From Ascidia mentula (lineage: Eukaryota > Chordata > Ascidiacea > Phlebobranchia > Ascidiidae), in the NCBI GenBank assembly GCA_947561715.1, contig OX387201.1:19978001-20042000 (forward strand): a stretch of DNA of 64,000 nt, in the 5' to 3' direction. Below the pieces are notes generated by a model. That model had not been told where the DNA came from, ran no database searches, and saw only the letters and a list, made by a program, of their open reading frames with translations. The position numbers were made by a program, and so were the translations under genes. Below are positions 1-64,000 of the stretch, piece after piece. Each line of letters opens with the position of its first letter. The first letter of the stretch is position 1.

Positions 1-2384
1 ACCTCGCAAATATCGCCACCAGCGGCGCTAAGACTCCGATTTGAACAAACTCGTTCTGCGTGAAATCTTCGGTTAACTTTTCAACTTTCTGACATTTAGA
101 AAACAACAAAAAAGACCAATTTAATATTTCCATAAATCTTTTGTAAAAACAACACCGGCCAAACAAAATGATTACTGCAAGCAATATAAACAACGACTTC
201 ACTTCTTGACTGAAATTATTCAATTCTTTAACAGGTGCAAAATCCCACAAGTGTGGATCAATATTTAGGTCACAATTCACAACAAGCTTCATCCCCACAC
301 CCGTTATACCTGGTTGTCCTGGTTGTCATCGCAAACAGCAGCAATCGCGTCAGCAGTCGCCGTCTGAAGCGAATCGTCCTTCACCGTGAGAAAATCAACC
401 AGGAACCCGGAAGCTCCACACTCCATAATTCTCCGCTGGATGTCGCCCGCACCACTCGTGTCTCCCCGACAGACTGAAGCCAGGGTGTTGATAAACAAAA
501 AAAAAACAAAAAAAAAAACAAAAAAAAAAGCCAGGGTGTTGATGACGTTGACAAGCACATCCACAACCCGGAACAATACAAGCTGGAAAGTTACAATTAC
601 CTCAAATCCCATGGGAAGTATACGACGGACGTGAGGCATCGGTTTTAAACTAACTGCAAAATTTAATCAAGAATTCCCCTCCTGTATTTCTGACTCACGT
701 CAACTTGGAGGAGTTCAACTAACGGCCGGATACCACCATGTGCGGCGATGCGTGACGCGTTGTCATCCACGTGGGCGAGATCCGAGAGAACGACAGAAGA
801 ACGCGATTGAATCTCGCATCTCTCATCCGTAGATTCCAGATCCTGGTTCTCCGGATCATGATCGTGGGAGGCCATGGGTTTCAACAGAGAAATAAGTGCT
901 GCGAAAAATAGTTCCCGATTGAAAAGAAACAAGTCTGACCAATCGACGGCATATTCAATACATTTTACACTTAACTTAATCAAATGCTGCACGATAAGCA
1001 TACATTGCACAAATTACATAATTTTTACGCAAAGTTACTGCAGACATGAACAGAAAACGTGATACATAAAATAGCACCGATAAAACCATGAGGGTTTCCG
1101 AGTCAGACACACAAGTTCTCTTCCGTGTTCACGTGGTTTTCAAAAATACTGAACTGGTATTCAAGTACGATTTCTATCCCGACAAAAGTGAAATATTAAC
1201 CACGTGACTTAACACTTACTTGGAATCGCGCCAGCGTTCGCAATCTCAACTCTGACGTCATCCTGTTCCGACATGAGGCAAATAACAGAACAAGCGAGTG
1301 ATCTTATGGGAGAAGTCGTCTCGTCTTCCAAATCCTTCCCTAAACCTTCAACACAAATGTTCACTGAGTCCTCGACCACAAAGTTCGATGGTTTGGGATT
1401 TCTGTAGTTACAACTTGGACTCCAACCCCAAACACACACTCGGTGCATCCGCGTAAAGATTTAACGAAGCTTATTGCGGGAATAAAAACGTTGCAGCGAC
1501 ATCTAGCGGTAAACAACACATGTCTTTTAGTGAGTGCCAGTCAGGTTTAGTGGGTGTTTCGACCATTAGGTTTCATCCCTGCAGCTTTTGGGCCAGTGAC
1601 GAAACATCCGGGCGAACACCACGCACAGTCGCCGGGATAGCTTTAAATTTAATTTACCCGACGAAAAACATGTGTCCACATTAACCACAGTTAAAAACGA
1701 ACCAGAATCAAGGGACATGGTTCCTGACTTGGGTCTTTTTCTTGCGCTCCGGAGCAAATTAACAAGAGGAGGAACTGCATCAACCGCCAACAGAGGGCGC
1801 CAGTAAGTCGGTGTGCGATGAAGCAGAACCTCGAGGCAACGAAGCGAAGCGTCTTGGCGGGAAACGAATCGGCATTCCAGCATTTCTTAAATAGAGAATT
1901 TGTTTTTTGTGAGGTTGCAATAATGTTAGGGAATAATAAATAAATAAATTGTCACATTTTCCACACACAGAGTTTCTGACTTATTCCGAAAATAAACAAC
2001 ATTTACACAAATTTACAACATACAACCGATGAAACCAAAGTTCCTAAAAGAGTCATCCACCCTGTTATTAAATTGGTGAATACATACGCATATACACAAA
2101 GCATCGTCAGCGTAATTTCAGTATGTTATTATTACGCAACAATGACGTCACTCACCAACTAATGCTGGCCACACGTTTAAACTTTCCTCGTCATCACCAT
2201 CCTTCCTCCCCTCCAAACTAATCAAATATTTGATGACGTCAGTGTTGTAACTGGGGGTGCTCTTGTCACGGGACCGTCATTGTTGACGTCACGCGATCGC
2301 ACGGTGGCGCCAGACTTGATGGGAAATTTGAGACAATCGTGCGCCCCACTTGAGGCAGCAACGAGCAGTGGTGTAGCGTTGTCC
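1..2384 (-). pseudogene. ANKAR: Ankyrin/armadillo-repeat gene, copy A, 3' part off the left edge, disrupted
   Basis: These are - strand exons homologous to copy B. They include an ankyrin exon (2,156-2,384), an armadillo exon reading IANAGAIP (about 1,219-1,400), one reading HGGIRPLVELLQVD (about 679-890) and one reading ECGASGFLVDFLTVKDD (about 311-570). The ankyrin exon is one base shorter than its copy B partner around 2,240-2,260, which shifts the frame. At 7-9 one extra A shifts the frame of the leftmost exon. A 37-nt A-rich insertion (493-529) with a 14-bp target duplication adds 17 codons in frame. These breaks suggest a decaying copy. The family name rests on ankyrin repeats followed by armadillo repeats; another ankyrin/armadillo protein is possible. 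Confidence 0.7.
493..543 (-). mobile_element. A-rich retroposed insertion with 14-bp target-site duplication
   Basis: GCCAGGGTGTTGAT occurs at 479-492 and again at 530-543, flanking 37 nt made of A with a few C. Copy B has a single GCCAGGGTGTTGAT at the matching place. This is what a LINE-type poly(A)-only retroposition event looks like. It sits inside an armadillo exon and adds exactly 51 nt, so the frame stays open and a Phe/Val-rich stretch would be inserted. Confidence 0.85.
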
Positions 2385-2841
2385 CTGTTTCAACAACATT
2401 GGTGAAGGCGCTCGACGTTATATTAAGCACAAAAAGCCTGATCGGAATTCATGGCAAGGAGAGTCAGGGTTCGAACCCCGGTGTGGTAAAAGATCAGCAG
2501 CTGTTTTTCATTAAATCCCCATTTTCGTGACGTATTTGTTTCATTGATGACGAAATTAGCAGTGGTTGGATACCGGGTTAGTTTAAATAAGTGCATATAC
2601 ACAGGGATGAGTCAGACCTAACCCGAATATCGTACGTGGAATGCGCTCCACTCAGATTGTAACAACATCGCTAGGAATCACACACCTGTTTATATAATAA
2701 TGTCGCTGTTTCTTTTGAGACCAATTAGATTTGATGACGCAACTCTAGCAATATATGATAAATGTGCGGCAAGTTGAAAGTAAAAATAAACTAGGTTGAT
2801 ATATACTGGTTAGTGCAGTAATTATGGATGTGTGTTAGATC

Positions 2842-3070
2842 TGCGGATACATGCACGCACTGTTTCAATCTATAAAGGTCTCATCAGTGCAGCTGGTGAC
2901 TGTGACACTGGCTGGGACAACTTGGATACTGACAGGGACACAGATTTTAATTTCAAGGTGTCTGTGGTGTAAGTGTGCATGGTAGTCTACAAGCTAGCCC
3001 AGTGCCACAGTCACACCAAACTGCACTAATGAGACCTTATAGGATGAAATATTGTGTGCACGTGTCCGCA
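2842..3070. repeat. Small inverted-repeat element with hammerhead-like arms (copy A)
   Basis: Two arms of about 80 bp in opposite orientation are joined through a short centre. The left arm on the - strand reads CTGATGA, then GACC, then GAAAC; the right arm on the + strand reads CTAATGA, then GACC, then GAAAT. Both are followed by a TC cleavage-type triplet and GCA(G). The flanks of each core (CTGC before, GCAG or GCA after) can pair as helix I. The right arm has lost G5 of the core and the left arm has a weak helix II, so neither is likely to be active. The copy B counterpart is at 50,409-50,632. Confidence 0.6.
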
Positions 3071-3243
3071 TTTCTCATGGATTCTTATGGCTCTTTACTG
3101 CTTGTAAGGAAGAAACACATTTAGTGCTTGTTTTGTAGTTTGACTGATTCTGTTTAAAGTCAGAATACTGCACTTCATTATAGATATTTTGATAACCCAA
3201 CCCCCGTTTTGCCATTGTGAATTATTAAACATATATATAATGT

Positions 3244-3890
3244 TTTTGTTGCTGCCAGGCATATTGTAACTTAATAATCTGTTCTTCTGGCAAAGATAAA
3301 ACGTAACTTTATTCACCGACGTTTCGCCTGTTATTCAACAAGGCTTCCTCAAGGTAATGGTACAGTGCAGCACACAACTAACGCCAAAAAACGTGCCAAC
3401 ACGAAAAAGGGGATAACGCTAACACCGCTTGTAAAATCATGTGATGTATAAAAAATGGGCGGGAAAACTACAGTTACAGTAAGTTGTTATAGAGCACCGG
3501 GAAGTAAACGCACTGTTCCCTATCATTAACACAGCGATTGTTCTTGTGGATGTGGAGCGCTTCTAGGAAGAGGCGCTTTGTATGGTCCACCTCCTTTTCC
3601 AAAACCTTAGCCTTGTCAAAGGCGATCTGATGACCTTTTAAGGCAGCATGCTTGGCTAACGCTGTTTTATTTGCGTCTTTCGACGCAACGTCGCGGCGGT
3701 GCTCCTTAATTCTGGTTTTCAAGGCTCTTCCGGTTTCCCCGATGTAGACACCCTCGCACTCTCCACATGGAATTGAATAAACTACTCCTTTTGGTTCCGC
3801 TACCTCCATGACAATGGAGGTAGCGGAACCGCTGCGAAAAATAGTTTTGACCCCAAACTTATTGTACCTCACTTTTGCCTTCATTTTAAC
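3244..3890 (-). mobile_element. 5'-truncated Penelope-like element (GIY-YIG end only)
   Basis: On the - strand an open frame of about 130 codons (3,474 to roughly 3,870) ends a PLE protein. It contains the GIY-YIG core GVVYSIPCGECEGVYIGETGR followed by LKTRIKEHRRDV, the endonuclease domain that nicks target DNA in this family. No reverse-transcriptase motifs remain. Downstream, a hammerhead-like motif (3,307-3,360) and the terminal CCAGAAGA...CCTGG hairpin mark the 3' end near 3,244. The upstream part of the same open frame is not PLE: it runs into an aldehyde-oxidase exon. Copy B lacks the element, so it arrived after the duplication or was lost there. The 5' boundary is approximate. Confidence 0.75.
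3307..3360 (-). ncRNA. Degenerate hammerhead ribozyme motif of the truncated PLE
   Basis: The - strand shows helix I (ACC with GGT), helix II (GCCTTG...AACAGGC) and GAAACGTC, as in the other PLE motifs here. The first core block is TTGAGGA rather than CTGANGA, so the invariant C3 is replaced. The motif is probably inactive. Confidence 0.6.
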
Positions 3891-3973
3891 ACATACCGCA
3901 GGTTCAAGTATTTTCCCATGGATCATCATGAGATCACAAACAAAATAACATAAATTTGTCTTATCAGACTTAC

Positions 3974-5247
3974 CAGAAGCAGTGTTTCCACAAACTATTT
4001 GAGCAGTCGGTTGGGATTTGAGAACTGCAAATAAATCATTAAACGAAGTTGGTCGGATCCATGAAGTTCCACCATTAAATAATTTAAGCCTGGTTGCTTT
4101 TAGTTGCACTAACCTGACCTTTTTAAGGTCCTAAGAAACAAAAACTGTTGAACATTTCTTGAGATACAATGTTGTTTAATTCAAGTATTTGTTGGTAACA
4201 GAAAAGGAATCAGGAAGTTTGTACATTTTATTGCATGTTGTACCTCAATGTCTGAACATTTTTCCAGCAGTTTTGGGTCAGCATCTGTTGCAGAAGATTT
4301 CATTGCATCAAGTATGGGACGATATCCTGTACAACGACAAATGTCTCCATCAAAACTATCTTTGCTCGGTTGGAGTTGGATCTTCTGATAAAAGGCTAAA
4401 AAGACGAGAGGGTTACTTTATGGTTTTATTGGCAACTACATATAACCAAGCATATACTGCAATGATTTAATATAATAAGCACAGTTGTGTTTGAAAGGCC
4501 AGAAAAACATACTCTGAATAACCCACCACAAATTTTCTGTGTATTCTAATTTATAAGCGAACCTGTACATATTCATGACGAAGCCAGGAGTGCAATAACC
4601 ACACTGTGAACCATCAAACTCAGCTACACGAGTTTGTATTGCATTGTAGCCATCTCTTCGTGACCCAAGTCCTTCCACAGTTGTTACTCTGCACCCGTCC
4701 ACTGAAGCAAGCAGGCTGAGGCACTAAATACATTTGTCAATACATAAATTTTTTTTAATGTGCATTTTTATGTCAAACACAGTAAAATTAGTTAATGAAT
4801 AGAAAGCATCTGCATATCAGTTATGATTAAACAACAAACCAGAACATAGAGTTTAACTTTTAACATTCACCGAGTTTACAGCTTCTATCTTTCCAGGAGT
4901 TTTCTCCATGGCAACCACGCAACATCCACATCCACTCCCTCATAACACATCACTTTTGTTCCAGTGAGTCCTGGTTGTGATCGGAGCCATGAGTTCAGGC
5001 TCATCATGGGATCCACATCATCAACTGAACAAAGCAAACAGGTTTACAACAACTAATAATTTCTACTTCTATCTTTAACAAACATGTCCACATTTTTTGT
5101 GTTATCTGTTGCCAACAACTAAAATTAACTAAATAAAAATGCATTAAAAAGCTAAAAAAAGAAATGCAGAAGATTTTTGCATATAAGCTTCAACAAACCT
5201 GTATACAGTTGTCCATTTACATGGAATGATATTGAGGTACTTGTCAT
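3974..5247 (-). pseudogene. Aldehyde oxidase / xanthine dehydrogenase-like gene, 5' part, copy A, frameshifted
   Basis: Five - strand exons match the N-terminal part of molybdo-flavoenzymes. Exon 1 (5,199-5,247) starts MTSTSISFHVNGQLYT. Exon 2 (about 4,871-5,026) should carry the plant-type 2Fe-2S loop but has two extra bases near 4,931-4,934, so CYEGGCGCC of copy B is lost. Exon 3 (4,563-4,723) encodes GSQCGYCTPGFVMNMY. Exon 4 (4,244-4,395) encodes LLSEDPTPTEQ, then after a frame slip near 4,358-4,364, DICRCTGYRPILDAM, the second 2Fe-2S cluster. Exon 5 (3,974-4,113) reads WIRPTSFNDLFAVLKSQ and VCGNTASG, the start of the FAD domain. Nothing of the molybdenum domain follows; a PLE lies next. 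This is a truncated, non-functional copy. Oxidase versus dehydrogenase cannot be settled from these exons. Confidence 0.8.
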
Positions 5248-6459
5248 TGTACCAAGTATAACCACCTAAAGTGGATGAATAGAAAGTTTTGTCCCACGTA
5301 TTTAAGAAATTCCTACAAAATCTTGTTGACAAAAAATGCACCATCAGTTTTGTATTAAAATTTATAACCTTTTACAATGGGGTTGAGAGATAAAATATAA
5401 AAAAGACAAACCACAGCAATTAATTCATGGATGGATCCCGGATTGGAAAGTTTGTTTTTTTGCGCGGATTTTGTTTTTGGCGATCGTTAATTGTGCAGAC
5501 GATCGCAACGTTTTTTTCGTATGTTAGTGCATTACAGACAACTATGGAAAACAAGTAGAAGTTACAGAGTTGATCGTAATAATTACAGTGTCAAATAAAA
5601 ATATAAGTAAAGTGATCGAGAAAGTGGTCAAATATGAAATACTGCCAAATGCAAAAACTGTCTGCAAGAATTTGTCAGAAACAACCAATCTGGGGGCTTA
5701 CCTATCTAACAACTAATTCTAAAACTGACTACACAAAAACATGATGATAAATCTTGATAATATAAATTTAAATTAACGTGAAAACAAACTTTCGCACGTC
5801 AGGTAATACACAAAAGCTTTCACAGCATTGTAATTAAACTCCGCTGGTGAACTCTCTGTGACGCTTAGCTGAAAAGTCATCATTCATTTGTTTTTCTGAG
5901 TTTCCATTTTTTCCTAAAAACGTGACTTGGCACTGGACAGATAGGGGATTTCCCAGTTTGTTAAAATAATGACGTCAGTGTTTTTTTGATGATCAGAAAA
6001 GGTTGTGCTTCAGGGGCCGTTTTCTGACGCCATAAAAATTTAGGGATTTTTGGAAGACCATAATTTCATCTGTTTTTTTTTTTTCAATTACAATACATTT
6101 TCCAAACAGAAATAAAAAAGAATTTTGTGTCCTAAGATTGCGGAACCTTCCCTTAACGCGAAACATAGACTGTACGTTTCAAGTTACGCCTCAACTACTA
6201 TGCAAAATGTAACGGTTACGACCCACTGAAACTAAACACGCCCAGTCTCCTCGCAACCAGCATTCAGTTGTTAAGTGTGTAGTAGTTTGCTGATTCACTG
6301 AAGATTTGTAAGGGTTAGTATTTGTTACTAAGATTGTTTTTTTACTGACTTCGCGAGCAATCGGTAAAGAAAACCTGAAACTCTGGCTTATTGTGAGTTG
6401 GGCAGGGGTCTACTTTCATATTGAACTGAGAAAACGTTATGCGGAAACGTTTTGTAGAA
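5248..6459. other. Intergenic, no gene recognised
   Basis: This AT-rich noncoding sequence matches copy B near 52,400-53,420 with scattered small indels. I see no conserved reading frame and no RNA gene. It separates the oxidase 5' end from the following + strand protease region. Confidence 0.5.
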
Positions 6460-7088
6460 AATGTTGATTTTTCGTATTTGTGTTACGCTTCTTAAACCAA
6501 ACGCTTTCCAAGGTCCTCAGGACGCTGTATTACCGGCTCACCACAAGCCTGTTCCAGCACAATGGTTTTCCAATCAGATTAAATCTTGTTCATAAAACTT
6601 TAAAATACAAGCAGGCGAATAACGATCTACAAAGCAGCCTGGCAGTCCTCTTTCAGAGTCTCGCGTTAGTCCCGTTTCTATCTTTTATATCACTCGTGAT
6701 TGGCCCAATCGTGTCACGTGAGAGAGAGGGAGTTAGCGCTGCTATGTAAAATCAACGTGCGGTGACTGGTGCGTTCGAGACAATTACGTGAATTAAAATA
6801 TAAATTAACATAAAAACATTTAATTAAGTAGGCGGAAGGTTTAAGAATAAGAGGTGAAAAAACGTGGCGATGAATACGTGAATACGTGATATAATAAAGC
6901 GTGAAAACTTGGAAAGAAAACGTCAAACGAGTGATCGCAGGTTCTTTTGCGCTACATTTGTGGAGTTAACTTTTAAGATAACCAGTTATCTGCAGACAGT
7001 TGTGCACACGGTTTCGACCTATTGGGTCTCATCAGTGTATTTGATGACTGACGACGGTCTGGTCGACTAACAAGCCACACAGACACTA
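6460..7088. mobile_element. Unclassified ~630-bp insertion in copy A
   Basis: Copy B reads straight through this site: CGGAAACGGTTTGAGTT near 53,415 corresponds to sequence on both sides of the segment in copy A. The inserted DNA has no protein resembling a transposase or reverse transcriptase. Its right part contains a good hammerhead-like motif (6,989-7,040). No clear long target duplication is visible; only a few bases (TTTG) are shared at the junctions. It may be a non-autonomous retroelement. Confidence 0.55.
6989..7040 (-). ncRNA. Hammerhead ribozyme-like motif
   Basis: The - strand reads CTGATGA, helix II GACC-CAATA-GGTC, then GAAAC, a possible helix III built on GTGTGCAC, and a GTC triplet followed by TGCAG. 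All invariant core bases are present. It is homologous to one arm of the inverted-repeat element at 2,842-3,070 but better preserved. Helix I is weak, so activity is uncertain. Confidence 0.6.
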
Positions 7089-7793
7089 TTTGAGTTGTAT
7101 GTGGAGGTTAAATATAAACATCACATTTTATGATTATATTTGCGATCAATCAACTTACCAACGTTGGAATTCAAGGATGTAATTCAATGGTTCTCAAACT
7201 GTTCGTCGGGACGCCCTGGTGCATTCATTTCAATTTCCAAAAGCGTCGGGTAACTTGAAACCCAGCCTTTCACGATAATCAGTGCGTCACAAGTACTGTG
7301 AATATCTCCAAATGCGTCGCACTGCAATATGTTCATTTACTTATTTGTTTCAACACCGAGATTCGAACCCACGACATCCTGGGGACGAATCCCGATCGCT
7401 TTTTTTGTTTGTATGACTCGGGTGATTTAACCGAAGTTTTCATTCGATGTGCTCTCCAGCGACACCTATCTAATCAGCCACAGTCATTTCTCATGACGTA
7501 ACAGCGGTCGGTTTCGCTTTGCAATCAATCGTTTTGATCGCGCAGCGTTAAAATGAGTTGAAAGCGAGAAGTTGGTAAATCATGTGTGACGTCAAGCAAG
7601 TAGCCATGGTGGAGACTCATAGTTTTATGTACGGTTGTGTATGCGTACAAATCTGTTGTATTCGAACAAGAATTTGTATGTTAAATCTTATATGTTGCTC
7701 ACAGCAGTAGTTGATTAAATTATTCCAGCAAGTTTGTTGCTAACGCTGCCAGGCATACTATTTGTAATTAAAAGCTCTTCTGGCAAAAGAAAA

Positions 7794-7850
7794 CTTGTTA
7801 GATCGACGTTTCGGTTGTCATACAACAACCTTCATCAGGATAATGAAGTA
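7794..7850 (-). ncRNA. Hammerhead ribozyme motif, left PLE arm
   Basis: The - strand carries helix I (ATC with GAT, plus an outer ACTT/AAGT), core CTGATGA, helix II (GGTTGT...ACAACC), GAAA, a two-base-pair helix III (AC with GU) and the cleavage triplet GTC. This is the minimal type I hammerhead known from Penelope-like elements. All core residues are intact. Confidence 0.85.
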
Positions 7851-8047
7851 AAAAAACGCCCACACGGTGATAAATATTCACGCGCGCATAAAGCACAAAA
7901 AAGGCAAAAAAGGGCAAAAAAGGCGAAGGAAACAACACAAGCTAGGAAGCGGGGATGGGGGGAAACACCAATAATAGAAAACGCGCGTCAACAGGACGAA
8001 ACCGAGGTCTAAAGCATAGCGCCTCGAGGTGCGCAAGACCATAACGT

Positions 8048-10309
8048 TCAACCAGGGGGCATGTCGTGCAGACCGTTTATCAAATTGCGATAAACGGGTG
8101 GAAAGAAGGTTTCCCTCTTATCATTAAGTGCGCACCCATGTGCGTTTATATGAACAGACTCGATGAACATCCTCTTGTATCTGTCCTTTTCCCGGTCCAG
8201 AATTATTGTGTTCTCAAAATTAACCGTGTGTCCTGTTGCTGCAACATGTTGCGACAATGCCGTCCCTGCCACCTTATTGGGCTTGCCAACATCCCGTTGA
8301 TGTTCCTTTAGACGTGTTCTTAGGGCGCGACCCGTCTCACCAATGTACACCTTCTCACACCCTCCACATGGAATGCGGTATACTACCCCTCTAGCATCTA
8401 GCGTACCACCAGCGCGATCTTTAGGATGCGATACCAAGGAGCGTAGTGTAACCGCAGGACGCTCGTACACCAGGATGGAAAAGTCCTCCAGCAGTCTCTT
8501 TAAGGTCTCTGAAAGTCCTGGAAAATATGGGAGAACAACCACACCAGCGGTGGGACTTTTGTTGCACTTAGGCAGGGATGCAGGATTTTGTCGCAGAAAG
8601 GAGATTGGGTAACCATTTCTTAAAAGAGCATCCCGCACACTACCCACCTCTTGTTCTCGGGCCTTTTCCTCTGTAACAAGATTGTCCGCTCTGGTGTATA
8701 GTGCACGCACTACAGCCCGCTTGTGGGATATAGGGTGCGCTGACCGGAAAGATAGATACCTGTCAGAATGTGTCGGTTTTCGGTAAACACTCGTGCGTAG
8801 GGACCCACGGTTTTCCCTTTGAACAGCAACATCTAAAAACGATAAAATCCCACCATGCTCAACCTCCATGGTGAACTTAATGCTCGCTTCGATCGAGTTG
8901 AGGTGCTCAAGCAGCGATTCCACGTAGTCGCGATGCACAACCACAAACGTATCGTCCACGTAACGTCGCCACAAGCGTGGGGGACTCAAAAACGTTGACA
9001 ACGCTCTTTGCTCCACGGACTCCATGACTATGTTGGCGACCACCACTGAAAGCGGAGACCCCATGGCTGTACCAAATATTTGCTTGTAAAATTCACCTTT
9101 GAACGACAAATAGGTGGCGTCCAGACAAAGTTGAATGCACTCCACGATCTCCGGTAGTGGCCACGAACAACGTGCCTCCAATGTTTCATCTCTCTGCAGT
9201 CTTTCTGCCGCCACTTCCACCGCCAACTTCACCGGTACGTTTGTGAAGAGAGAGACGACATCAAATGATACCATTACCTCTTCGTGGTCCACGCGCAATT
9301 CTTTCACCTGTGCCGCAAAATCAATAGAATTCCGGACGGTCTCATCCGTTGCACCCACAAGGGGGGCCAAAATACGGGCCACATGTTTAGCAAGATTATA
9401 CGTTGGAGATCCTACGAACGACACAATAGGCCTAAGTGGAACCCCAGGTTTATGAATCTTTGGAAGACCATAAAGACACGGCGTCCGCCCATCCGTGCTA
9501 TGCAACTCGAAAAACTCCCTTATTGATAACACTTGCTTATCCCTGTGTAAGCGTCCAACCATTGCATTAACCTTTCGTTCGACAACGTGACAGGGATCCC
9601 TCTTCACTTTGCGGTAGGTCTTTTCGTCAGCCAACATTAACTTAAGCTTGTTCTCGTAATCCGATCTATTCATAACCACCGTCACATTTCCTTTGTCCGC
9701 AGGGAGTATTACAATGTCATTATTATGGCGTAACTGCTTGATAGCTGCGAACTCTTCCCTTGACAAATTAGGCTGCGCCCGTTGATGGCTCTTGATGCAG
9801 TTAACCACTTTGCTCTGCAACATAGATTTTATGTGGGCCGGCTGGTGCGCAATTCCTTTCTCTACAGACGCTACGATTTGCCTCCAGGGTACACTTGACT
9901 GCGCGACGGCGAAGTTCAACCCCAAGGAAAGGACTTCCGATTGTTGGGGCGAAAGCGGGCTACTGGAAAGATTCATTACCCACTTTTTGCTAATGGTTGT
10001 GACACCCTGTCGATTCGATCCGTTGTTACACAACTTCAAGCAAGAGGGTGCGCTACGCTTGTCGAAGTTGTGTAACAACGGATCGAATCGACAGGGTGTC
10101 ACAACCATTAGCAAAAAGTGGGTAATGAATCTTTCCAGTAGCCCGCTTTCGCCCCAACAATCGGAAGTCCTTTCCTTGGGGTTGAACTTCGCCGTCGCGC
10201 AGTCAAGTGTACCCTGGAGGCAAATCGTAGCGTCTGTAGAGAAAGGAATTGCGCACCAGCCGGCCCACATAAAATCTATGTTGCAGAGCAAAGTGGTTAA
10301 CTGCATCAA
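8048..10309 (-). CDS. Penelope-like reverse transcriptase with GIY-YIG endonuclease (left arm)
   Basis: The open frame is 753 codons and its product would copy element RNA at a nicked target. Visible in order are an N-terminal PLE block ILPADKGNVTVVMNR (about residue 200), YGLPKIHKPGVPLRPIVS (about 280), GTAMGSPLSVVVANIVME, the catalytic YVDDTF (about 450), SFLDV, and a C-terminal GIY-YIG domain with VYIGETGR (from about 640). The first ~85-90 residues are antisense read-through into the opposite arm and across the spacer, so the true N-terminus has been lost at the junction. No frameshift or stop interrupts the domains, which points to recent insertion. Confidence 0.9.
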   Translation of the reverse strand: MMQLTTLLCNIDFMWAGWCAIPFSTDATICLQGTLDCATAKFNPKERTSDCWGESGLLERFITHFLLMVVTPCRFDPLLHNFDKRSAPSCLKLCNNGSNRQGVTTISKKWVMNLSSSPLSPQQSEVLSLGLNFAVAQSSVPWRQIVASVEKGIAHQPAHIKSMLQSKVVNCIKSHQRAQPNLSREEFAAIKQLRHNNDIVILPADKGNVTVVMNRSDYENKLKLMLADEKTYRKVKRDPCHVVERKVNAMVGRLHRDKQVLSIREFFELHSTDGRTPCLYGLPKIHKPGVPLRPIVSFVGSPTYNLAKHVARILAPLVGATDETVRNSIDFAAQVKELRVDHEEVMVSFDVVSLFTNVPVKLAVEVAAERLQRDETLEARCSWPLPEIVECIQLCLDATYLSFKGEFYKQIFGTAMGSPLSVVVANIVMESVEQRALSTFLSPPRLWRRYVDDTFVVVHRDYVESLLEHLNSIEASIKFTMEVEHGGILSFLDVAVQRENRGSLRTSVYRKPTHSDRYLSFRSAHPISHKRAVVRALYTRADNLVTEEKAREQEVGSVRDALLRNGYPISFLRQNPASLPKCNKSPTAGVVVLPYFPGLSETLKRLLEDFSILVYERPAVTLRSLVSHPKDRAGGTLDARGVVYRIPCGGCEKVYIGETGRALRTRLKEHQRDVGKPNKVAGTALSQHVAATGHTVNFENTIILDREKDRYKRMFIESVHINAHGCALNDKRETFFPPVYRNLINGLHDMPPG

Positions 10310-12053
10310 GAGCCATCAACGGGCGCAGCCTAATTTGTCAAGGGAAGAGTTCGCAGCTATCAAGCAGTTACGCCATAATAATGACATTGTAATACTCCCT
10401 GCGGACAAAGGAAATGTGACGGTGGTTATGAATAGATCGGATTACGAGAACAAGCTTAAGTTAATGTTGGCTGACGAAAAGACCTACCGCAAAGTGAAGA
10501 GGGATCCCTGTCACGTTGTCGAACGAAAGGTTAATGCAATGGTTGGACGCTTACACAGGGATAAGCAAGTGTTATCAATAAGGGAGTTTTTCGAGTTGCA
10601 TAGCACGGATGGGCGGACGCCGTGTCTTTATGGTCTTCCAAAGATTCATAAACCTGGGGTTCCACTTAGGCCTATTGTGTCGTTCGTAGGATCTCCAACG
10701 TATAATCTTGCTAAACATGTGGCCCGTATTTTGGCCCCCCTTGTGGGTGCAACGGATGAGACCGTCCGGAATTCTATTGATTTTGCGGCACAGGTGAAAG
10801 AATTGCGCGTGGACCACGAAGAGGTAATGGTATCATTTGATGTCGTCTCTCTCTTCACAAACGTACCGGTGAAGTTGGCGGTGGAAGTGGCGGCAGAAAG
10901 ACTGCAGAGAGATGAAACATTGGAGGCACGTTGTTCGTGGCCACTACCGGAGATCGTGGAGTGCATTCAACTTTGTCTGGACGCCACCTATTTGTCGTTC
11001 AAAGGTGAATTTTACAAGCAAATATTTGGTACAGCCATGGGGTCTCCGCTTTCAGTGGTGGTCGCCAACATAGTCATGGAGTCCGTGGAGCAAAGAGCGT
11101 TGTCAACGTTTTTGAGTCCCCCACGCTTGTGGCGACGTTACGTGGACGATACGTTTGTGGTTGTGCATCGCGACTACGTGAAATCGCTGCTTGAGCACCT
11201 CAACTCGATCGAAGCGAGCATTAAGTTCACCATGGAGGTTGAGCATGGTGGGATTTTATCGTTTTTAGATGTTGCTGTTCAAAGGGAAAACCGTGGGTCC
11301 CTACGCACGAGTGTTTACCGAAAACCGACACATTCTGACAGGTATCTATCTTTCCGGTCAGCGCACCCTATATCCCACAAGCGGGCTGTAGTGCGTGCAC
11401 TATACACCAGAGCGGACAATCTTGTTACAGAGGAAAAGGCCCGAGAACAAGAGGTGGGTAGTGTGCGGGATGCTCTTTTAAGAAATGGTTACCCAATCTC
11501 CTTTCTGCGACAAAATCCTGCATCCCTGCCTAAGTGCAACAAAAGTCCCACCGCTGGTGTGGTTGTTCTCCCATATTTTCCAGGACTTTCAGAGACCTTA
11601 AAGAGACTGCTGGAGGACTTTTCCATCCTGGTGTACGAGCGTCCTGCGGTTACACTACGCTCCTTGGTATCGCATCCTAAAGATCGCGCTGGTGGTACGC
11701 TAGATGCTAGAGGGGTAGTATACCGCATTCCATGTGGAGGGTGTGAGAAGGTGTACATTGGTGAGACGGGTCGCGCCCTAAGAACACGTCTAAAGGAACA
11801 TCAACGGGATGTTGGCAAGCCCAATAAGGTGGCAGGGACGGCATTGTCGCAACATGTTGCAGCAACAGGACACACGGTTAATTTTGAGAACACAATAATT
11901 CTGGACCGGGAAAAGGACAGATACAAGAGGATGTTCATCGAGTCTGTTCATATAAACGCACATGGGTGCGCACTTAATGATAAGAGGGAAACCTTCTTTC
12001 CACCCGTTTATCGCAATTTGATAAACGGTCTGCACGACATGCCCCCTGGTTGA
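9792..12053 (+). CDS. Penelope-like reverse transcriptase with GIY-YIG endonuclease (right arm)
   Basis: This is the mirror image of the left-arm frame, also 753 codons. The two proteins are the same except at the central spacer and at one site (Lys here, Glu in the left arm, in the sequence DYV-K-SLLEH). Reverse-transcriptase motifs and the GIY-YIG domain are intact. As in the left arm, the first ~85-90 residues come from the antisense of the other copy. A full PLE protein of this type would be expected to have its own N-terminal extension, so this copy is 5'-truncated although catalytically complete. Confidence 0.9.
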   Translation: MMQLTTLLCNIDFMWAGWCAIPFSTDATICLQGTLDCATAKFNPKERTSDCWGESGLLERFITHFLLMVVTPCRFDPLLHNFKQEGALRLSKLCNNGSNRQGVTTISKKWVMNLSSSPLSPQQSEVLSLGLNFAVAQSSVPWRQIVASVEKGIAHQPAHIKSMLQSKVVNCIKSHQRAQPNLSREEFAAIKQLRHNNDIVILPADKGNVTVVMNRSDYENKLKLMLADEKTYRKVKRDPCHVVERKVNAMVGRLHRDKQVLSIREFFELHSTDGRTPCLYGLPKIHKPGVPLRPIVSFVGSPTYNLAKHVARILAPLVGATDETVRNSIDFAAQVKELRVDHEEVMVSFDVVSLFTNVPVKLAVEVAAERLQRDETLEARCSWPLPEIVECIQLCLDATYLSFKGEFYKQIFGTAMGSPLSVVVANIVMESVEQRALSTFLSPPRLWRRYVDDTFVVVHRDYVKSLLEHLNSIEASIKFTMEVEHGGILSFLDVAVQRENRGSLRTSVYRKPTHSDRYLSFRSAHPISHKRAVVRALYTRADNLVTEEKAREQEVGSVRDALLRNGYPISFLRQNPASLPKCNKSPTAGVVVLPYFPGLSETLKRLLEDFSILVYERPAVTLRSLVSHPKDRAGGTLDARGVVYRIPCGGCEKVYIGETGRALRTRLKEHQRDVGKPNKVAGTALSQHVAATGHTVNFENTIILDREKDRYKRMFIESVHINAHGCALNDKRETFFPPVYRNLINGLHDMPPG

Positions 12054-12250
12054 ACGTTATGGTCTTGCGCACCTCGAGGCGCTATGCTTTAGACCTCGGT
12101 TTCGTCCTGTTGACGCGCGTTTTCTATTATTGGTGTTTCCCCCCATCCCCGCTTCCTAGCTTGTGTTGTTTCCTTCGCCTTTTTTGCCCTTTTTTGCCTT
12201 TTTTGTGCTTTATGCGCGCGTGAATATTTATCACCGTGTGGGCGTTTTTT

Positions 12251-12307
12251 TACTTCATTATCCTGATGAAGGTTGTTGTATGACAACCGAAACGTCGATC
12301 TAACAAG
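12251..12307 (+). ncRNA. Hammerhead ribozyme motif, right PLE arm
   Basis: This is the exact mirror of the left-arm motif: CTGATGA at 12,263-12,269, helix II to 12,288, GAAAC, GTC ending at 12,296, where cleavage would fall. Helix I can form between the sequence just before CTGATGA and that just after GTC. Confidence 0.85.
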
Positions 12308-12619
12308 TTTTCTTTTGCCAGAAGAGCTTTTAATTACAAATATTCCAGCAAGTACTTAGTTATTTATAACAACAATTAAAGTTAATTAGCTAATCAAAAA
12401 CATTGATTTGTTTATCAAGTGTAGTCACCACGTATTGTATACTATTGGAATGTGACTGCAGCGTATATACAGAAACTTATACGCAGCAAAATGATGTAAC
12501 CCATAGTATATCCTGGCGTTGAAATGGTGATAACTTATCATATACCGTTATCATGTTAATACATACTGGCATTTTTATGTAGGCATAACTTTTTTATTTC
12601 AACGTGCTGAGCCTGAACA

Positions 12620-15600
12620 ATGTTTGGCGATCTTGATGATGACGTAGATCAAGTATGGAATGAGTGGATCGCAAAATACAGTAAGTTTATTCCTGGTTTC
12701 CACCAAATTGCTTTAATAAGTTTCATTCTTAATTTACATCGATTTAACATTTAGAGTTATATGTTGCAGTTATTTCGATGGTTTGCAGATAAACAATATT
12801 TAAACGAGGACGAACTTCGTGAAAGAAAAATTATTTGGGAAAGAAGTTTAGCTGAAGTGAAAGAACACAATGAAGATTTCAAGACTGGAAAGTTCACGTA
12901 CAGGATTTCACTAACACAGTTCAGCGATCGGGTAAAAAAACAACACATGTCCAACTCAACTCAGTAATGTTTCATACAATGGTGGCTGATCCACCTACAC
13001 TGCGATACCTGGGCTGCGAAGCCTGATAACCTAATGACTTCCTACTAAGTTTGAGTGAACGTTTGTTTAAATACATTTCAACACAGAAAAACGATGAACT
13101 CCCATGGATGGACGATCGGAATGTGGCAGAATGTTACAGACCGCCCTTGTTATTCGGAGCATCGAAACTGTGCGAAGAACCTCAAGAAACTGACCCAAAT
13201 GTTGGCATTGAGGGACCCAACCCTGAAAGTTTTGACTGGAGGGACAAGGGTTGTGTAACACCGGTGCAAGACCAAGGAACAGAGTTACCCGCTTGCTGGA
13301 TATTCAGTGCAGTAAGCGTTCGTAACAAATGCCTAACTGGTATAACTACTGTGATTTAAATATGCAGGTTGGAGCCGTTGAATCTCATCACAAGATAAAC
13401 AACGGAGAATTGGTCAAACTTTCTGAACAACAATTAGTTGATTGTGACAAAAAGGGTGGAGGTACAGGAGATCTGGAATGGGCTTTTGATTACATTCGAA
13501 GGAATGGACTCGTTTTTGAACATGAATATCCGTTCATTGGAAAGGTTTATTTAAAGAAAATCTATTTTTAATATTAAGCAACAATTGGATCTTCAGTCTG
13601 CTTTTATCTCATAACATACTTCCCATAGACGTCCATTACTAAAGTACCTTGTAGATTGCCGGAGTTATAACGTAACCACCATTGAAGTACTGGTTTCTGT
13701 AATTGAGAGTCTTGAAAATAGATACGTTTGATTGTATCTTCCAGAACTGGTTTGGTTTGAGAAACCAAACATCAAAATCAGCAAAACTTATTAGGTTGAA
13801 CCATTGTAATCGAAATTTACGAAAAGATCTTCGTAAACAAAAAGTTACATAACATACATCATGATTTGGCGAAAATATGTGTACGACAATTAGTGCTGTT
13901 ACATTGGACAGAGAACACGATGCAGAGATGGACCTTGCAGACGCATCGAAATCAAAGGATTCAGGAAAATAAATGGATGTGAAAAAGAACTTGAAAATGT
14001 GGTGGCGAAAGTTGGGCCGGTTGCTGTCAGTTTGGTTGTTTCAAATAAATCCAAATTCCACGCTCACACAAACTATGAAGGTAACTTATTGAAAACAACC
14101 TCTTATAATTTAACTGTAAATAAATTTGCCTCTTTGCAAGCAAATATTAAATATCATAGCAGTGTAATGAACTTTCAGATATATTTTATGATCCTGATTG
14201 GGAAAAAGGTTTAAATCCAACGAACGAAAACGCGTTACGTCACACAGTGTTGGTCGTTGGTTATGGAAAAGATCAGAGCAAACCACGTGGCGAAGACAAT
14301 AAGTACTGGATTATCAAGAACAGGTATACGATCATGTTTTGTGTAAACGCCATAAGACAACATGTTATAAAACATTAGTTACCAATGTGGAACAAAACCA
14401 AACTACAACAAATCAGTCAAGTGTTTATCGTTTTTATCGTGCACAATTATACCTTAAATAAGATATATCCTTGTTGGTAAAGTCTTTAAAACTTCTTAAA
14501 AATACTTTAAAATTTCTCAAATTGACAATATTTGCTCATTGTAACGTAATTTTCATGAATTATGAATCTGACGCTCTTCTGGTGGAGAACAACAAATATA
14601 CACCTTTTGTTTAAAAAAAGATTGTATTTTCTGACGTTTCGCCTGTACGTACGACTAGGCTTCTTCAGAGAATAAAACAAACACAGTAGCGAAGCGAACC
14701 CACAGGGCAAAGAAATTGAGCGACGAAAAACAAAAGGGCGTAACAGCTAAAACACAGCGGGACATAATTCAATGGACAACATCGATCATGGGTCAAACGG
14801 CCAAACATGGGAAACAAAAGTCACGAATTGTTACGGGCGAAATTGCGGAACACGGGCGAAAGTACTTTTCCATCGTTCCGATTTAAAACATTCGGTAGCC
14901 AATTAATATAATAATTTTCCACAACCAACCGTTTTGCCAAAATTGTTTCTTGTTTTAATACTTTTGCTTCCTTCCAATTGATACGGTGGTCGGTGTCAAG
15001 CATGTGGGCACATAGGGCAGATTTATTGGGTTCCATATTGCGTATGGCTGCCTTGTGTTCTTTAATACGGGACGTTAAATTGCGCTTAGTCTGGCCAATA
15101 TACACAGTGTTACAATCAAGACAAGGGATTAAGTAAACTACACCGGTCATTTGAAGCATGGGAATACGGTCTTTAGGTTTGGGAAACATGTTTTCTAAAG
15201 TGCATACCGGTTTCATGGCAACTTTTACGCCAGTGGCATTGAGTATTCTTGATATCCGCTCAGAAACTCCCTGTACATATGGTATGGAAGTGAATGCTGT
15301 GTATGTTTGTGTGGGTTTGTTGTGTGTGTGGGTGTGAGATTTAGGTTAGTGGGAAATTTGTTTAGTTTTAGAACGTTCCGAATGTGTTTGCGTTCAACTC
15401 TCCGAGTGTGTGGATCGGCAATATGTGTAATCGTTCTGTTATATAAGGTTCTGGCCACAGTGAGTTTTTGATGTTTCGGATGGTGTGAGGTGTATTGTAA
15501 GTAGCGGTTAGTGTGTGTAGGCTTGTAAAAATGGAGGTGGTAAGTTTCCCGTCCGGGTTTGCAGTGACGTTTACGTCCAAAAATGACAGACTATGGTCAT

Positions 15601-16355
15601 GTTGTGTTTCCCGGGTAAACTTAATAGAAGGTTCGATGCTGTTTATGTGGTTATGAAACCCTGCGACCTCGTCTTTTGCTATGATGACGTACGTGTCATC
15701 GACATAGCGGAGCCAAAGTCGCGGGGGTGTTTTGAAGGAAGCAAGAGCGGTTTGCTCAAGTTGTTCCATTATAATGTTGGCCAGAACCGGTGAAATGGGA
15801 GAGCCCATGGGGGTGCCAAAAATTTGTTGGAAAATGTCGTGTTTATATGTGAAAACAGTCGAGTCTAAGCACAACTGTAATGCCTCTTGGATGTGTGTTA
15901 ACTTAAGATTGGTACGTTCATGTAGTGTTGTGTCTTGTTGTAGTTGGTCCGATGTTGTCCATTGAATTATGTCCCGCTGTGTTTTAGCTGTTACGCCCTT
16001 TTGTTTTTCGTCGCTCAATTTCTTTGCCCTGTGGGTTCGCTTCGCTACTGTGTTTGTTTTATTCTCTGAAGAAGCCTAGTCGTACGTACAGGCGAAACGT
16101 CAGAAAATACAATCTTTTTTAAACAAAAGGTGTATATTTGTTGTTCTCCACCAGAAGAGCGTCAGATTCATAATTCATTATGATACCTGGTGGTCAAAGC
16201 CTATTTTCAGTTTTCAATATTTGCTCAGTTGGGGAGTTGGTGACGATGATTCGGGTTTCAAGAAAATTGCCAAAGATCGAGACAACAATTGTTTTGTTTC
16301 CGGACAAGCAATTTATCCTGTTGGCGTGGGTTGCTACTCACCAGAGGAAAGCTAG
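12620..16355 (+). CDS. Cathepsin-like C1A cysteine protease, copy A (seven exons)
   Basis: Exons are 12,620-12,680, 12,789-12,931, 13,087-13,311, 13,368-13,544, 13,912-14,080, 14,179-14,323 and 16,229-16,355. All junctions are GT-AG, phases agree, and the product is 348 residues. Residues 1-48 form an ERFNIN-type I29 propeptide (IAKYNKQY, WERSLAEVKEHN). The catalytic Cys is at about 118 (PVQDQGTELPACWIFSA), His at about 260 (LRHTVLVVGYG) and Asn at about 286 (KNSWG). The usual GSCGSCW is replaced: the cysteine before the nucleophile is missing and one residue is added. No signal peptide is visible; an in-frame TGA lies two codons before the ATG. A PLE occupies most of the last intron. A 5' exon with a signal peptide cannot be excluded. 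Confidence 0.88.
12968..13035 (+). repeat. SINE tail fragment in cathepsin intron 2
   Basis: GTGGCTGATCCA followed by a CCTGGGCTGCGAAGCCTGA block matches the tail of the SINE at 33,170-33,220. Copy B carries the same fragment near 54,795-54,842, so it predates the duplication. Confidence 0.6.
14620..14680 (-). ncRNA. Hammerhead ribozyme motif, left end of second PLE
   Basis: The - strand reads TTCT, CTGAAGA (position 7 of the core is variable), helix II GCCT...AGGC, GAAAC, GTC, AGAA. Helix I TTCT/AGAA and helix II differ in sequence from the first PLE but keep pairing, which supports the fold. Confidence 0.8.
14821..15216 (-). CDS. PLE GIY-YIG endonuclease domain fragment
   Basis: The 131-codon open frame contains GVVYLIPCLDCNTVYIGQTK, SRIKEHKAAIRNM and a C-terminal VLSPVFRNFARNN. 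It is the C-terminal endonuclease domain of the second PLE. It is no longer in frame with the reverse-transcriptase piece upstream (15,368-15,949). Confidence 0.8.
   Translation of the reverse strand: MKPVCTLENMFPKPKDRIPMLQMTGVVYLIPCLDCNTVYIGQTKRNLTSRIKEHKAAIRNMEPNKSALCAHMLDTDHRINWKEAKVLKQETILAKRLVVENYYINWLPNVLNRNDGKVLSPVFRNFARNNS
15225..15949 (-). pseudogene. PLE reverse-transcriptase fragment, frameshifted
   Basis: The - strand shows IFGTPMGSPISPVLANIIME, LWLRYVDDTYVII and SLSFLDVNV, the palm motifs of a PLE reverse transcriptase. The reading frame slips near 15,520-15,540: the expected continuation resumes in another frame as LYNRTITHIADPHTR. The N-terminal half is missing because the element is fused at 15,950 to an inverted copy of its own 3' end. 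Confidence 0.8.
16055..16114 (+). ncRNA. Hammerhead ribozyme motif, right end of second PLE
   Basis: This mirrors the motif at 14,620-14,680: CTGAAGA, GCCT...AGGC, GAAAC, GTC ending at 16,101. Confidence 0.8.
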
Positions 16356-16388
16356 ACCACAGTTAAAAATTGTCAATGTGCCAAGAAG

Positions 16389-16394
16389 AATAAA
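16389..16394 (+). promoter_or_regulatory. Candidate polyadenylation signal, cathepsin copy A
   Basis: AATAAA lies 34 bases after the cathepsin stop codon, and the copy B gene has the same signal in the same place. Confidence 0.5.
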
Positions 16395-16399
16395 AACGT

Positions 16400-18560
16400 A
16401 ACAAGGACTCGCATATTTTGACTAAAATAGTAAAATAGTTTTCGATCAGTCCGACCACACTTGAAAAGCCCGTGAGGTAACTACGTAGCAACCAGAATAA
16501 CGTTGCCATGTAATTTTCTGGTGATTGTTTGTTGGTCGTCTCCATGGCGCCGGTTTTCCTGTGTAAAGTTTAACCCGGTTTTCCAGTAACTGAATGTCTT
16601 CTGTTAAATGCTTGCTGTGAACAATCTTTTTTCAGAACCTCTAAATCGTCACCCCTCTCACTGGTATATGAAGTGTGCTTTTATATCAGGCGCAGCCTCT
16701 ACTACCTGACATAATACTCTTTGCTTTATGTGTTAACTATGCGTACTTGCATACTGAAAGTGTATTTGTTAATGCGTGTGTCTAAATCTTTGACTAACTT
16801 TTTATCAAAGTAGTTTTAATGAAGTAATAAAGATGTATTTAGTGTAATTCTCTGCATCAGGTTTTCAACCAAAGTCATGCTAGGGAAGAACATAAGAACT
16901 CACGTGCGACTTTATGTCAAATGTGCTGAACAAATAGGATTTCCCAATTAAATTCTACTCAAGTTATATTAGATTTATGTATCGCAAAATTGAAAAACAA
17001 ACTATAAAAAAATGCAGCGATTGAAGAGTGCAATTTATCATAACGCAATTAAAAATTTGGGTAAATTCAATATTATCAAGTGTACAAAAAACTAATATCA
17101 ACAGAACAAAAATCCATGTTTAATATTTACGTTTACATATTTACAACTTATCGGAACCGGGGGCACCCTGGGGTTGTGGATTATTGATTTAAGCGTGTGA
17201 GAAGTCACAAGGTTTGTGTCAAAAAACTTCAAATTTCAACATTCTGCCCAGGCTTTAATGCAGATTCTTAAATGCAGACGTCATTTTGTCTGACTGCGCC
17301 TTGAAATTTCTTTGCTGCATTCGGGCCACTTTGAAACGTAAATTCCAATGCGAAAAACATGTGGCCTTGTAATTATCATGCTTTTTGTCTTTGGTTAAAA
17401 TTAATGCCGGATAATTGTCCATGCTTTAACGGTTTAGTCTTTTCACAATTTCTACGAAGGAATGTGAACCGTGATGTTGTCATAAAATACCTTTGGTTGT
17501 TCAGCCACAATTTACGCTTCCGTCGGAATTTTTATATTATTTGTGGAACAATCTATTCCGGTGGAGTTAACATGGATGTGAGCCACAAGCAAAACGTTGC
17601 GCGTCATCTTCTCCACTGTGGTGAATGCAGATATCATAGAAAATTTAATACATGAGTTACAACTCTGTGATGTTTGAACCCGAAATAAAAGTGAGAACAT
17701 GCATACGATGAACAAACTCTCCTTAGTTTGTGATCAACGTTGTAATTATCTATATATAGCGTCCTGAAACCCGGTAGTAATAAACATTGCTGGGCTTGCA
17801 CGCACTTTCAATCTCTTTACCGTGTTTACTGCAAACTTGTGATTGATTGCAGTATTACTGATGGCATGCAGTACCTGGTACAAGATTAATCTCAGGTTGT
17901 TTGGTGGGAGACGAGATTAGAAGATGAAGCAAGAGCTTGGTGCTGCATGTCGCGTTTGCTAAAAGTAGCGTTTGCGGCAAAAAATTGAAATTGACATTTG
18001 CAAACGCGTCCTTGAAAACACCTATTTATAAAAGTCGGGATGGTTGAACCCAGAATAATAGTTGAATGGGTCGGATATTCTGAATGTAAACGAAGAACAG
18101 GAAACATTGCAAACGAATGTCGTTTTGCGAACACATTTCAACCACATGTCTGTAAAAAATGTGTAACTTTAATAATGACAAATTTATTGCAAAAATAACC
18201 TTGATATAAAGAGTTCTGTTTAATCTTACCCTCCTGGTATTAAATGCTTAACTCAAGGTATTGACCTGAATGTGGAGTTGTTCTGTCATTAAAAATTACT
18301 TGTTTGTGTTACTTTTGTTGGTTGTGCTGCAAGCGACGATTTAGAATAAAATTGGTCTTGCAAGTAAAACGTTTGCGCATCACCTCTGTTGCGATGTCTG
18401 CTCATATCATAGAAAGTGTGAAACATTAAATATTCTGTGCATAGATGCGCGTTGAAATCACCTCATGTTTATTCACATATTCATGAATTCATGCAGCACC
18501 TGGTACAAGATTAGTGCTTGGCGGTGCGTGTCCCGACTGCTGAAAGTAGCAACAACTTCA
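16400..18560. repeat. Noncoding duplicated sequence, homologous to the 3.6-kb tandem units
   Basis: From about 16,850 the sequence matches the beginning of both tandem units at 56,955 and 60,592, with a gap of about 370 bp near 18,250 relative to them. Short open frames (for example 17,359-17,655) are not conserved in length between copies, so I see no gene here. Confidence 0.6.
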
Positions 18561-18563
18561 CCC

Positions 18564-19519
18564 CATCAGTCATTTTGTCGAAGTTGAGTTGTTTTTGTTC
18601 AGAATAAGTTTCTGAGTAAAGGTGAAAATATCAATGAAGCAAACAGCTCAAAGATGTTTAATATCAGACAAATATATTTCGCCTAAAGAGGCATCATCAG
18701 TTTCTGTGACTGCAGAGTGTATAAATCATAAGCAATGTAACCATTTAAATTAACACAAGGTTTATAACTTCTATTACAATAACTTCTATTCTCTTCATTT
18801 GTCGATGTTATGAAAAACATTTGAAATGGAAATTATTTTCCTCTTATGTTTGTATCGGCAAGTTGCAGGTTTTTGGCCATCTGCAGGTATTTATATGAAG
18901 ACATTGTGTTAAAATCGTTATATGTTATTCACGAATATATTACACGTCGTACTTGTGTAGATTTGATGACGTCCAAATGCCGACCATCAGCTTATAGTGG
19001 ACAGAGAACTAGTTTCAACATCTTAATATTTTGTCCAACGTTTGAGAGAGGTTTATCCACTGGAAATGATGAGAGAATTGCTGCAATACATTTGTCCTCC
19101 AGATCACTCGGCAACAAGATTTGTTCGGTGAAAATACTCGCTCTGTTGTTCTACTCAACCAACCTTAACTTTAAGTTGTGGGAGATCTTGTGTTTACGTG
19201 AACCAAACTTATTACAACATGTTTATAAATATTCCTGTTCGCAACTGCAAGATATAAAAATAATTAGCGTGACGATAAATTCTAACGTTATTTTTGCGGA
19301 TCGAATATTCTACTTCAACATTTGTGGCATTTTTTAATTATCTGTATAATTTATTCAGGTGTCAGTGGTTGAATTCTTTTCTGATAATGATAATAAAACA
19401 ACCTGAAAGCGAACCATAGAAATAACTGACTAATGCGTTTAGAGGGCAAATACCGGTATGTGGAACAGGGAAATTCCTATTTTTCATACCAGTTATTTGT
19501 ATGTTTTGTTATATTGTAG
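18564..19519. other. Unassigned region with a 163-codon open frame
   Basis: The region holds a hammerhead-like motif (18,668-18,710) and an open frame at 18,846-19,337 whose translation shows no motif I recognise. It lies just upstream of the CUB-like exons and could contain an earlier exon of that gene, but no splice arrangement can be supported. Confidence 0.3.
18668..18710 (-). ncRNA. Hammerhead-like motif, GAAAT family
   Basis: The - strand reads AAA, CTGATGA, helix II GCCT-CTTT-AGGC, GAAA, then TATA and TTT. Helix I would be AAA/TTT and helix III AT/AT, with cleavage after an A. The same pattern occurs at 22,657, 59,541 and 63,179. Confidence 0.5.
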
Positions 19520-20298
19520 GTTTTCGAAGGAAAAATAGGACCCGGTGACATGACAGGAGTCTTGTTAGGAGAGTTTACTGGTAATGGGAGTGCAACAGGA
19601 ATTGTGAAATCAGATACAGGTTTCATGTATTTACATTGTTGGACGATGAAAGGCATTCCTTCTGTGACTTTTCCCTTCGTTGCATTCATGGAAGGTAAGA
19701 AACGTAAAATCAAACAATGTAAGAAACAAGCAGGAAATGTATTTGAATATCATAAATCGATTAAAGTTAAGATGCAACGGCATTCGGCCAACTTTCAGTT
19801 TAATTTAATTTCTACAAACTCATGCAAGTACGTAAAATACGAAATGTTGTTTAGTCAACGAACAATCTTGTGATTCGGAGTTGAACGTGGACGATCTTCC
19901 AACAACTCTTGTTCTTCCAACTTCGAGCGATGGGAACTTGTTACAACGCCTAGCTTGTAATTATACTGTGACAAGCCCAGTGAGATGTAATTTCACAATA
20001 TCTGCTTCCTCTGTTAGCCCTAGGTTTGAAGGCCCTGACGGACTCTATGTAAGCTGCATTCTGAAAGTTTTCGTGACTGCCATTATAGAGACGTTGTTGT
20101 TATCTTTGATATAAAACAAACTAAGTTCATTTGACCTACTGTACCTTGTTGTTGGATAGATTTTATCCGATGATCCTTCACATCCTGGGGTAATTGTTGG
20201 CGGGGATCAAATTATAAAACTTCAAGCCCGAAGAATTAATATTCAAATATTCGTATATGACTCTGACACTCCTCCTCCTTCAATCAGCATCAGCTCAG
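19520..20298 (+). CDS. CUB-like domain exons, partial gene
   Basis: Three exons in matching phases are seen: 19,520-19,694, 19,855-20,048 and 20,160-20,298. The first encodes the end of one module (VLLGEFTGNG, SDTGFMYLHCW). The second encodes a new module starting near CDSELNVDDLPTT and containing LACNYTVTSPVRCNFTISA. The third encodes PGVIVGGDQIIKLQARR and VYDSDTPPPSISISS. The pattern of cysteine, hydrophobic strands and a glycine- and serine-rich turn fits CUB-like beta-sandwich domains of extracellular proteins. No start, signal peptide or stop was found, so this is an internal piece of a larger gene or a fragment. Confidence 0.55.
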
Positions 20299-21130
20299 GT
20301 TTGTATTATATCAAGTTCGACAATAATGTGTGGCAGAAGTAATGAAGTGGGTTGAACAAGTTGAACAACCGAACATATAAAGAGACTTAAACAAAAACCG
20401 ATTACATAATTTAAAAATGCGGACACTGTGTAGTGCACAATGCTTAGTGTGTGTGGATGACGTAGTTATTATGTGTCTGACTTATGGAATTTTCAAACAA
20501 ATATTTTTCATACAAGTTTGTGTTTAATTAAACCCTGTTCTCACGGGGAAAGTTATGTGTCACCATAAGCACTTTCACTACATGGCTTTGCCTATGATAT
20601 TACGCACTTCTTGTGTTTGCAAGATTTTGCTTGACATTTCGATGCAAAGCTAACTCTGTGATGGTCAGCTGCTTTCATTTTTAAAACTTTAAGTAATTAA
20701 TGTAAACATAATAGTCAGAAAGATTAACTGAGAATATAAATTGAGACGAAATAAGGTTTATTGGCCCAGAAATATTTTTGCACTAAAATCAAAGTAGTTT
20801 AAAACAGGAAAAGTGAAACAAGAATATTATTTTATATTCAGATTGCAAGATGTATAACGAAATGGAATGCAACACAAATTCTATCAAGTTAAAGTAAGAT
20901 TTAAAATTTATAAAAATTGCTAGAGGAATAAATATTTTTTTCATGAATTTGTTACTTTGAATTCATCCAAACTAAACCAAAACAATGATATAAAATTTCT
21001 TTGTTTTAGTTATAAGTTTTGTTGCTTAAATGAAATTTGTTTTGATAAAACTTCAGTTAATCTAAAATAATAAACAAGTTATGATGAGTAATCACAATCT
21101 CATTCAGATGTCGGTCATCCGAACTTTTCT
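20299..21130. other. Intergenic, no gene recognised
   Basis: This is AT-rich sequence without a convincing reading frame. It may hold introns of the preceding CUB-like gene. Confidence 0.4.
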
Positions 21131-22290
21131 AACTGATTATAAATATAAACGACATCTTACACATCTATTGTTTTCGTTGGTGCAAAGCACGGAATTGAGA
21201 GTGCGAAGTTGTGGCGGTTGGTGTAGAGACGTTTTTAAGGGATAGCCCGTGAACACCTCTGAGTGAACAAGATGTTTCCTGTCAACGTCGACAAGCAGGC
21301 GATTAGCGCGGAGAAAGTCAGCACCGAGCAGTGGACGTGAGACATCGGCCAACACGAACTTCCATTTGTAAACACCAGAGGGGATGTGGAGTTGAACAAC
21401 TTTGTAGCCGTAAGTGGCTATGGAGCTTCCATTAGCGGCCTTGAGAACGGAACCCTTAGGTATAGTGCGACGTTCGAAGCCAGTGGGCGAAAGTGCGCGA
21501 CTTCAGCACCAGTGTCAACCCAAAAGTTGCGGCCGGAAACTTTGTCCCACAGAAAGAACAGGCTTAAAGAGTCGCCGGTTGCCCCAGCCATTACAGGCAA
21601 CCGGCGTTGTTGTTTCCCTAATAAGAGCACGGGGGGCAACATTGGCGCGCGTCTGCTCCAAAGCGCCTGTGATAGAAGCACATGCTGGAGGGCTTCGCAG
21701 TGCGGCGTGGAGTTGACCGAGTGCGTTGCTCCTTGCTGACAGCAAATTCCGCGTTGTGATTACGAGAAAGCCATAATAAATCCGCCCGTTGGGCAAGCTG
21801 CCGCGGATCTGCAGTATCTTCACTGACCAAAACCACCCTAATATCTTCAGACATGTGCTGCAGGAATAAGTGATGAAAAAGAAAGCAAGCGTGGTGGTCA
21901 CCTAGCAAGGCAAACATTTCGTCTATGAAAACCGACGGTTTCTTGTCACCTAACGGTGGCATGTTCAGGAGACGGGCTGTACGTTCTTGTGGGGAAAGAG
22001 CAAATGATTGCAGCAAGCGCCTTCGAATGGCTTCAAACTTGTTTTCGGCAGGCGGTCGTTCAAGCAAGTCAATAAGTCGCGCTGCTGTGGCCTGGTCCAA
22101 GGCCGAAACCACGTGAAAGTACTTTGTTTCATCTGCTGTGATCTTCTTTATCGCAAACTGCGCCTCAGCTTGCTGCAACCAAACACGTGGTTGGGTTGGC
22201 CAGAACGTGGGCAGCTTAAGCGCGACAGCATGTTTCGTCCCTTTGACCTTCAAATAATGTTTTTGGAGCCTCGGGGTCACCAGAAAAGCG
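21130..22290 (-). mobile_element. Ty3/gypsy-type gag-protease remnant
   Basis: On the - strand a gag frame (21,618-22,280) reads LKLPTFWPTQPRVWLQQAE, AQFAIKKITADETKYFHVV, SALDQATAARLIDLLERPP and LGDKKPSVFIDEMFALLG, typical of capsid domains of metazoan Ty3/gypsy elements. A protease follows in other frames (FWVDTGAEVAHF, then LADVSRPLLGADFLRANRLL at about 21,290-21,355). No reverse transcriptase or integrase follows. Frameshifts separate the parts. At the 5' side TGGTGACCCC (- strand, near 22,280) resembles the junction after a primer-binding site. It is a truncated, dead copy. Confidence 0.85.
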
Positions 22291-22613
22291 GTTGATCCTT
22301 TATTGCGAGAGTTGCACAGTCAGAAGAGATCGAAAAACACAAAAAACACGGGTATTTAAGTTGGCAACTGCGACACGAGAAAAAGGCAATAGCACGCTTC
22401 AATGCATAGGTGAACACTACAGTTCGGTCGCCACAAGAGTACGATATGAATTTGTAACAACTTTTTAAACAAAATCAACGTTGACATTTAAACCTTAATA
22501 TTTATCATTGCCTTCATGGAAGCAGACAAATAAGAACCAGGAAAGTTTCTTCTCGATCAAATTAAACCAAAAACATTGTTATACGAGACACACGTGAATA
22601 TTATAACTGTGCT

Positions 22614-22782
22614 AAAAAAGCAGTAGCTTTTTATTACAGGATCAGCTTGGCTTTTGATCAGGAATATATATTTCGCCCCAAGGGCATCTTCAGTTCCTTG
22701 CAGTAAACACAATACAAGATATTAAAAAACGTCTTATTCAAAAGCCAGGCTGATCCTGTAGAAAAAAGCTACTGCTTTTTTG
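22614..22782. mobile_element. Short terminal-inverted-repeat element enclosing a hammerhead-like motif
   Basis: Arms 22,614-22,655 and 22,739-22,782 are inverted repeats of about 42 bp with roughly three mismatches (AAAAAAGCAGTAGCTTTTT...). The centre holds the motif at 22,657-22,706. No protein is encoded. It is a MITE-like or non-autonomous retroelement candidate. Confidence 0.6.
22657..22706 (-). ncRNA. Hammerhead-like motif inside the inverted-repeat element
   Basis: The - strand reads GGAA, CTGAAGA, helix II GCCC-TTGG-GGGC, GAAA, TATATA, TTCC. Helix I (GGAA/TTCC) and helix II both pair, and the short AT-rich helix III leaves a UA cleavage position. Confidence 0.55.
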
Positions 22783-23260
22783 GCATTATTAGGAAAGTAA
22801 CAGTAATCGCTAGGCCTGCATCTGCAGTTTTGGATAGATCTCATTATTTCAATTTTTGAAGTCAGTATTATAACTGTGCAACAGTTTTCTTTGCCTCACA
22901 CAAAAACCAATCATAAATTAGATATTTGTATACATACAGTATATAGATATAATTAATTTGCGATCAACTTCTTTTGTCATGAAATAGAATCCTTGTTTAA
23001 AACGATGCACTAAACTATTGCTTTGTATGATGTAGGCACAGTAAGAGTTATGCAAAAAAAGCAAAATTTTTATTTAAAAATTTTACATCTCTGTGACACC
23101 GCGAGGAAAGAAATGTGATCATGGATCTGCGTTTAATTGGCGATTAACGATGCAACCATGTAGTTGCGCCACTCGTATCAGTTGTGTCTGATTGAAATAT
23201 ACAGGTTTCAAACAATCAATGAACAACGCCCTGTAGACACCCACCAAATACCAGGTAGAT

Positions 23261-23350
23261 CGTGTTTCATGTTATCGCGCTGGATGCGTTCCTTTGTATG
23301 GAGACCTAGGGTTGGTTATTGTCTATGCACAGAAACAATAAGTAGTGTAA
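23261..23350. repeat. Direct repeat (partner at 24,977-25,066)
   Basis: About 90 bp beginning ATCGTGTTTCATGTTATCGC is repeated at 24,977 with a few substitutions. No coding capacity is recognised. Confidence 0.75.
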
Positions 23351-23489
23351 GAGAATGTATAGAAATCATAAAATTTACAACCGCCGCAACAATACTGGAG
23401 CAGGGGTTCTTAAACTGTGGTCAGCAGCGACTGCGCTGGGAACCGTGAAGATTTAGCAGAAAGAGAATGTATAGAAATCATTAGTGTTA

Positions 23490-23790
23490 TTAGCCCGCGA
23501 AAACGTCGGCCCGTCGCCCGGGCGAGGAGGGTTTGCCGTGTCTTCACTTCTGTAGCCTGGCGCCCCGTCCGAGAAAGTGCGTCGCCCATTAGGGACTGTG
23601 GTCGGTTACCGGTGGGCAACGTCTTGAAACACGGACCGAGTGGTCTAACGTGCGCGCGAGCTACTGGAAAGTGCGAAACGAATAGGCGCAGTGAAGGTAA
23701 ATGTTGGCGCGGTCCGGCGGAGGTGAGATGCCGTTTCTCGCGTGATGCATTCTTTCGCCCGCTCGGGCGAAAAAGTCCGAGGCGATTCTG
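23490..23790 (+). rRNA. 28S rRNA-derived fragment (pseudogene)
   Basis: The segment is GC-rich against an AT-rich background and contains CTTGAAACACGGACCGAG and then TCTAACGTGCGCGCGAG, matching the conserved large-subunit rRNA stretch after expansion segment D2. It is followed by a CGCAGTGAAGGT block and CGGAGGTGAGAT as in 28S. Flanking 28S sequence is missing and there are differences at normally conserved bases, so it is an isolated, non-functional piece, perhaps carried by a mobile element. Confidence 0.8.
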
Positions 23791-24648
23791 ACGTAAAATT
23801 CTTTAGACAAATTTGGATATAGGGGCGAACATGATTAAAAGAAATCATAGCAGTGATTCGTAGACATTGTATATTATTACATTGTTGTTGCGCTATCTTA
23901 GAAATTGAAAGTTGTTGACAATCGCTGTCTAATTATGCGTCTGGCGTAATATTTAAGACTGATCTCAAGTTGCTGTCCCAATAAAATCATACTTGCCGTT
24001 CTTCGCATGAAAAGGACTTTCGTGAAGTTTCGATTAACAGGCTTAAGTAAAGACCTTGTGAATCGGAGGTGTAAAATAAACTAGCTTTACGATATGTTTT
24101 ATTTCTCAGAGAACAATGTGACCAGTGCGGTTGGGACAAATTAGCGACTCAGTTGCCAAATAGATCATATTTCTTGTTTTTGTTCCTTAGTACGCGTACA
24201 TTGTTTGTCATATGGATGTGAATTAAAAATACTTAAGGTGCAACAAACAGCCATTGTTCCAAATGAGAAAAGCGATAGTGACAAAACAATGAAACAATAC
24301 ACAGATGCGTGGAGAAAAACAATCGCGATTTGATTTGGAGTCGCATTGTTCTCACTCTACAACTCGCCTCACAATAAGTGCGTTACGGTTGTTCGTGGAC
24401 TCTCTCCACTCATCAACCCTGCTTTGCTTTGCGTTCGAAATGCGGAACTAACTCCGGACAGTATTACGTAAGGCAGCAGTTACTTTGTGAAAACAGCTTG
24501 TTTATTTGTAATTGGAAGTTAATATTCAAAGCAAAGCAAGTTTATAATGACATTTATAAGTGAATTGTGATCAGGAGCAAACGTTTTTGTTATGATTGAA
24601 GTTAAATGTGTGACATTGATCCTTGTGAATGGGCTGGATGTTTTTTTT

Positions 24649-24665
24649 TGGGGGGGGGGGGGGGG
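24649..24665 (+). repeat. Poly(G) tract
   Basis: A run of T is followed directly by about 17 consecutive G. The length is prone to sequencing error. Confidence 0.8.
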
Positions 24666-24976
24666 TTGTAATGTAATTACAGAGGTTGTAATGTATGGTG
24701 ATGTGCTATGATTATTTAGGTTCCAATACATACGCATTGTTCTGGTGTGGTAATATGCTTGTAAAATGGAGATGTGAACACTTATTGAACGTACATATAA
24801 CTAAAATTCAACACTAATATATGTCTGCAATTGTTCTTCGTTATTGCTTTCCATAAGGTAAACAACAACACACATGAAATGAGCACAGCATGAGTTCTGC
24901 CACATGAATGAGGAATTTCCATTTCGATTTATAATCTATGGATCAAGTAATGAGAAATCAGACCGTTTATTGCGTT

Positions 24977-25066
24977 TAATCGTGTTTCATGTTATCGCGC
25001 TGGATGCGTTCCTTTGTATGGCGACACAGGGTTGGTTTTTGTATATGCGCAGAAACACTGAGTGAT
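24977..25066. repeat. Direct repeat (partner at 23,261-23,350)
   Basis: This is the second copy of the ~90-bp repeat, shortly after the poly(G) tract. Confidence 0.75.
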
Positions 25067-25399
25067 GTAAATAATGAATGTTACGGGACAGCAGGGTGGA
25101 GACAAAACTTTCCTTCAGTCGACTTTAAATCTGGTAAAACTTGGTGTTTGGGCGAATTGTTGATCGATCAGCCTTGAATTAGCTTAGCCGAGCGTTTGCT
25201 ATTTTGAATTCTGATTTTGTATTGGAAGTAAATTTATAATGTATAGTATTTATATACAGAATAATTTCTAATACTATTGAAAAGTTACAGCAGAAAGATG
25301 GGTTAAATGCTTATGTAATAAACCGCCAGTGAGTACATAAATGCGGGTTAGTTCTGGATTAGATGAAAGAATTAACTGTGCTGTTTTCGCAAATGTATT

Positions 25400-28300
25400 T
25401 ATTCGAGAATTGCGCGCGCGCAAAGTTCGTCGACGTGCAATACCAAAATGCATCGTTCGCCGAATCGTCCAAAGTGATTTTTCCAAAGCTCAGGTATTGA
25501 TAATTGTGGACCAATAAATGTTGTCTCGCGCTGTTTCGGTACAATTTAACCCTGGTTGGATTTGTTAAATGTCCCGGGTTAATTTGTGTCTAAACCAGTT
25601 GACGTTTAATACAAACATGTAAGATTATATCCTCACATGTTAACAAGCTTCAGGTGGCGATCAAAGCGATTAGATTGCTAAATCCATTATGTCTAGGCCT
25701 ATCATCAGATTGGACAAAATGGGCCATGCATTTGCGCCATTCAATTACTGCACTCGTAAACTTTTTAACCGATAATGGAGTCTGGCGCTACTTCGGTCCA
25801 GGTGACGTAAGCAAATTAAGTTTTAATGTCGCTTTCATATTTACCACACGGCTTTGGAAAGATATTGTAGGTAAAGAAAACATTGTAACAAAACCTTTCC
25901 CATCAGTCATACATTGTTTGAGGCAGTGATTACTTTATATTGGGCCGTAATAAGTAAGGCGTGGTGTGCCACACTTTGACATGCTTGGTTACTTACTGGT
26001 GAATCCATGCAACTGAACCAATTTCTCACTCAAAAGCGTAAACTGTTTGGAATGTAAACAATACACAGACGGTGGTTGTGACGTAAGTGGCGCACTGCCT
26101 TTGTTTGCTGAAGGTTTCTTACTCGCAAAAACTGTGGCTTGTTGGTCTTGGAGGAACCAGCCCAGCTAAGTACGAAATGTCAAAGATTGCTTTCGTCATT
26201 TTAAACAGAAGTTAAGTTGAGTCGCTCGTTTAAGCTGCGCTTTCGTGTAGCAAGAAAGCTCTATTATTTGAAAGCACTGAGTTCCCGTTGGCAACAACTA
26301 CAACAACGATAAATGCAGACACAAAATATCGTTTTAACCACGAACAGAAGGCTTGATTATTTATCACTTGCGTTGTTTGGGTTCAAGCAAATCTTAACAT
26401 CGGTCTGCCATTGAAAGCAATTAAATTCGCACTGGATTTGAACGAGCGGTGTTTCGATATCTGTGCGCAAAAACGGTTGAAAACGATACGTCATCATATC
26501 AAAAGTGTTAGCCATCGAAAATTATATTTGAGACCAGATGCTACACGTCCGAAAAACCTGGTTTACTTCACCTTAAAGTTGCTTAGAACCTGGAGCGCAG
26601 ATTAATTTTCTTTGTCAACTATGACGTCAACGTTCGAGCGCGCGTTTAGTTTCTCCATTACGAGTCTTCATTAAACAAATCATAAACCAGGTGAAGCCAG
26701 AGGTCAGGACCTTGTGTCACGTTTACTCCTGACATACCAGGATCGTATTCAAAAATCCTAGAGCATAATTGTCATTAAACTTTATTGAAACACGAATAAA
26801 CTCAACAATTTCACAGGAAAATATTGATATTAATTTAAATGATTCCACACGATGACCACAGAAAACAAAATCAACACAAGGGATTAAAATTTTCTGCACG
26901 AATAAATATCCCATATATTAAATAAAACACGGCTTTATCGCAAATTTCATTATGATTTAATTTCGGATCCATTGTGTTAATATGGAAAACCGCTTGAGGA
27001 CGCTAAAGAATGAAATGTAACTTTATTTCCGCGTGTCGATAAATGCTGATAGAATTGTATGTAAATTAGTTCATCTCAGCCCCAGTGTGTTAACACGAAA
27101 AGATTTGTGTGAAGTGACGTCAACCTCCTAAACTTTAATTTTCGAAATAACGACATTTTAATTGGAATTTGCAGTTGAAAACGGAGCTTCGGTCCATCGT
27201 TGGATGCGATTAATGGCGCGTTGTTGCAAAATAAACAAAGACTCTCAGATTCACAGCACACTTGCAGGTCGCACTGTGGACATCACTTTGTAATACATCT
27301 AGGTGTGCCATTTTTACAGCGATAATTTCTCCACGGCATTCGCGAGTTTCTCATTTTTAATTTAGTGTTAAATTTGCCAAAAGTTGGTCACCGTGGAGTA
27401 CGAAAAAGGAAATTAGTCCACGTAATGCTGATCGTCGACCAATGTTGTAACACGCTGGTTTCAAACAATTGGGGTTTGGATAATCAGCCTGCATATTTGG
27501 CAAAGGTAATTAATGTCAAACTGTTGACTAAACTACGTCATTATATTTAAGTTAATAGCCACTGAAAATCGTCCATCTGGCGAATCATATTGTGTCGAAA
27601 TCCTGGTTTATGTAACCTTAAAATTGAATATTTAAAATCGGTATGTAAAACTGTACGCTTGACCAGAAAGCACACAAATTTGTTTGTCAGCTATGACGTC
27701 AAACGTTCGAGCGCGCGTTCAGCTTCCCCATTTCAAGTCTTGATTAAACAAATCGTAAACCAGGTGGAGTCAGATACACGGCTGCTGTGGAAGGCTTTTA
27801 AATGCGCGTTGTTGCAAATCAAATAATGTCTTTCAGTCTCGCCCCAAGCACAGTGGAAGTTGTTTCGTAAATGAGTAGATTTGTACTGGGTTTAAACTCT
27901 TGTACATAGAAAGTTGTGTTTGGAGTTTTGATTATTTGGTCGAAACACGTTTTGTGGTCAGTTTTGAAGAAAATCTCGAAAATCTCAATTTTAAACAAAT
28001 CGTAAACCAGGTTAAGCCAGAGGTCAGGTCCTTCAGGGAACAACATGTTTGCGCCAATGAGGGTTAATAATTGTCTGCAATTTGCGTTTGTCACGAGGCT
28101 TGGATTTTTTCATCATCAATACAGAAGTCAAGTTGAATCGCTCGCTGAAAGCGGAACTTTCGTATAGCAAGAAAAATGTCATTTGTTAAAAGCATGAGGT
28201 TCGCGTTGGCAAAACTACTACAACGATAATTGCAGAATGAGACAAAATATCGTCTTAACCACGAATAGTAAGCTTGATTATTTACCATTTGAGTTATTTA

Positions 28301-29900
28301 CCATATGGGTTAGAGAATTAGCAGTTAACGTCGGCACTTTGTTTTGCTGTTTTGAACGAGTGGTGCTTCAATATCGAAACTTCATGTTTCTTGAGGTCGG
28401 TTATGAGGAAAAACGGTTGAAAAAGATTCGTCATCATATTTAAAGTGTTAGCCAACGAAAGTTATATTTGGGACGAGACGCTACACGTGCGAAATCTTGG
28501 TTTACTTCACCTTAAAGTTGTCTGTTTAAATTCAGTAAGCTGGAGCACAATTAAATTTGTTTGTCCATTATGACGTCAAACGTTACGACGCGTTCGGTTT
28601 CTTTGTTCGAATCTTTATTCAAACAAATGATAAACTAGAAGCCAAAGTTTGGGCACGCCATCACAAAACATGTTTGTGTCACGTGTGCTGTGTGACGTAG
28701 CAGGATGAGAATTGTTTACTCGAGAATTGCGCGCGCGCAAAGTTCGTGGACGTAGAATACGAAAATGTGCAGATATTTCACATCTTGCTACGTCACACAA
28801 CACACGTGAATTTCGAAATCCGAATCGTGCAAAGTGATTTTTCCAATGGTCGGGGATAATTGTGGACCAATATGTATTGTTTAGCGCTACTTCGGTCCAG
28901 GTGACGTAAGCAAATTAAGTTTTAATGTCGCTTTCATATTTACCACACGGCTTTAGAAAGATATTGTAGGTAAAGAAAACATTGTCACAAAACCTTTCCC
29001 ATCAGTCATACATTGTTTAAGGCAGTGATTACTTTATATTGTGACGTAATAAGTAAGGCGTGGTGTGCCACACTTTGACACGCTTTGCTACTCACTGGTG
29101 AATCCATACAACTGAACCAATTTCTCACTCAAAAGCGTAAACTGTTTGGAATGTAAACAATACACAGACGGTGGTTGTGACGTAAGTGGCGCACTGCCTT
29201 TGTTTGCTGAAGGTTTCTCACTCGCAAAAACTGTGGCTTGTTGGTCTAGGAGGAACCAGCCCAGCCAAGTACGAAACGTTAAAGGTTGCTTTCGTCATCT
29301 GTACAGAAGTTAAATCGCTCGCTTAAGCTGTGCTTTCGTATAGCAAGAAAGCGCCATTTGTTAAAAGCATGGGGTTCGCGTTGGCAACAACTACAACAAC
29401 GACAATTGCAGAATGACACAAAATATCGTTTTAACCACGAATAGTAGGATCAGTTACCACTTGCGTTGTGTGGGTTCAAGCAAATCTTCAAATAAGAGAG
29501 AAGTCGCAGTTAACATCGGTCTGCCATTGAAAGCAATTAAATGCGCACTGGATTTGAACGAGTGGTGCTTCGATATCCGTGTTTAAAAACGGTTGAAAAC
29601 GATACGTCATCATATTAAAAGTGTTAGCCATCATAAATTATATGTGGGACGAGAAGCTACACATCCGAAAATCCTGGTTTACTTCACCTTAAAGTTGCTT
29701 AGAACCTAGAGCGCAGATTAATTTTGTTTGTCAACTATGACGTCAAACGTCGAGCGCGCGTTTAGCTTCTCCATTACGAGTCTTCATTAAACAAATCGTA
29801 AACCAGGTGAAGACAGAGTTCAGGTCCTTCATGAAACAACATGTTTTTGTCACGTTTACTCCTGACATACCAGGATCATATTCGAAAATCCAAATGTATT
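25400..29900. repeat. Array of diverged noncoding repeat blocks
   Basis: A block of more than 1 kb at about 25,400-26,755 reappears at about 28,717-29,895, for example GGTCCAGGTGACGTAAGCAA at 25,795 and 28,894. Shorter parts, such as ATGACGTCAAACGTTCGAGC-like sequence followed by AAACAAATCGTAAACCAGG, recur near 26,620, 27,690, 28,010, 28,570 and 29,735. Open frames are short and not shared, so I see no gene. The array fills the space between the gypsy remnant and the NACHT gene. Confidence 0.75.
28679..28810. repeat. Inverted repeat around a GC-alternating centre
   Basis: TCACGTGTGCTGTGTGACGT continuing to CAGGATG is mirrored near 28,780-28,808 with about two mismatches over 29 bp. The interior contains AATTGCGCGCGCGCAAAG. 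The same interior occurs at 25,402 without these arms, so the arms may belong to an inserted MITE-like unit. Confidence 0.5.
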
Positions 29901-30600
29901 GAAGCATGAATTATGAGCATAGGAATGGGTCTGAACCATATTGCAAGTAGTAGACAATAGTAGCCAGGATAACCAGAGCAGAAATTAATTTAGGATATAA
30001 GGATCCTATTCCAATTCGTTTTCAGCCAAATTGCCTGAAATTTAACACAAATTTAAATTCTGAAAAAAAGGGCCAGACCTACATTCCAAAAATTTTTATG
30101 TTTTCTATTTTTTGGATGTCTCAGCCCATTTCTTTTATTCTCTTAATTTTAGTAAATCTGTTTTTGGTGAAAGCACACAAGCTTGCTTAAAACCTGATTA
30201 AAGACCAATTTAATTATTTAACTGATCTAAACAGACCACAACACCCGAATTTTTTAAATGTTTGCTCAATAGTGCCACAAAGCGGTAGCGTCTACAGTCG
30301 CCTGCGCAACGATAACTGGGTTACAGAGGTCACAATGTCACAAGCAGGGTGAAAGGATTGCGCTGGAGTACCAACGAAATATCTTTGTGTTTTATTTACA
30401 TAAATAAGTTTATGCAGACTTTCTTTGGTTTTAAAGAGTTGCAAGATTAATCTGTACTGAGGTTTTGTTTTGTAGTTTGAGCTTGGATTAAAGAAATGAT
30501 TTCTGTGAGCTGCATTTATGTTTGTTTACAGTGAAAAGGTTTCAAAAATTGTGACAAGTTGCTGCATTTGTTTTCGAAAGAGGGACATTGCCGACAAACA
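29900..30600. other. Intergenic region upstream of the NACHT gene
   Basis: No gene is recognised. A 5' untranslated exon of the NACHT gene may lie at its right end, since a TTTACAG acceptor precedes the start-codon exon near 30,530. Confidence 0.4.
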
Positions 30601-30602
30601 TC

Positions 30603-33600
30603 ATGACGGAGTCAGAAAGCAAGAGAAGAATGACTACAACAATTTCAGAATCTGGTTCGAATGTTGTCCAACGGAAAGCAGGTCTAATGTGTTATTCTCT
30701 CCTTTATTACATAAAACTGAGTGGAAAGTTACTAAAATCAATTATGCCTCATACTAAACCTTAGCTTTATTGGGAATGTATCATGCATAGTGACTTTTTA
30801 ATTAAAGTAGCCTAACTAAAATGAAATTTTTATTTTTAGGCAAGTAATGTACATATGATATTTCAGGCACTAACAAGATATTAACTTTGAATCAGATTCC
30901 ACACAGCACATATCAGCACCAGGAGCAACCATAACTGGTAGCATTGCTGCAGTTCAGGGCAATGTCAATCAACCAATAATAATAAACCACTACAATACTC
31001 CAGGTATATTTGTCAACTGATCAATGCACTGTAAACTAATGCAACATTAAATGGTACATTCTGTTTATGTTCACATTTAATTTTTGCAATGAAACTTTTT
31101 AACCTTTGCACCAACCAACCGTTTCATTTTATACAAAGCCGATATTATACCCTTAAAGTCAGATTAGTGTGAATTTTTGCAGGTCCATCAAACGAAGGTG
31201 AACAAGCAGATGAAAGTAAGCTGTTTCATCCTCTTTACTGCATTTAAAATATTTACCTAGATAATGTCTGACAATAATGCCCGAATGCTTCCATATGATA
31301 ATGTCTAGTGAGCCATAATTACTTGTCTCTAGTTATATTTCTGTCTGCAGACAAAAAGCAGCGAGAAGCCATTCAAATCATCAAACATGAACAGGACAAA
31401 ATTAAGTCTGTCACACCTCTTTCTGGTTTAAATGAAGAAGGAATCCCAGATGTTTGTCCACAGCTGGAGAAACGTGATTTCTACCAAGGTATTGATACCA
31501 AGAAAGGTGAAGAGTTTGTGCCATCAACAATAAGGTACAATGAAAATAAAGTTAAAGGAGAGCCCATAACTTTTGATGAGCTGCTTTCCACAATCGAAAG
31601 TGGTGATCAGTTTCTTGCCATTATTGGCGCAGCTGGTGCAGGGAAATCCACTTTGTCCAAGAAACTTTTGAGAAAAAACAAAGATGGGTATTTGGTGTTA
31701 CACCTAAGTTTCATGAATTTAGATTATGGAGGTAAAAAACTCACACTTCAAGAACTCCTACTTGATAGGCAGTTTCCAGATGTTGAGCAAACTGTCCTTG
31801 ATGCTGCATTTAAATGGATGAAACAAAACCAAGAAAAATGTGTTTTGGTATTTGATGGTCTGGACCAGGCAACATGGTCATTAGAAAATATGAAGCGAAT
31901 TAATACAGATTATAAAACTCGGTTCACAGTTCAACAGCTTGTTGCTAATCTCTGCAGCAAAACCCTGTTCAAAAAATCATCATTGATCTTTACATCACGT
32001 CCTCATTCACTGCTTTCCATTCCTGTGGGACTTCGTCCAAAACCCACTATATATATCCGTGACCTTACTACAGAAAACACGAAGAAGCTATTTGATTTCT
32101 TTGCTGGAGAAAAGGCAAACGAACTGTGGGAAAAACTTAAAGAAACTCCAGAAATGCTAGACTTTTGTCACAATCCATTACTTTTGCAGTTTGCTGTGTA
32201 TGCTGGTTTGTTTGGTGACAAAAACTGTTTTGGCACAATTACAAGCTTATTTGATGTTGTTTTGCAACAACTCGATGCATCCGAGCATGCTAAGGGTAGT
32301 ATACACTTTTTGAGAGAAGCACTTGGCAGAATGGCATATAATGGAATGACTCGTAAAACTGTTGTATTTACCCACCAAGAACTCTCAAATGTGGGCCTGG
32401 AGTATCTTAAAGTACAAGATGTTATAATAAAACTACCAAAATTTTCGTGGTTTTCAGAAAGAAAAGTTTTCGATGTTGCAGCTTCTTGTTTTTTCTTTGT
32501 TCACCAAATGATTCAGGAATTTTCTGCTGCTTCGTACATTTCCTTGTTCATGCCAGATGAAAACTTCGACAAATTCCTTGATACATTGGTTGGAGAAGAA
32601 CACTGGAACATGACGCGACGATTTGTTTGTGGCCTCTTGCTTGGAAAGGAAAGTTGTAAGTACATTCCTTAATCTGTATATTTTGTGTCATAAGGTTTGC
32701 AGGCTTGGCACCCCACGCATTGCTGCCTGGCTGGATCAGCCACTTTTTCCTGACAAGTCGGAGCAAAATTTGAAAAATCAAGCTCCCGGTGAGGTTTGAA
32801 CTCACGACCCTGGGCTGACCAGGCACAACGTTCTACCAACTGAGCTACAGGAGTTCAGTGGTTTCACGGGGTATATTGTGGCGAAGGGACACTGGTGCGC
32901 AAGCGCACAACTTGCCAGGCAACCTTCACATACACGTAGGGGATCTCTACCACCGTATCAGATAACGCAGTAATATTTCATGCAATGGCATGATCGCCCA
33001 ACTGCACAGTTCCTTGCTTGGCGATACTGCCAATCATGCCATTGCATGAAATATTAGTGGTATAGATCTCCTGTAGCTCAGTTGGTAGAGCGTTGGTTGG
33101 CCCATGGTCATGAGTTCAAACCTCACCTGATTTTTCAAATCTTGCTCCGACTTGTCAGGAAAAAGTGGCTGATCCAGCTAGGCTGCAATGCCTGGGCTGC
33201 CAAGCCTGAAAACACAATATTCGCGATACGTTAGCTGTGATCGCCAAGCATGCAAGGACCTGCGCAGTGGGGCGATCATGCCATTGCATGAAATGTTACT
33301 GCGTTTTGTGTCATAATTTCTTTTTTGCTGACAGCTTCAAGAAGTGACAATACTGAAACCAACTTGGACCCTGGATGTGCTACTAGTTCCGCTAGCAAGA
33401 TGACATTCCCCAGCATTCCACAAAAAGGTTTTGTTGCATTTGATGTTGCCAGTTAAGCTGTTAAGGTCAAGTAACTGAAAATATTTCAAAAACTTGCAAA
33501 ACTGGACCAAAACTAAATGCCAACCTAACTTCAATGTGAATCTAGCAGGCTACAAGTTGGAGTAAACCAATGAAATCTGCTTTTTGTTATTCTCATGTAT

Positions 33601-35117
33601 CGGTCATTGCCTTGCCTTCATAACATTACAAAAATACGCAGTCGCGTATGCTATTTGAATTAACATATTTAAACTCAACAATTTCACAGCACTGCGGTTA
33701 GGTGTGCAAAGCGCTTTTTACACTTCACTTGGTAACGCAAATCTTCAACAAATAATGGCTGTGTTTGTAAAAATATATATGAGTGCAAATAATTCGTCCA
33801 ACCAAATGCATTTTTACAATTTCCATTGCAAATGTTGGTCTTTCTTGTTTTCCAGACAAACCTGCGAAATTATTGGATGCGCTTTCAAGATATCTCCAAT
33901 CTCAACCCAGGGAATACGATCTACTGAGTGAGTAAATGATATAAATGCCAACAGTTTAATGCGCGATTGTAAACATTACATTTATTTATGTAACAATGGG
34001 TGGGTTTGTTACGTCACACAGTCATTGTTTGAACCGAACACTCAGTGCAGTTTTTTTCAGTTGCTGAAAAATCTTGTAAAGGAAGGTCGTGTTTATTTCT
34101 GTCCTAATTTTGTGATAATTTAAACGTTTTATATTGGATTGATTTGTTGGTTCTTGTGTTGATTAAATCCGACTTAAACGTGGGGAATTCTGTGCAAGAA
34201 TAAAGTAAGTTTTATTTTAAGTGATTTTATTAAAACTGGAAACCAGACATCTGCTTTTTAATAAACTTGTTCCTGTTTTGTTTCAGATTTATTCCTGGAT
34301 TTGAAGGAAATCGAAAAATGCCATCTAGAAAAACTCGCCAGGTTTTGTCCTGAGATGTTGGATTTTTCCGAAACCCGACTTCACCCAATCGTTCAGGTTT
34401 TGTCGGAATTTTTACCAAAAGTTACAAGAAACGATTTGTGGCTGTCGATGATTGTTTGCCACCTGAACTCCGAAGATTTAACGATTATTTGTGAAGCAAT
34501 AAAAAGAATGAAATACGGGGTTTGTTCGGTTTTTGTTTATTTTCTGAATAAGTTTTTATTTGAATAAAAGCATTTTTTACCAAAGTTTTCGATTTTAAGA
34601 AAAATGACATAAAATATTTTTAATGCAGTTTAGGGAATAAATTTGTTTGTGTATTTTTTACTCTTTTCCGGTTTTAATATTTGTTTATTCCGTTTTAAAG
34701 AGCATCAAAACATTTCCTACAAACAATATTTATATTTTAAATAGTTGGAAGATCTCGACCTGGGTGGAAACGACTTTCATCGAATAGAAGATGTCGAAAA
34801 AATTTGTTGGATTGTACCGAAGGTTGGGGGGTTGGGGTTGGATCTGGATTACTGCAAATTGGATCCGGATTCGATTAAGATGGTGAAGGACGCGCTTGGG
34901 AATATGGAAGATCCTGTGAGGATTTAATTTAAAATATTTATTTGTAAATTTTAATAAAATCAAAACTTTTGTGACTTTTCAGCCGGAAGTTTGGGGTTTG
35001 GATGAAGGTGATCAGTTCCCCCCCACCTCCGATTCTGACTCCAGTGGTTCGGATTCGATTGATCCTGACTCCAGTGGTTCGGATTCGAGTTATACTGACT
35101 CCAGTGGTTCGGATTGA
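30603..35117 (+). CDS. NACHT-LRR (NLR-type) protein
   Basis: Nine exons with agreeing phases encode 748 residues: 30,603-30,681, 30,878-31,003, 31,183-31,215, 31,351-32,655, 33,335-33,427, 33,856-33,927, 34,287-34,519, 34,745-34,915 and 34,983-35,117. The NACHT NTPase has Walker A GAAGAGKST (about residues 172-180) and Walker B CVLVFDGLD (about 243-251). A helical region follows, then at least two leucine-rich units (LWLSMIVCHLNSEDLTIICE, LEDLDLGGNDF). The tail is acidic with three DSSGSD repeats. There is no death, CARD or pyrin domain; instead residues about 40-66 hold ATITGSIAAVQGNVNQPIII. NLRs are cytosolic sensors that oligomerise through NACHT; the ligand is unknown. The second acceptor could instead be 30,896. 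Confidence 0.88.
32694..33303. mobile_element. Inverted pair of tRNA-derived SINEs in an intron of the NACHT gene
   Basis: The left unit (- strand) and right unit (+ strand) share a tRNA-like head (CTGTAGCTCAGTTGGTAGA, GTGAGTTCAAACCTCAC or TGAGTTCAAACCTCA) and a tail beginning GCTCCGACTTGTCAGG. Heads face each other and tails point outward. TTTTGTGTCATAA flanks the whole unit at 32,681-32,693 and 33,304-33,316. The centre and the right tail share an additional inverted block (ATTTCATGCAATGGCATGAT). The acceptor-stem halves do not pair, so these are not functional tRNA genes. Confidence 0.8.
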
Positions 35118-35185
35118 AGCAGAAGCTCAACACAAAAACTACCTCATGTTCCTCATAATTATTCGTGTTTTCGTGATTCCTCAAA

Positions 35186-35191
35186 AATAAA
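35186..35191 (+). promoter_or_regulatory. Candidate polyadenylation signal of the NACHT gene
   Basis: AATAAA overlaps a second AATAAA and lies about 70 bases after the stop codon. Confidence 0.55.
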
Positions 35192-35199
35192 TAAATTTA

Positions 35200-37940
35200 A
35201 CAAAAACAAAACTTCCGCCATTTTTTTTTCTTCCGCAGCAGTCGCCAAGACCGAAACTTTAACGATGCCGGTAGGGGTTTTTGAACAAATAGAAATAAAA
35301 TTAGGATTGAACACCGGGCCGATTTTTTTGGCAATTAAAATACGTGCAATTTTAAAAACAAAGATTTACACTTTTGATTTAAAGATTTAATATTTTAGTT
35401 AATATCTGTTTGTAAATTGAGCACATTACGACCAACCAATAGATGCCGCGAATGTAATAAGTTTTCCAACTTCTGTCATTTCGTCAAAATTGTTTTTTTT
35501 TGAAACAAAATTAAATATCATGTTCGAATAAACACAAAAGATATCACAAAATCAAGACAGCTTATGACAAGCAAAGAATGAACAATAAGGAAAACGTGAT
35601 TCAGGCTTGGGAACAGTAATTTAACGTATCCTATGTAATTTAGTTCACTGGAATCGCAGCTAGGGCAATAAAGGAGTCTGGGCCTAGGCTACTTTTTCCG
35701 GTAGATACTCTAACACGTCACGAACGGACGATAGGGATTTCCCCGGCTCTTGCGTAGCTACTTAAAATCGCGTTTTCACGAGACTAAGCAATAGTGCAAC
35801 TCCAATATTTGGTTCATTATAGCACAAACCTTATTACGTACAAAGAGCGTCATGTTTTTTGCGGGATTTGTTTGGAGGCCGTGAATTTCGACACTATAGG
35901 ACATGTGTACCATTGTCTATCAGCACGTGGTGAACGAAACGTTTCGTTTAGGTAAGAAGTTTTCTTGTTTTTAAAATACCTCTGTGCAATGCCTTAATAA
36001 TTATTTTAGTTCGGAAAGAATGATATTTCCAACAAACAGGTCCAAAGCGCTGGTTTAACCATGCCACGCATGAACCAAGGAAACCGACCGTTCGTGAGGC
36101 GGTTAGAGAATTGTCGCCGCACAACACATGTATATACTAAAAAAGCCCAAAGCGTATAACTATCTTATGACCGAGAGTTATAACCAAAGTCATTGTAATC
36201 ACGCGTTCAACGCATGTCCGAGTTGTGATGTCCAATAAAACGACATGGGAAAAAAAGAAGAACCAATTTCCGGTTTAGGTCAATTCCTGATCGGACAATT
36301 TAACAAAAAAAAACTTGCCGAGCTGGTGGCAGGTGAAAAAATTGTAGCCGGTAGAAGCAGCCACATTATAGTTGTGTTATAAACCATGTAATTTGGGAAA
36401 TAAAGCCATATAGGTAACTTAGGCAACAAAACTAACTGCGTAAATCAAGTTAAAATAATTATAGGAATTTCTTTGCCAAATAATAAATAAGGTTAATTTA
36501 AACACAAGTATTTTTTTCGCAAATGATAAAAGAAGCTTAAATAAACATAACTACTTTTAGTTATTCGGAAAACAAAGTCAACCTAAACATAAACAACCTA
36601 TTTAGGGTACTTAGATAATCAAGCTATATAAATAACTGACGTAATCAACCAACTTCAAGTTGCATTAAAGTTGCGCAACAACTCCAAATAAGGTATCAAT
36701 TCGTGTGGCCAACCCCAGACTGTATAAGCAGAGCGACTAGCGCCTGCCAAATTAGTGTGTTTTAACTGTTGCTGTGTAAGGGTCTAGGCTGTTGGTTCTG
36801 CTTTTGGACCTATATAGGTATTAATTTGGGCAAATTCTGTTTTCAAGGCCCTCTGCAATAATGCACCTGGTGACTTTTCCACTTGTTTCCCAACAACCGT
36901 TGATGGGTCTTGTGACTTACATAGGGACCTAATATTCTTCAAGGTTAAAAAAAAATTGCTGCTCCTGGATGAAACGGTACAGAGCAAGGACTTGTTACGC
37001 CTCCTGGAAGATCATATCACTAACAGGGGGGGTCATAACCAGCCCTGGAGGGTTGCCTAGGTACTTTTTCAGCAACTAACTTTGCTGCAATTGCATGGAG
37101 AAGAGTTGGGACTTACACAAAAACTCAAATGAGTGGGTAGTTAAACGATTCAATTTTCTGCAAAATTAGGTTTCATTTTTTGTTGCTTGTTTTACCAAAA
37201 TACTGAGTAACCAGGGTGGCAAATGACCCTAGGGGGGCGGCTAAACCATTTTTTCACACACAAATTTTGATCAAAATTTGTAGATATGGGATGAACCTTT
37301 CATAAAATCAAAAATGATTGGACACTTAAACGATTCATTTTTCCACAAATACAGCCTGAATTTTTTACTCCATTTTCACCATAATTTTCAGCAGCACCCA
37401 CCATCAAGTAACTACCTCATTAAAATAGCCCAAAACCCCACTAAAACTGCCCCAAACACCCTAAAATTCGCCATGACAACAGCACGCACATGTGCGCTCA
37501 TTCACCCGTTAATTTAACTTAATTGCGTCACTGCTTTGCTTACTGATGCATGACTTTGCATTGTGACACAGGCCTACACGTTGGGCATTTCCCAGCACCA
37601 AAACTAATTTTCATAGAAATACCAATATGCGTCCTTTAGTGCTCTCCATGTTTTGAATAAACTTCTGTGCTGTATTATATTACTGGATTATAAACAATAA
37701 ACGGATTTATGAACACCTTTGGACTGGTTTGAAGCTTGGTGGATGTATGTGTTTAGTCGGGAGTTAGACTACTTAGAAGACGCACAGACTTGTGTAAAGG
37801 AGTTATTTAACCCCAACAGTAACCTTGAGATAGAGAAGGCAAGTTTCTTACGAGGCCGAGTTGCCATCGAGACTCGGTCGGATCCTTTGGGTGCGAGGCC
37901 CGAGACGCAGTCGTACCCCACGATCCCGCAGTGGGGGCGT
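35200..37940. other. Intergenic, no gene recognised
   Basis: Mostly AT-rich sequence. A - strand open frame at 36,784-36,987 reads LKNIRSLCKSQDPSTVVGKQ but has no family I can name and no supporting splice pattern. The remainder shows no RNA gene or large repeat. Confidence 0.4.
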
Positions 37941-37954
37941 ACGCCGACAGTATC

Positions 37955-38200
37955 TACCACTTTTTTCCGACAAGTCGGAGCGAGATATGCAAAATAACCC
38001 CATCTGCTGGTATGTTTCTAACTAAAGGCAATGGGTTAACCAGACCCAACGCTCTACCAACTGAGCTACGCGATTTCAGAGATTTGAAGGTAGTTTATAA
38101 TGGTCAAGATACACTGGTGAGTCAGCACACAACTTTCCTAACGATCTCAAAATCTCTACCACTAATCACACCACGCAGAAATGTATCATGATACTATATG
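37955..38200 (-). mobile_element. Diverged tRNA-derived SINE
   Basis: CCGACAAGTCGGAGC and CTCTACCAACTGAGCTACG (the reverse complement of CGTAGCTCAGTTGGTAGAG) followed by ATCTCTACCAC...CACGCAG match the left unit of the SINE pair at 32,694-33,303, with many substitutions. It lies between the NACHT gene and WDR24. Confidence 0.65.
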
Positions 38201-38348
38201 TCAAGGTTAGCTATTGTAGATGAGGTTGCCAAGTACGGGTTTTCACAGTAGAGCGATCCTGTCTAGTTCCTGCGTTAGTAATTCGTACAACTATAAACAA
38301 CCATGTATTTGCCTGCGGTCGAGTCAAGATATCAGCTTGCATTCATTT

Positions 38349-38354
38349 TTATTG
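38349..38354 (-). promoter_or_regulatory. Candidate polyadenylation signal of WDR24
   Basis: AATAAA on the - strand begins a few bases after the WDR24 stop codon. The distance is unusually short. Confidence 0.45.
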
Positions 38355-38357
38355 ATT

Positions 38358-41300
38358 TTACAGACAGTGATATCTGCATGTTATAGGAATATCGTTTTTC
38401 TGACACTGTTTTATCCAAGTTGCCACACAGTTGGAATGTCCCCCGAAGCTACAGCCTTGACAATATGTGTAGAGTCCGCGCACTTGAAGTTGACAGTAGA
38501 AACACGTGACTGGTTTGTTTTTGTGTTCCGCATCAATGCGTCGGTCACATGACCAGGGGTTACTCTGGGGCATTCGTCGTTGGCAGACTTGGCAGCCCAG
38601 GGTGAAAGTTGAAGAGGATGAGAGAGATTGGATTGCAGGAACTCGGCTCAGTTTTACAACCTGAACGAAAACTACTTTCATCAACAAATGCGAAAAAGAG
38701 TTTAATCTGTTGATGTCCTGGTGCAAGTTTCAAACTAAAAGTAATTGTATTGATATTGGCATAACATAAAATAAAAAGTAAAAAATTAACAAGAAAAGAA
38801 CTGCAAATTGAAACAAAACGTACAGTAGTTATTCCACCTGAGCATGTTGTATCCATAACCTGTTCTTTGCCAACAAATCAAGGTAGGAGTTTTGCCAATG
38901 ATCAACTGTTTCAACATCAATAGGAAGGTTATATGTGGATGGATAGGATGACATTGCAAGCAGCATACACACTGGACTTTGCACATCATTCATTTCAGCA
39001 AAAAATCTGAAAATACATTGAATACAACACATGTAGCATGTTGAAACCTGTGAATGTTTTGAGAAAATAAAAAAGTAAATTCAACACAAGAACTATTTTT
39101 GAGTGAATAAACATTCTTGTAAAGACTTTTACCTATGTACAAGCAGTTGGCAGATTATTTTATCTCATTGTCTGGTGAGTGTTAGTTCTGTTGTTTTAAA
39201 AATATGCTGTTGATGAATCGTTGCATTTCTTTGTCAATTTCAAAAATACGATGTTTTGTCGGAATATTTTAAACTGCGCAAACTCACTCTAATTGCTGAC
39301 AGGCAATCCCTTCTTTAATTGAATCGAGTGGGGCCGGCCAGAGAGTGGGACACACACTGATGACTCCATCTGAGATGTTAAGCTCCTCATCAGCAGGAGA
39401 TGTTGAGGAAGAAGAATTCATCTCCTTGGTAACGACCTTCTCATGCCACCTCCCACCGTGAGCAGTCAGGATTCGTTTTTCAGATTCATTTTCAATATTC
39501 ATTCCAGAAGGTGCATCTATTCGACCAAACTTTGATATCGTGTCCGGCTCGATGTCCTGAAAAAGACAGGAGATTGTTTCTTACATCTTTCATTACTTAG
39601 TGTAACCTTAAAACGGTGTTCACAGCAACCATATGTTTAGCAACACAAAACACTGTGGCCTATCTATCTATATATATTGATCACACCTCTCTCTGTTGGA
39701 AAGCTTCAGCTGGAACAAGATATTCGTGCTCAGACAAAAACTCAGCTTCTGATGTCATTCCACCATAACCAAACCTAAATCATTGAACTAGATTACAGAT
39801 TATAATTTCCACTACATGTTTTAATTTTGGACATCTTGGTGTTTAATTGTAGATAACACCGTGAATTTTGTTGCGGATGCAGCAACAGGAAAGCATGATA
39901 ATATATTCTTTTACTAATTTATGCACAATTGTGTTGCAACAAACTTTGCATGATTTTATATTTAAGAATAATATCTCTAAACTACCCAGGGTCATCATCT
40001 GTCATGTAGAGATCAGGTTCTGACTGTCGCCCCCGAGCGATATCAGTGAGATAATCTTCTACCTCAAGTCTTCCATCATCAGAACGTTGATCAGCTTCCC
40101 CACCATGGATTGCTGAACCATTCAATGCATGTGAACCATGCAGTTCATCCTACAGCAAACACAAACCAGTCATTGTGTGTAGAAGCAATCTTGTTAACAT
40201 TTATATCCAACGACTAGTGATAATCAATATTTGCCATGTTTTGTTATGAACAAATGCTGCTATAACGTTAGAAAATCATTTTGTTTTTTAAACATCAAAC
40301 CATGGTCACAAGAATCCTTCGATTCCACCCCAAAAAAACATGGCATAATTATATCTATTCCTACAACTGTCTGCATACCATGCATTTCGCAACTATTTAT
40401 GAGGTGAAGATCTGTAACAATTGTTTATTCAGTAGCACATATTACGTCACTAAAACCACCTTACCTTTTTCACAGTGAGTGAGTGCCTTTTGTTTTTTGC
40501 CTCTGCTTTTTCCAACTTTTCTGAAACTTCAGGTTGTGATTTGTTCAAATGAATCTCTTTGTTGAAAAACACTCCAAGCAATTTCCACGTCCGAGCAACA
40601 TTACAGAATCCACCTTTCAAAGCAACATCAGAGTTGTGCGAGCAAAGCTCTTCGAAAGTCATTTTTGTCCCACTTCCATCTAAAACATAGTTTTTCGCAA
40701 CAAACCTAAATTGGTTAAGAGTTAATTGCTCTACAACAAAGTCTGTCATAGTTGGATAATCATCAAAGTCAGAACTTGGTGCTTGAAAATATTCTGAACT
40801 TTGATCTGGAATTAAGAAAGTTGTTTTGTCTTTGAAATGCAACTGGCGAAGAAGGACTGGAAATACTCAAACCGTCCAAATCAATCACGTCTTTTGATCA
40901 AGTTTTCCATCCAAATATTGTTGGTAATTTTGAAGCAGAACCAGTGGGACTCTGTGTCCTTGGTGTTGATGCTGTGGTTTGACTTGCGTGGGCGATATGA
41001 CCACATGAGCTGATGGCAAGTCCACTACTCATGGCCTGCTTAGCTGGACAAGAAGCGTCAAGTAATGAATGCATCATGAGACGGCCATCTTTCGAACATG
41101 ACAAAATAAAATTTGGATCTGACTTTTTCCAAACTATTCCAGAGGGTGATCCTTAAAATATGTTCAGTTCATTGTTTAAAAAGTAAATTAATCAAAAAAC
41201 AAATGGTTGTTTGATACAACTACAATTCATACCTGGAAATGAGCAAATGGGACATATTTCCTATGCAGATGCCAAATGTTCACGCTGAATTCAAGCATCA

Positions 41301-43848
41301 TAGATATAGTAGCAAGTTGCTCTGGATGGTGGGGTCTCCATTTAACCGAAGCTACGGACGACATGGTTGGAACATTGTTTATTTCTTTCTCCCTGTTGTT
41401 TTCAATCGACCAAACCTGGAATGTGACAATTGGAAACATTGGAAAACAATATTTAACACTGACAATGATTAGATCCGTTACCAGCAATGACACGAAAAGC
41501 ACCTTTCACACGCCCTCCAGTGCAAAAACAGAGTTGAAAACTTATTCGTGTTATTACAATCACCCACCTTAACCATATTATCACGCCCTCCAGTGGCAAG
41601 AGTCATTTTGTGATCTGGTTCCGGGTGCCAGTCGAGAGTATACACAGATCCCTTGTGTGCGATAAACTGGTGAACGTAACCTGTAGGTCGCCTGTAATCC
41701 CATATCTAGTAACAACAACAACCAAAATTAACATGAAAACTTTTGGTGCAATATTCTGATTTGCTCTCACTAAAATGCTGAGTTTGCATTTAAACTGAGA
41801 ACATTTTTAGTATCACAAGCACTGGTTTACTGTTTCACTGCATTTATATTTACCAAAAGGACAGACCAAATATTTCAAAAAAACTTACATTTTAAATTGG
41901 TTTTATATGTTAGAACAGTGTGGTCCAACTAAATTTCGTCGCAGGCCATAACAAACCGTTAGTTTATCCCACAGGCCATTGTACATACGGAATTACGGAT
42001 CGAAATTGCTATTACACGAATAGCACAACTCAATTTTTGATAAATGCGATTTGTGGTCGAGCAGCTTCTTTTAACGAAAGGGGTCGTGTAAACAGGAATT
42101 TGGTTGTGGCCATGCAAAGAGTCGCACAAAGTTGTGTTTCAAGTCAGGTTACAATTCTCGGGCAAACGAAAATTAGATCACGGGCCAAAATTTGCCCGCG
42201 GGCCTGTAGTTGGACCACGCTGTGTTAGAATATAACAGTGAGGTGATTTTAACAAAAATCAATTTAATGTGAGATTCCTTGAGTCGGTTTGAGTTGTTTT
42301 ATTTATTCCATGACATCCATGTGCTTCTGGCATTATTATTTTATTATATTTCTATGATAACATGTTTACAACACGACAGCATTAAATATCCAGATTCAGT
42401 CGAAAATTGGCTGCAGGTATTTTTATGAAAATTAGCACACCCCTAAAACTTACTTGTACATAACCATTATCGAAGTTGGCAGCAAAAATAAAATATTCAT
42501 GAGGATTGAACTGAACACTTCTCACGCCATCAGCTTTGCTTTGAAACGTGTAGGTACTTTCCCTTCTCCACAAATCAAACAGCTTCATCGTTCCGTCCTT
42601 AAAAAACAAATGATGCAGTGTTGCTTCTAAGCTTGTGATTTGAATAAACACATAAAATATATTTTTATAAACTTTACACTTCGCTTTGACTTGTTTGCAG
42701 CCAAAAGTAAAATAACACTTATAATACAGAAAATTTGTAACAGAAAAATGTACGTGCTCCTGTAAGACGTGTTACAAGTTACATTGAGCACCAAACTAAA
42801 CTTTATCGATCAAGATTTGTGATTGCGAAAAAGGCTTGTGTCACAAAAAATGCAAATTTGAACAAACTTGTCTTATGGTCTTGACAGGTCCCATCTATGT
42901 AAGAAACTCATTTTTATTTAAAAACCATACATATATATAACACCTGTGATGCACCCGCGCGAGCCTTATCTGTGACGTCGGTCAGGTCAGCTCCTTATAT
43001 TGATGGAGCTCTACCAATCGCGTCAGTCAAACTGATGATGACAAAAGTTTTTGTCGAAACGTCTTTAACATGACAGTGTTAATAACAATATGGGCCAGTC
43101 TATTCATACTCAGCATTATGAGAAAACCTGTGAGTTGTGTTTCATACCTGTGATCCACTTAGCAAAAGATTTCCTTCCGAGTTGTGAAACGACACTTTGG
43201 TGACCGTGCAACGATGTTCAGACAATATAGCGAGCTTCTTCTCACGACCAGGAGTGTTTAAATACCAAGGTACAACCGCTCCATTAGTAGCAGCGGTTGC
43301 GATCAAATTTTCATCCACGGAACTCCAACCCACGTCAGAACAACTCATGTTCAAACCCTGAAATGAAAAAACAAAACATTTTAATTAATTGTGTATGTGT
43401 GAACTAATAATGCTGATGAACAGCAATTGTAATCACATGAAAAATTAGGTTAAGCATGCAGCCACAGGTAAAAGCTGATTTGATTTCAATAACTTATGAT
43501 GTATTATTTTGTTGGGTGGTAACTGGCTTTGGCCAGTCATGAGCAAAGAAAAATACCAATATCCCTCCCTTAAAAATACAACAGCAATTGCAAAAACATA
43601 CACTTATAACATGAAACGAAACACAATCAGCACTATCAAACACAGTGGCACACATTAATTCCATCGCAGCACACCTGTTTTCTTCCAACATGAAGATTAA
43701 GGTGCTCGCTGAAACCATTAACCTCATCAACATGATAAATTTTCAACTGAGACCTTCCAGCGATGACCACTTTACTGTTGTCCTTACTGAGGCAAAGTGC
43801 ATTCACTGCTGTTCCAACATCTATTGAAACGGCTTTGTTTCTCTTCAT
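38358..43848 (-). CDS. WDR24: WDR24, GATOR2 complex subunit (apparent frame breaks in the middle)
   Basis: GATOR2 activates mTORC1 at the lysosome by opposing GATOR1. Exons on the - strand: 43,675-43,848 (start), 43,148-43,357, 42,454-42,597, 41,568-41,705, 41,233-41,415, about 40,898-41,151, 40,465 to about 40,848, 39,986-40,149, 39,687-39,774, 39,288-39,556, 38,838-39,006 and 38,358-38,660 (stop). The N-terminal WD40 blades read VVIAGRSQLKIYHVDE, LIATAATNGAVV and TLATGGRDNMVKVWS. The C-terminal zinc-binding region has CQVCQRRM, CDRRIDAE, CFYC and YCQGCSFGGHSNC. Exon 6 does not stay in phase: it needs one extra base near 41,137-41,148 to continue from exon 5, ends at a TGA (40,898-40,900), and the next open frame is in another phase. 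Sequencing error or gene decay are both possible. Confidence 0.85.
42940..43130 (+). mobile_element. Hammerhead-containing insertion in WDR24 intron 2
   Basis: The partial WDR24 duplicate near 50,850-51,225 matches both sides of this segment (CTTGACAG...GAAACTCATT on one side, CCTGTGATCCACT on the other) but lacks the interior. The segment therefore looks like an insertion of about 190 bp. It carries the motif at 43,023-43,072 and no coding sequence. Boundaries are approximate. Confidence 0.5.
43023..43072 (+). ncRNA. Hammerhead ribozyme motif in a WDR24 intron
   Basis: GTCAAA, CTGATGA, helix II GACAAA-AGTT-TTTGTC, GAAAC, GTC, TTTAAC. All core positions match the type I hammerheads of the PLEs here, with AAA/TTT as inner helix I. 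It is antisense to WDR24, so it would act in a transcript of the element and not in the WDR24 pre-mRNA. Confidence 0.75.
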
Positions 43849-44890
43849 AATTTCAAGTTTTCCGATGAAATATGTGGTGTTTTATATTTAATATCACTTC
43901 CACAACACATAAGCACTTTGGTTTACAGAAGACAAGGTCATGAAATTTATTGTATATTTAAAGAACAACACACTGGCTCTGTTTGCCTTTGCAAATTTTT
44001 GATAAAATTACACAATAACAACAATTATTCCAATCCGACCCAGAAAAACCATTTAAGCGCAGATGCAAAGGTGATTTTTCACAGATAAAGAAACCTGCTT
44101 ACGGTTAACTACATCAAGTACTGTAGCAGCAAGTTCTTAAACAAACTAATTCCCGAGAAAATGTAAACAAAACAAATTCGTCTCTTGCACGCTTCAGTGA
44201 TTTTCCAACACGAACAGCGATTTTATCCTCGCAACCAGAACATTAACTTTTCTAATGCTGATTGCTGACTTGCAATAATTACCTAATTTTTTTGTATACA
44301 CAAAATAGGCAGATTGAATCAAGTTGATATACATTTTGCATGAACGAGCAATATTCTATATTACAAATATTCGGTTGGAAGCCAACAATTTATTGTAGTA
44401 AAGCTACTCGATTTCTACAAAAATTTAAGGTAAATATGCATATGTCTAACTTTGTCAAACATTCTTTACTAAGTACACACGATGCAATTATGAGTAAAAA
44501 AATGTTACATCAGTGGAAGAATCTGGGATGTTCACAGTTTTATAAATCTCACAAAACGTGTCACTTCAAAAAGGAATGCAAGAACATAAAAAACAGCATC
44601 TAACAATCTTTCACATAATACAGGAAGCATACAAATTTTCACAGTGAAATATTTACAAACTACACGAACTTGTCGCGCAACTGCATACAATGTTTTGAAC
44701 CTGACAAGAAAAGCAAAACAGGAAACTGTTGTTCTAAAATAAGTAAAACTTGGGAACAGAAAAGTTTTGTTTCTCTGTAGAAACTGTTCTGTTGGCCGGG
44801 GAAATCGAACGTGCTCTCATCGTCCGGTGAGCAGCTCTGAAAAAATCCACATTTCAGTGTTCCTGTATTTTAACGCACACTACGAGGTAT
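43849..44890. other. Intergenic between WDR24 and the ANKAR-like gene
   Basis: No gene is recognised. The WDR24 promoter should lie at its left part and the 3' flank of the ANKAR-like gene at its right part. Confidence 0.4.
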
Positions 44891-44893
44891 TTC

Positions 44894-47800
44894 CTACCCG
44901 TTAACATGTAAGGTGTTTCCCCTCGTTTGCGCTGTTTGAGGTCTTGACGGCCCTGAATAAACAAAGGTTGATATTTTTATGATTGAAATAAACCCCAGAA
45001 CTTTTGCTGCATGAAAGCTTGTGTCTAAGCTCAGTAGAATGTACGTTAACACAAATTGTAACGAACTTACTCCTCTTTTCTTTAACAATCGGCAAACCGA
45101 TGGTCGCCTGTCGTTTAAACTCGGCTACAAACTCATCAGACACTTTTCCATCTTCACCCAAATTGTCTGTAAGAGTGACGTAAAGGCCTTCGGTCGCTCT
45201 ACATGACGTCATCAACTCTCTGCTCGCCGTTCGGTTGAAAGATAAATATCCTGAAAATGTCATCATAAAGTTTAAACCACGTGGAAATAGTTAAATGTCA
45301 ATGTAATACATAAGGTAATAGGGAAACCAAGTGCATGTTTTCCTAAACAATCTCACGTTATTTTGTCACCCGACAACTCCATAGAAATCGTATATAGACA
45401 GCTAACCTAATGCCTGGGCAGCAGTTTGTCGAACCAACTGATTCTCCGACTTCACTTTACCAAGAAGTTTCTCCACAGCGCCGCAAGTGACGATGGCTTC
45501 AGGAACGCCCGCCCTCGTGTGGGCGAGTGACGCAAGATAATCCGCTGTAATACGTCATCATTACGTCATCTTTCTTTCATGTAAAACTACAAATCACCCA
45601 AAAAGTCGAATATATATTTCAACACGTACCTGCCATTGCCACTACGTCATCGTTGACGTCATCGAGGAAGTTGACGAGCGTAATGACGCCTCTAGCGGAA
45701 GATTCGACAAGGGAAGTGTTTGCTATGATGCGAGCGAGAACAACCAGCTGTTAAATACACAACTGCTATAACTTAAAACCAATTCCTCCACGCTTTCGTC
45801 CCACATAAACCACAAGGTTTAAATTATTGCATGAGGTTTTAATTCATCTCACAAAGCTGTCTAAGATACAAGATATTTCTTTCCAACTTTACCTGAAAAG
45901 CTGCGGTAGTTTTAAAAATCGGATCCTTGCACCGAAATAAATCCTCAAACGTTGTGAGGCTCAAACCACCCAAGCGTGAAATCCGTTGTTGTTGTTGGAT
46001 TCGGTTGAATGCGAATATGGTTAGTGCGGATACTGCTTGTAATTTCACCGCCTTAGAAAGAACAAAACAATTGTTAGTAAAAAATACTTCCAATTCGTTC
46101 ACACATAAACTATGCACACGCAATTAACTTTATCGCCAATTATTTGTACGTAAATTTCAATAGAAAGTAAATACCCTGGCTTAAAGCAAGCTTCGCAGAT
46201 TCAACAGGAGTTGTGAGTAACAAGTAGTAGAGGTGGGGATTACCCACCCGGTACTATATATTGAGCATTCTTTATTACATCACAAAGGTTTTACAACAAA
46301 CCCACCATACTGGGCGAGTTGCAGACTTGCAGAATAATTTCGAATCCGAATCCGTCCAATTCGTTCAGTTTGTCTTCGTTCTCCTGACAACCGCTAACAA
46401 GACACGATAAACAATGGAGAAGATCGACCTTTAGAACAAACATCCTTTGTTTAATCGCGACTCTATGACGTAATTTCTGGCATCGCGTCACCTGCATCTT
46501 CTCGTCACGTGACGTTTTCCACACTCTGTTGACCAGCAGCTCAATGGCGCCCTCTTCGGCAATTGTGAGTTGAGAGTTTAGGAAATTCACTGATTTTACA
46601 AACACAAAATATTGGATTCTGAACGAAACCAGTATTTTCTAATAGTGAAAAAAAAACAACACCAGACGTTCAAGCTCCCTCTAACGCTTTAGGAAACAAA
46701 AAAGCGTTCACGCGCAGCCATTGTCGTTGATAATACCTGAAATGCACGTTACAGAGGAAGGAAAAATTGTCACGCACCAATGCACATCTTGTTGATAGCG
46801 TCCAGTGTTCCCATGACGACTTTCCGACTGGTTTTCTCCAACCTGAGCAACCGGATGAGCGGAGGGATAGTGTTGTCACGTGACAAACGCGCCTGACTCG
46901 ATGAACTTTTCCAGCTCCATGCTGCCACCGCCTGGCAACCTACAAACGAGTCAATACATTCCAACCATTGACATCATAAAATCGTTTTGCTAAAATACTC
47001 CGCGAAGAATCTTTTTAGCGACAACTTCCACTGATTGGGATCTTGTGTTTCCTGAAGTCATTTTGTTTTACCGTCATACACTGTTTCATTTTTAATATTA
47101 TTCGTTTGTTTTTTTTCAAATATCAGAAATAAAGCAACTTTTTACCGATCAACTGAAGCGTGTCGGATTTGCTGAGTAACATGTCAATGATTTGACTCGT
47201 CCCGATTCTGCGAGCAATTGCTCTCTGCTGCTCAGGGTGGTGACCGGCCAACGACCACAGTGCGCATGCGCCGCGTTCCTTCACCTCATCCGACCAAATC
47301 TGTTACGAAAATGACAGTTGATGGAAATCTTTACATTGGGTTGAATAATATTTTTTTGCAAAATGGAAAGGAAAAATTAAAAAATGCCGTAAAAGAGTTC
47401 CACTAAAAGTCACAAGGTTTTAATAAGAAATTTCTTTAAACTTGACAAACTTGTTTTTTGTGACTTCATTCTCTACTTACTTGAAACAGACGACACAGAG
47501 CGGTCGGAGCTTCTTCTAACTACGCCTCGTGTTGGGCTCCCTGGTTCCCTCTAGTGATGCATCCAACAGCAAGCGCAGCTTTCATCTGAGCGGGAATGCA
47601 ATGGCCTCGCAATATCGCCACCAGCGGCGCTAACACTCCGATTTGAACAAAATCGTTCTGTGTAAAATCTTCGGTTAAGTTTTCAACTTTCTGGCATTTA
47701 GGAAACAACAAAAAAGACCAATTTTAATATTTCAGTAAATCTTTTGTAAAAACAACACTGGCCAAACAAAATGATTACTGCAAGCAATATAAACAACGAC

Positions 47801-49952
47801 TTCACTTCTTGACTGAAAATATTCAATTCTTCAACAGGTGCAAAATCCCACAAGTGTGGATTAATATTTAGGTCACAATTCACAACAAGCTTCATCCCCA
47901 CACCCGTTATACCTGGTTGTCCTGGTTGTCATCGCAAACAGCGGCAATCGCGTCAGCAGTCGCCGTCTGAAGCGAATCGTCCTTCACCGTGAGAAAATCA
48001 ACCAGGAACCCGGAAGCTCCACACTCCATAATTCTCCGCTGGATGTCGCCCGCACCACTCGTGTCTTCCCGACAGAGTGAAGCCAGGGTGTTGATGACGT
48101 TGACAAGCACATCCACAACCTGGAACAATACAAGCTGGAAAGTTGCAATTACCTTAAATCCCATGGGAAATATACGACGGACGTGAGGCATCGGTTTTAA
48201 ACCAACTAAAAGCAATAAATTTAATCCAGAATTCCCCTCCTGTATTTCTGACTCACGTCAACTTGGAGGAGTTCAACTAACGGTCGGATACCACCATGTG
48301 CGGCGATGCGTGACGCGTTGTCATCCACGTAAGCGAGATCCGAGAGAACGACGGAGGAACGCGATTGAATCTCGCATCTCTCATCCGTAGATTCCAGATC
48401 CTGGCTCTCCGGATCAAGATCGTGGGAGGCCATGGGTTTTAACAGAGAAATAAGAGCTGCGAAAAATAGTCCCCGATTGAAAAGAAACAAGTCTGACCAA
48501 TCGACGGCATATTCAATATATTTTACACTTAACTTAATCAAATGCTGCACGATAAGCATACATTGCACAAATTACATAATTTTTACACAATGTTACTGCA
48601 GACATGAACAGAAAACGTGACACATAAAATAGCACCGATAAAACCATGAGGGTTTCCGAGTCCGACACACAATTTCTCTTCCGTTTTTACGTGGTTTTCA
48701 AAAAAATACTGAACTGGTATTCAACTACGATTTCTATCCTGACAAAAGTGAAATATTAACCACGTGACTTAACACCTACTTGGAATCGCGCCAGCATTCG
48801 CAATCTCAACTCTGACGTCATCCTGTTCCGACATGAGGCAAATAACAGAACAAGCGATTGATCTTATGGGTGAAGTCGTCTCGTCTTCCAAATCCTTCCC
48901 TAAACCTTCAACACAAATGTTCACTGAGTCCTCGACCACAAAGTTTGATGGTTTGGGATTTCTGGAGTTACAACTTGGACTCCAACCACAAACACACACT
49001 CGGTGCATCCGCGTAAAGATTTACCGAAGCTTATTGCGGGAATAAAAACGTTGTAGCGACATCTAGCGGCAAACAACACATGTCTTTTAGTGAGTGCCAG
49101 TCAGGTTTAGTGGGTGTTTCGACCATTAGGTCTCATCCCTGTAGCTTTTGGGGCCAGTGACGAAACATCCGGGCGAACACCACGCACAGTCGCCGGGATA
49201 GCTTTAAATTTAATTTACCCGACGAAAAACATGTGCCCACATGGACCACAGTTAAAAACGAACCAGAATCAAGGGACATGGTTCCTGACTTGGGTCTTCT
49301 TCTTGCGCTCCGGAGCAAATTAACAAGAGGAGGAACTGCATCAGCCGCCAACAGAGGGCGCCAGTAAGTCGGTGTGCGATGAAGCAGAACCTCGAGGCAA
49401 CGAAGCGAAGCGTCTTGGCGGGAAACGGATCGGCATTCCAGCATTTCTTAAATAGAGAATTTGTTTTTTGTGAGGTTACAATAATGTTAGGGAATAATAA
49501 ATAAATAAATTGTCACATTTTCCACACACAGAGTTTCCGACTTATTCCGAAAATAAACAAAATTTACACAAATTTACAACATACAACCGATGAAACCAAA
49601 GTTCCTAAAAGAGTCATCCACCCTGTTATTAAATTGGTGAATACATACGAATATACACAAAGCATCGTCAGCGTAATTTCAGTATGTCATGGTACTATTA
49701 CGCAACCAGTGACGTCACTCACCAACTAATGCTGGCCACACGTTTAACCTTTCCTCGTCATCACCATTCTTCCTCCCCTCCAAACTAATCAAATATTTGA
49801 TGACGTCAGTGTGGTAACTGAGGGCTGCTCTTTGCACGGGACCGTCATTGTTGACGTCACGCGATCGCACGGTGGCGCCAGACTTGATGAGAAATTTGAG
49901 GCAATCGTGTGCCCCACTTGAGGCAGCAACGAGCAGTGGTGTAGCGTTGTCT
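44894..49952 (-). pseudogene. ANKAR: Ankyrin/armadillo-repeat gene, copy B, with an in-frame stop
   Basis: Exons on the - strand run from an ankyrin exon (49,723-49,952; LLVAASSGAHDCLKFLIKSG) through armadillo exons: 48,780 to about 48,966, 48,257-48,456 (junction IANAGAIP-TLISLLKPM), 47,913-48,119, 47,484 to about 47,690, 47,146-47,300 (ERGACALWSLAGHHPEQQRA), 46,778-46,939, 46,306-46,589, 45,893-46,051, 45,630-45,747, 45,407-45,544, 45,071-45,250 and 44,894-44,952 (stop). The exon at about 47,300-49,130 region order is colinear with copy A. TAG at 47,520-47,522 interrupts QHEA-LEEAPTALCRLFQ, which otherwise joins in phase to the next exon. Only one ankyrin exon is visible, fewer than expected, so the 5' part may be missing. 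Function of this family is poorly known. Confidence 0.7.
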
Positions 49953-50408
49953 CTGTTTCAACAACATTGGTGAAGGCGCTCGACGTTATATTAGGCAAAA
50001 GACTCCTGATTGGGATTCATGGCAAGGAGAGTCAGGGTTCGAACCCCGGTGTGGTAAAAAATCACCAGCTGTTTTTCATTAAATTCCCATTTTCGTGACG
50101 TATTTGTTTCATTGATGACGAAATTAGCAGTGGTTGGATACCGGGTTAGTTTAAATAAGTGCATATACACAGGGATGAGTCAGACCTAACCCGAATATCG
50201 TACGTGGAATGCGCTCCACTCAGATTGTAACAACGTCGCTAGGAATCTTACACCTGTTTATATAATAATGTCCCTGTTTCTTTTGAGACCAATTAGAATT
50301 GATGACGCAACTCTAGCAATATACGATAAATGTGCGGCAAGTTGAAAGTAAAAATAAACTAGGTTGATATATACTGGTTAGTACAGTAGTTACGGATGTG
50401 TGTTAGAT

Positions 50409-50632
50409 CTGCGGACACATGCACGCACTGTTTCAATCTATAAAGGTCTCATCAGTGCAGCTGGTGACTGTGGCACTGGGACTTGGATACTGACAGGGAC
50501 ACAGATTTTAACTTTGTGGTGTCTGTGGTGTAAGTGTGCATGGTAGTCTACAAGCTAGCCCAGTGCCACAGTCACACCAAACTGCACTAATGAGACCTTA
50601 TAGAATGAAATATTGTGTGCAAGTGTCTGCAG
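50409..50632. repeat. Small inverted-repeat element with hammerhead-like arms (copy B)
   Basis: This is the counterpart of 2,842-3,070, with the same arm order and the same degenerate cores (CTGATGA on the - strand of the left arm, CTAATGA on the right arm). Its presence in both copies dates it before the duplication. Confidence 0.6.
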
Positions 50633-50849
50633 TTCTCATGCATTATTATGGCTCTTTACTGCTTGTAAGGAAGAAACACACGTTGTGCTTGTTTTGTAGT
50701 TTGACTGATTCTGTTTGAAGTCAGAATACTGCACTTCATTATAGAACAAAAAATTTAAGCTGGTTTAGTGCCTTTTTGAACCCTATTTTGATAACCCAAC
50801 CCCCGTTGTGTAATATTAAACATATATATATATATATATATGTCTATGC

Positions 50850-51225
50850 ACGTCTTTACCCTTGACAGATCCAAGTATGGAAACTCATTATCACACGATC
50901 AACCCAAATCCACCAACCTGTGATCCACTCAGCAAAAGATTTCCATCAGAGTTGTGAAACTTTTGTGATCGTGCGACGATGTTCAGACAATATAGCGAGC
51001 TTCTTTTCACAACCAGAAGTGTTTGAATCCCAAGCTACAACCGCTCCATTAGTAGCAGCAGTCGCGATCTAGTTTACATCCATGGCACTCCAATCCACAT
51101 CAACTCATGTTCAAACCCTAAAATTTGTAAAAAAAAATTCATTTCAGCTAATTATGTGTTAGGGCTAACATGCTGATGACCAGGAATTGTGATCAAATCA
51201 AATATTAGGTTTAGCAAACTATGTC
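50850..51225 (-). pseudogene. WDR24 exon 2 fragment with flanking intron
   Basis: The segment matches 43,148-43,470 of WDR24 on the same strand: CTGTGATCCACTCAGCAAAAG, GTGCGACGATGTTCAGACAA, ACCGCTCCATTAGTAGCAGC, then intron sequence. It has lost bases around the original GACACTTTGG, and GCGATCTAG introduces a differing frame. Intron sequence is included, so it came by DNA duplication and not from mRNA. It sits where copy A has oxidase exons 4 and 5. Confidence 0.85.
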
Positions 51226-51424
51226 AACTTTATGATTTTATTTGGTTGCGACTAGCAACAAGTTACAATATAAACTTAATGTTTGTTCTTTAAACAAGCA
51301 GTTGCCTGAATACTCAACAGCAATAATTTTATATAAATAAGCACAGTTGTGTTTGAAAGGCCAGAAAAACATACTCTGAATAACCCACCACAAATTTTCT
51401 CTGTATTCTAATTTATAAGCGAAC

Positions 51425-52371
51425 CTGTACATATTCATGACGAAGCCAGGAGTGCAATAACCACACTGTGAACCATCGAACTCAGCTACACGAGTTTGTA
51501 TTGTATTGTAGCCATCTCTTCGTGACCCAAGTCCTTCCACAGTTGTTACTCTGCACCCGTCCACTGAAGCAAGCAGGCTGAGGCACTTAATACATTTGTC
51601 AATACATAAGTTATTTTTAAATATGCCTTTTTTATGCCAAACACAGTAAAATTATTTCATGTGTATTTCTGCATGGTTACAATAGGCTTGGACAACATAC
51701 CATGACATGAAAATTTATTAACTATGCAGAAACAAAAATTTTAGACAAATGAACTTATAAATGTTATCCCATAATGTTATCATGTATAAGCAAAACAGTT
51801 ATGATTCTTTTTATAATGAGATGCAGACAGGGCTCCATAAGTCAAGAGCTATCTGGTCGACTAGTCTGCAGCTCACTATAAAAACATGTTGTTATATTGA
51901 TTATTTATATTATATATCTAAAAAGAAAACTCCTTGCAAAACATCTTTAATTTAAGACATGCACCACAGACTAATCAAACAGCTTCCAAAACTCACCGAG
52001 TTTACAGCTTCTATCTTTCCGGGAGTTTTCTCCATGGCAACCACGCAACATCCACATCCTCCCTCATAACACATCACTTTTGTTCCAGTGAGTCCTGGTT
52101 GTGATCGGAGCCATGAGTTCAGGCTCATCATCGGATCCACATCATCAACTGAACAAAGCAAACAGGTTTACAACAACTAATAATTTCTACTTCTATCTTT
52201 AACAAACACGTCCACATTTTTGTGACAGCTATTGCCAACAACTAAAATTAACTAAATTAAAATGCATTAAACGCCTAAAAAAAGAAATGCAGAAGTTTTT
52301 TTGCAAATAAGTTTCAACAAACCTGTATACAGTTGTCCATTTACATGGAATGATATTGAGGTACTTGTCAT
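51425..52371 (-). pseudogene. Aldehyde oxidase / xanthine dehydrogenase-like gene, 5' fragment, copy B
   Basis: Exon 1 (52,323-52,371) encodes MTSTSISFHVNGQLYT. Exon 2 (51,997-52,148) encodes SWLRSQPGLTGTKVMCYEGG and CGCC, the plant-type 2Fe-2S ligand loop, intact here. Exon 3 (51,425-51,585) encodes CRVTTVEGLGSRRDGY and GSQCGYCTPGFVMNMY. The CRCTGYRP exon seen in copy A is missing and a WDR24 fragment lies in its place; no FAD or molybdenum domain follows. All three exons are open, but the product could not be an enzyme. A transcript of this 5' piece is possible. Confidence 0.8.
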
Positions 52372-54436
52372 TGTACCAAGTATAACCACCTAAAGTGGAA
52401 GCATAGATAGTTTCGTCGTATTTAAGAATTAGCTACAAAATTTTGTTGACAAAAAATGCACCATCGGTTTTGTATTAAAATTAATAACCTTTTACAATGG
52501 GGTTGAGAGATAAAATATATAAAAAAAATTCACAAATGGCTGACAAACCACAGCAAATCAATACATGGATCCCAGAGTGGAAAGTTTGTTTTTTGCTCAG
52601 AGGATTTTGTTTTGGCGATCGTTATTTGCGCAGACGTTTTTTTCATATGTTAATGCATTAGTTCATTAATATTTTGCGGATTATCGGTAAATTTTCACAA
52701 AATTATTTGACATTTTTTCCTAAAACATGATAATGATAAATCTTGATAATATAAATTTAAAATTAACGTGAAAACAAAACTTTTGTAAATCAGAAGAAAT
52801 ACACAAGAGCTTTCACAGCATTGGAATTAAATCTCGCTGGTAAACTCCCTGCGACGCATAGCTGAAAAGTCATCATTCATTTGTTTTCTGAGTTTACATT
52901 TTTACCTGAAAACGTGACTTCGCACGGAATGGACAGGGGATTTCCCAATACGTGAAATAATTACGTCAGCTATTTTTAATGATCAGAAATGGTTGGGCTT
53001 CAGGGGCCTTTTAACTGACACTATAAAAAATTAAGGATTTTTGTAAGGCCACAGTTTCATCTGTTTCTTTCCACAGCAATACATTTTCCAAACAGAAATA
53101 GAAACAAAATTTGTGTCCGAAAAGAACCTCCCCTTACGCGAAACCCTGTGTAGGTTTCAAGTTACGCATCAACTTCTTTGTAACGGTTACGACCCACTGA
53201 AACTAAACACACCCTGTCTCCTCGCAACCAGCATTCAGTTGCTAAGTGTGTAGTAGTTTGCTGATTCACTGAAGGTTTGCAAGGGTTAATATTTGTCACT
53301 AAGCTTGTTCTAGCTGACTTTGCGAGCAATCAGTTAAGAAACCGTGAAACTCTGGCTTATTTTGAAGTGGACAGGGGTCTACTTTCACATTGAACTGAGA
53401 AAACGATACGCGGAAACGGTTTGAGTTATAGTAGAAGTTAAAAAGAAACATTGGATTTTATGATTATGATGATACATGCGATCAATCAACTCACCAAAGT
53501 TGGAATTTAAGGATGTAATTTAATGGTTCTCAAACTGGTCGTCGCGTTACCTCGGTGCGTTGTTTCGAATATCCAAGGGCGTCGGGTAACTTAAAACCCG
53601 GCCTTTTACAATAATCAGTGCGTCTCACGTACTGTGCATATCTGCAAATGCGTCGCACTGCAATATGTTCAATTACTTATTTGTTGCCACACCGGGATTC
53701 AAACCCGCGACATCCTGTGGACGAATCCCGATCGCTCTTTTGTTTGTTTGACTCGGGTGCTTTAACCGATGTAGAAGTTTTATGTCATTCGATGTGCTCT
53801 CCAGCGACACTTATCGAATCAGCCACATATATATAAAGTCATTTCCTTCAATGACGTAACAGCGGTCGGTTTCGCTTTGCAATTTATTGATTTGATTGCG
53901 CAGCGTTAAATTGAGTTGAAAGCGAAGTTGGTAAATGATATGTGACGTCAAGTAGCAAATGTTGAGACTCACAGTTTTATGTACGGTTGTGAATGCGTAC
54001 AAAGCTATTGTATTTGAACAAGAATTTGTATGTTAAATTTTATTTGTTACTCACGGAAAAGAAGATAACATTTATGATTTAATCGATAGCAAACAAAACA
54101 AGATCTTGGTTTATTTACTTGCGATAAAAAGCACAGCAGTAGTTTAGCGTTGATTAAATTATTCCGGCAATTACTAAGTTATTTATTCCAACATTTAATT
54201 TAGTTGATTAGCTAATTAAAAAGCACTGATTAGTTTATCAAATGTAGTATCACCCCATATTGTGCATTGTTGGAATGTGGCTGCACCGTATATGCAGAGA
54301 AACTTACACGCAGCAAAATGATGTAATACATAATATGCCATGACGTGGCGTGATAACTTATCATATACCGTTATCATGTTTATACTTACTGGCATTTTTA
54401 TGTAGGCATAACTTTTTTGCTTCAACGTACTGAACA
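52372..54436. other. Intergenic, copy B
   Basis: This corresponds to 5,248-12,619 of copy A without the insertions there, and shows the empty sites for them near 53,415 and 54,163. No gene is recognised. Confidence 0.5.
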
Positions 54437-56466
54437 ATGTTTGGCGATCTTGATGATGACGTAGATCAAGTATGGAATGAGTGGATCGCAAAATACAGTA
54501 AGTTTATTCCTGGTTTCCACCAAATTGCTTTAATAGGTTTCATTCTTAATTTACATCGATTTAACATTTAGAGTTATGTTGCAGTTATTTCGATGGTTTG
54601 CAGATAAACAATATTTAAACGAGGACGAACTTCTTGAAAGAAAAAGTATTTGGGAAACAAGTTTAGCTGAAGTGAAAGAACACAATGAAGATTTCAAGAC
54701 TGGAAAGTTCACATACAGGATTTCACTGACACAGTTCAGCGATCGGGTAAAAAACAACACATGTCCAAATCAACGCAGTAATGTTTCATACAATGGTGGC
54801 TGATCCACCTACACTGCGATACCTGGGCTGCGAAGCCTGATAACCTAATGACTTCCTACTAAGTTTGAGTGAACGTTTGTTTAACTACATTTCCACACAG
54901 AAAAACGATGAACTCCCATGGATGGACGATCGGAATGTGGCAGAATGTTACAGACCGCCCTTGTTATTCGGAGCATCGAAAATGTGCGAAGAACCTCACG
55001 ACACTGACCCAAATGTTGGCACTGAGGAACCCAACCCTGAAAGTATTGACTGGAGGGTCAAGGGTTGTGTAACACCGGTGCAAGACCAAGGAACAGAGTT
55101 ACCCGCTTGCTGGATATTCAGTGCAGTAAGCGTTCGTAACAAATGCCTAACTGGTATAACTACTGTGATTTAAATATGCAGGTTGGAGCCGTTGAATCTC
55201 ATCACAAGATAAATAACGGAGAATTGGTTAAACTTTCTGAACAACAATTAGTTGATTGCGACAAAAAGGGTGGAGGAACAGGAGATCTGGAATGGGCGTT
55301 TGATTACATTCGAAGGAATGGACTCGTTTTTGAACATGAATATCCGTTCATTGGCAAGGTTTATTTAAAGAAAATATATTTTTAACATTCAACAATAATT
55401 GGATCTTCAGTGTGCTTTTAACCTCATATCATACTTCCCATAGACGTCCATTACTAAAGTACCTTGTAGATTGCCAGAGTTATAACGTAACCACCACTAA
55501 AGTACTAGTTTCTGCAAATAAGAGTCTTAAAAATGGATACGTTTAATTGTATCTTCCAGTACTGGTTAGTTTTGAGAAACCAAACATGGAAATTAGCAAA
55601 ACTTATTAGGTTGAACCATTGAAATCGAAATTTACGAAAAGATCTTCGTAAACAAAAAGTTACATAACTTATTGCATTATGATTTGGTGAAAATATGTGT
55701 ACGACAATTTGTGCTGTTACATTGGACAGAGAACACGATGCAGAGATGGACCCTGCAGACGTATCGGAATCAAAGGATTCAAGAAAATAAAAGGATGTGA
55801 AAAAGAGCTTGAAAATGTGGTGGCTGTCAGTTTGGTTGCTTCAAATAAATCCAAATTCCACGCTCACACAAACTATGAAGGTAACTATTTGAAAACAACT
55901 TCTTATAACTTAACTGTAAATAAATTTGCCATTTTGCGAGCAAATATTAAAAATCATAGCAGTGTAATGAACTTTCAGACATATTTTATGATCCTGATTG
56001 GGAAAAAGGTTTAAATCCAACGAACGAAAACGCGTTACGTCACACAGTGTTGGTCGTTGGTTATGGAAAAGATCAGAGCAAACCACGTGGCGAGGACAAG
56101 TACTGGATTATCAAGAACAGGTATACGATCATATTTTTGTGTAAATGCCATGAAGACAACATGTTATAAACCATTAGTAACCAATGTGGAACAAAACCAA
56201 ACTACAACAAATCAGCAAAGTGTTTATCGTTTTTATCGTGTACAATTATGCCTTAAATATGATACATCCTTGTTGGTAAAGTCTTTAAAAACTTCTTACA
56301 AATACTGTAAAATTTCTCAAATTGAGAATATTTGCTCAGTTGGGGAGTTGGTGACGATGATTCGGGTTTCAAGAAAATTGCCAAAGATCGAGACAACAAT
56401 TGTTTTGTTTCCGGACAAGCAATTTATCCTGTTGGCGTGGGTTGCTACTCACCAGAGAAAAGCTAG
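54437..56466 (+). CDS. Cathepsin-like C1A cysteine protease, copy B (seven exons)
   Basis: Exons are 54,437-54,497, 54,604-54,746, 54,901-55,125, 55,182-55,358, 55,730-55,880, 55,979-56,120 and 56,340-56,466, all in phase, giving 341 residues. The layout is the same as copy A: I29 propeptide, Cys in PVQDQGTELPACWIFSA, His in LRHTVLVVGYG, Asn in KNSWG. Exon 5 lacks 18 bases relative to copy A, removing AKVGPV, the segment that includes the GPV usually conserved in papain-like proteases. Exon 6 lacks one Asn codon. There is no PLE in the last intron. No signal peptide is visible. Catalytic residues are kept, but the GPV loss may affect the fold. Confidence 0.87.
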
Positions 56467-56499
56467 ACCACAGTTAAATAATGTCAATGTGCCAAGAAG

Positions 56500-56505
56500 A
56501 ATAAA
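56500..56505 (+). promoter_or_regulatory. Candidate polyadenylation signal, cathepsin copy B
   Basis: AATAAA lies 34 bases after the stop codon, at the same spacing as in copy A. Confidence 0.5.
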
Positions 56506-56954
56506 AACGTAACAAGGACTCGCATATTTTGACTAAAATAGTAAAATAGTTTTCGATCAGTCCGATCACACTTGAAAGGCCCGTAACGTAACTACGTAGC
56601 AACCAAGATAACGTTGTCATGTAATTTGCTGGTGATTGTTTGTTGGTCGTCTCCATGGCGCCAGTTTTCCTGTGTAACGTTTAACCCGGTTTTCCAGTAA
56701 CTGAATGTCTTCTGTTAAATGCTTGCTGTGAACAATCTTTTTTCAGAACCTCTAAATCGTCACCCCTCTCACTAGTATAGTGTGCTTTTATCAGTCTCAG
56801 CCTCTACTACTTAACCTAATAGTCTCCGCTTTATGTGTTAACTCTGTATGCTTACATACCGATAGTGTATTTGTTAATGCGTGTGTCTAATTCTTTGACT
56901 AACTTTGTATCAATGTAGTTTTGATGAAATAATAAAGATGTATGTAGTATAATT

Positions 56955-59900
56955 CTCTGCATCATGTTTTCAATTAAACTCAGGAAAAGGAACAACATAA
57001 GCACCCATGTGCGACTTTATGTCAAATGTACTGAACAAATATGATTTCCCAATCAAATTCTACGCAAGTTATATTAGATTTATGTATCGCAAAATTGGAG
57101 AACAAATTAGAAAAAAAATGCAGCGATTAAAGAGTGCAATTCATCATAACGCAATTAAAAATGTGGGTAAATTCAATATTATCAAGTGTCCATAAAACTA
57201 ATATCAAAGGAGCAAAAATCCATGTTTAATATTTACATCCCAGTAATAAATGCTTAACTGATTGGAACCGGGGGCACCCTGGGGTTGTGAATTATTGAGT
57301 TAAGCGTGTGAGAAGTCACAAGGTTTGTGTTAAAAAACTTCAAATTTCAACATTCTGCCCCAGGCTTCAATGCAGATTCTTACGTCATTTTGTCTGACTC
57401 GCGCCTTGAAATTTGTTTGCTGCATTCGGGCCACTTTGAAACGTAAATTCCAATGCGAAAAACATGTGGCCTTGTAATTATCATGCTTTTTATCTTTTTT
57501 AAAAATTAATGCCGGATAATTGTCCATGATTTAACGGTTTAGTCTTTTCACAATTTCTACGAAGGAATGTCAACCGTGATGTTGTCATAAAATACCTTTG
57601 GTTGTTCAGCCACAATTTACGCTTCCGTCGGAATTTTTATATTATTTGTGGTGCAACCTATCCAGGTGGAGTTAACATGGACGTAAGCCACAAGCAAAAC
57701 GTTGCGCGTCATCTTCTCCACTGTGCTGAATGCAGATATCATAGACAATTTAATACATTAGTTACAACTCTGTGATGTTTGGTCCCCCGAAGTAAAAGTG
57801 AGAACATGCATACGATGAACAAACTCTCCTTTGTTTGTGATCAACGTTGTAATTATCTATATATAGCGTCCTGAAACCCGGTAGTAATAAACGTTGCTGG
57901 GCTTTGCACGCACGTTCAATCTCCTTATCATGTTTACTGCGTGTCTGTGATTGCAGTGTTATGATGTCATGCAGTACCTGGTACAAGATTAATCTCAGGT
58001 TGTTTGGTGGGAGACGAGATTAGAAGATGAAGTAAGCGCTTGGCGGTGCATGTTGCGATTGCTAAAGTAGTGTTTGCCACAAAAACTTGAAATTGACAAT
58101 TTGCAAACGCGTCCTTGAAAACACCTATTTATAAAAGTCGGGATGGTTGAACCCAGAATAATAGTTGAATTTGTCTGATATTCTGAATGCAAACGAAGAA
58201 CAGGAAACATTGCAAACGAATGTCGTTTTGCGAACACTTTTCAACCACATGTGTGTAAAAAATGTGTAACTTTAATAATGACAAATTTATTGCAAAAATA
58301 ACCTTAACATAAGAGTCCAGTTTAATCTTACCCTCCTGGTATTAAATTCTTAACTGATCGAAACCTGACCGCATCCAAGGGTTTAAATAACATTGAGTTA
58401 AGTGCGTGAGAAGTCGAGAATTTTGTTTTAATAAAGTCGCCTGAAACATTCGATCGGAGCAAAATATTATAAATAAAATAAAATCAGAACCGAAATGTGA
58501 AACTTTCTGCCCCCAGGCTTCCGTGCACATATTGTTACGTCATTTTGTCTGACACGCGAATGCAATTTCGGTCTTTCTGCATTCGGGCAACTTTGAAACG
58601 TAAATTCCAATGCAAGCCGTTGGTCACGTTAAAAATCATTAAAGCCGGAGAATCTTTCTCGCTTAAAGGCTTATTGATATTTCCTTTAAAATATTATCTT
58701 CTGTCAAGTCTTCATGTAAGGTATTGACCTGAATGTGGAGTTGTTCTCTTATTAAAAATTACCTGTTTCTATTAATTTTGTTAGTTGTGCTGCAAGCGAC
58801 GATTTAGAATAAAATTTCTCTTGCAAGTAAAACGTTTGCGCATCACCTCTGTTGCGATGTCTGCTCATGTCATAAAAAGCGTGAAGCATTCAATATTCTG
58901 TGCATGGATGCGCGTTGAAATCACCTCATGTTTATTCACATATTCATGAAATCATGCAGTTCCAGGTACAAGATTAGTGTTAGGCGGTACGTGTTGCAAT
59001 TGCTAAAAGTAGCAACAACTTCACCTCATGTGGTTGGGAAGTTACCTGCTGCGTGTTTAGTGGTAATGCAGTTTTTCTATAAAGCCGGGAGTCTTGCAGC
59101 TGTTTGTCCGCATTCAGTTGCCTGGGACAGGAAGGTGTCGAGGGACAGGTAAAGAAAAGTGTTAAGAAATAATACGAGATCTAACTAACTTGGATGCAAA
59201 TTACTTGGGTCGCATTACAAGAAATTGTCGATTAACATTGGTAACTCACATTGTAATCTTGGAATGCAGTTTTCTAACATTTAACGTTGATCTATGAAGT
59301 AAGCTTGAGGTACAATGTTGCATGTCCTCGCCAAGACAAAACGTGTACGTCCAAAGTACAACAGGTTACCTTACAATAGAGATAATGAAAGCCTAAAAAA
59401 ATGTGGTAAATTACTGCAGGAATCAACCCGTGCAGGTCGCGGTGACCGGTGGATCTGTTTTTACAAATCAATATATTATATTCCTGTGACTCGGAGTAAA
59501 GCACGATCACCGCCTGTGTGTAATTTTTATTTTTTCTCATAAATAATAATTTCGCCTGTTGGCATCCTCAGTTTCTGTCTTATTCAAATTGAAATGTTTC
59601 CACTCCTTTTGGAGTCTCAGGAATATAACAGATATAATGCAAGTTCACAATTGTTAATGCGAATACAAAGCAAAGACGTGAGCAGAAGAATGTGATAAAA
59701 ATAATGTAGTGTTGATATTAATCACAAGAGTAAGTTTTGTAGCTGTTTCAAAACATGTTTGTGTGTAGTTCGGTGGAACGGTTAATGAAACACTTCTTTT
59801 CTAAAATAGGTCATGCTTTACCATTGCATCGACATTTTCACATGATTGTTTATATCGTTGTCATAGCACCGAATGCGTGGGTGTGGCGCACCTAGTGGCC

Positions 59901-60591
59901 ATATTTGAAAGTTAATTATCACGACGGTTGACAATTGGTTTGCATTCTTTGTAACTTCATATATGGAATTTATTGCAACAAGTTGATTTTTAAGATTCTC
60001 CCATCAGTCTTAGAAGTCAGTTCGCTGAACAGTATAGCTGCCCTTGTTAATGTGATTAAGTTTACGCACGGTGTTGACGCTGTCTTTGTACTCACAGTGT
60101 CTCTCTTGCATTTGTACACACGTGAAGCGTGTGGTATTCAATCTTCTGCCGCCCAAAGTTATCGGTAAGCATTGTGTGTGTTACGTCATAGTGGCGCATT
60201 GTAGTTTATGTTGCCTGTTTCGTTTAGGTGTAACTGCTTGGACCGTTTTTGTGGTCCAGAGTTTCCCGGTTCCCAAATAGTTGGTGAGCGTTATGCTGTA
60301 ATTATCTACGTGAAGTGTATTTGTTTGACACATTGCCTTCTGTGTAGAAACCGTGTTCTAAGGGTCCACGTGTCCTATACGTGTCTTTCGTCTCCTCCCG
60401 ACGTCTGTACCGTCTATACTTCGAATACATTCCATCTTGCGTACGAGTGCGTACTGCACATTCGATAACAAACATAACATCAACTGAGTGAGCGAGTTTG
60501 AGGCCCATTAAAGATACGCGTTTTAACTGCGGGAATTCCGCCTCGTGTGACGTTCCGCGCCAAGAACCGGGGCGCGTTCAACGGACGTTAC
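56955..60591. repeat. Tandem unit 1, period about 3,637 bp
   Basis: Every landmark in this unit recurs about 3,637-3,638 bp later. The first ~250 bp are clearly diverged between units, the remainder nearly identical. Inside the unit, 57,240-58,345 and 58,346-59,024 are themselves diverged repeats (TAACTGAT...GAACC, GTCATTTTGTCTGAC, CTTTGAAACGTAAATTCCAATG). Open frames are short and resemble no known protein. Confidence 0.9.
59541..59580 (-). ncRNA. Hammerhead-like motif in tandem unit 1
   Basis: The - strand reads AAA, CTGAGGA, helix II GCC-AACA-GGC, GAAA, then an AT-rich stretch and TTT. It belongs to the GAAAT family seen at 18,668 and 22,657. Confidence 0.45.
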
Positions 60592-63500
60592 ACTCTGCAT
60601 CAGGTTTTCAATTAAAGTCAGGTTAGGGAAGAACATAAGAACTCACGTGCGACTTTATGTCAAATGTACTGAACAAATAGGATTTCCCAATTATATGTTA
60701 CTCAAGTTATATTAGATTTATGTATCGCAAAAATGGGAAGCAAATTATAAAAAATAGTAACGATTGAAGAGTGCAATTCATCATAACGTAATTAAATAAT
60801 TGGGTAAACTCAGTTTGATCAAATGTACATAAAACAAATATCAACAGAACAAAAGGTCATGTTTAATATTTACATCCCAGTAATAAATGCTTAACTGATC
60901 GGAACCGGGGGCACCCTGGGGTTGTGAATTATTGAGTTAAGCGTGTGAGAAGTCACAAGGTTTGTGTTAAAAAACTTCAAATTTCAACATTCTGCCCCAG
61001 GCTTCAATGCAGATTCTTACGTCATTTTGTCTGACTCGCGCCTTGAAATTTGTTTGCTGCATTCGGGCCACTTTGAAACGTAAATTCCAATGCGAAAAAC
61101 ATGTGGCCTTGTAATTATCATGCTTTTTATCTTTTTTAAAAATTAATGCCGGATAATTGTCCATGATTTAACGGTTTAGTCTTTTCACAATTTCTACGAA
61201 GGAATGTCAACCGTGATGTTGTCATAAAATACCTTTGGTTGTTCAGCCACAATTTACGCTTCCGTCGGAATTTTTATATTATTTGTGGTGCAACCTATCC
61301 AGGTGGAGTTAACATGGACGTAAGCCACAAGCAAAACGTTGCGCGTCATCTTCTCCACTGTGCTGAATGCAGATATCATAGACAATTTAATACATTAGTT
61401 ACAACTCTGTGATGTTTGGTCCCCCGAAGTAAAAGTGAGAACATGCATACGATGAACAAACTCTCCTTTGTTTGTGATCAACGTTGTAATTATCTATATA
61501 TAGCGTCCTGAAACCCGGTAGTAATAAACGTTGCTGGGCTTTGCACGCACGTTCAATCTCCTTATCATGTTTACTGCGTGTCTGTGATTGCAGTGTTATG
61601 ATGTCATGCAGTACCTGGTACAAGATTAATCTCAGGTTGTTTGGTGGGAGACGAGATTAGAAGATGAAGTAAGCGCTTGGCGGTGCATGTCGCGATTGCT
61701 AAAAGTATCGTTTGCCACAAAAACTTGAAATTGACAATTTGCAAACGCGTCCTTGAAAACACCTATTTATAAAAGTCGGGATGGTTGAACCCAGAATAAT
61801 AGTTGAATTTGTCTGATATTCTGAATGCAAACGAAGAACAGGAAACATTGCAAACGAATGTCGTTTTGCGAACACTTTTCAACCACATGTGTGTAAAAAA
61901 TGTGTAACTTTAATAATGACAAATTTATTGCAAAAATAACCTTAACATAAGAGTCCAGTTTAATCTTACCCTCCTGGTATTAAATTCTTAACTGATCGAA
62001 ACCTGACCGCATCCAAGGGTTTAAATAACATTGAGTTAAGTGCGTGAGAAGTCGAGAATTTTGTTTTAATAAAGTCGCCTGAAACATTCGATCGGAGCAA
62101 AATATTATAAATAAAATAAAATCAGAACCGAAATGTGAAACTTTCTGCCCCCAGGCTTCAGCGTACATATTGTTACGTCATTTTGTCTGACACGCGAATG
62201 CAATTTCGGTCTTTCTGCATTCGGGCAACTTTGAAACGTAAATTCCAATGCAAGCCGTTGGTCACGTTAAAAATCATTAAAGCCGGAGAATCTTTCTCGC
62301 TTAAAGGCTTATTGATATTTCCTTTAAAATATTATCTTCTGTCAAGTCTTCATGTAAGGTATTGACCTGAATGTGGAGTTGTTCTCTTATTAAAAATTAC
62401 CTGTTTCTATTAATTTTGTTAGTTGTGCTGCAAGCGACGATTTAGAATAAAATTGCTCTTGCAAGTAAAACGTTTGCGCATCACCTCTGTTGCGATGTCT
62501 GCTCATGTCATAAAAAGCGTGAAGCATTCAATATTCTGTGCATGGATGCGCGTTGAAATCACCTCATGTTTATTCACATATTCATGAAATCATGCAGTTC
62601 CAGGTACAAGATTAGTGTTAGGCGGTACGTGTTGCAATTGCTAAAAGTAGCAACAACTTCACCTCATGTGGTTGGGAAGTTACCTGCTGCGTGTTTAGTG
62701 GTAATGCAGTTTTTCTATAAAGCCGGGAGTCTTGCAGCTGTTTGTCCGCATTCAGTTGCCTGGGACAGGAAGGTGTCGAGGGACAGGTAAAGAAAAGTGT
62801 TAAGAAATAATACGAGATCTAACTAACTTGGATGCAAATTACTTGGGTCGTATTACAAGAAATTGTCGATTAACATTGGTAACTCACATTGTAATCTTGG
62901 AATGCAGTTTTCTAACATTTAACGTTGATCTATGAAGTAAGCTTGAGGTACAATGTTGCATGTCCTCGCCAAGACAAAACGTGTACGTCCAAAGTACAAC
63001 AGGTTACCTTACAATAGAGATAATGAAAGCCTAAAAAAATGTGGTAAATTACTGCAGGAATCAACCTGTGCAGGTCGCGGTGACCGGTGGATCTGTTTTT
63101 ACAAATCAATATATTATATTCCTGTGACTCGGAGTAAAGCACGATCACCGCCTGTGTGTAATTTTTATTTTTTCTCATAAATAATAATTTCGCCTGTTGG
63201 CATCCTCAGTTTCTGTCTTATTCAAATTGAAATGTTTCCACTCCTTTTGGAGTCTCAGGAATATAACAGATATAATGCAAGTTCACAATTGTTAATGCGA
63301 ATACAAAGCAAAGACGTGAGCAGAAGAATGTGATAAAAATAATGTAGTGTTGATATTAATCACAAGAGTAAGTTTTGTAGCTGTTTCAAAACATGTTTGT
63401 GTGTAGTTCGGTGGAACGGTTAATGAAACACTTCTTTTCTAAAATAGGTCATGCTTTACCATTGCATCGACATTTTCACATGATTGTTTATATCGTTGTC

Positions 63501-64000
63501 ATAGCACCGAATGCGTGGGTGTGGCGCACCTAGTGGCCATATTTGAAAGTTAATTATCACGACGGTTGACAATTGGTTTGCATTCTTTGTAACTTCATAT
63601 ATGGAATTTATTGCAACAAGTTGATTTTTAAGATTCTCCCATCAGTCTTAGAAGTCAGTTCGCTGAACAGTATAGCTGCCCTTGTTAATGTGATTAAGTT
63701 TACGCACGGTGTTGACGCTGTCTTTGTACTCACAGTGTCTCTCTTGCATTTGTACACACGTGAAGCGTGTGGTATTCAATCTTCTGTCGCCCAAAGTTAT
63801 CGGTAAGCATTGTGTGTGTTACGTCATAGTGGCGCATTGTAGTTTATGTTGCCTGTTTCGTTTAGGTGTAACTGCTTGGACCGTTTTTGTGGTCCAGAGT
63901 TTCCCGGTTCCCAAATAGTTGGTGAGCGTTATGCTGTAATTATCTACGTGAAGTGTATTTGTTTGACACATTGCCTTCTGTGTAGAAACCGTGTTCTAAG
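60592..64000. repeat. Tandem unit 2, cut by the window end
   Basis: This is the second unit of the 3.6-kb tandem duplication, running to the window edge about 230 bp before a full period. Differences from unit 1 after about 60,853 are a handful of substitutions. No gene is recognised. Confidence 0.9.
63179..63218 (-). ncRNA. Hammerhead-like motif in tandem unit 2
   Basis: This is identical to the motif in unit 1, one period away. Confidence 0.45.

What the first reader, a model, noticed from the sequence alone, without database searches (positions are those of the whole stretch)
7721..12352. A 4.6-kb near-perfect palindrome of two Penelope-like elements inserted as one unit
The arms are 2,279 bp with zero net indels (mirrored coordinates all sum to 20,101), a 26-bp spacer, and a single amino-acid difference. 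One 12-bp target duplication (TATTCCAGCAAG) brackets the whole structure and copy B shows the empty site, so both inverted copies entered together. The two 3' tails differ by about 26 bp, which argues against simple post-insertion inverted duplication.
Basis: partly seen in the sequence, partly recalled or inferred. Interest (0 to 1): 0.88.

Follow-up and report, generated by a model that had tools for sequence, protein, structure and literature searches.

The report
Jumping gene copied from both ends
A 4.6-kb mirror-image DNA stretch is a recent insertion of a known type of jumping gene (a Penelope-like element), and its relatives in this genome suggest that the gene is usually copied in from both ends of the cut, starting at a different spot on each side.

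Summary
The palindrome is real: arms 7759-10037 and 10064-12342 (2,279 bp, one mismatch), TATTCCAGCAAG on both sides, and an empty site in a duplicated copy of the region. It is a Penelope-like element (PLE), 5'-truncated in both arms. "One insertion event" is right. "Mobilised as a palindromic unit" is not supported: the central junction occurs once in the genome, and the other copies have their own truncation points. In three PLE families of this genome I classified 66 two-armed head-to-head insertions. Each has the short 3' "tail" on one arm only (65 by script, one by eye; family 3 from pattern positions, not sequence). One further locus, L009, has two tails but copied flank DNA, so it looks like a fold-back product. 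Inner truncation points are unrelated between arms. Best explanation: two-ended target-primed reverse transcription, each target 3' end starting at a different one of two adjacent RNA sites. Two start sites and cleavage and extension of both strands are published in vitro for an anole PLE; a tail on one inverted arm was noted in a rotifer. I did not meet the one-of-each rule in what I read. Known kind of element, useful mechanistic rule.

The parts
7721..7732 (.). left target site duplication TATTCCAGCAAG
   Evidence: empty site in duplicated copy
7733..7758 (-). 3' tail (26 nt) of the left arm (tail+): inferred reverse transcription start site 1
   Evidence: present in the left arm only; present on one arm of each pair counted
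7733..10037 (-). left arm, PLE copy, element positions 1-2305 counted from the long 3' end, 5'-truncated
7800..7839 (-). hammerhead-ribozyme-like motif in the left arm (CTGATGA, stem II, GAAACGTC)
   Evidence: exact pattern match; variants, stem II pairing; no Rfam hit here; identification as hammerhead by eye
8048..10037 (-). left-arm coding region: RT and C-terminal GIY-YIG-like domain, N-terminus missing
10038..10063 (+). spacer = 5' continuation of the right arm
   Evidence: same segment lies 5' of the arm in L009, L013, L014; sequences
10038..12342 (+). right arm, PLE copy, element positions 27-2331, without tail (tail-); last two bases ambiguous with the target duplication
10064..12053 (+). 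right-arm coding region, N-terminus missing
   Evidence: ORF 9786-12053; sequence
12262..12301 (+). hammerhead-ribozyme-like motif in the right arm
   Evidence: by eye
12341..12352 (.). right target site duplication TATTCCAGCAAG (TA ambiguous with the element end)
54150..54180 (.). empty target site in the duplicated copy of the region
14539..16215 (.). second, independent head-to-head PLE insertion of another family in the same window (left arm tail- with 16 nt of filler outside it, right arm tail+, TSD AATATTTGCTCA, absent from copy B at about 56327-56338)

Best explanation
A recent, 5'-truncated Penelope-like element inserted by two-ended target-primed reverse transcription. A staggered cut left two 3' ends about 12 nt apart. 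Each 3' end primed its own cDNA on element RNA, one at start site 1 (giving the arm with the tail) and the other at start site 2, 26 nt further in (giving the arm without it). Both cDNAs ran towards the RNA 5' end, stopped at unrelated points, and were joined head to head by end joining; fill-in of the stagger made the target duplication. Shown here: anatomy, target duplication, empty site, one-tail-each rule, unrelated inner ends, junction types. Inferred: staggered cleavage, order of events, end joining, and the identity of the start sites (by analogy with published biochemistry).
For: One-tail-each rule: family 1, 21 of 21 independent two-armed insertions that could be classified; family 2, 16 of 16 (L047 by eye only); family 3, 24 of 24 simple pairs and 5 of 5 complex arrays at their outer ends, from pattern positions. 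If each arm took either end at random, 66 of 66 would have a probability of 2^-66 (arithmetic). Families 1 and 2 are independent by flank comparison: only loci already merged share flanks. Target repeat of 8 nt or more in 26 of 35 insertions against 4.0% of 1,190 cross-locus controls. Inner ends unrelated: Spearman -0.10, n=21, median difference 613 nt. Inner junctions: 8 of 21 overlap by 2 nt or more against 15.8% of random joins; 7 of 21 have filler. No tail-to-tail pair among the 31 multi-arm clusters. Published for an anole PLE: both strands cleaved and extended, and two RT start sites that bound the tail (PMC11167929).
Against: Single-armed insertions with a target repeat exist (L023 twice and L054 with tail; L048 and L066 without, the last two with one mismatch in the repeat), so two-ended priming is not obligatory. 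9 of the 35 insertions tested show no target repeat of 8 nt. PMC11167929 saw no start-site difference between top and bottom strands, so the coordination is not reproduced in vitro. L009 has two tails. L015 has one arm starting at position 71. In family 3 'tail-' means no tail match within 3 mismatches in a list that showed 100 of 104 places, and 72 clusters were single ends. In this insertion both arms are the same length and the inner ends lie 26 nt apart, which independent truncation does not predict, although random re-pairing gives some pair within 26 nt in 47.6% of trials.
Confidence: 0.8

Rival explanations
1. Self-priming or fold-back: one cDNA snaps back on itself and copies its own strand, giving the inverted second arm (self-priming on an antisense template is the published suggestion for rotifer Penelope).
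For: Proposed in PMC3846280 (discussion). L009 looks like a fold-back product: two tails, a 90-bp inverted and a 217-bp direct copy of flank. In the window insertion and in L036 the inner ends lie within 26 nt.
Against: Fold-back predicts inner ends at nearly the same element position; 19 of 21 family 1 pairs differ by more than 26 nt, median 613. It does not give one arm a tail that the other lacks unless the copy stops or is re-joined at the second start site each time. Flanks here are not palindromic.
Confidence: 0.08
2. The palindrome is a mobile unit that moves as such.
For: One target duplication brackets both arms; arms are nearly identical.
Against: The 5'-5' junction occurs once in the genome within 3 mismatches. 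Family 1 copies have their own truncation points. The tailed arm is on the left in 21 of 35 and on the right in 14 of 35, as expected if orientation is arbitrary; this does not by itself count against a unit.
Confidence: 0.03
3. Assembly artefact from fold-back chimeric reads.
For: Near-perfect palindromes are a known artefact class (recalled); no reads were available to check.
Against: Different tails on the two arms, non-palindromic flanks, both flanks collinear with the empty copy, one fixed mismatch, and many other insertions of like architecture and different length.
Confidence: 0.03
4. Two separate insertions of single elements into the same site in opposite orientation.
For: Each arm looks like a 5'-truncated PLE.
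Against: One target duplication for the pair; a second insertion would make its own. The arrangement is head to head with adjoining 5' ends and one tail; chance would give other orientations and nesting (none tail to tail among 31 multi-arm clusters).
Confidence: 0.02

Closest known systems
Penelope/Poseidon-clade EN+ Penelope-like elements (PAc of Anolis carolinensis, PMC11167929; Pen families of Adineta vaga, PMC3846280; Penelope of Drosophila virilis, recalled)
   Different: Here the tail is on one arm only in all 66 insertions classified in three families, and inner ends are unrelated (family 1); the published explanation of the inverted arm was self-priming. In PMC11167929 a text search found 'inverted' once, for a blocked oligonucleotide end, and 'head-to-head' not at all.
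L1 twin priming (recalled; papers seen only as a search listing)
   Same: Two target 3' ends each prime reverse transcription of element RNA; products meet with 5' ends inside, often joined at microhomology.
   Different: In L1 the second primer lands at a variable internal place and the inverted piece does not repeat the 3' end (recalled). Here both arms carry the same 3' end and the second starts at a nearly fixed site about 26 nt from the first.

Membership tests
Penelope-like element, EN+ (Penelope/Poseidon type) | reverse transcriptase domain | tested here: met
   Pfam RVT_1 E 8.3e-07, 29.4 bits, just under the 29.6 cut-off
Penelope-like element, EN+ (Penelope/Poseidon type) | C-terminal GIY-YIG endonuclease | tested here: inconclusive
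   Pfam GIY-YIG E 0.011, 16.4 bits, cut-off 22.6; VYRIPC..C...YIGETGR by eye; the second PLE in the window passes the cut-off (28.6 bits)
Penelope-like element, EN+ (Penelope/Poseidon type) | hammerhead ribozyme motif in the pLTR | tested here: inconclusive
   No Rfam match in the arms; core pattern at 344 places within 3 mismatches; among 43 distinct listed variants the seven stem II pairs are standard in 22 to 43, the weakest being mostly C/A mismatches
Penelope-like element, EN+ (Penelope/Poseidon type) | inverted and partial-tandem copies with an optional tail | tested here: met
Penelope-like element, EN+ (Penelope/Poseidon type) | target site duplication; AT-rich targets | tested here: met
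   repeat of 8 nt or more in 26 of 35 against 4.0% of controls; AT-richness not measured
Penelope-like element, EN+ (Penelope/Poseidon type) | RT groups with PLE/telomerase RTs in a tree | not tested
   no reference PLE proteins on hand; no PDB sequence match up to E 0.1
L1-type twin priming product | inverted segment is an upstream piece that does not repeat the 3' end (recalled) | tested here: not met
   both arms carry the 3' end
Fold-back (self-primed) cDNA palindrome | inner ends at the same element position, no independent 3' end on the second arm | tested here: not met
   median inner-end difference 613 nt in 21 pairs, though 26 nt in this one; tail on one arm only

The most novel reading that the evidence does not exclude
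One RNA molecule is copied twice per insertion: the two target 3' ends are handed to the two adjacent start sites of the same RNA by a dimeric enzyme, so that each site is used exactly once. This would explain the exclusive one-tail-each rule and would fit the shared template variants of the two arms (550 of 585 comparisons agree; 60 of 60 here). It would make paired, site-specified double priming the usual integration mode of Penelope elements.
Probability: 0.33. Interest if true: 0.75.

Novelty: new member of a known kind. Interest (0 to 1): 0.55.

Why it matters
How Penelope elements integrate, why their copies are so often inverted, and what the optional tail is, are left open in the two papers I read. 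A strict genomic rule, one start site per arm, ties the tail and the inverted arm to one event and speaks against the self-priming account. It is countable in any genome with young PLEs and testable with the existing in vitro system.

Tried and rejected
Rfam for a hammerhead in the arms: no match; the weak snoRNA-like hits are below their gathering scores. PDB sequence search for the RT: none. Tail+ as the obligatory first start site: single-armed insertions carry either end (3 with tail, 2 without), so not supported. Tail+ or tail- arm systematically longer: tail+ longer in 9 of 21. (family 2 DNA search) scored 40 of 495 candidates and favoured tail+ arms, so it was not used for counting. Same RNA from arm identity: not conclusive. 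The sibling arm agrees better than any other-locus arm in 9 of 21 loci, ties in 7 and is worse in 5 (L022, L028, L031, L038, L040), and conversion between arms or one active source would look the same. I lowered the one-RNA odds from 0.35 to 0.33 after that recount. Host species: not identified.

Loci left out of the 66. Family 1: L009 (two tails, copied flank), L012 (same insertion as L011), L013 (left flank as L021, right end cut), L014 (tandem array), L015 (one arm starts at position 71), L016-L020 (one duplicated locus, single arm found), L023 (two single-armed), L027 (rearranged), and, by my grouping, 4 of 35 clusters not fetched. Family 2: L045, L046, L055 (same insertion as L042), L048, L054, L066 (single-armed), L052, L060, L061, L065 (unresolved). 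Family 3: 72 single-end and 2 same-strand clusters; the lists showed 100 of 133 body and 100 of 104 tail places. One search also dropped L030 and L033 as too diverged.

Full report
The palindrome exists as described. A repeat search and a base-by-base comparison give arms 7759-10037 and 10064-12342 of 2,279 bp with one mismatch and no indel, and a 26-bp spacer. TATTCCAGCAAG brackets the structure at 7721-7732 and 12341-12352. The left arm alone has 26 further bases at its 3' end. The surrounding region is duplicated in the window: 12330-14538 matches 54150-56338 at 92% and 7089-7702 matches 53420-54054 at 84%. The second copy has the undivided site, with some 90 extra bases just left of it. 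The flanks show no inverted match beyond a 16-mer at 87.5%.

The element is Penelope-like. The ORF matches Pfam RVT_1 (29.4 bits, cut-off 29.6) and weakly GIY-YIG (16.4 bits, cut-off 22.6). The 3' region holds a hammerhead-like core, identified by eye. Rfam does not call it; the core pattern recurs at 344 places, and stem II pairs are standard in 22 to 43 of 43 distinct listed variants. L009 carries about 380 bp between the inner ends of its arms that reads as further 5' sequence, so both arms here are 5'-truncated and the 755-aa ORFs through the centre are not native.

A DNA search of the window's own genome (G000, 195.8 Mb) gave 75 matches; 40 of 515 candidates were scored. I fetched 32 loci, 30 and 2, and aligned them to the left arm. 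Positions are counted from the long 3' end of the left arm. In a pair one arm starts at position 1-3 (tail+) and the other at about 23-39, most often 27-29 (tail-). The spacer of the window is the 5' continuation of its right arm, because the same segment lies 5' of the arm in L009, L013 and L014. The window arms are positions 1-2305 and 27-2331.

The tail rule was scored against shuffled sequence (for L049 and L064) and the ends were read by eye where printed. Family 1: 21 of 21 classified independent two-armed insertions have one tail+ and one tail- arm. In L037 the aligned left arm begins only at position 253, but the printed flank shows the tail- start followed by a deletion. Family 2 was met through the hammerhead pattern: six loci chosen as visible hammerhead pairs and 20 places taken in list order. 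16 of 16 independent two-armed insertions follow the rule, 15 by script; L047 is by eye because its tail has a deletion (score 21, shuffle maximum 23-24). L063 lies beside an older tail-like sequence, but its target repeat shows the left arm to be tail-. A flank comparison found shared flanks only among loci already merged. Family 3 is a second insertion in this window (14539-16215) with its own tail sequence. Pattern places for its 3' body and tail were paired by coordinates: 24 of 24 simple head-to-head pairs, and the outer ends of 5 of 5 complex arrays, have exactly one tail; 72 clusters were single ends and 2 same-strand. No multi-arm cluster was tail to tail. Only the window copy of family 3 was checked at sequence level; independence there rests on different spacings. 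Inner pLTRs in the arrays carry the tail, as expected if they are read-through of tandem templates.

The exception is L009, with tails on both arms. Its right flank begins with a 90-bp inverted copy of the left flank, followed by a 217-bp direct copy, which suggests fold-back synthesis. The window insertion has no such flank. L015 is another irregular case: one arm starts at position 71 beside an 8-nt target repeat.

Target repeats: the longest shared word between the two flanks is 8 nt or more in 26 of 35 insertions, median 12, against 4.0% of 1,190 cross-locus controls with a maximum of 11 (L049 and L064 were added later and are not in this test). Inner ends of the two arms are unrelated in 21 family 1 pairs (Spearman -0.10; median difference 613 nt; tail+ arm longer in 9 of 21). 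Inner junctions overlap by 2 nt or more in 8 of 21 against 15.8% of random joins, by 1 nt in 2, not at all in 4, and have filler in 7 (overlaps taken from BLAST ends, so approximate). The window's own junction occurs once in the genome.

Template similarity: at 60 sites where at least two bases are each shared by two or more loci, sibling arms agree in 550 of 585 comparisons over 21 loci, while the median arm of another locus agrees in 33-79% (L009, L012 and L015 included, L030 and L033 dropped). In this insertion it is 60 of 60, with L010 close behind at 98%. The sibling is closer than any other-locus arm in 9 of 21 loci, ties in 7 and is worse in 5. This fits a shared source RNA but does not prove one molecule.

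Single-armed insertions with a target repeat exist: three with tail (L023 twice, L054) and two without (L048, L066). In the 20 family 2 places taken in order, 13 were two-armed, 3 single-armed and 4 unresolved. Two-ended priming is therefore usual but not obligatory.

Comparison with the literature. PMC3846280 (passages and discussion section) reports head-to-head inverted pLTRs, target duplications of 8-10 bp, and a 31-bp tail optionally on one of the inverted pLTRs, and favours self-priming on an antisense template. PMC11167929 (parts 1-2 of 4 and passages) shows for purified anole PLE protein that both strands are cleaved and extended and that reverse transcription starts at two adjacent sites that bound the tail, with no apparent difference between strands. 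Neither, in what I read, links the two start sites to the two arms. Passages of PMC12910113 did not bear on it. In the seven paper searches none of the listed titles or abstract openings states the one-tail-each rule; the other papers were not opened, and older subscription papers are not in that library. The rule turns two known facts into one mechanism: two-ended target-primed reverse transcription with one start site per end.

In the window insertion both arms are 2,305 nt (counting the ambiguous TA) and their inner ends lie 26 nt apart, the same as the start-site offset. Two enzymes moving in file on one RNA would give this, but the other pairs do not show it, and random re-pairing gives at least one pair this close in 47.6% of trials, so I leave it as a curiosity.

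Noticed in passing
14539-16215: Second, independent head-to-head PLE insertion of another family (RT and GIY-YIG ORFs on the minus strand, 230-bp inverted arm), absent from the duplicated copy at about 56327-56338; 16 nt of filler between target repeat and left arm.
   Followed up: yes
3241-4130: Probable remnant of a further PLE: similarity to the PLE 3' ends at 3241-3359 and an ORF with a GIY-YIG match just under the Pfam cut-off.
   Followed up: partly
2-18566 and 47605-64000: Large segmental duplication in blocks of 84-95% identity, with a further 3.4-kb tandem copy (56955-60362 and 60593-64000) at 98%.
   Followed up: no
7006-7060: Minus-strand match to Rfam Hammerhead_3, 27.4 bits, E 0.013, below the gathering score of 48.5; outside the PLE.
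   Followed up: no
31302-32672: 456-aa ORF with a NACHT domain (E 4.4e-18), NLR-like.
   Followed up: no
21618-22319: 233-aa ORF matching DUF7041 (E 1.5e-20).
   Followed up: no
L009 2369-7854: PLE palindrome with two tails whose right flank holds a 90-bp inverted and a 217-bp direct copy of the left flank: probable fold-back product, a useful contrast case.
   Followed up: partly
G000:C70:3829794-3833575 (coordinates only): Family 3 array with pLTR copies about 358 bp apart on both arms (5 left, 3 right), tail missing only at the left outer end: both cDNAs may come from the same repetitive or circular RNA.
   Followed up: partly
7733-12342: Both arms of the window palindrome are 2,305 nt (counting an ambiguous TA), with start and end offset by the same 26 nt; unexplained, perhaps chance.
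   Followed up: partly
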